Shown: positions 1-64,000 of the stretch, one piece after another | Layout: each line of letters starts with the position of its first letter | Numbering within the stretch: position 1 is the stretch's first letter | Assembly: GCA_009746045.1 (NCBI GenBank) | Contig: RPFO01000015.1 | Location: 3,526,764 to 3,590,763 of the forward strand | Source: Mesostigma viride | Taxonomy: Eukaryota; Streptophyta; Mesostigmatophyceae; Mesostigmatales; Mesostigmataceae | Length of the DNA stretch: 64,000 nt | Direction of reading: 5' to 3' | Program-made: the position numbers and the translations under genes | Notes under the pieces: model-generated | What the model saw: the letters and a program-made list of their open reading frames with translations, nothing else | What the model was told of the DNA's origin: nothing | The model's database searches: none

Positions 1-206
1 TGAGCAGGGCGCTGGGCGGGATGGGCAGTCCAGCAGGTGGCGGCGTCATGTCCAGGCTTGGCGCAGACGGAGCAGGGCGGCCCGCGACCACGCCCGACCC
101 CTGCGCCACCACCGCGACCACCACCGCGCCCGCCGCGCCCCCCGCTGCTGCCGCCATGGCTGTGGCCGTTGCCGTGGCCATTGCCGTGGGCGCGGCCGTT
201 GCCATG

Positions 207-248
<42 letters not shown>

Positions 249-265
249 TCCGTTGCCGGTGCCGT

Positions 266-296
<31 letters not shown>

Positions 297-1294
297 TCCG
301 TTGCTGCTGCCGTTGCCGTTGCCGCGGGCACCGCCATGCCGTGGGCCACGCCCCCGGCCAGGGGTATGGTATGCGTGGTTGGAGGCAGAGCCAGAATCTG
401 CAGGGGACGGGAGGCCACCCGTCAGCAGATCTTCAACTTCCATCAGGCGCTGCCGCAGGACCGGAACAGTCTCGACCTCGTCAAGACGGAGGGAGATTAG
501 CGCGGGCCTGTACTCGGCGCGCAGACCGCTGAGGACGCTGGCAATGAAGGCAGCGACTGGGAACGTAATGCCTGCAGCCTGTAGCTTGGCGTACAGCAGT
601 TCCGAGCGGTTCACATACGGCTCCACAGTCTCGCGAGCAGTTTGACGAAGTTGGGCCATTTGTTTCCACAAGTCCAGACGCATGGACTTGGTGAGCTTGC
701 CATGCTCATAGACCTGGATGAGCTTGGTGATGGCCAGACTGCCCAGGCGACGATCCAGGGGGAGCGTCTGCATCAAGGCACGCGCAGGCCCATCGACGAC
801 GGCCAACAAGGCAACGTAAAGGAGCCGATCCAGTTGCACGTTCTGGACAACACCTGCCAGCACTCCAAGGAGGCCAGCATAAAGGGAAACAAGGCCCAAG
901 AAATGGTCCTTAAAAGGGATCCACAGCGTCCAATCTGAGCCGGTAAAAACCTTGACCCCACGAACATCCTTCAAAAGCTCCTTGCAAGCCACAAAGGAGG
1001 CTCGGGCGGGGCCCCCCCCGCCGTACCGCGGCTCAAACCACCACCGTCAACCGCCGGATTCTCACCGTCGGGAGCACCGTGGGCGGCGTCCTCGTCACCA
1101 CCTGGCGGGTGCAAAGCCAGGGCAGCCAGCCCAGCTGCTGCGTCAAAAAATACTTCGCCTGGGAGACCCGAATCGGTAAGAGTTACGGATGATGCAGTCA
1201 AAGCGGCCAGACCGGCAGCGTCATCGGCATCAAAATCGTTACTGCCAGCAGCGCGACCCGCGGAAGCGACCTGGCTGCGAGTGCCGGAAGCCAT
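1..1294 (-). CDS. Copia-type Gag (nucleocapsid) protein, partial, one frameshift
   Basis: Reads leftward and leaves the window at base 1. The ATG at 1294 (MASGTRSQ) is chosen as start because a second Gag in this window, at 48667, also begins MASGTRS. The frame is open to about 1010; a one-base shift at a run of eight C (1012-1019) is then needed to continue into a helical Gag core of the UBN2/Retrotran_gag_2 type (about 970-400; motifs such as LRAEYRPALISLRL near 500). An Asn-Gly repeat linker follows, then an Arg/Gly-rich stretch and a CCHC zinc knuckle, CSVCAKPGHDAATC (C-x2-C-x4-H-x4-C), at about 33-75. In this family Gag packages the element RNA. Protease, integrase and RT would lie off the left edge. 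The shift may be decay, a homopolymer sequencing error or programmed frameshifting; the sequence alone does not decide. Confidence 0.75.
163..330. repeat. GTTGCC hexamer microsatellite encoding Asn-Gly repeats
   Basis: Imperfect tandem GTTGCC units with a few GTTGCT and GTTTCC variants. On the minus strand the repeat stays in frame in the Gag and encodes a Gly-Asn linker between the Gag core and the zinc knuckle. The plus-strand Ala/Val and Pro/Leu readings of the same bases are shadows. Confidence 0.85.
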
Positions 1295-1740
1295 TCCAGC
1301 AAAAAAACAACAAAAAACTCCGGAAAAAAAGGTAACGTTGGCCAATAGATTCCGGCCAGGAATCGAACCAAGCACCTTTCGTATCACGCGCCAGACGGGA
1401 ATCAAACCTCCGCCTACGCTGTCGTCATGCAAATCTCGCCGAAATACACAAATCTAAAGTCAACCGCGAGCAGAGCCTCGGGAAACGACTTTTACCAGCG
1501 GTAAGCAGGTCGAAAGGCGTGCGAACCGCACTCCGATGCCATGTTAGTAGTGAGAAAACAATGTTTGCCACAAAGTTTTACTTTATTTCGGGGAAATGGG
1601 TATATTTTATTAGCCAATTATGGACCAAAGAGGTGAGAGGGGAAATGAGTATCAGCGAATCCTAATGAAGGTGGGCACGCACACGTGTGGCGGTGACAGG
1701 TGAAAGGCTAATAGGGCGCGTTATTAGACCAGGGAAGCCA
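1295..1740. other. Junction between the Gag leader and the L1 3-prime region; no gene seen
   Basis: No coding sequence is recognised. Bases 1350-1430 contain two T-arm-like motifs on the minus strand (GGTTCGATTCC and GGTTTGATTCCC), which might be a tRNA-derived fragment or primer-site debris upstream of the Gag. Bases 1560-1740 are probably the 3-prime untranslated region of the minus-strand L1 element whose stop codon is at 1741. Confidence 0.35.
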
Positions 1741-1920
1741 TTAGACCTGAGTGATGTCGCCATGAGGCATACTGGTGAATACCTGATTACGGCCCAGTAG
1801 ATCATGAAAAAGCTGGAGCGGGCTGGGCTTGTCGTTATTGGGCCCTGGGTCCCACACCCTGTGTTGTTCCTGAGCTAACAGCCAGTAGCGGCGCATAGCC
1901 GCATTCCATAGGTATATACA
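1741..1920 (-). CDS. Detached last 60 codons of L1 ORF2
   Basis: Reads IYLWNAAMRRYWLLAQEQ and onward to a stop at 1741. The residues I-Y-L occur both here and at the truncated end near 3910 in the same frame, because they lie in the duplicated target ATAGGTATATA. This segment is therefore the original C-terminus of the ORF2 found at 3903-8108, displaced by the 1984 bp insertion. It is an unusually clean reconstruction of a nested insertion. Confidence 0.8.
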   Translation of the reverse strand, partial: CIYLWNAAMRRYWLLAQEQHRVWDPGPNNDKPSPLQLFHDLLGRNQVFTSMPHGDITQV

Positions 1921-3902
1921 TCTCACGGCGCCACGAGCCACGAGGTAGCCATGGCTGACGGCGGAGCTCATAACTTTCACGTTTGAGCACCGAATTTAGC
2001 CGTGAATATCACAATCGACGCGTCTTTCTACGACGCACATGCTGATATAATTTTCCGACGCTATTACGCAATATACGATGAGCAAACGCCCATCGACGCA
2101 ACGCAGCCTGACGGCTGCGCTCGGCAATGAAAATACGTCTGCAGCTCCGGCTGCAGCTTCGCCATCAGGGCCGGAAGGCGGTGGTGACCCTAGTCGCGCA
2201 CTGGTTGTCGCCCAGCACCCTCCCGGGCTTCCTGCCTCGCCCTCAGCCTCGCCCGAGCCAAAACGCAGCCGCCCAACCGAACCAAGCTGGTCTGAGCGCG
2301 ACTTTGACGTTGACGGGTTATTTTCCACCTTCGACGGTGCCAGACCCGGCTTTTTCGACATGCCACCCATCAAGATACTGGAGCTCGTGTTTTATGGGTC
2401 ATACGCCTCCATTTTCGACCTGTGCCAGCGCCTTCACAGCCATTACCGCCTCCGCCCTGGACCTGACGGCCGGTTTACTCACCGACCTGAGAACCTGGCC
2501 CGCTGGTCTCGCCCCCGTCTTCAGCTCGCCGCCCTCTTTTCCATCCTTGACCGCTCTGTCACGGACCTCTGGACCCCCTCCCCCTTGACCGAATCCACCT
2601 TCCTCCTCCACCTCCAAGAAACCATCTCACAGCACGTGACGCCCCTAGCTGCAGATGTGGCAGCTGTGGGTCGCACGCTGGCTGCTGAGCTCCCCACCAT
2701 CCCCACCGCCACCGCCACCCTCCTCGCCTCCACCCCCCCCCCTCCGCCTCCACCGACTCCATCACCGCCCAGCTCCGCGACATTGACCAACGTCTTAAGG
2801 ATAATGCCATCGCTATCGAGGTCCTGCAGAACACCGCGGGCCTCACCGCCCAGGCGGTGAAGGACATTGCCGCCAAGCCAGCCTCTGCTGGCCTGGCCGG
2901 CGATGCTCCTCCCATCACGACCTGGGCGGACATGCTTAAGCAGCACACCACCTCCACCACCTCCGCCGTCGCAGCCCAGCTCCAGCGGCAGACGCTTGAC
3001 CTCCGCGAGGAGGCCGAGCTTGCCAAGCGCAGCCTTAACGTCATTGTCAAGAACCTCGACATGGAGGAAGGTGAGAATTCCGAGAAGCTTGCACGTGCGT
3101 TTGAGAGAGAAATTCTTAGTCGCATGGGCCTTACTGGTGAGATCGACCTGGTCGCCCACCGCCTTCCCCGCGCGCGGGGTAAGGCAGGGCCGCCCCCGCT
3201 CCTTCTCACCTTTAAGACCCCGGCGGACAAGATTTCTTTTCTCCGACGCCGCAAGCGGCTCGAGAAAACTCTCTTCACCCTTGACGACGACTTGACCCTG
3301 GCGCAGCAACAACGGCGACGGGAGCTATGGCCCACCTACCTCCAGCTCCGGCAGACCAAGGCGGGGCAGCCGGTGTACTGGAAGGGGGCGGCCATCTACG
3401 TCGGCCACAAGCCCTGGCAGGCGACCCCCGCGGCCCCAACGACTCCAGACGCCCCAGCTTAGGGGAATACAGCAGTAGTAGTGTAGAATAGATAGACCGT
3501 GGCCATGTACATGTACGCCTCCTAGAGGCACTATCCTAGCTAAGCCACACGCTTTATTTAATCATGTACATGTGTGCCTATGATGTGCCACACTCCAGAT
3601 GATGCCTAGCTTTATTTAGCTATGTTGTGCCCATGCAGGGAGTAACTCTCTGCTGAGACGCCATGCCCTAGCCTTTGTATAGCTATGCTGATCTTCCCCC
3701 CCATGACAGGCTCCCCCTTCGCTGGGCATAGCTTGAAGATCATGGGGATGCAAGTGCCCTGGTGCACCTAGAGCAAGGGTCCTTTACATCCCCACCCTTG
3801 CAGGAAGTAGCTTAGGATGTATGATAGGCCATATGCCCCCTCTCAAGGGCTATGTGCTACATATACTCCCAACGGAGTTATGTTACAATTCAATTCAATT
3901 CA
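1919..3902 (+). mobile_element. ORF1-only LINE (HAL1-like), with 11 bp target-site duplication
   Basis: The element contains a 5-prime leader of about 160 bp, one ORF1 and a 3-prime untranslated region of about 400 bp ending CCAACGGAGTTATGTT, followed by an (AATTC)n-type tail. No endonuclease or RT is present. The 11 bp sequence ATAGGTATATA flanks it at 1908-1918 and 3903-3913. Other fragments in this window (36297-36945, 37993-39480) also pass directly from ORF1 to the same 3-prime region, so the lack of ORF2 is a family trait and not a single deletion. Mobilisation would need a partner RT supplied in trans (inference). Confidence 0.85.
2078..3462 (+). CDS. LINE ORF1 protein (coiled coil, RRM-like and C-terminal domains)
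   Basis: Resembles the L1 ORF1p RNA-binding chaperone (transposase_22 family). Starts at the ATG at 2078 (MSKRPSTQRS); the same start region recurs at 40018. A disordered Ala/Pro/Ser N-terminus is followed by a predicted coiled coil (SITAQLRDIDQRLKDNAIAI), an RRM-like core (RSLNVIVKNLDMEEGEN ... IDLVAHRLPRARG ... PLLLTFK) and the typical C-terminal domain (FTLDDDLTLAQQQRRRELWP ... AAIYVGHKPW). The frame shifts once at a run of ten C (2733-2742), so the two open halves are 2078-2740 and about 2745-3462. The shift may be decay or a homopolymer error. Total length is about 461 aa. Confidence 0.8.
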
Positions 3903-4689
3903 ATAGGTATATAAAGCGCCGGACTACGCCGCCGCGGGTATACTCCTCGCGGACCTTAAAGACTGTCTCGTTGCGTATGGTCCAGATCGCGTATAGCATA
4001 GTAGTGCGTAGCCATATCCATTCTGCTTGGGAAACTGAAAGCTCAGACCCTGGTGTGCCAGCAATACCGAAAATGATGGTACGCACGCTGATTGGGAGAG
4101 TGGGTGGCGATGCCGTCCATGCGGCCCAGATGTTAATGAGCCACGTCCAAACCCCAGGGAGATTACAGTAAAGAAACCTGTGCTCAATGGTTTCACTAGG
4201 GTGCGTGCACAGGCATGATGCATCATGACCAAAACGCTCGTGGAGCATGGCGCAGACCCCTATCGCCCTATGCATCAAAAGGTGTTGTACATCAGTGGCC
4301 CTGCGGTCCACGAGAGGGTGGTCTACCGCCAGGGTAATCATCTTAACCCAAGTGTAGCCCGGCCAATGTATTCCCCAGCGGGCTCGGCCCGGGTGGGGCT
4401 GATGGTACATATGCAACAAGATATCATAACCCCAATCTGCGGTGTACTCAAAGATACATTTGCTGGTTCTGATGTCCCCCTTGGTTAAGACCCATCCAAA
4501 TTCAACCGGGTCCAGATGTAGTAGATCGAGCCGTGTGTTGCCCACGTGTAGCCATGTAATGCTCTCAACCGGGGATAATGGGTCCGGCTGGATCATGCAG
4601 ATCTTGGCACAGACCATGGGACTACGCGTATGCGGTGACACTGGGAAGCTGGCGTGTACGCATATAAGGTGGATAGTTGATACAGACAC
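3903..4689 (-). CDS. L1 ORF2 C-terminal part with zinc-binding motif, after a frameshift
   Basis: Continues ORF2 of the minus-strand LINE in a different frame. It contains a CCHC-type reverse-transcriptase zinc-binding motif (CLCTHPSETIEHRFLYC, C-x-C-x8-H-x4-C, near 4150-4210) followed by aromatic-rich sequence typical of that domain. The apparent stop just past the end (LLN stop, about 3895) is not native: it is supplied by the TTGAA tail repeats of the LINE inserted in antisense orientation at 1919-3902. Confidence 0.8.
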
Positions 4690-7600
4690 CCATTGTGGCC
4701 AGAAATAGCGTCCAGCAGTTGTAGTTGGAGCCCCTCAGGTGGCAGAACCGTCACGACTAAACCCTTGCACGCAGGCGTGACTCCGTCGGCGTAGAAGCTA
4801 ACCCAGTCGCCGGTTATAATTGGCTTGCGTGGGGCAGTCATCAATGCATGCCACGCCGCTGGTATCGCACTTATAAGAGTTTGCCACGCTTGCAGGGAGG
4901 GCATGTGGGAGACCCAAGTGCTGACCTCGTCGTAGCTGAGCCGTCGGTACGCAGCGCCGTGCCCCAGGTAGAGGTCCAGCACCCTGACAATCGGCGGTGA
5001 CGCGCGCAGAAAGCCATCATACGGGTTGTGTCCGTGGAGAGTGCCCAGGGGCTTGTTAGTAGCGTCTGTGATTAAGTCATTAAAAAAGAGTGGCTGCCGT
5101 GCCACCTCCTCTCTAGTAGTAGGAAAGACTAGGCGACCCGGCTTGAGCTTATTGTAACCTGTCCATATGCGCTGCCAATACCATGGGAGTCCTTTGTACG
5201 AAATAAGGGTGCTGCCCAGTATGCCCGCCCCCAGTTGCCACGAGGTGCCACTAGCATGGGTGGAAAGAGAGGCTAGCGTTTCACGTGCAAGCATGCAGCC
5301 AGGGTGTGTGTTAACGCCCATAAAAACGGATATCACTTGTTTAGCATACAGCGACCACAGACGCCATTGTATGTTGTGGAGCCCGAGGCCCCCGTGCACC
5401 CATGACATGAAGGACATCTCTCTGTTGATCCATCCGTGGACCGTGTGGGAGATTAAGCCTTTCTGTTTCCAGACAAAATTGCTGCCAAGGCGTTGGATGA
5501 GCTGTGTGGTGGCATCATTGGGTGGGTGTGCTTGGCAATAATACAAGACCTTAGAGAACAACAGTTGGTTGACGATCAGGGTTCGCCCTCGTAGGCTCAT
5601 GCGGTGGACGGCCCCCCAGCGCCCTGCGGTAAGGAGAACGCCTGCAAGCTTGCCCACGTGGTTGGTTTCATCATACATGAAAGAACGTTGTTCAGCCAAG
5701 CGTCCCTCGGGTGTGCAGCCGATGGGACAATTGTGCAAAAGGTGGTGATCCCCCGGCTTGACCCAGGTCACAGCCAGGTTGGGGAGGGCGTAGCGTAGGG
5801 TGTTGGTTTTGCCGATATGCAGTCCCGTGGACTTGAGCACATTGCATCGTTGTTGTGTGGCAACAGAATAGGTAGTGATATTATCCATGACAGCATGCAC
5901 TTCAGGCAGAGAGATACAAACATTTGTTGTGTCATCCACATAAGCCGTTTGGAATATACCTTTACCGTTACCTGTCGGGAAGCCCCGAATGCGAGGATCG
6001 TTCTGGTGTAGCCAGTAGAGTCCTGCGTGGGCCAAGAGAAATAGAATAGGGGACATGCAATCTCCTTGTGGTAGCGATCGTGAGCTAGCGCCGGTCGCTG
6101 ACTTGTGTCCGTCTATTAGTAAATACCAAGCCAGGGATTTGATCATACCCATAATGACGGTCATGAGTTGTGGGCCAAATCCTAGTGCGGTTAGAATGTG
6201 TTCTAGGTATTCCCAGCACATACGGTCAAAGGCTTTTTCAAAATCCCAAAACAATATGAAACCCTCTATATCGTCGCGCCAGGCTTTTTCCACAATGTCC
6301 ATGATGAGGGTAATGCTGTCGTTGATGTGGAGATTGGCCCTAAAGCCCACTTGCTCCGGACCAATGAGGAAGTCTAGGACGGTGTATAAGCGTCGTTGGA
6401 TTATTTTACTGATGATTTTGTACGCTACCGTAAGGAGACGGATTGGGCGGTAGTTTTTCCATAGAGTCTTGTCTCCTTTTTTGTACAGTAAGATAAGCGC
6501 AGATTCAGCCCATCTGCCGCTCACCTTACCGTGCCGCCAAATTTCAAGAATACATTCGTAGAAATCTATGTGTAGAAGGGACCAGAACGTTTTCCAGAAT
6601 TCAATAGGCAGACCGTCGACCCCGGGGGCGCTACCGGTTTTGATGTGTTCCATAGCTGTTGTGGCCTCTTCCATGGAGGGGATTTGATCGAGTTCCTGCT
6701 GTTGAGCTGGTGTAAGGCGACGGGGAATGGCATGTAGGATTTTTTGCATGGCTGCAGATGAGTCAGGATGGGGTTCGTTTAGAAAGAGAGCTGAGTAGTA
6801 ACGGTGACCACTCTGTAGTATGGAGGTGATGTCTCGGTGGCTGCCGTGTTCGTCTTGGATTTCCGTGATAGAGGAGTGAGCTTTAGGGGTAGGAATCAGA
6901 GCAAAGAACTCTTTGGTCATTCTTTCTCCTACCTGGTGCCACCACAGATTTTCTGAGTCTAGTGCTAATGTGTGACGCTCGAAACGTAGTTTGTCAAGTT
7001 CGGTCTGAGCTCTTTGAAGTTTTGTTAGTTCCGATTGATACAGGGTAGGCTTCGCTTGGAGTTTATTCACTATGCGTTGGTAGTACCGATAGTCCTGTCC
7101 TTTCTGGCGGCGGATATTTTGTGAATACAGTTGGGAAAATTCTAGAATGTTAGCTAGGCCCTCCTGCATCCAGCTGCAGCAGTCTGTGTAGCTACCCTTG
7201 CTGGCTCTCCACGACTGCCAGCGTGTCATGATCTCAAGGTAGTACTTATCGTCCGCGAGTAGGTGTTTGTTTAAGCGGGGAATGCCGGGGCCCCGGGCGG
7301 AGTTGGTGTGATGGGCAAGGGTAACGATGAGTGGGTAGTGATCAGAAAAATTAACAGAACGGTCGACCGATGCGTAGCAAACTAGGTCCGCCCATGCGGG
7401 TGTGATGTAGATTTTATCAAGACGACGAGTAGTGCGTACATTTAAACGTGTGGCCAGCCAAGTGGGCCCGTGGTCTCGTGAGCGGATGACATCCTGTAAG
7501 TTCAGGTCCATGATCTGTTTACTGAAGGCCGCTGTGCGTATAGGGGGGTGTTCATCCAGGTCTATATTGAAATCGCCCATCAACGCAATTTCGAACCCCT

Positions 7601-8108
7601 GTGAGATAAGGTCAGCGGCCATTTTGAAGAGGGAAGGGTAGAATGAGGCTTGATCCGTTGGCTCGGTTGGGGCATATACACTAATAATGTATCCCTTATT
7701 TCCTGCCCATGTAATGGACTGCCGCGTCCAACGGCCCTGCCATCTAGCCTCCGCTGTGTCGGTAGCTATAGCCCAGTCCTGGCATGTCAGCGTAGGGTTG
7801 GGAGGTTTACGGTATTGAATGAGGGCAGTGCCCCCTTGTGTACCGCGTGCCCATGCCCAACGGTGAACTGTCCTAGGTGCAAGTGCTCTAGCAGCTCTAA
7901 GGGCGGTGCGTGTGGCAGCTTCTTGGATTTTATGTTCCTGCAGTCCTATCCAAATTTCATGCGAGGGGCCCACGTAGCGCTCGAGCAAGTTGTGTAATGC
8001 ATTTGCTAATTCTCGTGTGCGAGGTATTCGCTGTCCCTGCCCTGGTGTGTGTGACCCGTATGTGTTCAGCCCCCTGACATTCCACGATACCAGTGTTAGT
8101 TGACTCAT
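4593..8108 (-). CDS. L1-type ORF2: APE endonuclease and reverse transcriptase
   Basis: Encodes the replication enzyme of a non-LTR retrotransposon, which nicks target DNA and copies the element RNA onto it. The open frame extends to 8210; the ATG at 8108 (MSQLTLVSWNVRGLN) is preferred because the endonuclease core starts directly there. Endonuclease landmarks in order are SWNVRGLN, GLQEHK, SVYAPT, LMGDFNIDLDE and FSDHYPL. RT landmarks are NYRPIRLLTVAYKIISKII, GFRAN, FWDFEKAFDRM, LPQGDCMSPILF and the catalytic AYVDDT at about 5931-5946. The catalytic residues are intact, so decay is recent or mild. The frame breaks near 4600-4690 and the C-terminus continues in another frame. The organisation fits the L1/Tx1 clade. 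Confidence 0.9.
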   Translation of the reverse strand: MSQLTLVSWNVRGLNTYGSHTPGQGQRIPRTRELANALHNLLERYVGPSHEIWIGLQEHKIQEAATRTALRAARALAPRTVHRWAWARGTQGGTALIQYRKPPNPTLTCQDWAIATDTAEARWQGRWTRQSITWAGNKGYIISVYAPTEPTDQASFYPSLFKMAADLISQGFEIALMGDFNIDLDEHPPIRTAAFSKQIMDLNLQDVIRSRDHGPTWLATRLNVRTTRRLDKIYITPAWADLVCYASVDRSVNFSDHYPLIVTLAHHTNSARGPGIPRLNKHLLADDKYYLEIMTRWQSWRASKGSYTDCCSWMQEGLANILEFSQLYSQNIRRQKGQDYRYYQRIVNKLQAKPTLYQSELTKLQRAQTELDKLRFERHTLALDSENLWWHQVGERMTKEFFALIPTPKAHSSITEIQDEHGSHRDITSILQSGHRYYSALFLNEPHPDSSAAMQKILHAIPRRLTPAQQQELDQIPSMEEATTAMEHIKTGSAPGVDGLPIEFWKTFWSLLHIDFYECILEIWRHGKVSGRWAESALILLYKKGDKTLWKNYRPIRLLTVAYKIISKIIQRRLYTVLDFLIGPEQVGFRANLHINDSITLIMDIVEKAWRDDIEGFILFWDFEKAFDRMCWEYLEHILTALGFGPQLMTVIMGMIKSLAWYLLIDGHKSATGASSRSLPQGDCMSPILFLLAHAGLYWLHQNDPRIRGFPTGNGKGIFQTAYVDDTTNVCISLPEVHAVMDNITTYSVATQQRCNVLKSTGLHIGKTNTLRYALPNLAVTWVKPGDHHLLHNCPIGCTPEGRLAEQRSFMYDETNHVGKLAGVLLTAGRWGAVHRMSLRGRTLIVNQLLFSKVLYYCQAHPPNDATTQLIQRLGSNFVWKQKGLISHTVHGWINREMSFMSWVHGGLGLHNIQWRLWSLYAKQVISVFMGVNTHPGCMLARETLASLSTHASGTSWQLGAGILGSTLISYKGLPWYWQRIWTGYNKLKPGRLVFPTTREEVARQPLFFNDLITDATNKPLGTLHGHNPYDGFLRASPPIVRVLDLYLGHGAAYRRLSYDEVSTWVSHMPSLQAWQTLISAIPAAWHALMTAPRKPIITGDWVSFYADGVTPACKGLVVTVLPPEGLQLQLLDAISGHNGCLYQLSTLYAYTPASQCHRIRVVPWSVPRSA

Positions 8109-8210
8109 GTCATTGCAGGGCTCCAGCGGACCAGGCCGGGTAGGTTCCGTGTAGGTCCCCATGGCGTGGTGAGATTGGACCTGCGAAAGGTGAAAGACAC
8201 GGCACAACAT

Positions 8211-9882
8211 GCACAGGGCGTGGGCGTGAGATAGTCATTAAAAGAGAGACCTACTGTGCAGTGTGCTGTGAGCAGAACCAAAGCGATTGGAAAGGCTGCA
8301 TTACACCCACGTTTGGGTAATGGCAGCAGGTATTGAGAAAAGTCGTTATGGAGGTGTCTTGGTGATAGCGGATCACCTGGTGTGGCGATAACTATTCCAT
8401 AGTCATTGCGCCTGTGAAAGGGTAACCGAGGGTACAGGAGGTCACGCTCCAAGGAGACTACTCGCCCACCCAGGTGGAGGGGCCCAGGCCTAGTCCATCC
8501 TGCCGATGGGTTTTCGAATCCGAGCCGTGGCTCACTGACCGAATGCCATAATGGGGTAGCCGTCACGAGAAACAGTGAGGCGAGGGGCGGACTTACGAAT
8601 TTCGTAAGGCCTGCTCCTTCTACCCACACGTTTCAAGTGACGGCTAGCTGTTCCGCCCCTCAGAAGAGATGGCTAGACGTACCTTTTCGTGCTGAATCCG
8701 AATCTGCCCTTTGTTTCGCGTTTAGATTACTACGTAAGGTGCTATCTCGTCCGCCGTCAGGGCCACCATAGCCAGCTTTTGGGCCACCAAGACGTCTCAA
8801 GCTTTACTTTATTTCACTCAGATAAAAATAAGTCTCAGTCGGCAGCTGGCCGGCTGCTAGTTCCACCACAGGAGTGTGTGAGGTGTGAGGTACTAAGAGG
8901 GCAAACAAGGTGCGTAGCTTCGCCTTTTAAACAATTCCAGGCTCAGCTACTGGGTAGCAGTTATGATCTACCTACAACGTGGCCACACCAAACCGGTTCT
9001 TTTCTGACTGTGTGGCAGTTACAATCATAACGTGATCTCAAGCCAACCATTCACAACCAAAGTTCAAGGTCAGTCACAGAATGACTGGGTCACTTATGGA
9101 ACAGAACTTAAACATGCGGCACATGCCCGTTCATGTAGTCCAGAGCTAGCACTAAACTATAAGTACTAGTTTCAGGCAGGTGTGTCGATACTTCTGACAA
9201 AAAGGTCTCGAAGCGCCCGAGCTGCGAGCGCAGCGAGCGAGCGCAGCGAGCACCGTACTAATTCCTATCCGGACCGCAGCGAAGCCAGTAGCCACGGGCC
9301 ACGGGCAACTAGCCACGGGGAAAAAATTTCAGCAACGGAGGGACGAAAGGAATTTCAACGGGCCACAACTCGCACTACAGTGTAGCCAGTAGCCAGTAGC
9401 CACCGGGCCACTAACCAGTACCGGGCCACGGGCGCCGCGCCGGGCCACGGGCACTGGGCCACTGGCACCGGGCCACAGGAATTTAGACTCTGCGCAGCCG
9501 GGCTTGAATAGGATTGTCCAAAAGTTGTGGAGTCCAAAATAGTTGGGGGCTTGGCCCCCGCTGGGTCTACTTGTATGGAAATAAACTAACACCCATTTCA
9601 CCGGAAAAATATTGTTTTATTACGTGCATTCGCTGCCCATGTGCGTTCCTGTGCGTTCTAGCTAGCTAATTAACGTGCATTCGCGGGCTGTGCAAGGGAA
9701 TCAGCAGCCTTCCATGATGCTGACTATACTCGTTAATTAAGCAACTAGTAAACCATCCCCAATTATACTGTGCTGCCCTGCTTGCATAACTCGTTCCGTG
9801 AATCAAGCCGATTGCAGCCGGCTTTAAATTAAAAAGAGCTTTTTACAGATCTGTAAAGTTAGGGCCCGAAAAATACAGATGG
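8211..9882. other. No gene recognised; minisatellite-like CCACGGGCC stretch
   Basis: Bases 8211-8690 are probably the 5-prime end of the L1 element. Bases 9210-9255 carry CGAGCGCAGCGAGC repeats, and 9285-9475 carry irregular repeats of GCCACGGGCCAC and CCAGTAGCCA. The remainder shows no coding signal I can support. Confidence 0.4.
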
Positions 9883-9957
9883 CTAGGCGTATATACAGAT
9901 CTGTTTTTTAATTACAGATCTGTACGTAAACTCCGACGTAATGACTTTACGTCTTCC
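9883..9957 (+). repeat. Left terminal inverted repeat
   Basis: Matches 13040-13116 in reverse complement over about 75 bp. It contains the nested palindrome ACAGATCTGT, which also occurs just outside at about 9844. Confidence 0.65.
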
Positions 9958-10989
9958 GGGGTCGAGGTGCAGGCCGTGTTCATACCTGGAAGCAAAATTC
10001 AGCCATGGCCACGAAAGCTGGAGGATTCAGTGTCAGCCGTATGACCTGCACACGAGGGTAGTTAAGAAATCAAGCCGAAGTTAATCCTGCATCTGAGCGA
10101 GCAGAATAATTGCAAACACAACAGCAATTGTGCGACCGACCAAACAATATTGCCGCGTGCACTAGGCTCTGTATTCTGGTCACACCCACGTGCATTGGCT
10201 GCATTGGATTAGGCGCCTTAGCGAACTGAGTCGAGGGAAAACGCGAGGAGCGCCATCTAAGCAGTTGCTTGTCATGTCTACACGCCCGGGCATCTTATGA
10301 TCTGTCTACCATGCACGCATTTTCCTTGGATGAATCAAACAGCTTTTGACATTTTAATGGCGACATTAAAGTCCGGCCACGACAATATAGCGCTGCTCAG
10401 AGCTTCGTTGCCCAGAAAGGTTTAAGAGGTGCTTTGTCCGGGCAGATAATGTAACTCTGCCTAGACCCCGGTAGCTTTCAGCACGCGCATATTGCTTGAG
10501 GTAAGCGAGCCACGACGCCTGCAGGTGCTCCTGCCGAGGTGGAGACCTCCGAGAGCACGTGGATGAGGCTCATGCGTCAAAGCAGCATCGTCCTTCATTC
10601 TCCTGGTGTGGAAGGTCACTTTTCAGGATTAACATATCTGAATGTTGATGATGGCCTGTGCATTTTCTGTCAATTGAGCAGCGATTGAAACCATGAGCCA
10701 TGCAAGTGTAAGGTGCAGAATTCAGTTGATGAACCCAAGCCGGTAATGTGCAGAATTGATCAACCCGAGTAATATGTGCAGATGTTTCGTCCCACTGGCT
10801 GTGTGCCGGTGCTAGCTAGTGCATGAACCGTGTAGGCCCTTGGCGTGTACCCACTTGCTGCAACCGTGCCCACAGCTGCTTGTCAATAGACGCGGCAGGC
10901 ACAATTACTTTTGCCGCGAGGTGAAACATTTAACCCCCCCCACACCTTGCATTTTTCACTCTTTCTTTTCCCTATCCATCCTACCCCCC

Positions 10990-11620
10990 AGCACACACAC
11001 ATGCACACACACACACACATACATACACATGCACACAAACGTTCACACGCACATGCACACACGCACACTGCACACACATACACACATGCACACATGCACA
11101 CATGCACACATGCACACATGCACACATGCACACATGCACACATGCACACATGCACACATGCACACATGCACACATGCACACATGCACACATGCACACATG
11201 CACACATGCACACATGCACACATGCACACATACACACATGCACACGCACACATGCACACATGCGCACATACACACATTGCACACATGCACACATGCACAC
11301 ATGCGCACATACACAGATGCACACATGCACACATGCACACATGCACACATGCACACATGCACACATGCACACATGCACACATGCACACATGCACACATGC
11401 ACACATGCACACATGCACACATGCACACATGCACACATGCACACATGCACACTGTGACATACACATGTATGCACACAATATCACACGCATGCACACACCC
11501 ACGTATGCACACATGCGCACACACTAACACACACATGCACACAAATGTGCACACAACCACGAGCACACGTGCACAAGCATACAAACGCACACAAACACAG
11601 GCAGACTCGCACACATGCGC
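10990..11620. repeat. CA-rich microsatellite, core (CACACATG)n
   Basis: About 45 tandem 8 bp units of CACACATG between about 11090 and 11455, interrupted near 11230-11310, flanked by looser CACA-rich sequence. His/Thr/Cys/Met-rich frames on the plus strand and Cys/Val/Met-rich frames on the minus strand are artefacts of the repeat. Confidence 0.95.
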
Positions 11621-13039
11621 CACACACATTAATCCATCACCAATATACTGGTTGCTTGGACCCAACGACCTTCTTACTCGCCTGTCCACCCAACGTTCTG
11701 CCCATCCTCCCGCCTGCCCGCCTTCATGTCTGCCACCCGCCTATCTGCCCACCCATCTGTCACCCTGCCTGCTTGTGTGCATGCCTGCGGGCCTGCATGT
11801 GCACCTGCGCCCATGCACCTATCATGCCCCCATGGCACGTATATGCAGCCTAGCTAGTTGAGTGTCTCTTTGCACGCGCACATGGATGGCTACATGGGCA
11901 TTTGCCTGTGTCTTGGGCTGGGGGGTTGGGCTGATTAGTTGAAGAGTGGGCGGGAAGACGGTGGTATAATTGGGTGGGTAGGGACGGAGTGGATGGATGA
12001 TTGGGGGGGCTGGATGCGGGTGGGACTCAAGTTAGTGTAAAGTCCAATATGTTTCGTATAGCATCAGCAAAAATAAGCGAGAAAGCAGCCTAAATTCAAG
12101 GAGCCTACTTCTTGTGACATGTGCTTGTAACATTATGGTTGCAGGCTCACAAGCTGCCAGCTTCATAACGCAAATAGAATGAATTGCATGGTTACAGGAC
12201 AAGCGTGTGGTTGGAAATCTTTACAATGCCTGGCAACGTCTCTTCCATGTGCCCACTGAGAACCGCTGTTTTTCGACACAAGAAGGATTTGGCAAGCAAC
12301 GAGCTTCGGCCAGGGCCTTCATTGCAAGGAACCGCGTGTGAAGCAAGAGCGTCAGGATTTACAAACAGAAACTATACCTAACTTTGCGACCTTCATGCAG
12401 TATGTCATGTGCATGGCTATGTAGTATATGCCAACAATCACAACGAAAAAGTGCGAAATTGCAAACATTGCCATGGAAGGGCAGGAGCCACGCACGCAGC
12501 AAATTAAAACGGTTCGTGAACCAGTCTGTCGGGCATAAAGGCAGCAACGTCTGGCCAGCAATAATGCAGTGCGATGCGAGACAAACTCGGTAAATATGGG
12601 CAGGCAGGCGCAGCTCGTCCTCAGCAGTGCTATCTAACGTGACGGCGCCTTATTTCCGCGTGCACGGTGCCGAACATGGCACTGGCCTGATTCCAATTGC
12701 AGCAACGCCAGATGCCTTCCCGTCATAGAGCAGAGGCTTCACGTACGTCGACATCGTTGCCTACCCGAATCGTTATGCTTCCCGTGATAATGCACTACGC
12801 GTCCGAACATAATGTCGAGAAAGCAAACAATCTACACGCGAGAGAGCTGGGCTGATAGCTTTTCAGGACTGGTTTTACCGTGCCTTAAAATTCCACTAGC
12901 TTAGAGCTTACTTAACCATGGCTGACTAATTTTAGCTAATTTTCCAGGGAAATTTTCAGGAATTTGTACCACTACAGGAATTTGTAGTCGCACCGCCCGC
13001 CCATGCATGCGGGCGGCCGCATGGCCCGGGACGAGTCTC

Positions 13040-13116
13040 GAAGACGTAATAAGGGCATTACGTCGGAGTTTACGTACAGATCTGTAATAAAAAAACAGAT
13101 CTATATATACGCCTAG
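13040..13116 (-). repeat. Right terminal inverted repeat
   Basis: Reverse-complement partner of 9883-9957. It has small differences in A/T run length and in the AAGGGC segment. Confidence 0.65.
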
Positions 13117-13841
13117 TCGTTGACTTATTCCGTCTAGACTAGTCGTTGACTAATCCCGTATAGACTCGGCCTGAAGATCAAGAGTTGAGAGTCGCGTCGT
13201 AAAATCAGGCCTGTTGTATTTTGATGGCTGTCAAACTTACATATTTCGTACGTTCACTACGTTCAGTACGTTGGGGCGATCGCGACCAAAGAAAATAATT
13301 AGGTAGATAACTAGCTATAATTAGTGTCGTCCACGGTCAGCTTTTAGCGCCATGGCAGGCCCACTTATGAAGGGTCGTTTGTGCGCAAGCAAGATGCACT
13401 CTTGTTGCATGTCAACTTTCTCTGCTGTAGTAAGCTCACCATTGCAGTACAGTGATAATATTGGCAGGCTGTGCATGGCGTAAGTTGCTTGGCAGCTGGG
13501 GCCGCCCAGGCCGGATGACAGAGTAATTTAGCAACATGGAAATGCATGGTCAATGACGTGTATCTTTAGCGGCCTGATAAATTACGGCGGCGCCCTGATT
13601 GATGAACGTGTCCGTGTAGACCGCTTCCCATGGCCTACGACGGGTCCACATCATGGATGTGGAGTTTGTGCCTGTCAACGTTTTCTGGGCTTGCAACAGG
13701 TAAACCTTACTTTCCTGGGTTTCTGGCGTGTAATTCGAGGCTTGCAAGGCAACGGCGTCATGCGCGGCAGAATCATCCTGCAAAACCCTTGCTAGTTGCT
13801 CGGCGTTCCCGGCTAGTGGGTTGTAGGAAGACGCAGTGGCC

Positions 13842-14187
13842 ATGAAAGCAATCTGCGGCTTTGCTTTATATCTTCTTGCCGCTTCGGCTTTAACGAATGA
13901 GTCAAACTTGCTCAAACACGTAGGTCTGCCGCATTTTTCATTCCTCGTGTTTTTCACAGGCATAGGCGGGTTAATTGCAGTGTGGCGTCGTCCGGACGAC
14001 CAGCAGCTGGCATGTCTCCTGGGAATCGCCATCGGAGTGATGCTTTGCCTGTCGGTTGTAGAGATGCTAGTACTCAATGCCATGCGCATGGGCGTGCTCA
14101 TGGTCACCACGGCATTCGCTAGTGGCTCCGGCTTCTATTTCGGTTCTGCCCCTTTCTTCCCAGAGTTCTCCGTAGAGCACCCTGAGG
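13842..14187 (+). CDS. ZIP transporter exon 1
   Basis: Encodes residues 1-115 plus one base: signal-like sequence and TM1-TM3 (FLVFFTGIGGLIAVW, LACLLGIAIGVMLCLSVVEM, then GVLMVTTAFASGSGFYF). ATG at 13842 is chosen; the codon two before it is GTG. Ends CCTGAGG before GTAAGC, phase 1. Confidence 0.75.
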
Positions 14188-17100
14188 GTAAGCCTGCTTA
14201 GTCATTTCTGGACTCCCGCATTCACAGAGTTATATGGTTGCTGATGCACCTCTTGTTCATATGTCGCAAGATCTGCCATATTTTCGGCTGGCAAGGTACT
14301 AGACATGCATTGACGACATTGGGCGCCAATGTTGGGTCCTCGCCGTGGGCATACGGGCAGGGACTAAACTCGGGAGAACTAACAATTCTACTGTGCTGTG
14401 CAAGAGGCGAACCTTCCCACTGCCGTCTAATGCCAGAAGGCTCCAGATTGCATGTCCGACAGCCATGAGGAAACATTAGCTGGCCCAACTGTGGCTGATC
14501 CAGCTTGCTTCATTTGATGCCTTTGGAAAGGTTACATAGTCGTATAGTATTTTCTAGGATTTTATAGGTGACCACTGGCGCTTACAAAGTAGCTAGTTTA
14601 AACAACCTGCCTCAGATTGTCCTAGACGTGTCTTTGCATGATAACCATGGTCATCACAAGGACTCGACATGTTCTTCTTTTCCGTTGATAATGCTCTTAT
14701 ATCCATCGCCCTGTTGAAGGTTCTGCCATGGCTAGCACATTCTGATTGTCACTACATAGGCACTTGCCAGTCCGACATCCTTGTTCGCAGTCCCAGTCTT
14801 CATTCCCGGCCGCCCTCCCCTCTACCCCTCTTTTTCGTCTCATAATTTTCTTTCATGCTTTAGTCATTTGCAGCTTATGGGGCATCTTTTGATCCATCCC
14901 CTTTGCCTTGGCCCTTTATGCTGGCTTTGTCTTTACTCTTTCCCCTTTCCCTTGCTCCCCCAATCCCATTGGCCCTCCTTTGCCTTTCCCCCTCTTCTCC
15001 GCCTTCTCACCCTCCATTTTTGCTGGGAGTTTGTCGGACAAGATCACCAGGCTGGGGTGGGAATTCCTCCTTAGAATGCTAGTAGCAACAGCGTGCCCCT
15101 ATAGCATGTTAGTAATATCCGCATGTGCATGCTGATATAGCGTCATGTGGGGGATTGTAACATTTGCACATGATGGCCCTGGGATCTCCTTGCCACAGAG
15201 GACCAGGAGAATAAAGCTGGCGTGATGCCATCTGGCCCCCCGCGGCAGGCAAAGGTGCGCGTAATGTTCCACGGGATTCGGCATGCCACTTCGGGCCACG
15301 GGTTGTCTCACCCCACGACAGCGTGCATGCTAACTGGGCCTGATGGGTCGATGGCTCGAGCTTGTTGACATGGGTGAGCGTCCGGTTCAAATGCTCGTGC
15401 TTCCCGAATGAAGCTTTCATGTATGGTAGAGTGCTGAACCACTTGTCGTTTTTCCTGACTCCAATCTCAAGAATTAGCGCATTTGCTGGCAGCATGCTGC
15501 CACTTGGTTGAGCGTGTGAGTGGCCTATTTCTGCAAGATGAGCCCGTAGCAGACTGCACCCCTTTGTGTACACCCGTTCCTATGCACCCTTTTATGTATA
15601 CGAGGTTGGGTATAGCAGGTCATCGTTCTGTGAGCGCAACTGTGTGAGGTGTTTGTACGCAGCAGTGCACACTTGCCTAATCCAGTTTCGATGTGTGTTG
15701 GATTACAGTTGCCTGGTGCGCAAGTGTGGTGCAAGGATGGTCGCACATACACAGCGAGAATGACAGCGAAAGAATCTCTATGTCCATGGCAAGTGCGAGC
15801 ACCATCAGCGTCATCACCACTACCAAGCCGGCTAAGCCTGGGTGCAGACAAACAAAAGGTGTTTCTGACTAGGATGAAGCTGCCCCTTAGTATGATGACC
15901 GGGGTTGTGAGTAACTTGCCTCCCTTGGTGTCTAAGGAACAGCGGTGAATGCAGGACATGTTTGTAGAGTAATTCTGGCTTCCATCGGTTTGCGCCACTG
16001 TGCGGGAATTACCGCACTAGCGGTACTGTGTGCAATGCTGCTCCTTGTGGGCATGTCCCGCCCACAACAGGTGTCTGGCGAGAGCTTCGCCTTTTTGAGC
16101 CCCTGCAACGAAGAGCAAGCCGGTGCCGGGGCTGACAATGGTCCCATGAATGTGGCCACTGATGGAAGCCAAGTGGCCGGTTCCCAGGTTGACAGCTACC
16201 TCCTGGGTGGGGGATCCTTACACAGGTCCCATGCATCCCCGCACCGTGCCTCAAACCAGCACCATCATCACCATGCCCTGCAGGAGCTCCCAGGGGGCTC
16301 CCTGCATGGCGCCTACCTTCCACCGCGTCACTTCACCGTTCTGGAGCGGTCCCAATCACTTTCGTCCGTCACTGGGGTGGGAATCGGCATTTCCAGCAGT
16401 GGTGCTGGCCTTGCGATGAGAAATGCGGTGCCCACCATGTCCGGGCCCGCAGCAGCTAACTTGTTGCAGTCGACAGCCCCTTGTGCCGCGGGCAAGCCCG
16501 GAAACCCCTGCTCATCGTCAGCAACGCCAGGTGCGTCACTAGTGCTTGAAGCCCTGGCGCAGCCTCTCCCCAGCCCGCACGCACTTCCTGCGATGCCTGT
16601 GCCGGCGTCGGATTGGTCGCTGGTGTCCACGCACGACCCCCTGGTCCCGCTCGCGCGTCCTGGAAGCATGTCCGCGCACGCTAGCCCACCACTGCCACCC
16701 TCTGTCCATGGCAGTTCGCATGTGGCGACTGGCCATCTCATCTCTAGTCACGCGTTTGCGCCGGGGCTATTGCAGCGGGGGGCCAGCGGAGGCACCCTGG
16801 TCCTCCTGCACCGTCCATCCCTGCTGGACAACCAACCATGCCCTGGCGCGGCTGTTGCAGGGATGGATGCCGGGTGGGGTGGGGGGAGTGTGCGAGTAAC
16901 GAGCGGGGGTGACGAGCTTGCGCCGCCCATTCCTGACTACTTGGCAGATTTGGCACCCCACTGGCGCGGAGACAGTGGTTGTGGTACGGATGGCAGCAGT
17001 GGGACCGCGTTCCAAGATCCGCACACCTTGACCGTCGCTGGTGGGGAAAGGCTGTGTGATGCCCCGGCGGCACGCGGCTCAAACCAGGGGCTGGTGGCGG

Positions 17101-20100
17101 GAGTCGGTGGAGAATCACTCGGCATCCCGCCCGTCGCACCTGCTGGTGACAGCGGGGGTGGTGGCGTGGCATTTCAGACCCCAACACAGCGCTTTTCGAT
17201 TCCAAACGTTTCGTTTCTGGGCCATGCGGGCTACATGCTTGTGGAAGCCAGTGGCGGTGCTGCTGCATCATCCGTGGAGGGCGACAGGCACTCAAATGCT
17301 GGCGCTGGCATGGTGACAGCTGGCGGCAAGGAGCGCACTGCCACGAGCGGGCTCTCTGGCAATGCCTCCGGGGGGGGGAACTTGGGAGGGACCGATCCGC
17401 TGTGTGGGGGCGGTGGTGAGTCTGGTTCAGATTCTCCATTCCATGGTGGTGGGGCGTCATCCTACCATAGGGGGAACACTAGCGTGTTGCAGAGGGGCCA
17501 TGTGGGTAGGCACGCACCGGATGACCTAGATGGCCAGCCATTGGGCAGCAGGGGCTGGGCGTGGGGTATGCTGTCCCTGCCAGGGCGCCTGTTCCGCCGC
17601 AGGGGAGACACGAGTGCCCACCACAGCAGCAATAATGGCGTGGCGGTGCAGGTCCAGGGGCGGCACTCGACAAGCCGGGCGTCTGAGGCAGCCAGCACTC
17701 GAGAGGGAGGGGCAGCACGCACAAGTGCCAAGGACAGCGGCGGTGGCGGCGGAGGCAGTAACACTGGCTCTGTGAAAGGTGGCGGTATGAACCCTGGCAC
17801 AGCTGGCCCCATGGGCCGAGAACCGGGACCCCTTTTTTCCTCTCTACCAATATCGTCTACAGGCGTGGCGGTGGCGGGCAGCAGAAAGAAGGCCAAGGGG
17901 CGACGACCAGCGGAACTGCTGCGGCTGGGCTTCCTCATGGCCTTCACGATGACGGTGCACAATTTACCCGAGGGGTTTGCGGTCGCGATGGCAGCGTATA
18001 CCAACTTCGGAGTCGGTGAGTGCAATTATTTAACATCGTAGAGACGATCCTTTTTCTTTAAATAAGCTCTGTCGTGTGTGGGGATCTCTTGCATGGATGG
18101 CTGATATTCCTAACGATTCTGCTGGCAAAGTACAGATTTGGGGGCAGAAAAGCCCTGGACGCTCGACATGAGTGGAAAGAGTGGTATGCCGTGTGCTTGT
18201 CTCCCCCACATGCCAGTGCTCAAACCCTAGTGACTTCTAGTGCATACAATTGCCCCCCTAGCCAATGTCAGGTCAATCGAGTTTGGTGCTTCAGAAGATG
18301 GTAGAGAGCATCCAGGACTAAGTTTGTTTGACCATCGTCAGTTTTTTTTTTCTATAAAATTTTCTTGGAATGATTTCCCAGCGTTTGTATTCTACTTGCA
18401 GTACAGGACGGTTAAAAATCACTTCGATAACGCCTCTCAAGGAGTACAGGACATAGACTTATTCTGGGTTGCAATCGTTAAGTGGAGCAGAAAATCTCTA
18501 CTGTCTACGTTTTACAGCCCACTTGTGTTACCTGCCCTTGGGGTAGACGCTGCCAATGCCGCACCGCAAGATTACATTTCCCTGTAACTTTGGCAAACTT
18601 ATCTTGCTTTTGGCGGGCTTACATGGGATTCTAGCAATCTTATTGCGATCACTAAGCTCCCAAGAAGACCAGCATTTAATTAATACAATGTGGAGCCCTG
18701 CCACAAATGCAGCAGTTACAGTGGCCTTAAGGTTTCTCAGTCCGCATGCGGAAGCAAGAAGCCCCCAGGGTGGGAGGAAACAAATGCGGATCATTACCGG
18801 CCTAGCTTGCTGAAGGCATGGCCCGCCGGCACACAATCTGACATCATCCTAAATTAATGAACACCGGCATGCGTCACGCCGGCCTGAACAGTGCTGAAAT
18901 CGCCACTACAAAATAAAGTGGCCACGCACCCCCAGGCTAGTGCGTTAACCATACAGGTAGTCGTACAAGGTTCTCAAAACTGACAAACATAAATCTCGCC
19001 CATCGACCCCTTGGGCCCATCCGAGTCCACTATACAATAATCAATCACGACTCACAACAAACAATCAGTCAAAGATTCGTGAAGCAACCAGCCGACCCTA
19101 CAGGTCCCTAGCTAATCACAGCCGGTGCAACCAAATACGAACCTTTGCAAGCAAGTCATATAAAACCTACTATTAATTTTTTCAGACCACAAGTTAATAG
19201 CCACCGACCCTTACATACAACTGGGTCATCCAAGGAAAATTCGGGCGAACAGGAAACCCTTTGTACAGATCGAATTAGTGAGCCCATGTCGCAGACAGCC
19301 TTCCACATGCAGGCCAAGGCATAGCGGCCCTATCTTTCCGGCATGCGTTTATTTAACTGTATTAAGAGAAAACCGATTAAGATCACTAAGCTCCCAAGAA
19401 GACCAGCATTTAATTAATACAATAAGAAACTACAGAGGCGACAAACTGCGTTTGGCTATAGTCCCCTTCGGCCAAGCAGGACAGCCGTCGACAACCGTCA
19501 TTCACTTTCCGTGTAACGTCAGACCTGCGTCACAAACTCCCTACAAATTATACAAGCTTTGAACTATTCCTACTCCTACTTTCAAAGCCCCCTAGGACTT
19601 GCCTCGCAAAGTGCTTTTGTCACAAAATGTGGCCACTGGCAAGTGGCGACTGTCACGTCACTAGCATGTGACGCCGGTTTTTCAGCAATGACGTACATTC
19701 CGTACTAGCTGCCTAAGGACTAGTGGCGCGCGGCCTGACCAAGGGCAGCTGGCCCACAATGTCTCATATTTAATTTATGACTTAATTGTCTGACGCCTGA
19801 AACCCGCGCGGCCGGCGGGACATAAAACCGGCGGCTGTCCCAGCCGCCTGCGGCGGTCTCTCTCGTACCATACACTAAACTATTTTCGAAGAAATCCGAT
19901 AAGTGGAGCCCTGCCACAAATGCAGCGGTTTCAGTGGCCTTAAGGATTCTCAGTCCGCACGCGGAAGCAAGAAGCCTCCACCCAATTACCCCTCCCTGGC
20001 GCCAACCCCATTGCGCCGATTAATCGTGACCACCATGCGCTAAAGAGCGTGTCGCAACATCTTAAATGGCGACTCAGCCCGCACTAGGCTTTTATAACCC

Positions 20101-23100
20101 CCTCAGGGGCCCGCTGGTTACAATGCGACACAAGCCGGTGACCACCCCAAAGTCAAGGCCCCCAAAAGGAGCCAGCATTCCCCAATTCCGGAATGATCCA
20201 AAAAGGGAAGAGGTTTTACGACACCATAATAGACTGAGCCGCGCAGCAGGTGCTGAGACGAAAAAAGGAACGACAAAGGTCTGGCGTTGCCTCTCCTCCC
20301 TAAGACGCCCTCCCCGACTCGAGTCTCTCAATAGGGAATAAGTTTTAGCTTCGGAGTGCAGCCCTCGTGCGGCTCCTATAGTCCGCAACCACCCCTACTC
20401 GGCAGGTGCAACCGGACAACGAACCTGCCGCCACAAGAAATAATGCATGAGAACAGGCCGTCCCTGACAGGAACCTGGGTCGTGACCTTTAGAGTCCAGG
20501 CCACGACACACACACCATCGCAAGGTGGCAGGCCTGCGATGTGACACCAGAGCTGTTTTAGAAAATTATGGACAGCTCCGCCGAAGCTGGTCAAACCGGA
20601 GCGCCCCATCTTTCGCCCATGTCAAAAAGACCCGCAGCTGGGGAAAGCGACATGTGGATAAATTTAAACATTCTTTTCGTTGTACGACCAACTCTGCTAT
20701 GCTTGGTCGAACAACTTAGCGGTTGTGCCACCATCTGCCTCGGCTACAAGACAGATGCAACCCGCGCTAGAATGTGCAATTTTGCACAAGCAACCCTTGC
20801 CGTCATTGGGAAAAAAAAAACAATTGCGGATCATTGCCCGCCTAGCTTGCTTAAGGCATGGTCCGCGGGCACACAAGCTGACATCATCCTAAATCAATGA
20901 ACACCGGCATGCGTCACGCACCGGCCTGAACAGTGCTGAAAACGCCACTACAAAATAAAGTGGCCACGCACTCCCAGGCTAGTGCGTTAACCGTACAGGT
21001 AGTCGTACAAGGTTCTCAAAACTGACAAACATAAATCTCGCCCATCGACCCCTTGGGCCGGTCCGAGTCCACTATACAATAATCAATCGCGACTCACAAC
21101 AAACAATCAGTCAAAGATTCGTGAAGCAACCAGCCGACCCTACAGGTCCCTAGCAAATCACAGCTGGTGCAACCAAATACGAATCTTTGCAAGCAAGTTG
21201 TATAAAACCTATATTAATTTTTTCAGACCACAAGTTAATAGCCACCGACCCTTATAAACAGCCGGGTCATTCAAGGAAAATTCAGGCGAGCATGAAACCC
21301 TTGGTACAGAACGAATTAGTGAGCCCATGTCGCAGACAGCCTTCCACATGCAGGCCAAGGCATAGCGGCCCTATCTTTCCGGCATGCGTTAATTTAACTA
21401 TATTAAGAGAAAACCGATTATTGCTACAAGTGTTTGATCCCAGTAGGTATGCAAGTTCCAACTGTGAATATGTACTCATCATGGTGTTGGTTTGAAGATG
21501 ACAACGTGGCACAGGACCCTGTTCAAGTTTTTACACCAATACTCCTATGCAAACACAATAGCAATACTTCTTGATTTCGTTGATGGCCGGCGGCCGCTCA
21601 CTGCACTGTTCTTATCGGTTCTGGTGAGCATCCTCGTATTCACACTCATACTCAGATCACACTCATACTTGTACTTGTAATCACAGTCACCCTCACAGTC
21701 ACACTCCCACTCCCACTCCCACTCCCACTCCCACTCCCACTCCCACTCCCACTCCCACTCCCACTCCCACTCCCACTCCCACTCCCACTCGTATTCATAA
21801 TTATGTCAATATGCATACTCATTCTCCTTTCAAATTCTATCTTGATCTGGATTGCTATCCTTTATCCTTTTCCCAGTATTATTGGAACCTTTCCTGAGTT
21901 GCGATTAAAGCTGAAGTGAGGTTCACAGCATGTTCACACCGACCACTAAGTCCTTAGAATTGGGATCCGGACTGGTTTCTAACCCCCCTGAATTGCAGTG
22001 ACATCAGGAGTACTCCCACCGGAACGGCAAATCCAGCCAAGTTCGTATGGTGACCGCCTGTGACCTCACTTCCGACCGAAATCGTGGCGATTTCGCGAAT
22101 TCCCCTGAATTACGGCGGGAATGGTTCGGATCCCTGAATCGGATGGAATGGTTCGTGAGCCGGACCAGACCAGCTTCGTCCACTCCCACTCCAAAAGCCC
22201 AATTCGAGCCCAGAAAACTATTTCGCACCGACATTTCCTTCACGATTCCTGAACTTGAGTACGGCCTGAACAGTAAATTTGCCGAATACCAGCAATGCGG
22301 TGTGGACTGCTGTTGGCGCGATGCGCCGATCCTTATCAGGGAAATTTGGCGACCCTATAAAGGCCGACGCGGGTCATTCTTGTGTCACTCCCAAAACGCA
22401 CCAAATATCTGGGCTTTTAGACCAAACGTCCCAAAACAATTCAGTGGAATTCATGGTTTGGTGTGAACATGCTGTAAAATGTCTTTGTAAAAGAAACTGT
22501 TTCTAATGCTAGTGTTAATTAAGATCACTGAGCTCCCAAGAAGACCAGCATTTGATTGAATACAATAAGTGGAGCCCTGCCACAAATGCAGCAGTTAACA
22601 GTGGCCTTAAGGTTTCTCAATCCGCACGCGGAAGCAAGAAGCCTCCAGGGTGGGAGGGAGGGGAAAGAAACAATTGCGGATCATTGCCGGCCTAGCTTGC
22701 TTAAGGCATGGCCCGCCGACACACAAGCTGACATCATCCTAAATTAAGTAACACCGGCATGCGTCACACACCGGCCTGAACAGTGCTAAAAACGCCACTA
22801 CAAACAACGTGGCCACGCACCCCCAGGCTAGTGCGTTGACCGTACAGGTAGTTGTGCAAGGTTCCCAAGTCTGACAAACAATAAACTCGCCCATCGACCC
22901 CCTTGGGCCGGTCCGAATCCACTATATAATAATTAATCACGACTCACTAAAGAAAACAAATCAGCCAAAGATTCGTTAAGCAACCAGCCGACCCTACAGG
23001 TCCCCACCTAACCTCAGCTGGTGCAACCAAACACGAATCTTTGCAAGCAAGTCGTATAACACCTACAGTTAATTTTCTCGGACCACTAATTAATAACCAC

Positions 23101-26100
23101 CGACCCTTATAAACAACCGGGTCATCCAAGGAAAATTCGGGCGAACAGGAAACCCTTTGCACAGATCGAATCAGTCAGCCCATGTCGCAGACAGCCTTCC
23201 ACATCCAGGCCAAGGCATAGCGGCCCTATCTTTCCCGCATGCGTTAATTAAACTATATTCAGAGAAAACCGATTTTTGTCCTTAGCCTTGAGATCTGAGA
23301 CCTGTCCACTGTCAACGGGGTGGGTAAGTGGGCCGGCAAACCATCTGCTCCTAGCGACCGGAGACCTGTCCACTATCAACGGGGCGGGTAAGTGGGCCGG
23401 GAAACCATCTGCTCCTAGCGACCTGAGACCTGTCCACTATCAACGGGGCGGGTAAGTGGGCCGGGAAACCATCTGTTCCTAGCGACCAGAGACCTGTCCA
23501 CTATCAACGGGGTGGGTAAGTGGGCCGGGAAACCATCTGCTCCTAGCGACCGGAGACCTGTCCACTATCAACGGGGCGGGTAAGTGGGCCGGGAAACCAT
23601 CTGTTCCTAGCGACCTGAGACCTGTCCACTATCAACGGGGCGGGTAAGTGGGCCGGGAAACCATCTGCTCCTAGCGACCGGAGACCTGTCCACTATCAAC
23701 GGGGCGGGTAAGTGGGCCGGGAAACCATCTGTTCCTAGCGACCGGAGACCTGTCCACTATCAACGGGGCGGGTAAGTGGGCCGGGAAACCATCTGCTCCT
23801 AGCCACCGGAGACCTGTCCACTATCAACGGGGTCGGGTAAGTGGGCCGGGAAACCATCTGCTCCTAGCGACCGGAGACCTGTCCACTATCAACGGGGCGG
23901 GTAAGTGGGCCGGGAAACCATCTGCTCCTAGCGACCGGAGACCTGTCCACTATCAACGGGGCGGGTAAGTGGGCCGGGAAACCATCTGCTCCTAGCGACC
24001 GGAGACCTGTCCACTATCAACGGGGTCGGGTAAGTGGGCCGGGAAACCATCTGCTCCTAGCGACCAGAGACCTGTCCACTATCAACGGGGCGGGTAAGTG
24101 GGCCGGGAAACCATCTGCTCCTAGCGACCGGAGACCTGTCCACTATCAACGGGGCGGGTAAGTGGGCCGGGAAACCATCTGCTCCTAGCGACCGGAGACC
24201 TGTCCACTATCAACGGGGCGGGTAAGTGGGCCGGGAAACCATCTGCTCCTAGCGACCAGAGACCTGTCCACTATCAACGGGGTCGGGTAAGTGGGCCGGG
24301 AAACCATCTGCTCCTAGCGACCGGAGACCTGTCCACTATCAACGGGGCGGGTAAGTGGGCCGGGAAACCATCTGTTCCTAGCGACCGGAGACCTGTCCAC
24401 TATCAACGGGGCGGGTAAGTGGGCCGGGAAACCATCTGTTCCTAGCGACCGGAGACCTGTCCACTATCAACGGGGCGGGTAAGTGGGCCGGGAAACCATC
24501 TGTTCCTAGCGACCGGAGACCTGTCCACTATCAACGGGGCGGGTAAGTGGGCCGGGAAACCATCTGCTCCTAGCGACCGGAGACCTGTCCACTATCAACG
24601 GGGCGGGTAAGTGGGCCGGGAAACCATCTGCTCCTAGCGACCGGAGACCTGTCCACTATCAACGGGGCGGGTAAGTGGGCCGGGAAACCATCTGCTCCTA
24701 GCGACCAGAGACCTGTCCACTATCAACGGGGCGGGTAAGTGGGCCGGGAAACCATCTGCTCCTAGCGACCGGAGACCTGTCCACTATCAACGGGGCGGGT
24801 AAGTGGGCCGGGAAACCATCTGCTTCTAGCGACCGGAGACCTGTCCACTATCAACGGGGCGGGTAAGTGGGCCGGGAAACCATCTGCTCCTAGCGACCGG
24901 AGACCTGTCCACTATCAACGGGGCGGGTAAGTGGGCCGGGAAACCATCTGCTCCTAGCGACCGGAGACCTGTCCACTATCAACGGGGTCGGGTAAGTGGG
25001 CCGGGAAACCATCTGCTTCTAGCGACCGGAGACCTGTCCACTATCAACGGGGCGGGTAAGTGGGCCGGGAAACCATCTGCTCCTAGCGACCGGAGACATG
25101 TCCACTATCAACGGGGTGGGTAAGTGGGCCGGGAAACCATCTGCTCCTAGCGACCGGAGACATGTCCACTATCAACGGGGCGGGTAAGTGGGCCGGGAAA
25201 CCATCTGCTCCTAGCGACCAGAGACCTGTCCACTATCAACGGGGCGGGTAAGTGGGCCGGGAAACCATCTGCTCCTAGCGACCGGAGACATGTCCACTAT
25301 CAACGGGGTGGGTAAGTGGGCCGGGAAACCATCTGCTCCTAGCGACCGGAGACCTGTCCACTATCAACGGGGCGGGTAAGTGGGCCGGGAAACCATCTGC
25401 TCCTAGCGACCGGAGACATGTCCACTATCAACGGGGTGGGTAAGTGGGCCGGGAAACCATCTGCTCCTAGCGACCGGAGACCTGTCCACTATCAACGGGG
25501 CGGGTAAGTGGGCCGGGAAACCATCTGCTTCTAGCGACCGGAGACCTGTCCACTATCAACGGGGCGGGTAAGTGGGCCGGGAAACCATCTGCTCCTAGCG
25601 ACCGGAGACCTGTCCACTATCAACGGGGTCGGGTAAGTGGGCTGGTAAACCATCTGCTCCTAGCGACCGGAGACCTGTCCACTATCAACGGGGTCGGGTA
25701 AGTGGGCCGGGAAACCATCTGCTCCTAGCGACCTGAGACCTGTCCACTATCAACGGGGCGGGTAAGTGGGCCGGGAAACCATCTGTTCCTAGCGACCGGA
25801 GACCTGTCCACTATCAACGGGGCGGGTAAGTGGGCCGGGAAACCATCTGCTCCTAGCGACCGGAGACCTGTCCACTATCAACGGGGCGGGTAAGTGGGCC
25901 GGTAAACCATCTGCTCCTAGCGACCTGAGACATGTCCACTGTCAACGGGGCGGGTAAGTGGGCCGGGAAACCATCTGCTCCTAGCGACCGGAGACCTGTC
26001 CACTATCAACGGGGCGGGTAAGTGGGCCGGGAAACCATCTGCTCCTAGCGACCGGAGACCTGTCCACTATCAACGGGGCGGGTAAGTGGGCCGGGAAACC

Positions 26101-29100
26101 ATCTGCTCCTAGCGACCGGAGACCTGTCCACTATCAACGGGGCGGGTAAGTGGGCCGGGAAACCATCTGCTCCTAGCGACCGGAGACCTGTCCACTATCA
26201 ACGGGGTCGGGTAAGTGGGCCGGGAAACCATCTGCTCCTAGCGACCTGAGACCTGTCCACTATCAACGGGGCGGGTAAGTGGGCCGGGAAACCATCTGTT
26301 CCTAGCGACCGGAGACCTGTCCACTATCAACGGGGCGGGTAAGTGGGCCGGGAAACCATCTGTTCCTAGCGACCGGAGACCTGTCCACTATCAACGGGGC
26401 GGGTAAGTGGGCCGGGAAACCATCTGCTCCTAGCGACCGGAGACCTGTCCACTATCAACGGGGCGGGTAAGTGGGCCGGGAAACCATCTGTTCCTAGCGA
26501 CCGGAGACCTGTCCACTATCAACGGGGCGGGTAAGTGGGCCGGGAAACCATCTGCTCCTAGCGACCGGAGACCTGTCCACTATCAACGGGGCGGGTAAGT
26601 GGGCCGGGAAACCATCTGCTCCTAGCGACCAGAGACCTGTCCACTATCAACGGGGCGGGTAAGTGGGCCGGGAAACCATCTGCTCCTAGCGACCGGAGAC
26701 CTGTCCACTATCAACGGGGCGGGTAAGTGGGCCGGTAAACCATCTGTTCCTAGCGACCGGAGACCTGTCCACTATCAACGGGGCGGGTAAGTGGGCCGGG
26801 AAACCATCTGCTCCTAGCGACCGGAGACCTGTCCACTATCAACGGGGCGGTGAAGTGGGCCGGGAAACCATCTGCTCCTAGCGACCGGAGACCTGTCCAC
26901 TATCAACGGGGCGGGTAAGTGGGCCGGGAAACCATCTGCTCCTAGCGACCGGAGACCTGTCCACTATCAACGGGGCGGGAAATGGGGCGGGGTATTAACG
27001 GGATTCCCAACTATCAACTATCACCGGGGCAATCAACCATCGACATATTAACAGCGGGTTGGGAGTTGGGACGCGGGGTCAGACGCTAAAACTTTGATTT
27101 CTGTACGTCAGATTGGGTAGGCCGGGACAAGGGCCGGGACAAGGGCAGGGACATGACTGGGCAGGTTAAGGTGAGGGTCCTATGGCAGCCCCCCTAAAAC
27201 CATATCATGGAATAGCATGCAGGGCTGACATAGGGGTACCCAAAAGATGGTTTTACCATAGAAATGGGATGTATGGGGGTCCATCCCACCGCCTGTTGAG
27301 GGTGGTATACACAATTATTTGCCAGTTTTGAGCTAAAAATAGCAAAAGGCGCTATTGATGACACATTCTGCCTAGGACAATGGGGCCATCATGTTGCATG
27401 TTTCAGTATATTCCCATTTAGGTGCCCCACTTAGCAAATTTTCCACCTAATTGGCACCCAAGAATAATGAGTATTTCACGAGCTAATAAATTTCCCCCCG
27501 AATAGGTACTTTTTTTTGCTGAAAAAAAGAACACATCATTTGGACCTGGGGAGGTATAGACAAATAGTACAGGTGGGCATGCATCAGCTTTCAAAGTTTG
27601 AGCGCATTCTGAGTAAAAACGTGGAAGTTATAGGGTTTGGCAGTTGGCCACCTGTGCAGGCGCTAAGGAGGGCAATAGTTAGTATTGAGGCACACTAACA
27701 CTTCCTATGCCATCCAAGAGGCTCCACACCATGCCCACTTTGACCACAATGTCCGAGGAGGTGGCTAGGCACCTCATGTGCCCTTGCCTTCCCTCGGCAT
27801 GGGCAACCTTATGCTCGTGTGCACAGCAATGAGGCAGGTAGCTCTGCATGGCTAGCCAACACTTCAAAAGCATGTCCCAGGTTTATGGTGTGAGCATCAT
27901 ACCAAAAACACGCGGTCCAATGCAAATACACTCTAGAAAGCCAGATCCACTGATTGCCCAACCAAGGGGAACAACAGACAGTCCACAGAGAAAGCATTCT
28001 TACCATACATGCTGCGTGCCAGGGCTTCTTACCATGGTTACTTTGCCTTGCTAGCATATGATAGGGTCTCTCCCATAATGCATTGGGAGAGAGGCCAAGA
28101 AAACAATGATAATCCCTACCTACATGCAGTCTTACCCATGCAGTATGCCCCTCAGAACATCCACAATCGCCTTTTCTTTCCAGTGCAAATGTTTGCTAAG
28201 AAACAAGCTAATGCTTGTGAGCCTCTAAGCACAGCGAAGGCGCTGCTAAGGAAGGCTGCGTCAATATTCACATAAAACAGAGTGCTGTTAGCAAACTCCT
28301 TCCAAGAAACCACACGACGAATCCCTTATGACTGGCCGACAAGCGATGGCTCATGCCTTGACACGTCCCAGCCATGCAGCGTAAATAAAATCACTGAAAG
28401 CTGCCAGAAATTTGGCAATGCGCAGCGCGGAACGGCAACATACCTTGTGCTAACTGCACGGAAAGAAGGCGAAAATTTGCATTGATAACCCTTTAAGGAA
28501 GCGAAACCTTGATAAGGTGACGCTGAGCACACGATCATACCATTATCGCGATTGTCCTTCACCCAGCGGCGCAAGAAAGACCAACCTTCCACGGAAAGAT
28601 AAGACGCGCAAAACGCCAGCCTGGAGAGTGTCTTGCTGATAATGACGGAAATCTTGCCAAAACCCAGCGGATTTTTTAAAGCTTTACCAATAGCAATTTA
28701 AACGCATCCTTGACGCTAAGTAAAGCCAATAAAACCTGACAATCACCGCCGCTATAATTTATTCCTTGCGACGAAAATTTCATTTGGAACCCATATGGTC
28801 ATCAATAAAATCATTGACATTGCAAAACGCACAAACTCCGCTATGAAATAATATCATAAACTCATGAACTTAAGATTAGCGCATTTTCTCTGCATTCCGC
28901 ATGCTATCTTTGTCTAGTTTGCCTGAAAAGCCGTCGCCATGGCCAGCTCCGGTAGGGGTGCGCGCACCGTGCACCACTTTTTCACGGTACGGACGGGTAC
29001 CGCGAATTTTTTCGGCGCCAACAAATTCGCGCCCAGACCGTCACCTTAAGTGTTGAACGGGTCGGCCTAAAGTTAGATAGGACTTACTTAAAGGAAATAG

Positions 29101-32100
29101 GATTACATAGGGGTAGAGTAATAATGTCGGTGCACGACCCTATGCGGTCTACTTGTAATGCTTGTAATGACGACAGTCTTGGGGGCACTGATGTGGGTCC
29201 GATGCGCCGCGCTCGGTGTCTCTTGTAATGCTTGTAATGACGACAGTCTTGGGGGCACTGATGTGGATCCGATGCGCCGCGCTCGGTGTCTCTTGTAATG
29301 CTTGTAATGACGACAGTCTTGGGGGCACTGATGTGGGTCCGATGCGCCGCGCTCGGTGTCTCTTGTAATGCTTGTAATGACGACAGTCTTGGGGGCACTG
29401 ATGTGGATCCGATGCGCCGCGCTCGGTGTCTCTTGTAATGCTTGTAATGACGACAGTCTTGGGGGCACTGATGTGGATCCGATGCGCCGCGCTCGGTGTC
29501 TCTTGTAATGCTTGTAATGACGACAGTCTTGGGGGCACTGATGTGGGTCCAATGCGCCGCGCTCGGTGTCTCTTGTAATGCTTGTAATGACGACAGTCTT
29601 GGGGGCACTGATGTGGGTCCGATGCGCCGCGCTCGGTGTCTCTTGTAATGCTTGTAATGACGACAGTCTTGGGGGCACTGATGTGGGTCCAATGCGCCGC
29701 GCTCGGTGTCTCTTGTAATGCTTGTAATGACGACAGTCTTGGGGGCACTGATGTGGGTCCGATGCGCCGCGCTCGGTGTCTCTTGTAATGCTTGTAATGA
29801 CGACAGTCTTGGGGGCACTGATGTGGGTCCAATGCGCCGCGCTCGGTGTCTCTTGTAATGCTTGTAATGACGACAGTCTTGGGGGCACTGATGTGGGTCC
29901 GATGCGCCGCGCTCGGTGTCTCTTGTAATGCTTGTAATGACGACAGTCTTGGGGGCACTGATGTGGGTCCAATGCGCCGCGCTCGGTGTCTCTTGTAATG
30001 CTTGTAATGACGACAGTCTTGGGGGCACTGATGTGGGTCCGATGCGCCGCGCTCGGTGTCTCTTGTAATGCTTGTAATGACGACAGTCTTGGGGGCACTG
30101 ATGTGGGTCCGATGCGCCGCGCTCGGTGTCTCTTGTAATGCTTGTAATGACGACAGTCTTGGGGGCACTGATGTGGATCCGATGCGCCGCGCTCGGTGTC
30201 TCTTGTAATGCTTGTAATGACGACAGTCTTGGGGGCACTGATGTGGGTCCAATGCGCCGCGCTCGGTGTCTCTTGTAATGCTTGTAATGACGACAGTCTT
30301 GGGGGCACTGATGTGGATCCGATGCGCCGCGCTCGGTGTCTCTTGTAATGCTTATAATGACGACAGTCTTGGGGGCACTGATGTGGATCCGATGCGCCGC
30401 GCTCGGTGTCTCTTGTAATGCTTGTAATGACGACAGTCTTGGGGGCACTGATGTGGGTCCAATGCGCCGCGCTCGGTGTCTCTTGTAATGCTTGTAATGA
30501 CGACAGTCTTGGGGGCACTGATGTGGATCCGATGCGCCGCGCTCGGTGTCTCTTGTAATGCTTGTAATGACGACAGTCTTGGGGGCACTGATGTGGATCC
30601 GATGCGCCGCGCTCGGTGTCTCTTGTAATGCTTGTAATGACGACAGTCTTGGGGGCACTGATGTGGGTCCGATGCGCCGCGCTCGGTGTCTCTTGTAATG
30701 CTTGTAATGACGACAGTCTTGGGGCACTGATGTGGGTCCAATGCGCCGCGCTCGGTGTCTCTTGTAATGCTTGTAATGACGACAGTCTTGGGGGCACTCA
30801 TGTGGGTCCGATGCGCCGCGCTCGGTGTCTCTTGTAATGCTTGTAATGACGACAGTCTTGGGGGCACTGATGTGGGTCCGATGCGCCGCGCTCGGTGTCT
30901 CTTGTAATGCTTGTAATGACGACAGTCTTGGGGGCACTGATGTGGGTCCAATGCGCCGCGCTCGGTGTCTCTTGTAATGCTTGTAATGACGACAGTCTTG
31001 GGGGCACTGATGTGGATCCGATGCGCCGCGCTCGGTGTCTCTTGTAATGCTTGTAATGACGACAGTCTTGGGGGCACTGATGTGGATCCGATGCGCCGCG
31101 CTCGGTGTCTCTTGTAATGCTTGTAATGACGACAGTCTTGGGGGCACTGATGTGGGTCCGATGCGCCGCGCTCGGTGTCTCTTGTAATGCTTGTAATGAC
31201 GACAGTCTTGGGGGCACTGATGTGGATCCGATGCGCCGCGCTCGGTGTCTCTTGTAATGCTTGTAATGACGACAGTCTTGGGGGCACTGATGTGGGTCCG
31301 ATGCGCCGCGCTCGGTGTCTCTTGTAATGCTTGTAATGACGACAGTCTTGGGGGCACTGATGTGGATCCGATGCGCCGCGCTCGGTGTCTCTTGTAATGC
31401 TTGTAATGACGACAGTCTTGGGGGCACTGATGTGGGTCCAATGCGCCGCGCTCGGTGTCTCTTGTAATGCTTGTAATGACGACAGTCTTGGGGGCACTGA
31501 TGTGGATCCGATGTGCCGCGCTCGGTGTCTCTTGTAATGCTTGTAATGACGACAGTCTTGGGGGCACTGATGTGGATCCGATGCGCCGCGCTCGGTGTCT
31601 CTTGTAATGCTTGTAATGACGACAGTCTTGGGGGCACTGATGTGGATCCGATGCGCCGCGCTCGGTGTCTCTTGTAATGCTTGTAATGACGACAGTCTTG
31701 GGGGCACTGATGTGGGTCCAATGCGCCGCTCTTACCCCAGATATACAAGTGATGTCAGGAGCACAAAGCGGCAGTGGTGCGATCAACACAATCTTTTGCA
31801 GCATTAGCCATTCCATTGATACCATTTGTGCGCTGGCCATTTTTGCCGTTCGTACATTGGCACAAACGTAAAAAGGCATAATTTAACACACTTGTACAAT
31901 ACATTTGTTGTTTTTGGTCCATTGGAGTTCCTTCCCACCAAGAGAAACATTTATTTTACATTTTTGTGTGCTAGGCCTTATACGGACAGCCTAGTCCACA
32001 CCTTCAAACTCAGTGCACATCATTATCAAGTTGGTTACTGTAGCACCATGCTGGGGGCCCAGCATACTCGAACACAATGTGTTGCCCCTCTTAGCAGCGT

Positions 32101-34913
32101 GGGTGGGTGGGTGGGAGCTGAAAAGAGGCCTCCCTACGTCCCCTACACCACTCTTAAGTACTGACTATCATTCACATTGCGCCATGCAGGCCTGCCGGCT
32201 GGCGCAGGTACAAGGCGTACTGACTGCCCATCACAGTTGCGCCACGCCTGGCGGCTGGCGCAAGTACAAGGTCTAGTGACGTACGTTAGAAGCTACCTAG
32301 GCCTGCACTCCGGAACCAGACTCAGCCTCGGCACAAAAAGGTCCGGCCGGTGCATTACCCTCGTGACAAGCGCTAGTCTTACGCTACCTATGGCAGGTCG
32401 GTCCCCTTTGAGCCCGTCCACGCGTCATATATAAAATGAGCGAAGCTCGACAAATGTCGTGCTAATTGTACAAAATTGTACTTTTCAATAATCTTATACA
32501 CTTGTAAAAATTTTCCCTACCGAAAGTGCCCATACCGATTAGTATAACATCGCCCATACCTTTCACCATCGGGATCGCTTTGCTTGTATCATGACCTTTA
32601 AAGAATGCTGTAATTCACCGTGGTCGTTGTGGTTGTGCATGTCTGCAGTCATGGCGGTGGCGGTCGCGGTGCACAACATCCCGGAAGGGATCATTGTGGC
32701 GGCTCCTGTTTACGCCGCCACAAACAACCGCTGGCAGGCCTTTGGGATGGCGGTTGCGTCGGGTCTGTCAGAACCACTGGGGGCTGTGCTGGCACTCACA
32801 GTGGTGCGGCCGTTCCTTACGGAAACGCGGCTGCAGTTTATTCTGGCATTCGTGGGTGGCATCATGTTTGCTGTGAGTGCAACTACTCTTGTGGAATGTC
32901 GTTAGTAAGTCCTGTGTTGGTTTGTGCCTTTGTGGTGTGGTTTAGATGCCATTTTTGGTTGCTGTACTGTGGAAGGTTTTGTATAATAAGGTGTAAGGGG
33001 AGCTGCCACCATAACTATTTGAAGAGAGCGTTTTGAGATGCATGAGTCTTGACACTTATGGAAGGCGCTTTGGCCATTGGTTTCCAGGTTTGGAAGTAAA
33101 ATATCACAACATGTGGCGTGTCTAATGGATAGTCTTAGCAGGGTCTTAGTAACACTTCTGATAGCGATTCATAGTTGCTGATACTCCCATCTTCATCATT
33201 TGGGCGTGCTGCCTCGGTATCCTCATTCATGCCGACAGCAAGTCGCATGAATCTCCATCACTCATGTGTTGACAGGATAAGTGCCGCGTTCAAAGTGTAA
33301 TTTGAATCCAGATACTACTTAGATATTATCAGCTGAGTATTGCATCTTTATATTTTCTCGCCCCCCCGCTTGATCTGTGATTACCAAGTGGGGCCACTTT
33401 TTGGAGTGGGGGGATTGATGCATAGTCTTGGTGGAGTGCGGTGGCTTGATTTAAGCTCCAGTTCGACGCAGACCTGTGCTTCCTTTCTTTACTAATGGAT
33501 AAAAAGGACCTTTATCCAGTCTTTGCTTAGTATACCTTATATCTCATCCACGGGCCATAATTACATCGCAGCTTTGGATATGATACTCTTGTTTTCCTTT
33601 GAACTCCACGGGCAATGTGTATCGCCCTTTAGGGCACCCTGTTCTTCCCATTCCAGCTCGTCATTCATGTGCTTTGTTTTAGCTGGTGCAGCCCCAGCTT
33701 GCAATCACCGTTACAGACTTCACGGATGCTTGTCATGACTGCGCAGACAGATGGCTTCCAATTGGGGTGGCTATCCTGAAAGAATTGGTGCTTGCAGCTT
33801 TTGTATCCATTTGATCAAGAAATCTTTTTTCCTAAATTGATTTGGCAGGGGTGCAGGGCGAGGGCATGATGGAGGTTCCACACTTTCGCCCATATTTCCG
33901 ATGTTATAATCAGTTATTCCAACTCTAGCTTACAATGACGATTAGGTTTAGCTATGGAATCAGGGTATTCGTGACACCCATTCACTCCAAGTAATCACCA
34001 GTCTTTATTGAAAACAGAAAGTGGACTGAGCCATCATAAATGAATGGCAAGGCGGAACTGAATAAAAACAATTCAGCACGTAGTGCACGTCCCCAATCGT
34101 CAAGGAGCGTGGATCCGTGGGCGAAAGAAACTGCCTAGATTCGACAGAGAGTTGGACCGTCATTCAATTTTGTTTAACACCACACTTGCGTCACTTGTTG
34201 CTGAAAACATTGTAGTGCAGAGTTATCCCTACTTTTAGTTCCGAAGCTCACTAGGGCTTGCTACACAAAGTGCTTCCGTCACATTAGTATTTCCACTCTT
34301 AAGTGGCAAAAACTATGTCATCAGCTTGTAATGGCAGATTTTCAGCAAGGTAGTGCATGCCATACTTATTCCCAGGCTTACCTTATAGCTAGAACTAGCA
34401 CATGGCCACAACCAGCTGACCCAGATTTTTTGTGACAACTATTTTTTGACCTGTCAAATGCCTACCATCTGCGCGGCCGGCAGGGCTTCCAACCGGTCAT
34501 CCTCCCAGCCTGTGGCGGTCTCTGTCATACCACAACTATACATGGCGTACCAGCCTATCCTCAAGATAATGTAATCCAAGCGCTAAATGTGCACTCGCTG
34601 GTATACTTGTGCACTCTACCTGTCCACCACCATCATATTCTGAGAATTCTTTGCTGCCAGTATCCAAACCTTTTGTGAGTTTGTGTGTGCATCAAATTCA
34701 CTATTTTTTTATCTGTTTGTGATGTTGACCCTGTTACGTTTTCTTGCCTGTGTGTATGGGGTGCGTTGGCATGTCTCTTGAACGGCCGCCCTGCAGGTTT
34801 GTTTCAGCGAGCTCATTCCAGAGGGCATGCGCTGCCGCCATAACCGTGACCTTATCAAAGGGATAGTGCTGGGTGCTACTGTGATGGGCATGACTTTGTA
34901 TGTTGGCGTTTGA
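13842..34913 (+). CDS. ZIP-family metal transporter, ZupT/GufA-like, four exons
   Basis: Predicted to move zinc or other divalent metals across a membrane into the cytosol. Exons 13842-14187, 15955-18015, 32649-32872 and 34797-34913 join in matching phases (1, 1, 0) at GT-AG sites with good donors (GTAAGC, GTGAGT, GTGAGT). The product is about 915 aa. It has a signal-like N-terminus (MKAICGFALYLLAASA), TM1 at residues 32-48, TM2 at 56-79, TM3 at 82-103 and an extra hydrophobic stretch at 132-150. A Gly/Ser/His-rich loop of roughly 600 residues follows, with five consecutive His. TM4 carries HNLPEG (residue 784) and TM5 HNIPEG (811), the two metal-binding motifs of ZupT-type ZIPs; TM6-8 include FSELIPEGM and end ATVMGMTLYVGV. 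Usual family length is 250-400 aa, so the loop is exceptional. The start codon and any upstream exon are uncertain. Confidence 0.88.
14188..15954 (+). other. ZIP intron 1 (1.77 kb)
   Basis: GTAAGC...GCAG intron. Contains a long pyrimidine-rich stretch (about 14770-15040) but no recognised gene or repeat family. Confidence 0.7.
15955..18015 (+). CDS. ZIP transporter exon 2, large variable loop and TM4
   Basis: Acceptor GAATGCAG at 15947-15954 restores the phase left by exon 1. Encodes a hydrophobic stretch (ITALAVLCAMLLLVGM), a very long low-complexity loop with a His cluster near 16260, and TM4 with HNLPEG at about 17959. Ends at 18015 before GTGAGT, phase 1. An alternative acceptor at about 16070 (CAACAG) would be out of phase, so 15955 is preferred. 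Confidence 0.75.
18647..19380 (+). repeat. 740 bp dispersed repeat, copy A
   Basis: Begins GATCACTAAGCTCCCAAGAA and ends GAGAAAACCGATT. Nearly the same sequence returns at 20820-21420 and 22523-23275. A second copy starts at 19381 but stops after about 46 bp, and another 5-prime fragment lies at 19905-19982. No coding content and no terminal inverted repeat. Confidence 0.85.
19570..19890 (+). repeat. Diverged repeat shared with ZIP intron 3
   Basis: Shares blocks (CAAAGTGCTTYYGTCAC, TTTTCAGCAA, GCGCGGCCGGC, GGCGGTCTCT) in the same order with 34237-34545. An old interspersed repeat with both copies in introns of the same gene. Confidence 0.6.
20820..21420 (+). repeat. 740 bp dispersed repeat, copy B, 5-prime truncated
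   Basis: Lacks about the first 170 bp, beginning at CAATTGCGGATCATTG right after a run of ten A. Otherwise collinear with copy A through ACCGATTA. Confidence 0.8.
21703..21790. repeat. (CCCACT)n microsatellite
   Basis: About 14 perfect tandem copies of a 6 bp unit, preceded by degenerate CACTCATA/CACAGTCAC sequence. Not a known telomere motif. Confidence 0.95.
22523..23275 (+). repeat. 740 bp dispersed repeat, copy C
   Basis: Full-length copy, more diverged than A and B. It ends a few bases before the 64 bp satellite array. Confidence 0.8.
23297..26988. repeat. 64 bp satellite, about 58 copies
   Basis: Tandem 64 bp units, 65 bp where GGGGCGGG becomes GGGGTCGGG. Each unit has GACCTGTCCACTATCAACGG, then GGGTAAGTGGGCCGGGAAAC, then CATCTGCTCCTAGCGACC. 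Variation between units is limited to a few positions. The array lies wholly within ZIP intron 2. Units are contiguous with no spacers, so it is not a CRISPR array. Each unit contains a 5-prime splice-site consensus on the sense strand of the gene. Confidence 0.97.
27170..29045. mobile_element. TTAA-bounded non-autonomous element, 1.88 kb
   Basis: Flanked by TTAA at 27166-27169 and 29046-29049. The ends read GGTGAGGGTC and, in reverse complement, GGTGACGGTC. The right 110 bp, reverse complemented, is clearly related to the left end of the element at 42695 (GGCGCC, GTGCGCGCACC and GGCCATGGCGACG in the same order). TTAA target use recalls piggyBac, but no transposase is present and superfamily assignment is inference. 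Confidence 0.55.
29153..31729. repeat. 70 bp satellite, about 37 copies
   Basis: Tandem 70 bp units (one of 69 bp near 30720) containing CTTGTAATGCTTGTAATGAC, GACAGTCTTGGGGGCACTGA and GATGCGCCGCGCTCGGTGTC. Only two common variable sites are seen, giving GGATCCG, GGGTCCG and GGGTCCA versions. The minus strand is open in all three frames because the unit has no stop in any of them; the resulting 931-codon frame is not taken as a gene. Lies in ZIP intron 2. Confidence 0.97.
32649..32872 (+). CDS. ZIP transporter exon 3, TM5-TM7
   Basis: Acceptor GTCTGCAG ends at 32648. The first two bases complete the codon split across the 14.6 kb intron, giving V-M-A-V-A-V-A-V-H-N-I-P-E-G. Continues through ASGLSEPLGAVLALTV and FVGGIMFA, ending at 32872 before GTGAGT, phase 0. 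Confidence 0.9.
32873..34796 (+). other. ZIP intron 3 (1.92 kb)
   Basis: GTGAGT...CTGCAG intron. A diverged copy of a repeat also found at 19570-19890 lies at about 34237-34545. Nothing else recognised. Confidence 0.8.
34237..34545 (+). repeat. Diverged repeat, second copy
   Basis: Collinear partner of 19570-19890, considerably mutated. Confidence 0.6.
34797..34913 (+). CDS. ZIP transporter exon 4, TM8 and stop
   Basis: Acceptor CCCTGCAG ends at 34796. Encodes 38 residues beginning VCFSELIPEGMR, the conserved post-TM7 ELIPE segment, then the last membrane helix (IVLGATVMGMTLYVGV) and TGA at 34911-34913. Confidence 0.9.
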   Translation, partial: VCFSELIPEGMRCRHNRDLIKGIVLGATVMGMTLYVGV

Positions 34914-35019
34914 AGCCCCAGTCAAGCTGCCACTGTCCATTTACACAGAGCGTGTAGTATTAGAAGGCTTCTTGGTACGACGGCATTTTTTAAAGTCAAG
35001 AAAGTGCCTTCATATCATG

Positions 35020-35077
35020 TTATTAATTAATTAGTTATCACGTGACCGCAGTCACGTGATAACTAATTAATTAATAA
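35020..35077. repeat. Perfect hairpin with 27 bp arms
   Basis: The arms 35020-35046 and 35051-35077 are exact reverse complements around a CGCA loop. The core CACGTGAC/GTCACGTG is the same terminal hairpin found at the 3-prime ends of the RTE-like LINE copies in this window. An AT-rich stretch follows (35078-35105). Confidence 0.9.
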
Positions 35078-35162
35078 ATTATAATATTATTATATTATAA
35101 TATAAACGCATCACGTTGGTGCCATTTCAGAGTAGAGGAATCTTCAACCCCTCCTGTATACA

Positions 35163-35664
35163 ATGAGAAGGAGGGTGGGTGCCCTAGCTTCTCTCACTGC
35201 CACCAGTCCGTGGACAGGCCACAGAGCGCTCTATCCACAGCACTGGGCCGGGGCGCATCACTGTGGGTGCAATACAACCATAATGATACCCCATCCGCGT
35301 GACCTTCACGAGTGTTGCCAGGAAGGTGAAATTCCTTCAAGCTCGTCATCGCCTGCAAGGACGGAACGACCCCAGCATCGACGATCTAATCTCCCCAGAG
35401 CAGCTCCGAGAAAAGAATGCCCTGCTAGCTACCGAGGAAGCGGCAGATGCCAGGAGGCGCCATGTCCGCGTCTTCGTCCGCCTCGTCGGCGACCGCCCTA
35501 CCCTCTTCATCGACGGGGTCCGCACGAATGTGGCTGCCCCCAAGAAGAAGCAGAAGGTGCAGCACCCGCCGGCTTCTGTAGCATCGTCGTCAACGCGCGT
35601 CCCCGGTAAGGGCACACCCTCGCGGCCTCGCGGTACAATAGGCTTTGGGCACAGCCTTTACTAA
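35163..35664 (+). pseudogene. LINE ORF1 C-terminal fragment, another family
   Basis: The frame 35299-35664 reads FTSVARKVKFLQARHRLQG, then DDLISPEQLREKNALL and FIDGVRTNV. This layout (R-x-x-L, D-x-L-s-x-E-Q, basic stretch, final beta strand) is that of L1 ORF1p C-terminal domains but differs from the protein at 2078. Residues before 35299 are frame-shifted. Bases 35700-35845 may be the start of the following ORF. Cut off at 35846 by a LINE 3-prime fragment. Confidence 0.5.
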
Positions 35665-35845
35665 TAAACAGGCCCCTTTCCATCTCCATGTCGCACCATG
35701 CGAGCATGATCGGGATGCAAGGTCGCCAGGCACGCCACGGTCAACCCTCCCGCCAATTTTCCAGCCTCACTCGCCTCTTGGCCCGCCTTGAGCGGGACGA
35801 GGCTCAGTCGACACGCCAGCGACCCCAGCCAAAACCGAGAGGACG

Positions 35846-35947
35846 CATTAATTAATTACACGTGACTGCGTCAGTGACGTGAGCATAAGTCCTCAGTGGG
35901 AGGGGAACATGGGATGGAATGGATGGTGTAAGCTATCTAGGTCCTAA
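35846..35947 (-). mobile_element. RTE-like LINE 3-prime end fragment
   Basis: Reverse complement of the 3-prime terminus seen at 37505-37635: the tract CCATCCATTCCATCCCATGT, CCCTCCCACTGAGGACTTAT, then the CACGTGAC hairpin and an ATTA tail. Confidence 0.7.
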
Positions 35948-37491
35948 CAAGCAGAATTTACTAGCTGACCTCATTTATGCCGACGACATCACGCTCATCG
36001 AGAAGCCGGAGTCTGCCCAACTTTGGCTGGACTGCCTGGCGCTCGAGGCTCGGGCGGTTGGTCTAGAAATCAGCCCCAAAACGGAGGCCCTGGCCCTCGG
36101 CATGGCAGGGCCCCCACCCACACTCCGCCTCTTAGACGATGCCAAGGTCAACTACCCTCCTTCAGGCCGCTTCAAGCTGCTCGGCAGTTGGCTTCCCGAC
36201 TGCGAGGACGACATGACGACACGGATCGGCATGGCGTGGGCGCACCTACATGACCACCGCCGCTGGTGGAGCAACCCCGCCCTACCCCGGATCGTCGCAA
36301 ATGCCGCAAGAAGCTCTCGGAGACTCGCTTCACGCTGGATGACGACTTGACCCTGGCCCAGCAACAGCGGCGACGCGAGCTATGGCCGACCTACCTTCAG
36401 CTCCGGCAGAGCGCACGGGGGAAGCCGGTATACTGGAGGGGGGCGGTCATCCACGTTGACCACAAGCCCTGGCAGGCCCCCCCTGCCACCTCAGACTACT
36501 AGGGAATATATACCACTAGTGTAGATTAGTCAGGCTTAGCCTTTGCAAGTGGCCCACGCGCATGTGCGCCCATAATGGCCCCCATGGATGATGCCTTCAG
36601 AATTTAGCCACGCCCTGCCTATAATGGGACCCCCATGGATGTCGCATTAAGAATTTAGCCGTGCTATGTAGTGCAGAGAGATGCTCTCTGTCGAGAAGCC
36701 CTGCCCTAGCCCTTGTATAGCCATGATGATCTTCCCCCCCCATGACATACTCCCCCTTAGCTGGGCATAGTGTGAAGATCATGAGGGTGCAGGTGCCTTG
36801 GTGCACCTAGAGCAAGTGTTGCTTACATTCCCACCCTTGCAGGATTAGTAGCCCAGAATGTATTAAAAGCCATATGCCCCCTCTCAGGGATATGTGCTAC
36901 ATGTACTCCCAACGGAGTTATGTTTCTACTTACTTACTTACTCATCCCGGATCGTCAAGCGTGACCTCTTCAAGGTCGTCATTCTGACGATCCTGACCTA
37001 CGGCGCCGAGACGTGGACACTGGCGCAGGAGCTGGAGCAACGATTCGACGGCGCCGTCACCAAGATGCTGCGCCAGGATCTCCTTTGGTTTGCACATTAG
37101 TAATGAGGATTTGTACGCTGATTTGCCCTATGTTTCCCACATTATTAGGCACAGGCGCCTGGGCCTAGCCGGGCACCTGGCCCGCACAGATCAGGTAGAT
37201 ACATCAGATAGACTAGCTGGCACCAAGCCCGCCCAGCCTGGGCGATATGTCCTCACCTGGCGTGCCCCCGGCCGCGCGCGGCAGGGCCGCCACCCGTGGA
37301 CTTTTCGTGATAGACTCGGCATGGACATGTGCTACACTAGACGTGACGGGCTCACACCCGGGCAGCCTCCTGGTTTGTCTGTAATATGGAGGCAGATGGT
37401 GCGCAAGGATAGATGGCAAGTAGTGATGAAGGAGTCTGACCACCCCCAAGCCTGTGGGGGCTCCGCGTGTGACCGCGTATGGCATTCATAG
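35948..37491 (+). pseudogene. LINE reverse transcriptase fragment with YADD motif
   Basis: The first part carries the catalytic LIYADDITLIEKPESAQL and the thumb motif FKLLGSWLPD. It breaks after LPRIV at 36296 and resumes at 36957 with KRDLFKVVILTILTYGAETW, a standard post-RT segment. Another frameshift near 37085 leads to DLYADLPYVSHIIRHRRLGL and AGHLARTDQVD, then a Pro/Arg-rich tail to about 37491. Everything before the YADD box is missing, so it is inactive. Confidence 0.75.
36297..36945 (+). mobile_element. ORF1-only LINE, 5-prime truncated, with 11 bp duplication
   Basis: Contains the last 60 or so codons of ORF1 (FTLDDDLTLAQQQRRRELWP onward, stop near 36502), the family 3-prime region ending CCAACGGAGTTATGTT and a (TTAC)n tail. 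CCCGGATCGTC flanks it at 36286-36296 and 36946-36956. Inserted in the RT of the RTE-like LINE. Confidence 0.85.
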
Positions 37492-37635
37492 CGATTCGGG
37501 CCGCGGTGCCCACACCCCTGTAACTAGGACCTAGATAGCTTATACCATCCATTCCATCCCATGTTCCCCTCCCACTGAGGACTTATGCTCACGTGACGCA
37601 GTCACGTGTCGTGTCTATTAATTAATTAATTAATT

Positions 37636-37992
37636 AAGCTATCTAGGTCCTAGTTACAGGCCGGTTGTGGGCACCACGGCCCGAATCGCTATGAATGCCA
37701 TACGCGGTCACACGCGGAGCTCCAACAGACTTGGGGGTGGTCTCCGTCATCACTACTTGCCATCTATCCTTGCGTACCATCTCCCTCCATATTACAGACA
37801 AACCAGGAGGCTGGGCACCCGGGTGTGAGCCCGTCACGTCTATAGTGTAGCACATGTCCATGCCGAGTCTATCACGAAAAGTCCAAGGGTGGCGGCCCTG
37901 CCGCGCGCGGCCTGGGGCACGCCAGGTGAGGACATATCGCCCAGGCTGGGCGGGCTTGGTGCCAGCTAGTCTATCTGATGTGTCTACCTGAT
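37636..37992 (-). mobile_element. RTE-like LINE, 3-prime half, inverted
   Basis: Minus-strand copy of the segment from ATCAGGTAGAC through GRYVLTWRAPGRARQGRHPW to near the 3-prime end, lacking the final hairpin. Its upstream edge is the 11 bp ATCAGGTAGAC (37982-37992), which abuts the 3-prime tail of an ORF1-only LINE. The matching upstream half of an RTE-like LINE ends with the same 11 bp at 39866-39876 in the opposite orientation. Confidence 0.75.
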
Positions 37993-39480
37993 TAATTAAA
38001 TTAGGAACATAACTCCGTTGGGAGTACATGTAGCACATATCCCTGAGAAGGGGCATATGGCTTTTAATACATTCTGGGCTACTTCCTGCAAGGGTGGGGA
38101 TGTAAGCGACACTTGCTCTAGGTGCGCCAGGGCACCTGCACCCCCATGATCTATCAAGCTATCAAGGAGACAAGCTATGCCCAGCTAGGGGGAGCCTGTC
38201 ATGGGGGGGGAAGATCATCATGGCTAGACAAGAGCTAGGGCATGGCTTCTCAACAGAGAGCGTCTCTCTGCATAGGCATGGCATGGCTAAATTCTTAATG
38301 CTACATCGATGGGGGGGTCCCGTTATAGGCAGGGCGTGACTAAAGGCTGAAAGCATCATCCATGGGGGCCATTATGGGCGCACATGCGCGTAGGCCACAT
38401 GCTAGGCTAAGCCTAACTAATCTACACTACTGGTGTATATTCCCTAGTCTGAGGTGGCAGGAGGGGCCTGCCAGGGCTTGTGGTCAACGTGGATGACCGA
38501 CCCCCTCCAGTATACCGGCTTCCCCCCTGCGCTCTGCCGGAGCTGAAGGTAGGTCGGCCATAGCTCGCGTCGCCGCTGTTGCTGGGCCAGGGTCAAGTCG
38601 TCGTCCAGCGTGAAGCGAGTCCCCGAGAGCTTCTTGCGGCCTTTAAGGAACGACAGCTTGTCCGCCATGTACTTACTAACTAAAGCTGGTGAGGAGCACG
38701 GGTGCCAGGCCAGCCCTACGGCCCCTACCCCGCGCACGGGGGAGGCGGACAGCCGACATCCGCAGCTCACCAGTGAGTTGCATGGGGGCAAGAATGTCAC
38801 GCTTAAATGCCGTGAGAAGAGTGGTCGAGGTCTCACCTACCGGCTGGTCGAAGTGCTTGACGATGACATTGATTTGTGGCTACGCTGGCCGCTGGGTGAT
38901 GTCGGCCTCCTCGCGAAGGTCGAGGGCTTGTTGCTTGAGCTGTGCCGCGATGGTGGAGGTGGTGGAGGTGGTATATGATGCTTAAGCAAGTCCGCCCAGG
39001 TGGAGGGAGCATCGCTAGCCGGGCCAGCAGAATCATGCTGGCTGGGCAGCAATGTCCTTCACCGCCTGGGCGGTGAGGCCGGCGGTGTCATGCAAGCACT
39101 CAAGGGCGGTGGCGGTGGCTTGGAGGCGCTGGTCGAGGTCGAGGAGCTGGGTCTTGATGTCGGCAGTGGAGCTAGGCGGAAATGGCAGTCCACGGAGGTG
39201 GAGGCGACGGTGGTGGAAAGGTGAGGACGCTCAGTAGCCAGCGTGCCGCCTATTGCTGCCACATCGGCAGCAACGGGGGTCACGTGCTGCTGAAAGGCTT
39301 CCGTAAGTAAGGATGGAACGGAGTGTGGGGGCGGAGATGGATGGAGCCCAGATCTCGCCATCAGAGCGCATGAGAAGGGAGTTGAGGATGGTATGCTGGA
39401 TCGAGTTGGGGGCGGGTGCACCCGAACAGAACATTGATGTTATGCCAACAGCTGCCGTTCGAGGTGATGAGGCGATTGAT
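37993..39480 (-). mobile_element. ORF1-only LINE, internal to 3-prime end, minus strand
   Basis: From right to left: N-terminal and coiled-coil part of ORF1 (about 39480-38840, with HVTPVAADVAAIGGTLA), the C-terminal part (38640-38444, FTLDDDLTLAQQQRRRELWP), then the 3-prime region to CGGAGTTATGTTCC and an AT-rich tail at 37993-38005. ORF1 is broken by frameshifts and a rearrangement near 38640-38840. The 5-prime end is absent. Confidence 0.75.
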
Positions 39481-39483
39481 GGT

Positions 39484-39551
39484 ATCATTAATTAATTAAT
39501 TAATTAATTAATTAATTAATTAATTAATTAATTAATTAATTAATTAATTAA
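39484..39551. repeat. (TAAT)n microsatellite
   Basis: About 16 perfect TAAT units. Probably derived from a LINE tail; it marks the boundary between oppositely oriented LINE pieces. Bases 39552-39764 are G-rich with GGGGGTGGAGGT repeats and no gene. Confidence 0.9.
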
Positions 39552-39764
39552 ACTCGTGATCCCGTTGGGGAGTCACGGAGCATTAACCCTGATGGATGGA
39601 TAGATGATAAGCTACTAGCGGGGGGGTGGGGGTGGAGGTGGGGGTGCATGGAGAAGGGTAGTGCTGGAGGTGGGGGTGGGGGGGGAGGAGGGTGGCGATT
39701 GGGGTTAATACTTTTCAACGCATGGAGTCTTTATTTCAGGGCGGATATGCGTCCTCTCTTTTAG

Positions 39765-39876
39765 TAATGAGATGAATGAGGATTTGTACGCTGTTTTGCC
39801 CTATGTTTCCCACATATTTATTAGGCACAGGCGCCTGGGCCTTGCCGGGCACCTGGCCCGCACAGATCAGGTAGAC
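39765..39876 (+). mobile_element. RTE-like LINE fragment ending at ATCAGGTAGAC
   Basis: Encodes NEDLYAVLPYVSH, then RHRRLGLAGHLARTDQVD, as in the copy at 37100. It ends with the 11 bp target sequence directly before an ORF1-only LINE 5-prime region. Confidence 0.75.
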
Positions 39877-40440
39877 CCACGAGGTAGCCATGGCTGACGG
39901 CGGAGCTCATAACTTTCACGTTTGAACACCGCATTCGGCTGTGAATATATCACTAATAACGCTTCATCTTTCTAAGACGCACATGCTGATATAATTTTCT
40001 GAAGCTATTACGCAATATATGACGAGCAAACGCTCCTCGGCGCAACGCAGCCTGGCGGATGCGCTCGGCCATGAAAATACGTCCGCAGCTCCGGCTGCAG
40101 CTTCGCCCTCAGGTCCGGCAGGCAGCTCGGTGACACTAGTCGCGCACTGGTGGTCGCCCCAAACCCTCCCGGGCTCAATGCCTCGCCATCGGCATCGCCT
40201 GACCCTAAAAGCAGCCGCCCAGCCGACAAAACAGGAGGGTTTTCACGCCCCACAGAACCGCGCTTTCGGCCCCAACCTTTAATTCAAGGTCGATGATCAT
40301 GACTGGACGAACATGTCCCCGGCAACTGCCATGCACTGCATCTTCTTCGGGGACTACAGCTCGCTCGCTTTACAACCTTACACCTTGTACACCTCGATCG
40401 CTTTACGACCTGTGCCTCCATCTCCACGACAGTAGGCTGA
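39877..40440 (+). mobile_element. ORF1-only LINE 5-prime fragment
   Basis: Matches 1936-2170 closely (CACGAGGTAGCCATGGCTGA onward), including the region of the ORF1 start (TATGACGAGCAAACG, corresponding to ATACGATGAGCAAACG). The ORF1 N-terminus continues with frameshifts to about 40440, where it stops at an ATTA-rich junction. Confidence 0.75.
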
Positions 40441-40446
40441 AGCATA

Positions 40447-40706
40447 GCTGATTAATTAATTACATGTAATTAATTAATTAAGAACATTACTCCGTTGGGA
40501 GCTTATGTAACACATAGCCCTGAGATGGGGCATATGGTTTGTAATACATTCTGAGCTATACAACCTGCAGGTCACTGGGGGGATGTAAACTGCCACCTAC
40601 TCTGGGTGCACAAGGTGCACCTGCACCACCATGATTGATTAATTAATAGACACGTGACTGCGTCACGTGAGCATAAGTCCTCAGTGGGAGGGGAACAAGG
40701 GATGGC
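40447..40706 (-). mobile_element. Two LINE 3-prime ends in tandem
   Basis: Bases 40480-40640 are the reverse complement of the ORF1-only LINE 3-prime terminus (AACATTACTCCGTTGGGAGC). Bases 40650-40706 are the reverse complement of the RTE-like terminus (CACGTGACTGCGTCACGTG, then ATAAGTCCTCAGTGGGAGGG). Each is preceded by an ATTA tail. Confidence 0.7.
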
Positions 40707-40799
40707 GCCACCATGATGTATCATACCTAAAAGGCCTGGCATGGGGTGGAAGATTATTATGGCTAGCTAGCCTAGGCAATGGCTAGGGCGATGAACCCG

Positions 40800-41720
40800 A
40801 GCTAGGCGATGGTGATTGGGGCTACCAGTTGCATGCCACGGCCGCTGCTGCTAGACGGGACGGAGGTCCCGTTCCGTCACTGCTTCAAGCTGCTGGGGAG
40901 CATGCTCCCCGACGCCGCCCATGCATGGAAACTAGCATCGGCCTGGCTCCGCTCGCTCAACCCCTACTGGCACTCGAAGACCCTGGGCGAGGACCCCAAG
41001 CGCGTGCTCTTCAAGGTCCTAGTCCTCTGACACGGTGCTCACGTATGGCTCCGAGGCATCGGGACGCTCACGGACAAGATGGCTGCCCGGCTGGACGGCA
41101 CGGTTTACAGGATGCTCCGACAGGTCCTGAACGTAGGATTTTCAACACATAGGTCGTTAGAGTCTTGTATAAGGGTATGCCTTGCATTACGGACGAGATT
41201 AGGCAGTGTAGGATAGCATTCGTAGGACATCTTGCTCGCACCAGTCAGGTAGACACCACCCTCGGTCTGGCCGGCCCCCAGCGGCTTGGCCAGCCAGGGC
41301 GGCGGCATATCCTGACCTGGCCTGGCCCCAAGGACATTCCTAGAAACATTGGTAAACCTGCCATGAACTATTATACACAGCAATTGCTGGCCGACCTAGT
41401 GGTCCCAGCCCAGTTTGAACACCGCATGCATGTCCTCCCTCTCTCTTGCTTGGACTGCAATGCAGAACAAGAAGAGGTGGAGGACGATTGTCCAGGCCCA
41501 CACGCCAGCCCCTGTGGGCAAGGCCCCCCCCCCCCCAGGACGAAGGGGCGCTTTGCTGAGTATGTAGTGTAGTTAGGATTTTCCAGATGAGCTTAGAGTT
41601 AGCTTACTTAGGTTTCGCGGCGTCGCTCACCTCCATCCATCAAGCAAGGGAATACGTGCTACATGATCTTTCCACGGTCGAGTCATGTTATAATTTAATT
41701 AAATTTAATTTAATGGCTTG
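40800..41720 (+). pseudogene. LINE RT C-terminal region, further family
   Basis: Encodes HCFKLLGSMLPDAAHAWKLA, then RVLFKVLVL, a break, and after another frameshift CRIAFVGHLARTSQVDT and GRRHILTWPGPK. Parallel in layout to the element at 35948 but clearly different in sequence. Ends with AGTCATGTTATAATTT and an (AATTTA)n tail near 41680-41715. Confidence 0.65.
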
Positions 41721-41785
41721 GGCATGGCATCTCAGCAGAGAGCAACTCTCTGCATGGGCAAAGCATGACTAAATAATGCTATGCA

Positions 41786-42205
41786 TCATGCGCACCAAGC
41801 CCGCCCATGCAGCCTGGGCGTTATGTCCTCACCTGGCGTGCCCCAGGCCGCGCGCGGCAGGGCCGCCACCCGTGGACTTTTCATGATAGAGTCGGCATGG
41901 ACATGTGCTACACTAGACGTGACAGGCTCACACCCGGGCAGCCTCCTGCATGGTTTGTCTGTAATATGGAGGCAGATGGTACGGTAGGATATAGATGGCA
42001 AGTAGTGATGAAGGAGACCACCCCCAAGTCTGTGGGGGCTCCGCGTGTGACCGCGTACGGCATTCATAGCGATTCGGGCAGTGGTGCCCACAAACAACCC
42101 TGTAACTAGGACCTAGCTAGATAGCTTACACCATCCATTCCATCCCATGTTCCCCTCCCACTGAGGACTTATGCTCACGTCACTGACGCAGTCACGTGTC
42201 TACTA
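41786..42205 (+). mobile_element. RTE-like LINE 3-prime end copy
   Basis: Starts within the Arg/Pro-rich tail coding sequence (PGRYVLTWRAPGRARQGR) and runs through the CCCTCCCACTGAGGACTTAT tract to the CACGTG hairpin and ATTA tail. The upstream stretch 41714-41785 is a scrap of ORF1-only LINE 3-prime region. Confidence 0.75.
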
Positions 42206-42268
42206 ATTAATTAATCATGTGCAGGTGTGGAGCCCATGTCATAAGCACACATGTACATGGCTAGATAA

Positions 42269-42694
42269 TTAAGGGGACGTGGCGCGGCGAATATTTTCCG
42301 CGCGAAAAAATTCGCGGCACCGGCCGTACCGTGAAAAGTGGGTGCTCCGTGCGCGCACCACTTGCGGAAGTGGCCAGGGCGAGTGCGTTTAGGCGAAACT
42401 AGCAATGTAGGGCTAGAGAAATGCAAAACAAATGCTTGGATGTTGGAGACGATGATTCAATGATGTTGGGTTGCGGCGGTGTTGCGGCTCTGTCCTCTAC
42501 CGCCGCCTCTACCTTTAACCCATGTATAATCTTACCTAAGCTATAGTGAGGCGGCCGGTTGTAACTATACCCTGGGCGAAAGCTGGACGTGACGACCCTG
42601 ATCTCAATGCATTGACATATGTGTTACTGTAATATGCCATTAACAACTCACACCAAGACCATTTCAATTCAGGATAACGAAGGTAACACCTTAA
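42269..42694. mobile_element. Short TTAA-bounded element, about 420 bp
   Basis: TTAA at 42269-42272 followed by GGGGACGTGGCGCGG and a 120 bp end related to that at 42695 (paired GCGAATATTTTCCGCGCG, ACCGTGAAAAGTG, GTGCGCGCACC). The right side ends GGTAACACC before TTAA (42691-42694), which also serves as left flank of the next element. No coding sequence. Confidence 0.45.
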
Positions 42695-44579
42695 GGGGAC
42701 ATGACACCCGGGACTTTTTTGGCGCCAAAAAAGTCGGGACGGTACCGACGGACCGTGAAATTGTGGTGCACAGTGCGCGCACCGTGCGGAGGTGGCCATG
42801 GCGACGTGCGTTCCGTTAAAATATGGCTAATCCGGCGGGCGACAGGCCGAAAAATTAAGCCGATGGTTAAAAGTGATGTTCTATTATGATGTTTCATAGC
42901 CAGATCTGCACTATTTGCAAATTCGCTGCCTTTGTTGGTACAGATTTGCACGGGGGTCTCATCCAACAATTTGGCCGCGATGAATAATCTAGCATGCGTG
43001 CCTGCGACGGTAGAACTCGATATTCGTGGGTTGTATTGATGCAGTAAGAGCCGTTTAGTAACGGACACCATGAAAATAACCTAAGCGTCTTCGATCTGCG
43101 GCCATTTCCTGTCATTTCTAAAATGATTTCGTTCAGGCCTGCGCGATCCGCGGTTAATCCATCCATGGTTGGCTGGCTTTTCTTGCGCGCCTGGGTAGGA
43201 AATAATGCCGGCCGTGGTACGTTGATTTGCCACATGTCACCGCCCAGTCTGTTTGCGCTCTTAATGAACCTGGCATGAAACTTTTGGCGCCGTTTCTGGG
43301 TTCTTCTTGCTATTTTGTTCTCCACTTGTTGCAGTTGTGCTATCAGATTTTTCGCAGCTTTCAATGGTTTTCCTTACGCTGCGTATGCCATGCTTCCTAA
43401 AGCTGCCCAGATTTGATCGGGCAGTTATCTGGCTTTGCTACGCTTCCTGTATGGAGGTTTTCACACGGTAGACATTCTATATTGCGTAGTCAAGGACCCT
43501 AGCTGCCTGGGAGCGGCATCACCGTTGCAAGGAGCTGGCGAGCTCATAAACGCCTGTCATGGCTCTTCAGCCTGCTGGAAAACAAGGTTGTTGTATGGAA
43601 GGTGAGAATATGTGAGTTACTTATCACATCCCCACCTGTTTAGCCTCCTACATGGCTTGTACTTCCTAGATGATAGGGATCAGGTCGTTATGGCTATGAA
43701 GGATGCACCTTTTATCCATAAGCGTCATGACATGGTGTTGGCTATGACTGACTCCCGCAAGCGGTCATACCTGCTCATAGTGGTTGAAGAGTTGGTGGTT
43801 GTTTTCTTCAAGCATCTAGCATTTGTTTTTCGTGGTTCTGCCCCATTTGCAGGGGGCAAGCTTAGGAATGTGCTCATGGTATTGCCTCATGTCATGGTGC
43901 ACCAAGCATGCAGGCTGGCAGCTATAACAAGATGTAATATGGGCAAACTAGGTCAGAATGACCTGTAATTTGGTGGCAAGCTTCGTGATACATTAATTTA
44001 ATTAATTGCACTTGTTTTGGCCCAGTTTGTTGTGGGCAAGGGTGTCTTTGTGGTGGTGTTTGAGCTCCAAACCACAAAAGGCGATCATTTTTTTTTTGCA
44101 CATGACCATATTTCAATGTGGGTAAACGTGGTCAGAATGAGCTGAAACTTTGGGGCTGTGTGATTGCAACCCTGGGCCAATTTTGAATATAAGATTTGAC
44201 CCCATGGCATGTGTCTATGATTTGATATATTTTTTTAGGCACCAAAAAATACGTGTTTTGGGCTAAATTGTTTCAATGTGTCTAAACATGCTTATTCTGA
44301 CCTGCAAACTAGCTGGAATTAATGGCAAGGGTTGCAATTAGATGGGAATATATGATTTGGCCACATTGGGTTTGCCCATTGTTCTAGGGAAAATCGGCCA
44401 AAAATAGCGTCTTTTTCTATTTTTAGCACATGACTGTCACATGGTGGGGGGTAGTACCCCCCCAAGTGGTTGGAAAATTTTTTTTTTATCATATTTATGG
44501 TCCCCCATCATAACTGGATTTTTATAACATGCCTAGGTATGGTTTCCAGAAAAGTGCCCTTTTGGGGTGTCATGTCCCC
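42695..44579. mobile_element. TTAA-associated element with GGGGACATGACACCC inverted ends, 1.89 kb
   Basis: Left end GGGGACATGACACCC follows TTAA at 42691-42694. Right end GGGTGTCATGTCCCC (44565-44579) is its exact reverse complement, but is followed by GTGA rather than TTAA. The length nearly equals the element at 27170-29045 (1876 bp), and one end is homologous. A frame at 43612-43968 (118 codons) has no recognised similarity. Superfamily is uncertain. Confidence 0.55.
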
Positions 44580-44597
44580 GTGACCCTAGCTAAAATG

Positions 44598-44950
44598 TGT
44601 TACAATTCATAACACACGCCGAGTGCCAACACGAGGGGTAGAACGTGCACAAATGATCACTAACGGTCAGGCATGCTCGGGCCGACATGGCCCTCGCACA
44701 CATGAACCACGCTGTTCCACTACAGTACATCTACACGGAGGATAAGGACCACTAATAAAGTACGTGGCGCGGCGCAAATGCACCGATGCACCGAACTACC
44801 GTAACATACAACAAGGGCCCAATGAACACTGTCCACCGGTACTAGCTACACGTAAACCTACATAGGAAAGCCAGTGGCTGTTTCGGAACGGCTAAGGCAA
44901 AGGACCTAATTTACGTCCGTAACTACAGCAGTTTGTTACGCGACGTAACA
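44598..44950 (-). repeat. Putative 3-prime LTR, 353 bp
   Basis: Has TGTTAC...GTAACA termini and is immediately preceded, on the minus strand, by a G-rich polypurine tract. It lies downstream of the minus-strand PHD-finger ORF, with sequence continuity restored when the LINE at 45350-45698 is removed. No second LTR is seen in the window. Confidence 0.55.
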
Positions 44951-44963
44951 CCTCCCCCCCCGC
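44951..44963 (-). other. Polypurine tract next to the LTR
   Basis: On the minus strand reads GCGGGGGGGGAGG directly before TGTTACG, the expected primer for plus-strand DNA synthesis in an LTR retrotransposon. Bases 44964-45349 are 3-prime internal sequence without a recognised ORF. Confidence 0.5.
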
Positions 44964-45349
44964 AAAGGTAGGGAGCCCTCTCCCTACGCACAGGGAGGAA
45001 ACCAAAGGGGTAGGAATAACCTAACGCACCCAACAAAAGCCTAACACAATCGACTGACCATCCAAGGCCCAAAGCAAAAACATGCTAACCTCAGGTCCAC
45101 CCCGAATGGTGTAGGGCTCACCAGCACCAAGCCTGGTGAGAGGTTCCCCAAACTGCATGGCACTGAGGCCTTGCCGGGAGGGACGGCACTATAGGCAGGA
45201 CACACAGAGAAAACAACGTTAACACTAAGGACCAGGAACGACTAACCAACTGGCCAAGCCCTGAGGGCGACTCTATCTATATACCGCGAAGGGACAACAC
45301 CCTCAGGTCGGGCCTGGGGCCCACTATCTATAGTTGCCATCAGTCTGGA

Positions 45350-45698
45350 CTTTTCGTGCCGCCACCCGTGGACTTTTCGTGATAGACTCGGCATGGACAT
45401 GTGCTACACTAGACGTGACGGGCTCACCCCCGGGCAGCCTCCTGGTTTGTCTGTAATATGGAGGCATGCAGATGGTGCGCAAGGATAGATGGCAAGTAGT
45501 GATGAAGGAGACCACCCCCAACCAAGCCTGTGGGGGCTCCGCGTGTGACCAAGTATGGCATTCATAGCGATTCGGGCCGCGGTGCCCACACCCCTGTAAC
45601 TAGGACCTAGATAGCTTACCCCATCCGGCATTCCATCCCATGACAGTTCCCCTCCCACTGAGGACTTATGCTCACGTGACGCAGTCACGTGTCTATTA
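45350..45698 (+). mobile_element. RTE-like LINE 3-prime copy with 11 bp duplication
   Basis: 5-prime truncated copy ending in the CACGTGACGCAGTCACGTG hairpin. ATCAGTCTGGA flanks it at 45339-45349 and 45699-45709. The insertion sits in the 3-prime region of the minus-strand LTR element. Confidence 0.9.
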
Positions 45699-45882
45699 AT
45701 CAGTCTGGAAGGTACCGCGCGTGGCCATCAGGACATCCAGGTACGCGTGGTATAGTGAGCCACATCATCAGCATTGTCATGCCTGTCTACCGTGAGGAAA
45801 ACATCGGCCCAAGTGCCGTCAGGAAAGAGGCCCAGGAAGGCCCAGAAGTACCGGTGCATGCTGGGTGAGGACCACCTGGCCC

Positions 45883-47050
45883 CTAGCCCAGTCCAGGAAA
45901 CCGCAGGCGAAAAGCTAGCCGAAGGAAGGGCTCAGCAGCCAGCACGCAGAGTGCCCGAAGGAAAACGCGGTGGTACCGAACCCGGTCGCGCATGCCCGTC
46001 AGGGGAAGAACAGGTCCAGCAGCGGCTCCACGTTGGCAGGCCAAAGACGAATGTGCCGGACTCTCTCGAGCCCGCCACCGACGTGCGCACTGCCGCGACC
46101 TGAAGGTCTCCTCCAGGTACTCACTAGCCCTCGGAGGTAGGTGTCCGCGGACGTCCAGGCCCTGACCAGGCAAGGGAGCCGGACGGCGGGCGTCCCACTC
46201 GAGAGCGGGCTGAAGGCGCACAGCGTAGGTCTCACCAGGCCTAGCAGGGCACTCCACGAAAATAGCATCCGAGGCCATAATACCCAGAGGAGGGGGATAG
46301 GCCCACTGGTACCCACAGTACGTGAAGCACGGCTCGTTGTGGCGCCGGGCCCAGCGATACAGCACACGACGAACCAGGATCTCACCCTGGAAGATGGGAT
46401 GTCAGGAGGACGCGGGTCGGCCACCGCCGTGCTGGCCGGAGGCCGGTGGATCCCCAGAGCTAGGCGGGGCAGGGCCAGGGGACCCCGCGGAGGGGCCGGA
46501 CGTGACGGCGCGTGGGAGAGCGGGAGCACGGTGTGGAACCCGGCTCCACGAGGTCCGCAAGGCCCAGGAGAGGGTCCAGCGAGGGGCGCGGGAGGGGGCG
46601 CGGGCCGAATGGGATCCCGGCGCGGGGTCGACACGGCCGCGCGTCGGGAGCCTAGCCGGGGCGGCCGAGGCGGGGCCACGCAATGAGGGCACGCCCAAGA
46701 ACCCGGGGGACTGGCAGCCGGAAGAGGGGCGGGACCAAGCAGCGCGTGTGCCAGCCGCATTGGCACGAATCACACGTACTAGGAGACGGGGGGCATCCTC
46801 ACCACTGTGGCAGACCTCGCACACAAGCGAGAGTGGCACAGGGGCGCCACGACCGCCATCGTCCAGGTCGCCCATCTCCTGCAGTTGCGCCGCGATGCGT
46901 AGTAAGGACCGACGCGGCGCAGGGGCGCCACTAGGCAGCGCATGCCGCGCCCGGGAGGTGCGGCGTCGTGAAGGAGGCATGGGGGAGGTGCGTAAAACAA
47001 CGGAACGGGAAGCGCGAGGTGGAGAGCCGGATGCGGACGCGGGGGGTTTG
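45883..47050 (-). pseudogene. PHD-finger ORF of a minus-strand LTR retrotransposon, frameshifted
   Basis: On the minus strand, frames in sequence give an N-terminal QLQEMGDLDDG, then CEVCHSGEDAPRLLV, CDSCQCGWHTRCLVPPL and GSWACPHC: a C4HC3 PHD zinc finger at about 46680-46832, broken by two single-base shifts (near 46783 and 46710, the latter in a G/C homopolymer). After a Pro/Arg/Ala-rich linker come RWARRHNEPCFTYCGYQW, IMASDAIFVECPARPGET and further sequence to about 45883, which I do not recognise. PHD fingers usually read histone tails. Position just upstream of a polypurine tract and LTR suggests the 3-prime ORF or integrase tail of the element (inference); a captured host gene is the alternative. 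Confidence 0.6.
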
Positions 47051-47089
47051 GGGGGCGGCAGCCCCCCAACGCGGGGCGGCCGCCGCACC

Positions 47090-47505
47090 GCCGCACCTCA
47101 GCGCAGTTTTTTTCAGCTGTGCATGGAGAAAAAAACGTGTCTCAATCCAGGAACCCCCGTCGGTTCATGTCAGCCTAGAAAACTGGAGCGATGGAGCCAC
47201 AACTAACGGGAAATTCGCATTCAAATTCGCCTAGCCCACGGGTCACAAGTGGCCGACAGGTAGATATGCAGCCAGCCCCGGGCGTGTCGCAGACAGTAAT
47301 CACTACCGTAGGCCGCGGTGCCGCACCTCAGCGCAGTTTTTTTCAGCTGTGCATGGAGAAAAAAACGTGTCTCAATCCAGGAACCCCCGTCGGTTCATGT
47401 CAGCCTAGAAAACTGGAGCGATGGAGCCACAACTAACGGGAAATCCGCATTCAAATTCGCCTAGCCCATGGGTCACAAGTGCATGGCCGACAGGTAGATG
47501 CAGCC
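47090..47505. repeat. 230 bp tandem duplication
   Basis: GCCGCACCTCAGCGCAG starts at 47090 and again at 47320. The two units are nearly identical through the GGTCACAAGTG segment. Non-coding; bases 47506-47759 hold nothing recognised. Confidence 0.9.
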
Positions 47506-47759
47506 AGCTGTTGCATCCCAAGGCAACAATACTGTAGCATGATAAAGTGATCAACGTGTGACAGTCCGCCGCTGGAAGCGGACAAAACGGACAAGTATTT
47601 TTAGAGTTAGCTTGTGCCAATCGGAGGGGACCGGCCCGGTCACCGTCCGTTTGGTGTGTTAGAAGTATAGTCGTGGCACACTATTTTGTACACTTCTGAT
47701 CGAGCCGACCAAGAGTCGTGAGATAGTTTGTGTGTGTGCCAAACGACCCTAAGTGTGTG

Positions 47760-47913
47760 AAGTTGTACAAGCTACTGCTTATACTTTTTATGCGCAAACC
47801 TTTTAGCTAAGGTTAACGCATATTCTTACATCCTGCGCAGGATGTAAGAATATGCGTTAACCTTAGCTAAAAGGTTTGCGCATAAAAAGTATAAGCAGTA
47901 GCTTGTACAACTT
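47760..47913. repeat. Perfect 154 bp palindrome
   Basis: 77 bp arms meet without spacer at 47836/47837 (TCCTGC/GCAGGA). The outermost 30 bp of the arm (AAGTTGTACAAGCTACTGCT and onward) also occurs as a direct copy at 48161-48190. No gene. Bases 47914-48666 otherwise contain nested ATTCGATATCG repeats near 47980-48015 and a T-arm-like GAGGTTTCGAACCC at about 48122, with no recognised LTR. Confidence 0.9.
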
Positions 47914-48666
47914 AAAACCTTTGCGCGTTGGGGCGGAATATTAAGCGGCTCCCTAACTAGGGTTTTACTTCCGCATCGAATTACTAATTCGATATCGAAT
48001 TACTGATTCGATATTAATCCCGGGAAGGTCCGATATCTACCTCGCTAGGCGATTAATTAGGTCCGACCGGTGCCCCGGCGGATCCTCCCAAATAATCCCT
48101 ACTCGGCACTGTCCCCACCACGAGGTTTCGAACCCATGACTTCCGCGCCGCGCCGGTTCTAAGTTGTACAAGCTACTGCTTATACTTTTTAACTTCTATG
48201 TTTGTTCAGGGCCGGTTGGCTCGGTGTCTGTTCGTGTGGTCAAGAGACAAGTTGTAGCGCGTGGCGGCGACGCACGCCACGCGGTTGTCAAAGTATATGA
48301 GTTGAGTAACTCTAGAGCCCTAGGATCTGGCTCTAAGTTCCCCATGCCCGTCCGCACGCCTTCCGCTAGCGTCCGCTAAGCCGCCGGCTATAATCCGGCG
48401 GTCCGATGCGGTCGACCGGTCTAAGGGCGGCGCCTAGGGCCGGCGCCACCTAGGCCCCAGTCCGGGGCCTAGTTATCCGGGTCGGTACGGACAGCTAGCC
48501 TGTCCCACGGTTACGGCTAACCGGATAGGCTTTGCTGGCTAAGACATAAACCAGTGGTTGGCCAGCTCCGACAGCAGTTCTCTGTGTTCACCTTATCCCA
48601 AGCTCAACGTGACCGACCGCCATAGCTGAGCCGGTCGGGCTTTAACTTGTATTCATAAAAATCCCG

Positions 48667-49370
48667 ATGGCTTCCGGTACACGGAGCCGCACGGGCGAAC
48701 ACACAGATACGCCAAGTGGCGAGGCCGCAGGGTCCGTCCTGCCACGCTTTAGTGCGGACGAGGCCACGAGGTTGATGCAAACCCTCGTGGCGCAACCTGA
48801 ACTGGCCAAGCAGTTCAAGCATTTGATGCTTGCTGCTGACGATGCACTGAATCGCGGCCCTCTCAAGCAAACGGAGGTGCCCGCTGATCTACCTGCCGAC
48901 TATACGGCGGACGACGCAGCAGATTTTCTAGCTGCTCTCAAGCGTCTGCGCGATGGACGCGCAGACAAAGATTCGGAGCTGATTGGCAAGTTCCGTGCAG
49001 TATTCTGCAGTACAACAAAGCACCCAAACATTGCCAATCTAGTTCGCATTGCGGACGACAACAAACAAACCTGGGAAGTTTTTTACAACGGTCTAGATGC
49101 CCACTTGTCGCGGTCTAAGGAAGAGGCCGACGAGCAAGCCTTCAACGACTTCGAGGGCTATGCAGTTAATAAGGCAAATTTGCCCGGGGCTGCACGTGAT
49201 TTCCAGGTCTTCGTGCACAAGCACAAGCTGCTAGATACTCTCAAGCCCATTTTCCTGTGCAATCGATTTCTCAAGAAATGCGACCTGTCGTCGGATGTGC
49301 ATCTGACCATAGCGACGGAACTCAAAAAGAAGAGTGCTGTCAGTTTCGACGAGGGCATGCTGTATTTATC
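48667..49370 (+). CDS. Copia-like Gag, N-terminal part
   Basis: Starts MASGTRSRTGEHTDTP, the same first seven residues as the Gag at 1294. Helix-rich sequence follows (SADEATRLMQTLVAQPELAK, then FLAALKRLRDGRADKD) without further family motifs I can name. The frame stays open to 49506 but loses Gag-like composition after LYLSHASR near 49370, where a shift leads into the next segment. Confidence 0.7.
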
Positions 49371-49625
49371 TCATGCTTCAAGAGTGCGCAGTCCAAGCCG
49401 GCTGCCTCGGCTGCTCTGCCATCCCTGCGCAAGGTGGATACCGGCGCGTCTTCTTCTTCAGGCGCAGAGGCTCCAATTACGCGGTCGGAGCTTACGGCCA
49501 TCCTGAAAAAGGTCGTCGGCCACGGCAACAACGGGGGCCAGCGAGGGCGCAAGCGCGGGCATGGTGGCGACGCCAAGCAGGGTGATAATCCCCCGGCCAA
49601 AGCGGCAGCAGGGGGCGTCTACTGA
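49371..49625 (+). CDS. Gag C-terminal segment in a shifted frame
   Basis: Continues the Gag in the second frame: CFKSAQSKPAASAALPSL, RSELTAILKKVVGHGN and a Gly/Arg-rich GGQRGRKRGHGGDAKQGD, ending at 49625. The basic stretch and position just before the zinc knuckles fit the nucleocapsid end of Gag. Compensating frameshifts on both sides suggest decay. Confidence 0.6.
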   Translation, partial: SCFKSAQSKPAASAALPSLRKVDTGASSSSGAEAPITRSELTAILKKVVGHGNNGGQRGRKRGHGGDAKQGDNPPAKAAAGGVY

Positions 49626-50697
49626 CCGCAAGCAACGCTGTGAGCGCTGCTTCGGACGTCGCCATGTCCGGGATGACTGCCGAGTTCGCCCGGACCTGGA
49701 GCTCGAGGACAACCTTTGCCGCAAGTGCCACGACGTTCTGCGTGGTCACAGCGTGGAGGCGTGCAAGGCCAAGCGCATCGTCGTCCACGGCACACGCGAG
49801 GAGTGGGCAGAGCGACGGGCAGCACGAAAGTCAGGTGAGAGCACGCTCGATACCCCTTCTTTTGCTCAATGCGTCACGCTGAACCGGGCCGTCGTAGAGC
49901 CTGACGTCGTTCCTAAAAGCAACGTGACTGCATCCTCTGTCTCATTCCGTGATGTGCTCACGCAATCCGTTGATGCTGCTCTGGCTCTGTCGCGCCAGGA
50001 TCACGTGCTTCCTGAGCACGGGTCTACAATGCGTGACCTAAGCAATGTGGTGTCTTCTAGGTCGGGTGTGTACAACGCCGAGCGACCAAGCACTACTGCA
50101 GCACCCCAGCTAGATACTGGGGCGGTTGGGCCTATGAGGAATGTTGTGACAGTGCAAGAGAATGCTGGGCGGGCAGATGTTCTCGGTACACACCACCCTA
50201 GTGTGGATCTTCACATTGGCAAGGTGCTCACACGGGCGGCCTTTCGTGCAGCCTCTGAAGCTGCCCAGTTAGCCAATGTCACTACCCCAGTAGTCACCCC
50301 ACCTGTTGAGAATCCTGACAATGCCACTGCACCTCAGGCTGTCACCCTGAAACTGTTAGCATACCAGATGCACCGTGCATACGGGCATGAGGCCCAAGCC
50401 GAGGTAGAGGGGGCACACATGTTGGGGGCACCTTTATACAACGAGCTGAAGAATGTGCGTGCTCAGTGTCCTGCCTGCATCAAGATCAGGAAGAAGTCGC
50501 GTAGGCGGCATGCCAAGACTCCACCCTTGGAGCGAGGGTACCTTGTGGGGGATGTCATGCACATGGAAGGGGGGGACACCTATTTCATAGTCAAGGATAG
50601 GTTCAGCAAGGTCACCTACATTGAGCCGCTGCCCCACATGTTGAGGCTGACCTGCACAGGGCTATCAAGATCAGCCTGGCTTTCTTTCATCCCGTAG
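49561..50697 (+). CDS. Zinc knuckles and integrase N-terminal half
   Basis: Begins with a canonical CCHC knuckle, CERCFGRRHVRDDC, at 49639-49680, followed by a looser CRKCHDVLRGHSVEAC. After a Ser/Thr/Val-rich linker comes an integrase HHCC zinc-binding module: H and H in MHRAYGH near 50370, C and C in CPACIKIRKKSRR near 50470. The catalytic core then starts (GDVMHMEGGDTYFIVKDRFS, near 50548-50607, with the first Asp). The frame is lost after IEPLPHM and ends at 50697. Integrase joins element cDNA to the genome. Confidence 0.75.
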   Translation: MVATPSRVIIPRPKRQQGASTDRKQRCERCFGRRHVRDDCRVRPDLELEDNLCRKCHDVLRGHSVEACKAKRIVVHGTREEWAERRAARKSGESTLDTPSFAQCVTLNRAVVEPDVVPKSNVTASSVSFRDVLTQSVDAALALSRQDHVLPEHGSTMRDLSNVVSSRSGVYNAERPSTTAAPQLDTGAVGPMRNVVTVQENAGRADVLGTHHPSVDLHIGKVLTRAAFRAASEAAQLANVTTPVVTPPVENPDNATAPQAVTLKLLAYQMHRAYGHEAQAEVEGAHMLGAPLYNELKNVRAQCPACIKIRKKSRRRHAKTPPLERGYLVGDVMHMEGGDTYFIVKDRFSKVTYIEPLPHMLRLTCTGLSRSAWLSFIP

Positions 50698-51449
50698 TGG
50701 AGCTCATGCTAGACCAGCAGTTCCGCTGTGTGCAAGGTTTGCCGGGGATGGAGGCCGTGGTCATCGTGGGGCGTGAGGATCACGGCAATATGGGCATGAT
50801 AGATCGCACTGTAAGCTATGTCAAGACTGTGGCAGCCAAGCGACAGGATAACCCACATGGCAAATCCTACGCGGTCAAGACGGCGTGGTGCAAGGAGCTC
50901 ATGCATGTGTGCAACCATAGGCACGTGCTTGATGTCAAGGGCTTTGGGCTAGTCACGCCTCGGGGGCTGTCAGCGGGCACCTACTCACCCGAGGTAGTAG
51001 AGGCATACCAACAGCATCTACAGGATACCGCCGCCAAGCTGCGGCTCAAGGATGCCACGCTGCCTGATTTGTCTAGCGCTTTTGAGGTCGGGCAGTTGGT
51101 CATGTTCCACAAGGAGAGCTCGCCCAGCGGCAAACGGGGCACCATGCAGGGGCCTGGGGCCATCACAAAGTTAGACTGGCCGCTGCGGGTCATAGACATA
51201 GAGTGGAATGATCGGGTGTATAGGGTACCATGGGCATCGGTGGCAGGCTATAAGCAAGGGGATAGCATGGAGAGTGAGCTGGCAGCCAACAGGGCACTGG
51301 GGTGGGTAGTGAAGGATAATGCGCCTGTCGTAGCATCTGAGGTGGTACCCCACGGGTCGCTCCCAGGGGCAGACACAGCTACACCCCCCCCTCCCCTGGG
51401 CCCCAATATGACCCCGTGGATGGGTGGGATGAGGATGGGGTGGGTTTGA
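50697..51449 (+). CDS. Integrase C-terminal half
   Basis: A different frame from the preceding part. Contains an acidic and hydrophobic core remnant (EAVVIVGREDHGNMGMIDRT), then a C-terminal SH3-like segment (GQLVMFHKESSP ... GAITKLDWPLRVIDIEWNDR, VYRVPWASV). The last motif aligns with VYRLSWAHI in the minus-strand element at 63.9 kb, which supports the assignment. Ends in a Pro-rich linker; a shift near the C run at 51386 leads into the protease-RT frame. Confidence 0.6.
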   Translation: MELMLDQQFRCVQGLPGMEAVVIVGREDHGNMGMIDRTVSYVKTVAAKRQDNPHGKSYAVKTAWCKELMHVCNHRHVLDVKGFGLVTPRGLSAGTYSPEVVEAYQQHLQDTAAKLRLKDATLPDLSSAFEVGQLVMFHKESSPSGKRGTMQGPGAITKLDWPLRVIDIEWNDRVYRVPWASVAGYKQGDSMESELAANRALGWVVKDNAPVVASEVVPHGSLPGADTATPPPPLGPNMTPWMGGMRMGWV

Positions 51450-53002
51450 CGGGACCTAGTGCACGTAGTGACTCACCTCCTGTGCTAGCCACGGATAATG
51501 TGGGAGGCCCGCCTAGCGTGGCCTCGCCGGAGGGTCAGGGTCCTGCCCATGCGCCTCGCCCACCTAGGGACCTGGCTTCAACGGTCACGGCCTTGTGGCG
51601 TGCTCAGGCGCTTAAAGCGAAAGCTGCATCAGGGGTGGCTCAGGTCAAAACTCTCTCACAGGGGGTCAGGCCGGTTAAGTCAGCCTTGTTTCCTACGTGT
51701 AGACCGTGGCAGCTGGTGGCTGTGGACACGCAAGCATCCGTGTCTATTATCTCTCGTCGGGCAGCCACCCTGTATCCAGTGCTAGAGTCGCCGTACAAAT
51801 CGGTGACCGACTTTGCAGGCACTTCGGCATATCAAGTTACCGGGATGGTGGTGCTGCCGGTGTTGGGCATTGACACGCCGTTTCACGTCGTGGATGGCTA
51901 CGAGGATGTGGCCTTGCTGGGCGAACCTTTCGTATCATACCCGGGGTTCTCAGTGTCCGCTGACTTGCTGTCAGTCGCGGGGGTGGGCAGCATCCCGCTT
52001 CGCGAGTACCACGCTCCATTGGGGGTGGTGGTCGGGCAGCCCGGCGTCGTGCGGCGCTTACCGATGGCGGCGTTTTCCACACCGCCGCTCGTCCAGTCCA
52101 TCATTCAGCCTCAGGATTGGCACCCGCGCAGCTTCGGCCTCCACTCACACTCACTGGCGGCGGATAGCCCTGTGACGTGGGAGCAACTTGTCCTGGACTG
52201 TCAAGATCCTCTCAAGTTTGCTTTGTGGCGCGACGCGTTCATTCGAGCCAAGGAGCAGTGGCGAGAGCGCGAGGTCTACCGAGGATTGGAGAGTGTGCCA
52301 GCCGGGGCCACGCGGTTGCGGTTGAAGTTCGTGCTCACCTACAAGCCGGACGAGACCAACTCTTCGGTGGTGTTCCGGGTTAGGCCCGTGGTCACGGAGA
52401 CGAAGGGGTCCTCCCCGCTGGATGCCAAGGATCTTTATACCCCTGGGCTCAACCATGTTTCGCATCGGCTACTGACGGTCATCTACTTGGGCAAGCGGAA
52501 CGCGGGCAAGGACTACGGGATGTGGTGCGGTGACTTTCAGCGGGCATTCCTCCACAGCGACGCTGGGGTCGCGCAGCAAACATGGCAAGGCACCCGCTAC
52601 GTGGTGAAGGTCCCGGTGGTCTGGCAGGATGGCGCCATTGGCAGCGAGTATATCGAGCTGTTGACAGGGGTGGAGGGGCTGCAGAGCTCTCCCATCATCT
52701 TCCGCATTTCCGCGGAGGAGGTCCTGCAGAGCTTAGGGGCCACGTACCATCGCGCTGATCCTAACTTCTTTGTGGTCCCCACCGGCGTCCCTGGCGAGCC
52801 AGCCCTCTTCGTGTGGCATGGCGATGACTTCAAGCTGGTGGCACCTCGCACATTTGCTACCCAGTTTCTTGCTGCAGTGGCGGCTAAGTTTCCCCTGGGC
52901 AGGGCGGTGGATCATGAGGAGGGTAAACCCGTGGTGTTTTGCGGCGTGCAGTCTACGTTGCAGCGGGATTATTTAGCGACGCCGGCCAGGCAGCTGCCGT
53001 GA
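51416..53002 (+). CDS. Aspartic protease-like domain plus RVT_2 reverse transcriptase
   Basis: After a Pro/Ser-rich linker a retropepsin-like domain has the active-site motif VDTQASVSIIS at about 51722 (clan AA consensus DTGASVSxIS, here Gly to Gln) and the downstream flap/C-lobe motif VALLGEPF. The RT follows: LKFVLTYKPDETNSSVVFRV at about 52325, the first catalytic Asp in CGDFQRAFLHSD at about 52530, LLTGVEGLQSSPIIF, and the paired Asp in VWHGDDFKLVA at about 52812 (copia consensus YVDD). RNase H is not visible. The order IN, then PR, then RT departs from standard Ty1/copia. Confidence 0.75.
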   Translation: MDGWDEDGVGLTGPSARSDSPPVLATDNVGGPPSVASPEGQGPAHAPRPPRDLASTVTALWRAQALKAKAASGVAQVKTLSQGVRPVKSALFPTCRPWQLVAVDTQASVSIISRRAATLYPVLESPYKSVTDFAGTSAYQVTGMVVLPVLGIDTPFHVVDGYEDVALLGEPFVSYPGFSVSADLLSVAGVGSIPLREYHAPLGVVVGQPGVVRRLPMAAFSTPPLVQSIIQPQDWHPRSFGLHSHSLAADSPVTWEQLVLDCQDPLKFALWRDAFIRAKEQWREREVYRGLESVPAGATRLRLKFVLTYKPDETNSSVVFRVRPVVTETKGSSPLDAKDLYTPGLNHVSHRLLTVIYLGKRNAGKDYGMWCGDFQRAFLHSDAGVAQQTWQGTRYVVKVPVVWQDGAIGSEYIELLTGVEGLQSSPIIFRISAEEVLQSLGATYHRADPNFFVVPTGVPGEPALFVWHGDDFKLVAPRTFATQFLAAVAAKFPLGRAVDHEEGKPVVFCGVQSTLQRDYLATPARQLP

Positions 53003-53853
53003 GCTCCTGGTCCTTGTCGCAACTGTTAGGACCTAGGTCGCGTAGCTTGCAACCTTTGCTCCTCGCCCCAGGTAACGCTCTCGCTGGCTTGCTCACTCCA
53101 AGTGACAACCACGGTGCGTCGGCAAAGAACTGCCTTGACCTGCCTCAGGCCATAGCTTTATGTTACCTCATTTCCATCGTGCCCTAAGGCATCGCCCATC
53201 GGCTTCGCACAGTGCACCGCTACCTTGCCAGAGCTCTTCTTACCGCTACCTTGCATCCTTGCTGCAGGCAGCGTTAAGGATCTCTGACATTCCGCGACTA
53301 GGTATCACCAGTTCCTGTCACAGCTCTGCACGGATGCGCATCCTTGCAGAGCCCGCGACTGGCCTACTGGTCTCTACTTAGTCGCCGGACCGTTGCGCCC
53401 TCAGCCTCCATGGACCTGAGTCACGTGCTGGTCCAGGCTAAGCCTGTGCAGGCCCTGCCTGCCACGTGTCCTGTCCACTGCGGCCTCGGTGTGCACTGCC
53501 GCCGCCGCCGGTCGGCAGGACTTCGGGACCTGATAACTCTCACGTCCCTTGTCTGTTTTAGGCAGTCAGCACGGCGTTAGAAAGGTCTCCTCATCCTGCA
53601 TCCAACTAGCACATTGGTGCCCCAATATGCTAACTCCAACCCTTTCTTGTTTTGGAGGCTGGACCAGCCTGAGATTCCAATCAGCCATGCTCACTCATGC
53701 CACAGACTCCTGACCTCTCCCAGAGGCCAGGGCTGCCCTTCTTTTGGAACTTGAGGTTTTTACCCAAAGATTAGTCCAGAGCCAACATTGGTTCCAAGGC
53801 CCAGCCCTGACCCAGATGTCAGCCCCCAACCCTTTCTTTTGGGAACCTGGTTG
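53003..53853. other. No gene recognised
   Basis: Probably the degraded 3-prime part of the copia-like element, where RNase H would be expected, plus flanking DNA up to the CACTA terminus. The frames present do not match RNase H motifs I know. Confidence 0.4.
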
Positions 53854-56800
53854 CACTAGGAACTCGGCTTTGAGAATGGGTGAGAAAAGGTGAGAAAAAG
53901 GGTGAGATGGGTGAGAAAAAGGGTGAGAAATGGGTGAGAATGGGTGAGAAAAGTGAGAAAATAGGGTGAGAAATGGGTGAGAATGGGTGAGAAAAGGGCA
54001 ATCTCACCTGGGTGAGATTGCCCCAAAAAGGTGAAAAAAGGGGAAAAACGTGAGAAAAATCTCAAAAAACAGGACGTGAGATAAGTGAGAAAAACGGGAG
54101 GTGTGAAACGTGAGAAAAGTGAGAAAATCAGGACGTGAGAGACGTGAGAAAAACAGGACGTGAGAAAAGTGAGAAAACACAGCGCTGAAAAACACACCCA
54201 TAATGCAATATGCTGGCAGCAGACACATGCATGCAGTGCCAGTAACAACCGCTGTTCAAAACAGCACGAACAATAATGATTTTTTCATTAAATGTTTGAA
54301 TAATTTTAATGTTTACAGCTGCAAGAACCCGTTGATTCAACTATTCAACACTGTTATGGCGTTATGTACATCTTCGGCATTCAAATATGCCTGTTCAACA
54401 CAGTCTGTTATGGCGTTATGACATCTTCGGCATTCAATGCCTGTTCAACACATGCAGTCTGTTATGGCGTTATGACATCTTCCGCATTCAATGCCTATCA
54501 TCAAATACTATATGGTAGCTAGCTAACAAAGCGGGCCGGTCGACAGGGCGTCACATGCTGACTTGAAAGTGGAACCGCTTGCATTTTACTCTCGTGGTCC
54601 CTGCAAGAAATAAACAAACCGACACAATATACGCAAAAGGAAAAGAAATCAGATCCTTGACATAGATGTAAGCGTTCTACAAGGAAGAGCTCACCAGCAC
54701 CTAACGGTCCATGCAGCAAATGTGTAGAACCCAACACTCACTCTTATGGCAAAGCAGCCCCATGTGGCAAGGCAGCACCATACACATGAATCACACCATG
54801 CGCCAGATGTCACACGAGCAAGGCACAACGTTGTCGTCGGATCAGAAAGCAACAAACGTGAAAACGCTAGCGGCCCAAATCTGAGATTCCGCGGAACACA
54901 GAAAATAAGAAAGCTCAGAAGCTACCAGCAAGGGATCGAACATATGACCTTTGGCATGATTTCGCGGCTGTGTGAGTCTCCTGATCCGAAGGCATCTCAC
55001 TTAATTAACGTTTCGAAACAGCCAAACTGCGGAAAATCTCTTACCGGAGAGAGTTGCCAATATCAAGGAGACAACCAGCGCAGGCCAGAAATCGGGAGAA
55101 TCCGGACCATGGTAGCTCGAGCCTGCCGTTATCTTGTCCGCGTTTTCGAGTCGTGCAGGATTATGAATATGAATGGAGATGGAAATGTGTAGCCTTGTGC
55201 ATTGAAATTACGGCTGGCTGACGTGAAGAGCGACTACATGACCTACACGGTGGGGCCGGAAACGGCTTGCTTGATTGTGTTTCATCGTGGGCAATGAGTC
55301 CAACAACTACTTTCTCTGGGCGGCAAACTGCGGCAAATTGAACGCAAACCTCATCATGAAATCTTGACCGTCGAAATGTAACCATCCGACGACTTATGCA
55401 GTATGCCGCGTAATTTTCTGTTGCGGGAGAGCCGTTGGGCCGGTTCCCGACGCGGGCGACCAGTGGTTTGCGTTAAGTTAACTTATAACTTAGCTGAAGT
55501 TCTCCAACAGAAGTGATCCAAGCCGCATGATGGCACTCATCGACGGCCTCAGTCTATTGACGCGTCGGCCCGATTTTGGCGGCACCCAATTTGACCCCAA
55601 CGGCACCTACCGACAAAGGGCATAGGTACACTAGGAACTCGGCTTTGAGAATGGGTGAGAAATGGTGAGAAAAAGGGTGAGAAAGGTGAGAAAAAGGGTG
55701 AGAAATGGGTGAGAATGGGTGAGAAAGGTGAGAAAAAAGGGTGAGAATGGGGTGAGAATGGGTGAGAAAACACGTTTCTCACCCGGGTGAGATTGCCCCA
55801 AAAAGGTGAAAAAAGGGGAAAAACGTGAGAAAAATCTCAAAAAACAGGACGTGAGATAAGTGAGAAAAACGGGAGGTGTGAAACGTGAGAAAAGTGAGAA
55901 AATCAGGACGTGAGAAAAGTGAGAAAAGTGAGAAAACACAGCGCTGAAAAACACACCCATAATGCAATATGCTGGCAGCAGACACATGCATGCAGTGCCA
56001 GTAACAACCGCTGTTCAAAACAGCACGAACAATAATGATTTTTTCATTAAATGTTTGAATAATTTTAATGTTTACAGCTGCAAGAACCCATTGATTCAAC
56101 TATTCAACACTGTTATGGCGTTATGTACATCTTCGGCATTCAAATATGCCTTTTCAACACAGTCTGTTATGGCGTTATGACATCTTCGGCATTCAATGCC
56201 TGTTCAACACAGTCTGTTATGGCGTTATGACATCTTCCGCATTCAATGCCTATCATCAAATACTATATGGTAGCTAGCTAACAAAGCGGGCCGGTCGACA
56301 GGGCGTCACATGCTGACTTGAAAGTGGAACCGCTTGCATTTTACTCTCGTGGTCCCTGCAAGAAATAAAGCAAACCGACACAATATACGCAAGAGGAAAA
56401 GAAATCAGATCCTTGACATAGATGTAAGCGTTCTACAAGGAAGAGCTCACCAGCACCTAACGGTCCATGCAGCAAATGTGTAGAACCCAACACTCACTCT
56501 TATGGCAAAGCAGCCCCATGTGGCAAGGCAGCACCATACACATGAATCACACCATGCGCCAGATGTCACACGAGCAAGGCACAACGTTGTCGTCGGATCA
56601 GAAAGCAACAAGCGTGAAAACGCTAGCGGCCCAAATCTGAGATTCCGCGGAACACAGAAAATAAGAAAGCTCAGAAGCTACCAGCAAGGGATCGAACATA
56701 TGACCTTTGGCATGATTTCGCGGCTGTGTGAGTCTCCTGATCCGAAGGCATCTCACGTAATGAACGTTTCGAAACAGCCAAACTGCGGAAAATCTCTTAC

Positions 56801-57924
56801 CGGAGAGAGTTGCCAATATCAAGGAGACAACCAGCGCAGGCCAGAAATCGGGAGAATCCGGACCATGGTAGCTCGAGCCTGCCGTTATCTTGTCCGCGTT
56901 TTCGAGTCGTGCAGGATTATGAATATGAATGGAGATGGAAATGTGTAGCCTTGTGCATTGAAATTACGGCTGGCTGACGTGAAGAGCGACTACATGACCT
57001 ACTCGGTGGGTCCGGAAACGGCTTGCTTGATTGTGTTTCATCGTGGGCAACGAGTCCAACAACTACTTTCTCTGGGCGGCAAACTGCGGCAAATTGAACG
57101 CAAACCTCATCATGAAATCTTGACCGTCGAAATGTAACAATCCGACGACGTATGCAGTATGCCGCGTTATTTTCTGTTGCGGGAGAGCCGTTGGGCCGGT
57201 TCCCGACGCGGGCGACCAGTGGTTTGCGTTAAGTTAACTTAGCTGAAGTTCCCCAAGCCGCATGATGGCTCTCATCGACGGCCTCAGTCTATTGACGCGT
57301 CGGCCCGATTTTGGCGGCACCCAATTTGACCCCAACGGCACCTACCGACAAAGGGCATACGTACGTTTCACGCGCACCACGACCTTCGAGCTCTGCTATG
57401 GCGGTGGTGCCGTGGGGCCCGCATCAGACTGCGGGCCCTTATCTGCTTTGGCGGTGCTGCCGTTGGGCCCGCATCAGAATTCAGGCCCTTTATGCATGCG
57501 GGCCATTAATGCATGTTACTTTTTTAGTCTTCTGCATACAAATATGAAGCAATGAGGTCGTGTCCTCTGGATTTTTGCACTGCAAATGGCATTTGCACCG
57601 TGTGCAGTTCCTGGACGTTTGGAAACATGCATGATGGCATGTGGCTAATGTAATGACTGACTAGCTAGACCGTTTCAGTGGTTTTTCATTTGCGGGTATT
57701 TCCTCGTAAATGGTGGGAAAGCGATCGCAGCAATGGTTCTCACCACTAGACACTCCCGGCCAGTGAAGCTCGAAAAACACGCCCTGATCAAGCAAGCTGT
57801 TTCCGGCCCCACTGTATAGGTCATCTTACAGTCGCTCTTTGCGTAAGCCAGCCATAATTTCAATGAACAAGGCTACACATTTGCATACTCTTTGCTTGGT
57901 TATCGGTGTGCCTTTGTTTGGATG

Positions 57925-58022
57925 CAGGGGGGATCGCTGTGCTGACACAACGCGCCGCAAGGGATTTGCTGGGAGAAGATGCCCTTCCCAAGGCTGATTA
58001 CAGCGACCCTGCGAATGGCGAC
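57925..58022 (+). CDS. Possible upstream exon in the inner CACTA element
   Basis: Follows an acceptor-like TTTGGATGCAG and reads IAVLTQRAARDLLGEDALPK, then ADYSDPANGDEAYW before GTGAGCC. The first 40 bp, including the acceptor, is duplicated at 58276-58345 and in the outer copy at 60281-60352. Its joining to the downstream frame is not resolved. Confidence 0.3.
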
Positions 58023-58297
58023 GAGGCCTACTGGTGAGCCTTGTTTTTTGCAAATGCTACTTACGCCGTCTGCTTTGGTTATTTTAATTCAGTCCTATTG
58101 AAAGGCGCCTTGGGATTAGCCATGCAATCATGTTTTACTGTCACAAAGCCAGCCCTAGTAATTAATATCTAGTTTGTTTGGTTTTACCCATCCGGGTGCC
58201 ATGATCTTGCCGCCAGTAAAAGCGTCCTGTGTTGTATCCGTTCTATTTTTTTTAATAACCAATACTTAATAATAATACTCTTTGCTGGGTTATCGGT

Positions 58298-59257
58298 GTG
58301 CGTTTGTTTGAATGCAGGCGAGATCGCTGTGCTGACACAACGTTCAACGTGATTGCATGGGCATCATTAAACCTGACGCCGCTTGTGCCGCAAGGCATTG
58401 TAGCGGCGTGTGGGGGCGTGAAGCGCTACGCGGATTCTTTCCACAAAGTCAGGATACACGGGTTCAACTACCGCACAGAGGCTGCGGACCAATCCCTGGG
58501 AAAGCGGCACAAGAATGCGGGAGTTGCGGTGCATGGCCCGGGCGGTGTAGACTTTGGTTTCATCACACACATTCTGAAGGCCAGGTTAGAGTACCCACGA
58601 GGGGGCTGGGAATGGCAGCTGTTGTTGAAGGTGGAGCTTTTTGATCGCCTTCATGTCGCTCACCTGCCCCACGAGAGGTTGGTGGTCATCAGCAGCGCAC
58701 AGGCCCCCAGGTCGTCGCGCCTTGTGTTGCCAGGTGCAGTGAGCTCAGTTGGGTATGTCGTCGATGAATGCTATGCTCCCGAAATGGTGGTAATCCCTGC
58801 CAAACTGCCATGGAGCATGGCACACCAGGCGCAATCTTCCCTCAGTAACCATGTGTATCACAGCGTGGCAGCAGATTTCCCCACCATGCCGCAGTTTGAA
58901 GTGATTGAGGAGGGTGAGCCGATGCCACCGCCTAGTGGCAAGAAGAAAGGCAAGAAGAAGGGGTCCAAGAAGAAGAAGAAGGTGGCAGCGGCAGACGTAG
59001 GTGATGGCGACGTGGTGCGCCGCGCTGGCAAGGCACCTGCTCGAGGGCGCAGCCGCAAGCGTGGTGCTCCCACAGATGCTGGACCTAGCCAGCCCACCGT
59101 TGTAATTGAGGAGGTCCCTATGGCAAAGAGGGCCAGTGGAAGGCAGCGTAAAGCTGTGAACTATTGCGACACTAGTGGGGATGACACTATGTCATCAGAA
59201 GATGATGTTGATGCAAGCAACCCCTCGGACAGCAGTTCTGAAGAAGATGACTTTTGA
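58298..59257 (+). CDS. Protein resembling the C-terminal domain of CACTA transposases
   Basis: About 313-319 aa; the exon probably starts at the acceptor TTTGAATGCAG ending at 58317. The N-terminal half reads VRIHGFNYRTEA, GKRHKNAGVAV, VDFGFITHILKARLEY, EWQLLLKVELFDRL, VVISSAQAPRSSR, then YVVDECYAPEMVVIPAKLPW. In order and spacing this parallels the DUF4216-type tail of plant CACTA transposases (NGYRFHT, KTQNSGVMV, VDYYGVLTDIIEL, VVLFKCDWFD, FILASQ, VFYVEDP, WHVV); the match is from memory and unconfirmed. The C-terminal half is Lys-rich (KKKGKKKGSKKKKK), then an AT-hook-like RGRSRKRG and a Ser/Glu/Asp tail. Location within CACTA termini supports the call. The DDE core is missing. Confidence 0.55.
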   Translation: MRLFECRRDRCADTTFNVIAWASLNLTPLVPQGIVAACGGVKRYADSFHKVRIHGFNYRTEAADQSLGKRHKNAGVAVHGPGGVDFGFITHILKARLEYPRGGWEWQLLLKVELFDRLHVAHLPHERLVVISSAQAPRSSRLVLPGAVSSVGYVVDECYAPEMVVIPAKLPWSMAHQAQSSLSNHVYHSVAADFPTMPQFEVIEEGEPMPPPSGKKKGKKKGSKKKKKVAAADVGDGDVVRRAGKAPARGRSRKRGAPTDAGPSQPTVVIEEVPMAKRASGRQRKAVNYCDTSGDDTMSSEDDVDASNPSDSSSEEDDF

Positions 59258-60364
59258 TTTAATTTGGGCATGACAGCATTGTTTATGGAATGATGTGCTG
59301 TTTTATATTGTATGACAACCCTATATTGCACCTTTGTGCACCCTACAATGCATATCAAAGTGGTGTTGAGTTTTTTTTTCACGTTAAGGACTTAATGAAA
59401 TAAAGCTCATGATTTTTCTCGTGTTACACTCTTGGTGAGAAATTTCTCACCACGTTGACTTGTGATTTTTCTCGTGTTAGTGATTTTTCTCGTGTTGGTG
59501 AGAAACTTCTCAATTTTCTCAATTTTCTCAATCTTTCTGCCTTTTTCTCACCCATTCTCACCTTTTTTCTCACTTTAGGGTTTTTTCTCACCCCAATCTC
59601 ACCAAAACGCCCTTTTTCTCACCAAAATCTCACCCTGGTGAGATTTTTTGCCTAGCGTTTGCGGAAAAAAATTGAGATTTTTCTCAATTTTCTCAAAAAA
59701 TTCTCACAAAAGGTGAGAAAATTGAGGGTTTTGAGAATTTTCTCAGAAATTGAGTTCCTAGTGTACGTACGTTTCACGCGCACCACGACCTTCGAGCTCT
59801 GCTATGGCGGTGGTGCCGTGGGGCCCGCATCAGACTGCGGGCCCTTATCTGCTTTGGCGGTGCTGCCGTTGGGCCCGCATCAGAATTCAGGCCCTTTATG
59901 CAGGCGGGCCCTTAATGCATGTTACTTTTTTATTCTTCTGCATACAAATATGAAGCAATGAGGTCGTGTCCTCCGGATTTTTGCATTTGCACCGTGGGCA
60001 GTTCTTGGACGTTTGGAAACATGCATGATGGCATGTGGCTAATGCAATGACTGAATCAAGCTAGACCGTTTCAGTGGTTTTTCATTTGCGGGTATTTCCT
60101 CGTAAATGGTGGGAAAGCGATCGCAGCAATGGTTCTCACCACTAGACACTCCCGGCCAGTGAAGCTCGAAAAACACGCCCTGATCAAGCAAGCTGTTTCC
60201 GGCCCCACTGTATAGGTCATCTTACAGTCGCTCTTTGCGTAAGCCAGCCATAATTTCAATGAACAAGGCTGCACATTTGCATACTCTTTGCTTGGTTATC
60301 GGTGTGCCTTTGTTTGGATGCAGGGGGGATCGCTGTGCTGACACAACGCGTTCAACGTGCTGGG

Positions 60365-60857
60365 AATCAACAATCCTGACGTCCCAAGGTTTACTGGAGG
60401 GGCGGGGACCTGATGATCAACCACGAGATGTGGACGCCCCCTGCGGGCTAGAATAGCCCTAGCTTGTAATCATTGGCAGTCTCTGCCGCCATGGCAGCCA
60501 TGCCTAGAATGTTTGCCTAGCTGAGCCATTATACCTAGTCACGTGCACCGCTAACACACGGTACACAACCAGCCATAGCCTTAGCTTAGTCCTTGTACAA
60601 CCATGCTACGTCATGGCAATGCTCAGATTACTTGCCCATGCACCCGTTATGATATGCTCACATGGGTCTTATTGCACCCACAGATTGCCGGATCGTTTAT
60701 CGGGTCCAATAGCAGCTGCGACATGCCTTTGGCATGAAGGAGAAAGGGGGTCTGTGCCCTTCCTGTTGTGCACACACAGGGATTAAAAGCACTTAATTGC
60801 TCCGTGATCCAACGGGAGCACGAGTTCAATTAATCATGTAATTAATTAATTAGTGGT
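60365..60857 (+). mobile_element. LINE 3-prime fragment inside the outer CACTA copy
   Basis: Replaces the region that in the inner copy runs from about 58350 to 59357. Ends CCAACGGGAGCACGAGTTCA followed by an AATTAATT tail, like the other LINE 3-prime ends here. The flanking outer sequence resumes at GTGGTGCTGAG. A deletion at the same place prevents seeing a clean duplication. Confidence 0.5.
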
Positions 60858-61248
60858 GCTGAGTTTATTTTCACATTAATGACTTAATGAAATAAAGCTC
60901 GTGATTTTTTTCGTGTTGCACTCTTGGTGAGAAATTTCTCACCACGTTGACTTGTGATTTTTCTCGTGTTAGTGATTTTTCTCGTGTTGGTGAGAAACTT
61001 CTCAATTTTTTCACTTTTTCTCACTTTTTCTCACCCATTCTCACCTTTTTTCTCACTTTAGGGTTTTTTCTCACCCAAATCTCACCCAAACCCCCTTTTT
61101 CTCACCAAAATCTCACCCTGGTGAGATTTTGTTGCCTAGCGTTTGCGGAAAAAAATTGAGATTTTTCTCACTTTTCTCACCTTTTTTCTCAAAGGGGTGA
61201 GAAAATTGAGGGGTTTTGAGAATTTTCTCAGAAATTGAGTTCCTAGTG

Positions 61249-61977
61249 TGAGGAGAAAAGTGAGGTCTCTACATCCAGGCAGCTGAAGTTGGACAGAGGA
61301 AGTTATGATACGTATTATTGTGAGTTCCTGGTCCTTTCCAGTTATCACAGGCGCCCGTATCAGAGGCGCCCGCTCACAACCATTCCCCTTCCTTTTCATT
61401 CAACAGACACGGATAGAGCCCAGTTAATGCTTGCCAAGCTGGGGAGCCCATGTCCTCACTGAGGGATAAACTCAGGATTCACACATGCCAGGCTGTGGTC
61501 AGCTGGGGAATCGAACCCCACCCCATATCCTCCAGGTTTGGAACAGCTCCTGGAACTGTACATTACAAACAAACATGAAATGGAGATAACACGATTATGA
61601 CTTATTAATATAGAGAGAATAACCCATAATGAGGCTCCCTGGCAACCACGTCCAACATGGTCACACAACCAGGGTTTTATTAGCATGCAACAGGTTGGTT
61701 ACAGAGAATATAAACAAATGTACAGCAACCTGTAAGAGCCAACATTTGGGCTGCCCTTTCAGGGTCCATTCCATGAAGACCCAAGGCCGGTTACAAGGTC
61801 CTTAAGACCCTTCTGCAACCCCATGACAGGGCCAGGCGATATTCTCAGCCAGGGGAGTGACTCCACCCTGACCCCTGTTCAGCAGGGTGTACGAACCCTG
61901 AAGAACCTGCTGTCAGCCATTTCTGGCTACCCAGCCCACCGGGACACATCCCACCTCAGAGCAAGGCGTTGGTCTCC
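61249..61977. other. Copia 3-prime region, possible LTR; tRNA-like motif
   Basis: On the minus strand this follows the RNase H stop at 61978. It includes a purine-rich CTGAAAGGGCAGCCCAAA before TGTTGGCTC (near 61745), which could start a 3-prime LTR, and an AATAAA at about 61680. At 61498-61520 TGGTCAGCTGGGGAATCGAA looks like a tRNA 3-prime complement, but no full tRNA folds. Confidence 0.35.
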
Positions 61978-62672
61978 CTAGCACCCCACCATGGGGCCCA
62001 TGAGCCCAAGGAGCAGAGGGTACTGCTGCACGGCCTTCTCCTCAAGCTTGGTGAGAGCATCTGCAGGGTTATCCAGGCCAGCCACATGTTCAATGTCAGC
62101 TAAGCAGGACAGTGCCTTGAGCAACAGATAATCAAGGTCCCTGCTTCTGGCCAGCTGCCTGTGCACGAACTGCACCATGCCCATGCTGCCAGTTTTCACC
62201 AGTGTGTGCATCTGCAACCGACAGGAAGCTACCTTACTTAGCTGGTAGAAAAGCTCCCTCAAGTAAAGGGCTGTGTGCAGCCCCTCACAGATTGCCCTGC
62301 ACTCAGCAATGTCACTGCTGGGGTTACCCTATTCTGCAACCGACTGTACCAGCAGACCAGAGAGGACTGTTCCTGCACCAGGGTGATTAATGCTGCTGCC
62401 CGCCCCCTGACCTCTGTGACCTTCCTACTATCCATAGAACTGTCCACATAGAGAACCATGTCAAAGGGCCTGTACTAATCCAAAGGACCCAAGATGAGAG
62501 GTGGAGACATCCTCACAGATTGCATCACACTCTCAACACCCACCTCGACCAGCTGGGAATCTGTCAACCGACTCAAGACCAGCAGGTCAGGCGCACAAAT
62601 GCTAGCCAACCATGCCAACATACCGCGTATGGTAGCACCCCTTGGCCGGGTAATGGGCTCCTGCAGGGACAC
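61978..62672 (-). pseudogene. Copia RT end and RNase H, frameshifted
   Basis: Three overlapping frames. 62672-62475: ITRPRGATIRGMLAWLAS, then LLVLSRLTDSQLVEVG (RT-RNase H connection). 62459-62259: VLYVDSSMDSRKVTEVRGRA, then SSLVCWYSRLQNRVTPA (RNase H start). 62262-61978: RELFYQLSKVASCRLQMHTL, RSRDLDYLLLKALSCLADI, then EHVAGLDNPADALTKLEE, the standard copia RNase H end with H-V-x-G-x-x-N-P-A-D-x-L-T-K. Inactive because of shifts and the lost RT core. Confidence 0.75.
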
Positions 62673-64000
62673 TTAACACAGCAGGCACACTTATCAAAGA
62701 AAGGTGGTATTGTTCGCCATGTCTCCCTAGCCTCTTCCTGGTCACCCTTGAGAAAAGCCCCCTTGAAATCTATCAAAGCAGAGCCATAGGTAATGCCTTT
62801 GACCAGGAAGGATAAGAAAACACACAACAACATTCTCCACGTGTCATGCAGCATCCCTGGTGTATAGAGCTCCTCATCTGCGATCTGTCTAGTGCCATGG
62901 TACTCGGTTGCAATTGGTCTGACATGTGGCACCTTGACACCATCTACCTGTTTGAGCTTGAGGACAAACATCAATCTGAGCAGCTGGTGATCCTCAGGGA
63001 GGACCTCTACAGGCTCTGCACAGTTGGCAATCATCCACTCATGCCCAGAAGCAACGAAGCCAGGAGTCCATGCCTTAGCCATCTTGGGGCTTTGCATCAT
63101 CTCCACTAGCTTGTGCCAAGGTACAGGACTCGTTCCAGGGATCTGGTACCTCTGCACCCCCAACTGGCGTGGGTCAAACGTAGTTGGGATGATCAGCAGG
63201 TCCTGAGCAATGGGCTCCTTAGAATCAGGCCCCTCCACTGCAACACCCTTCACAGCCCTTACAGCCACACTAAGTCCCTGGGAGTAGCGATATCTCTGGA
63301 GGGGTAAACTACCCTGCCCTTCTAGTGCCAATTCCTCAGAGGTTATCGTCACCCCCGGCTGGCATAAGAAATTCTGCCCCAGTATGGCTGGACCCTCATA
63401 GCCCTCTACCACACAGAACACAGTGGGCACCCCCAGAATAGGCACACTCACCTCCCCCAGAACTTTCATGGACACATTCCCCGAGAAATCAGACACGGCT
63501 GGGCAACCGGCTACAGACATCCGCAACCCTGCAGCATCCTCAGCCCTCAGAATGGACACCTGCGAGTTGGTATCCACCTCTAATGTTGCTGCCCAGCATG
63601 ACCCCCACCCCGTGAGCTTAGATACCTTGGGATCACGCTTGCCGCTCATCAGTGCCCGGATGACGTCCGCCATGAGGAGCCCCTTGGGCTTTGGTCCAGC
63701 CCTGGCCCCCACTGGCCTTGTGACAGTTGCTGCAGCAGATTCCAGCTCACCCTCGTCCATCCAGGACAGACCATCATCCAAGCATGGAGGGTTAGCATCT
63801 ACTGCCTGGCTCTCCTCCTGAGCCTCAACCTCCAAGGGAGGCTCAGGGCCGTCTACAGGCCAGATTGCACATGGCCTCTTCTCTCGGATGTGAGCCCAGG
63901 ACAACCTGTACACGCGCCTAGGATCCTTGTCCAAGGCTACCAGACAAGAATGGTTGGCCTCATCCAACTGGGTTACCAGCCCATCCTGCCACTTTCCACG
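62573..64000 (-). CDS. Integrase end, protease-like domain and RT N-terminal half, open at the edge
   Basis: The frame is open to base 64000, beginning RGKWQDGLVTQLDEANHSCL, then RRVYRLSWAHI (integrase C-terminal SH3-like segment). After an acidic linker comes VDTNSQVSILR near 63545-63577 (retropepsin active site, Gly to Asn) and PAILGQNFL. RT follows: LRLMFVLKLKQVDGVKVPHV, then ELYTPGMLHDTWRMLL and the first catalytic Asp in ALIDFKGAFLKGD. The frame leaves RT after WRTIPPFFDKC and ends at 62573 without the YVDD box. The order mirrors the plus-strand element at 51.4 kb. Confidence 0.75.
   Translation of the reverse strand, partial: RGKWQDGLVTQLDEANHSCLVALDKDPRRVYRLSWAHIREKRPCAIWPVDGPEPPLEVEAQEESQAVDANPPCLDDGLSWMDEGELESAAATVTRPVGARAGPKPKGLLMADVIRALMSGKRDPKVSKLTGWGSCWAATLEVDTNSQVSILRAEDAAGLRMSVAGCPAVSDFSGNVSMKVLGEVSVPILGVPTVFCVVEGYEGPAILGQNFLCQPGVTITSEELALEGQGSLPLQRYRYSQGLSVAVRAVKGVAVEGPDSKEPIAQDLLIIPTTFDPRQLGVQRYQIPGTSPVPWHKLVEMMQSPKMAKAWTPGFVASGHEWMIANCAEPVEVLPEDHQLLRLMFVLKLKQVDGVKVPHVRPIATEYHGTRQIADEELYTPGMLHDTWRMLLCVFLSFLVKGITYGSALIDFKGAFLKGDQEEARETWRTIPPFFDKCACCVKCPCRSPLPGQGVLPYAVCWHGWLAFVRLTCWS

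Follow-up and report, generated by a model that had tools for sequence, protein, structure and literature searches.

Two domain orders serve to sort LTR retrotransposons: Gag-PR-IN-RT-RH in Ty1/copia elements (Pseudoviridae) and PR-RT-RH-IN in Ty3/gypsy elements (PR, protease; IN, integrase; RT, reverse transcriptase; RH, RNase H). According to a survey of plants, 5,410 copia elements show the order GAG-PROT-INT-RT-RH, partly by definition, and elements with an unexpected domain order were discarded as likely mispredictions (PMC6317226). A lineage with the IN-PR-RT order could be lost through such filters. The order PR, IN, RT, RH is given for selected copia elements of diatoms in another study (PMC2806351), and on the gypsy side, an exception is Gmr1, a gypsy-type element with IN in the copia-like place (PMC2774666). 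Among the open papers searched, none was found to describe the IN-PR-RT order.

The elements described here probably represent a lineage of copia-type LTR retrotransposons with a retropepsin-like domain between IN and RT (Gag-IN-PR-RT-RH). Like Ty1/copia elements, they possess a copia-type RT and RNase H (detected with RVT_2 and with hhalign at 97%) and an IN that precedes RT, and family 1 (see below) generates 5-bp target duplications. Unlike in Ty1/copia, PR follows IN in all four sequence groups instead of preceding it, the family-1 LTRs have the ends AGTT...AACT rather than TG...CA, the RT box is HGDD, and PR has no Pol_BBD match. The likeness to Ty3/gypsy consists in the top Pfam family of PR, gag-asp_proteas (below the cut-off), whereas the PR-RT-RH-IN order is absent, RT-RNase H is of the copia type, and PR is not located before IN.

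Domain order in the window and in related elements

A sequence-only reading of the window, that is, the whole stretch of 64,000 nucleotides of DNA analyzed here, had placed a copia-like element with PR between IN and RT at 49,561-53,002. All the features that it named, namely, the integrase, VYRVPWASV (within the IN C-terminus), VDTQASVSIIS (at 51,722), LLGEPF and the RT, were located where it had put them, and the order stands; the start has to be moved upstream because the LTR begins at 48,300, and RT is cut off at 52,970 (Table 1). The segment 48,300-52,970 of the forward strand is a copy of an LTR element, denoted family 1, with the 3' end missing after 52,970. The order in this family is Gag-zinc knuckle-IN-PR-RT-RNase H. 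The reading frames of the window copy are broken in gag, in IN (at ~50.65 kb) and at the IN-PR boundary, and its integrase core contains D, D and then D replacing E.

Table 1. Coordinates of retroelement features in the window
Feature	Position	Strand	Remarks
5' LTR of family-1 copy	48,300-48,647	+	AGTTGAG...TTTAACT; aligns with the two LTRs of full copies; sole copy of the LTR in the window
gag ORF, first part	48,667-49,506	+	frame change breaks the ORF in the window copy
gag zinc knuckle, CX2CX4HX4C, CERCFGRRHVRDDC	49,639-49,680	+	motif identified by eye
Integrase: HHCC, core, C-terminal part	50,353-51,240	+	ends approximate, mapped from L043
Retropepsin-like domain (VDTQASVSII ... VTDFAG ... 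ALLGEPF)	51,665-52,018	+	between IN and RT
Copia-type reverse transcriptase (DFQRAF, HGDD)	52,088-52,970	+	cut off at the 3' end
Match to the 3' part of L051 (79% identity)	53,219-53,851	-	may belong to the family-2 relative in the window as its split-off 3' end; assignment tentative
Family-2 relative: RNase H and 3' part	61,257-62,668	-	gap of ~400 bp in RT between this part and the next
Family-2 relative: IN C-terminus, PR (63,284-63,616), RT start	62,676-64,000	-	runs off the window

The host is a eukaryote with a genome of 440 Mb. Its rbcL, read from the matches as form IB, scores highest among solved structures with 9hvm and the group of 1gk8 from Chlamydomonas (681 bits), and further structures of this type follow closely (676 bits), which puts the host in the green lineage, probably among the algae. 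Ten full copies at other sites in this genome match the window copy with 99.1-99.6% identity. Full copies are ~6.15 kb long, with LTRs of 345 bp that start with AGTTGAG and end with TTTAACT. Among the ten, the LTR pairs are 96.2-100% identical and 5-bp target duplications flank eight; L046 lacks such duplications, and the 3' end of L039 was not found. Given the near-identity of the LTR pairs and the target duplications, family 1 is young and recently inserted. It is also large: the IN-PR junction has 240 matches in the genome, and the copy counts from the two protein searches, in which 82 of 6,678 and 109 of 4,457 candidates were scored, are lower bounds.

A tblastn search of the retrieved loci and of the window, with the protein of the family-1 copy L043 as the query, yielded older relatives with 29-38% identity over IN and RT and, in one case, 42% over PR. 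The relatives at L043 and L050 lie on the minus strands, each interrupted by a young copy nested in it, the one at the edge of L046 consists of IN only, and the one within the window (62.35-63.6 kb, minus strand) belongs to a second family, family 2, represented by L051, where LTRs of this family were not seen. PR precedes RT in all three relatives that contain more than IN, and IN precedes PR in the L043 and L050 relatives. The IN-PR-RT order is present in four sequence groups, in two of them within natural uninterrupted frames. The contention that PR lies between IN and RT, in an order that is neither that of copia nor that of gypsy, is borne out in L043, in family 2 and in two further relatives. 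The host genome also contains an ordinary copia element (L052+L006), and this one follows the usual order, with LDSAASSHM before IN and a PR region that matches Pol_BBD (E 5.7e-15) and gag_pre-integrs (E 0.0015). No relatives outside the host genome were detected in viral and genome contig sets, which are sets without eukaryote genomes.

Integrase, reverse transcriptase and RNase H

As single proteins, neither the window copy nor the L043 protein matched a retroelement family in Pfam (two chance-like rows and none, respectively) or a retroelement protein in PDB, so that the support for the domain calls comes from the relatives. Of the seven rows in a PDB search with the IN profile, two were plasmepsins and five, with a best E of 0.013, were integrases or a retroviral Pol. 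The rve family matched three of the four integrases (best E 4.7e-5) and RVT_2 two of the three RTs (best E 3.6e-7); for L051, the respective scores of 15.5 and 20.1 bits are under the Pfam cut-off. Overall, the Pfam models barely detect the parts of this lineage. The RT-RNase H region aligned with that of one ordinary copia element over 419 columns (hhalign probability 97%, E 9e-11) and, judging by sequence, is copia-type; no alignment with the ordinary copia integrase was obtained for IN using hhalign. The D, E and D residues of RNase H and NPADALTK were read against WTDADW, EAEY, CDN and NLADIFTK of the ordinary copia element. In place of the usual YxDD box, RT contains HGDD in family 1 (35 of 35 copies), in L051, and in the L043 and L050 relatives. 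The five rows retrieved from PDB with the RT profile, all of them tocopherol transfer protein, were taken as chance matches.

The signature of retroviral-type integrases, HHCC followed by D, D and E, is recognizable, with the H, H, C and C residues and both D residues invariant in all four groups. In L051 and the L043 relative, the two cysteines form a C-x-C pair, against C-x2-C in the other two groups, and the spacing between the second D and the third carboxylate is 29, 29, 29 and 31 residues. The third carboxylate is E in three of the four groups and D in family 1, in each of the 33 copies that yielded a reading of the motif (35 did so for PR). Given that family 1 inserted recently, with 5-bp duplications, despite this Asp, either Asp suffices at this position or IN is supplied by other elements.

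The retropepsin-like domain and the region upstream of integrase

The segment 51,665-52,018, which includes the 51.7-51.95 kb stretch that had been read as a protease, models as a retropepsin fold: all 50 matches listed among 675 Foldseek rows are retropepsins, the fold resting on one model of middling confidence. Residue 13 of the model aligns with residue 17 of HIV-1 protease, which puts the motif Asp at Asp25. The predicted fold resembles those of the RVP domain of Ddi1 and of the retroviral proteases, but in place of the catalytic D(T/S)G of clan AA, the motif here is DT(Q/N). The alignment of five PRs contains 26 invariant columns; the motif Asp and Thr are invariant, and Q or N takes the place of Gly in each of the five. 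When the PRs were scanned as pieces, gag-asp_proteas was the top Pfam family for three of four, with all PR sequence matches below the cut-off, and in a PDB search with the PR profile, proteases accounted for three of the nine rows, including the best one. Unlike the PR region of the ordinary copia element, the PRs of the new lineage showed no match to Pol_BBD, and the two kinds of PR could not be aligned with each other (hhalign 0.24%). The domain might have moved within Pol or else been gained from another source, with the upstream copia PR lost; we lean, on thin evidence, toward the gain.

When sections of Pol were compared between L051 and the L043 relative, PR showed the highest conservation, with 62% identity, followed by RT (54%), IN (50%) and the linkers (24 and 27%). 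A comparison of L051 with the family-2 relative in the window by a counting method gave, for the 92 codons of PR, dN of 0.094 and dS of 0.961. The corresponding values are 0.077 and 0.415 for RT, 0.155 and 0.49 for the IN C-terminus, 0.144 and 0.284 for the IN-PR linker, and 0.120 and 0.377 for the PR-RT linker, so the dN/dS of PR, ~0.10, is the lowest among the five sections, although it owes much to the high dS.

Because the motif is DT(Q/N), the sequence matches are below the cut-off and the confidence of the model is middling, the proteolytic activity of PR can only be inferred. It is conceivable, if rather unlikely, that PR keeps the fold but not the chemistry of retropepsins and serves as a spacer or dimerizing part of Pol, with the cutting performed by a host protease or by an ordinary copia PR on the same particles. 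Such loss of activity would fit with the replacement of the motif Gly in every PR and with the presence of other copia-type elements in the genome, and the Asp that family 1 invariably carries as the third IN carboxylate implies that parts of this family may have decayed and be complemented in trans. What speaks against an inactive PR is that this section is the most conserved one and evolves with a low dN/dS, that the motif Asp and Thr do not vary, and that the ordinary copia element, with LDSAASSHM, itself has Ala in place of Gly, so that this Gly may be dispensable in the host genome. Should PR be active, the enzymes would be released from Gag-Pol without a PR adjoining Gag, and the retropepsin motif Gly would be replaceable; should it be inactive, these elements would be mobile while lacking their own protease.

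A true protease located upstream of IN and too divergent to be detected, with the domain after IN being an extra, appears very improbable. No separate PR was found in the four linkers before IN, which consist of 130 (L051), 144 (L043 relative), 202 (family 1) and 111 (L050 relative) amino acids. The linkers of L051, the L043 relative and family 1 each contain one D(S/T)G triplet, and such triplets occurred in 160, 380, 177 and 190 of 2,000 shuffled linkers, so that finding them in three of the four exceeds the expectation; the family-1 triplet is also followed by VLG. However, the triplets are embedded in unalike sequences, the L050 linker has none, and VLG, absent from the other linkers, is only ~22 residues away from the Asp compared to ~64 in PR proper. 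Furthermore, the identity between the upstream linkers of L051 and the L043 relative is 24%, against 62% for PR. By their sequences, these linkers are thus unlikely to hold a remnant of an upstream PR, the lone triplets being the observation that counts against the absence of such a PR. The proposal of an unusual lineage is supported inasmuch as neither this search nor the structure model contradicted it.

Reading frames and possible expression of Gag-Pol

L043 contains one natural frame of 1,570 amino acids that runs from Gag into RNase H. More typically in family 1, PR-RT-RNase H forms a single frame of 797 amino acids (69 of the 82 scored copies), and Gag-IN is encoded in a separate frame of 934 (24 of the 109 scored copies) or 683 amino acids (22 of 109). 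These two frames overlap by ~105 nt, with PR-RT-RNase H in the -1 frame. The two-frame junction of IN and PR was present in 89 and another form in 11 of the 100 places listed among the 240 matches, a count that may partly reflect the common ancestry of near-identical copies; the overlap tract could also be misread in sequencing. Three of the 82 scored rows run on without the frame change at this boundary (935, 1,321 and 1,570 amino acids). Elsewhere, the positions of the breaks vary among family-1 copies, and some copies lack the gag break seen in the window. A programmed frame change at the IN-PR overlap could be encoded in this arrangement.

In family 2, L051 has gag at 878-1954, with a CCHC box, then TGA, and then a single frame at 1958-5548 that encodes the linker, IN, PR, RT and RNase H. 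Among the 135 copies scored out of 5,935 candidates, 22 have an IN-PR-RT-RH frame of 1,197 amino acids, and 26 one of 1,195-1,205 amino acids. The codon at the Gag-Pol junction is TGA in all 100 places listed among 143 matches, which are not independent because many copies are near-identical. In the L043 relative, which shares 42% identity with L051 in that half of Pol, the corresponding codon is also TGA. Examination of RNA folds 3' of the family-1 and family-2 junctions revealed nothing notable and provided no support for recoding at either. Nested copies are common in this genome, and two relatives were found through the young copies inside them, but it is scarcely credible that the order is an artefact of nested insertion or mis-assembly because PR adjoins RT in 82 scored copies of family 1 and 135 of family 2, single open frames span IN-PR-RT, and relatives at 29-42% identity show the same order.

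Under the reading of PR as an active domain between IN and RT, the elements would produce a Gag-Pol precursor, in family 2 by UGA readthrough between Gag and Pol and in family 1, perhaps, through a shift to the -1 frame where IN meets PR. PR would dimerize in the particle and free IN on its N-terminal side and RT-RNase H on its C-terminal side. Because the frame change in family 1 separates IN from PR, IN would be synthesized in the same amount as Gag, and PR-RT-RNase H in a smaller amount. As a tentative proposal, possible rather than probable in its entirety, these elements might represent a third domain order of LTR retrotransposons and an old but still mobile green lineage, in which a non-copia retropepsin with a DT(Q/N) site replaced the copia PR, and family 1 makes IN at the Gag level through the IN-PR frame change.

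Tca2 of Candida albicans is a copia-type element. As in family 2, UGA parts its Gag and Pol, and it is reported that Gag-UGA-Pol RNA makes Pol and that the stop flanks alone gave no readthrough in yeast (PMC2194720). In the ordinary copia element of the host genome, Gag and Pol are encoded in overlapping frames.

Stop codon between Gag and Pol in family 2

Family 2, the second family with integrase placed before the protease-like domain, has Gag and Pol parted by one in-frame TGA, which is followed by CT (L051:1955-1957, in a family-2 copy). Among the matches listed, out of 143 family-2 junctions, the TGA is present in 100 of 100, and a distant relative on the minus strand of another locus, L043, also carries a TGA between Gag and Pol, at about 9,847. 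This conservation, within the family and in the distant relative, suggests programmed readthrough of the stop codon.

Integrase, termini and protease motifs

In family 1, the young copia-type element of the same domain order, the catalytic Glu of the integrase is replaced by Asp (GMIDRT) in all 33 copies read (window 50,353-51,240; L009-L050); despite this substitution, family 1 has produced recent insertions with 5-bp duplications. Its LTRs terminate in AGTT...AACT rather than TG...CA. From the LTR to the start codon of gag downstream the distance is about 20 nt (window 48,626-48,690); inspection by eye of the region directly 3' of the LTR revealed no tRNA primer site of the familiar type. 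In an ordinary copia element of the same genome (L052, C557:974471-976270), the protease motif is LDSAASSHM, with Ala replacing Gly.

Other repeats and elements in the window

The window also contains the features listed below. The family-2 relative may have its 3' part interrupted by the direct repeats.

Additional repeats and elements, in window coordinates
Feature	Position	Strand	Description
Large direct repeats	53,852-61,256		block length 68-300 bp; several blocks spaced at around 1.76 and 2.4 kb
Non-LTR element ORF	4,599-8,234	minus	1,212 aa; endonuclease and RVT_1 domains
Inverted repeat	47,755-47,918		82-nt, arms abutting, 98% complementary
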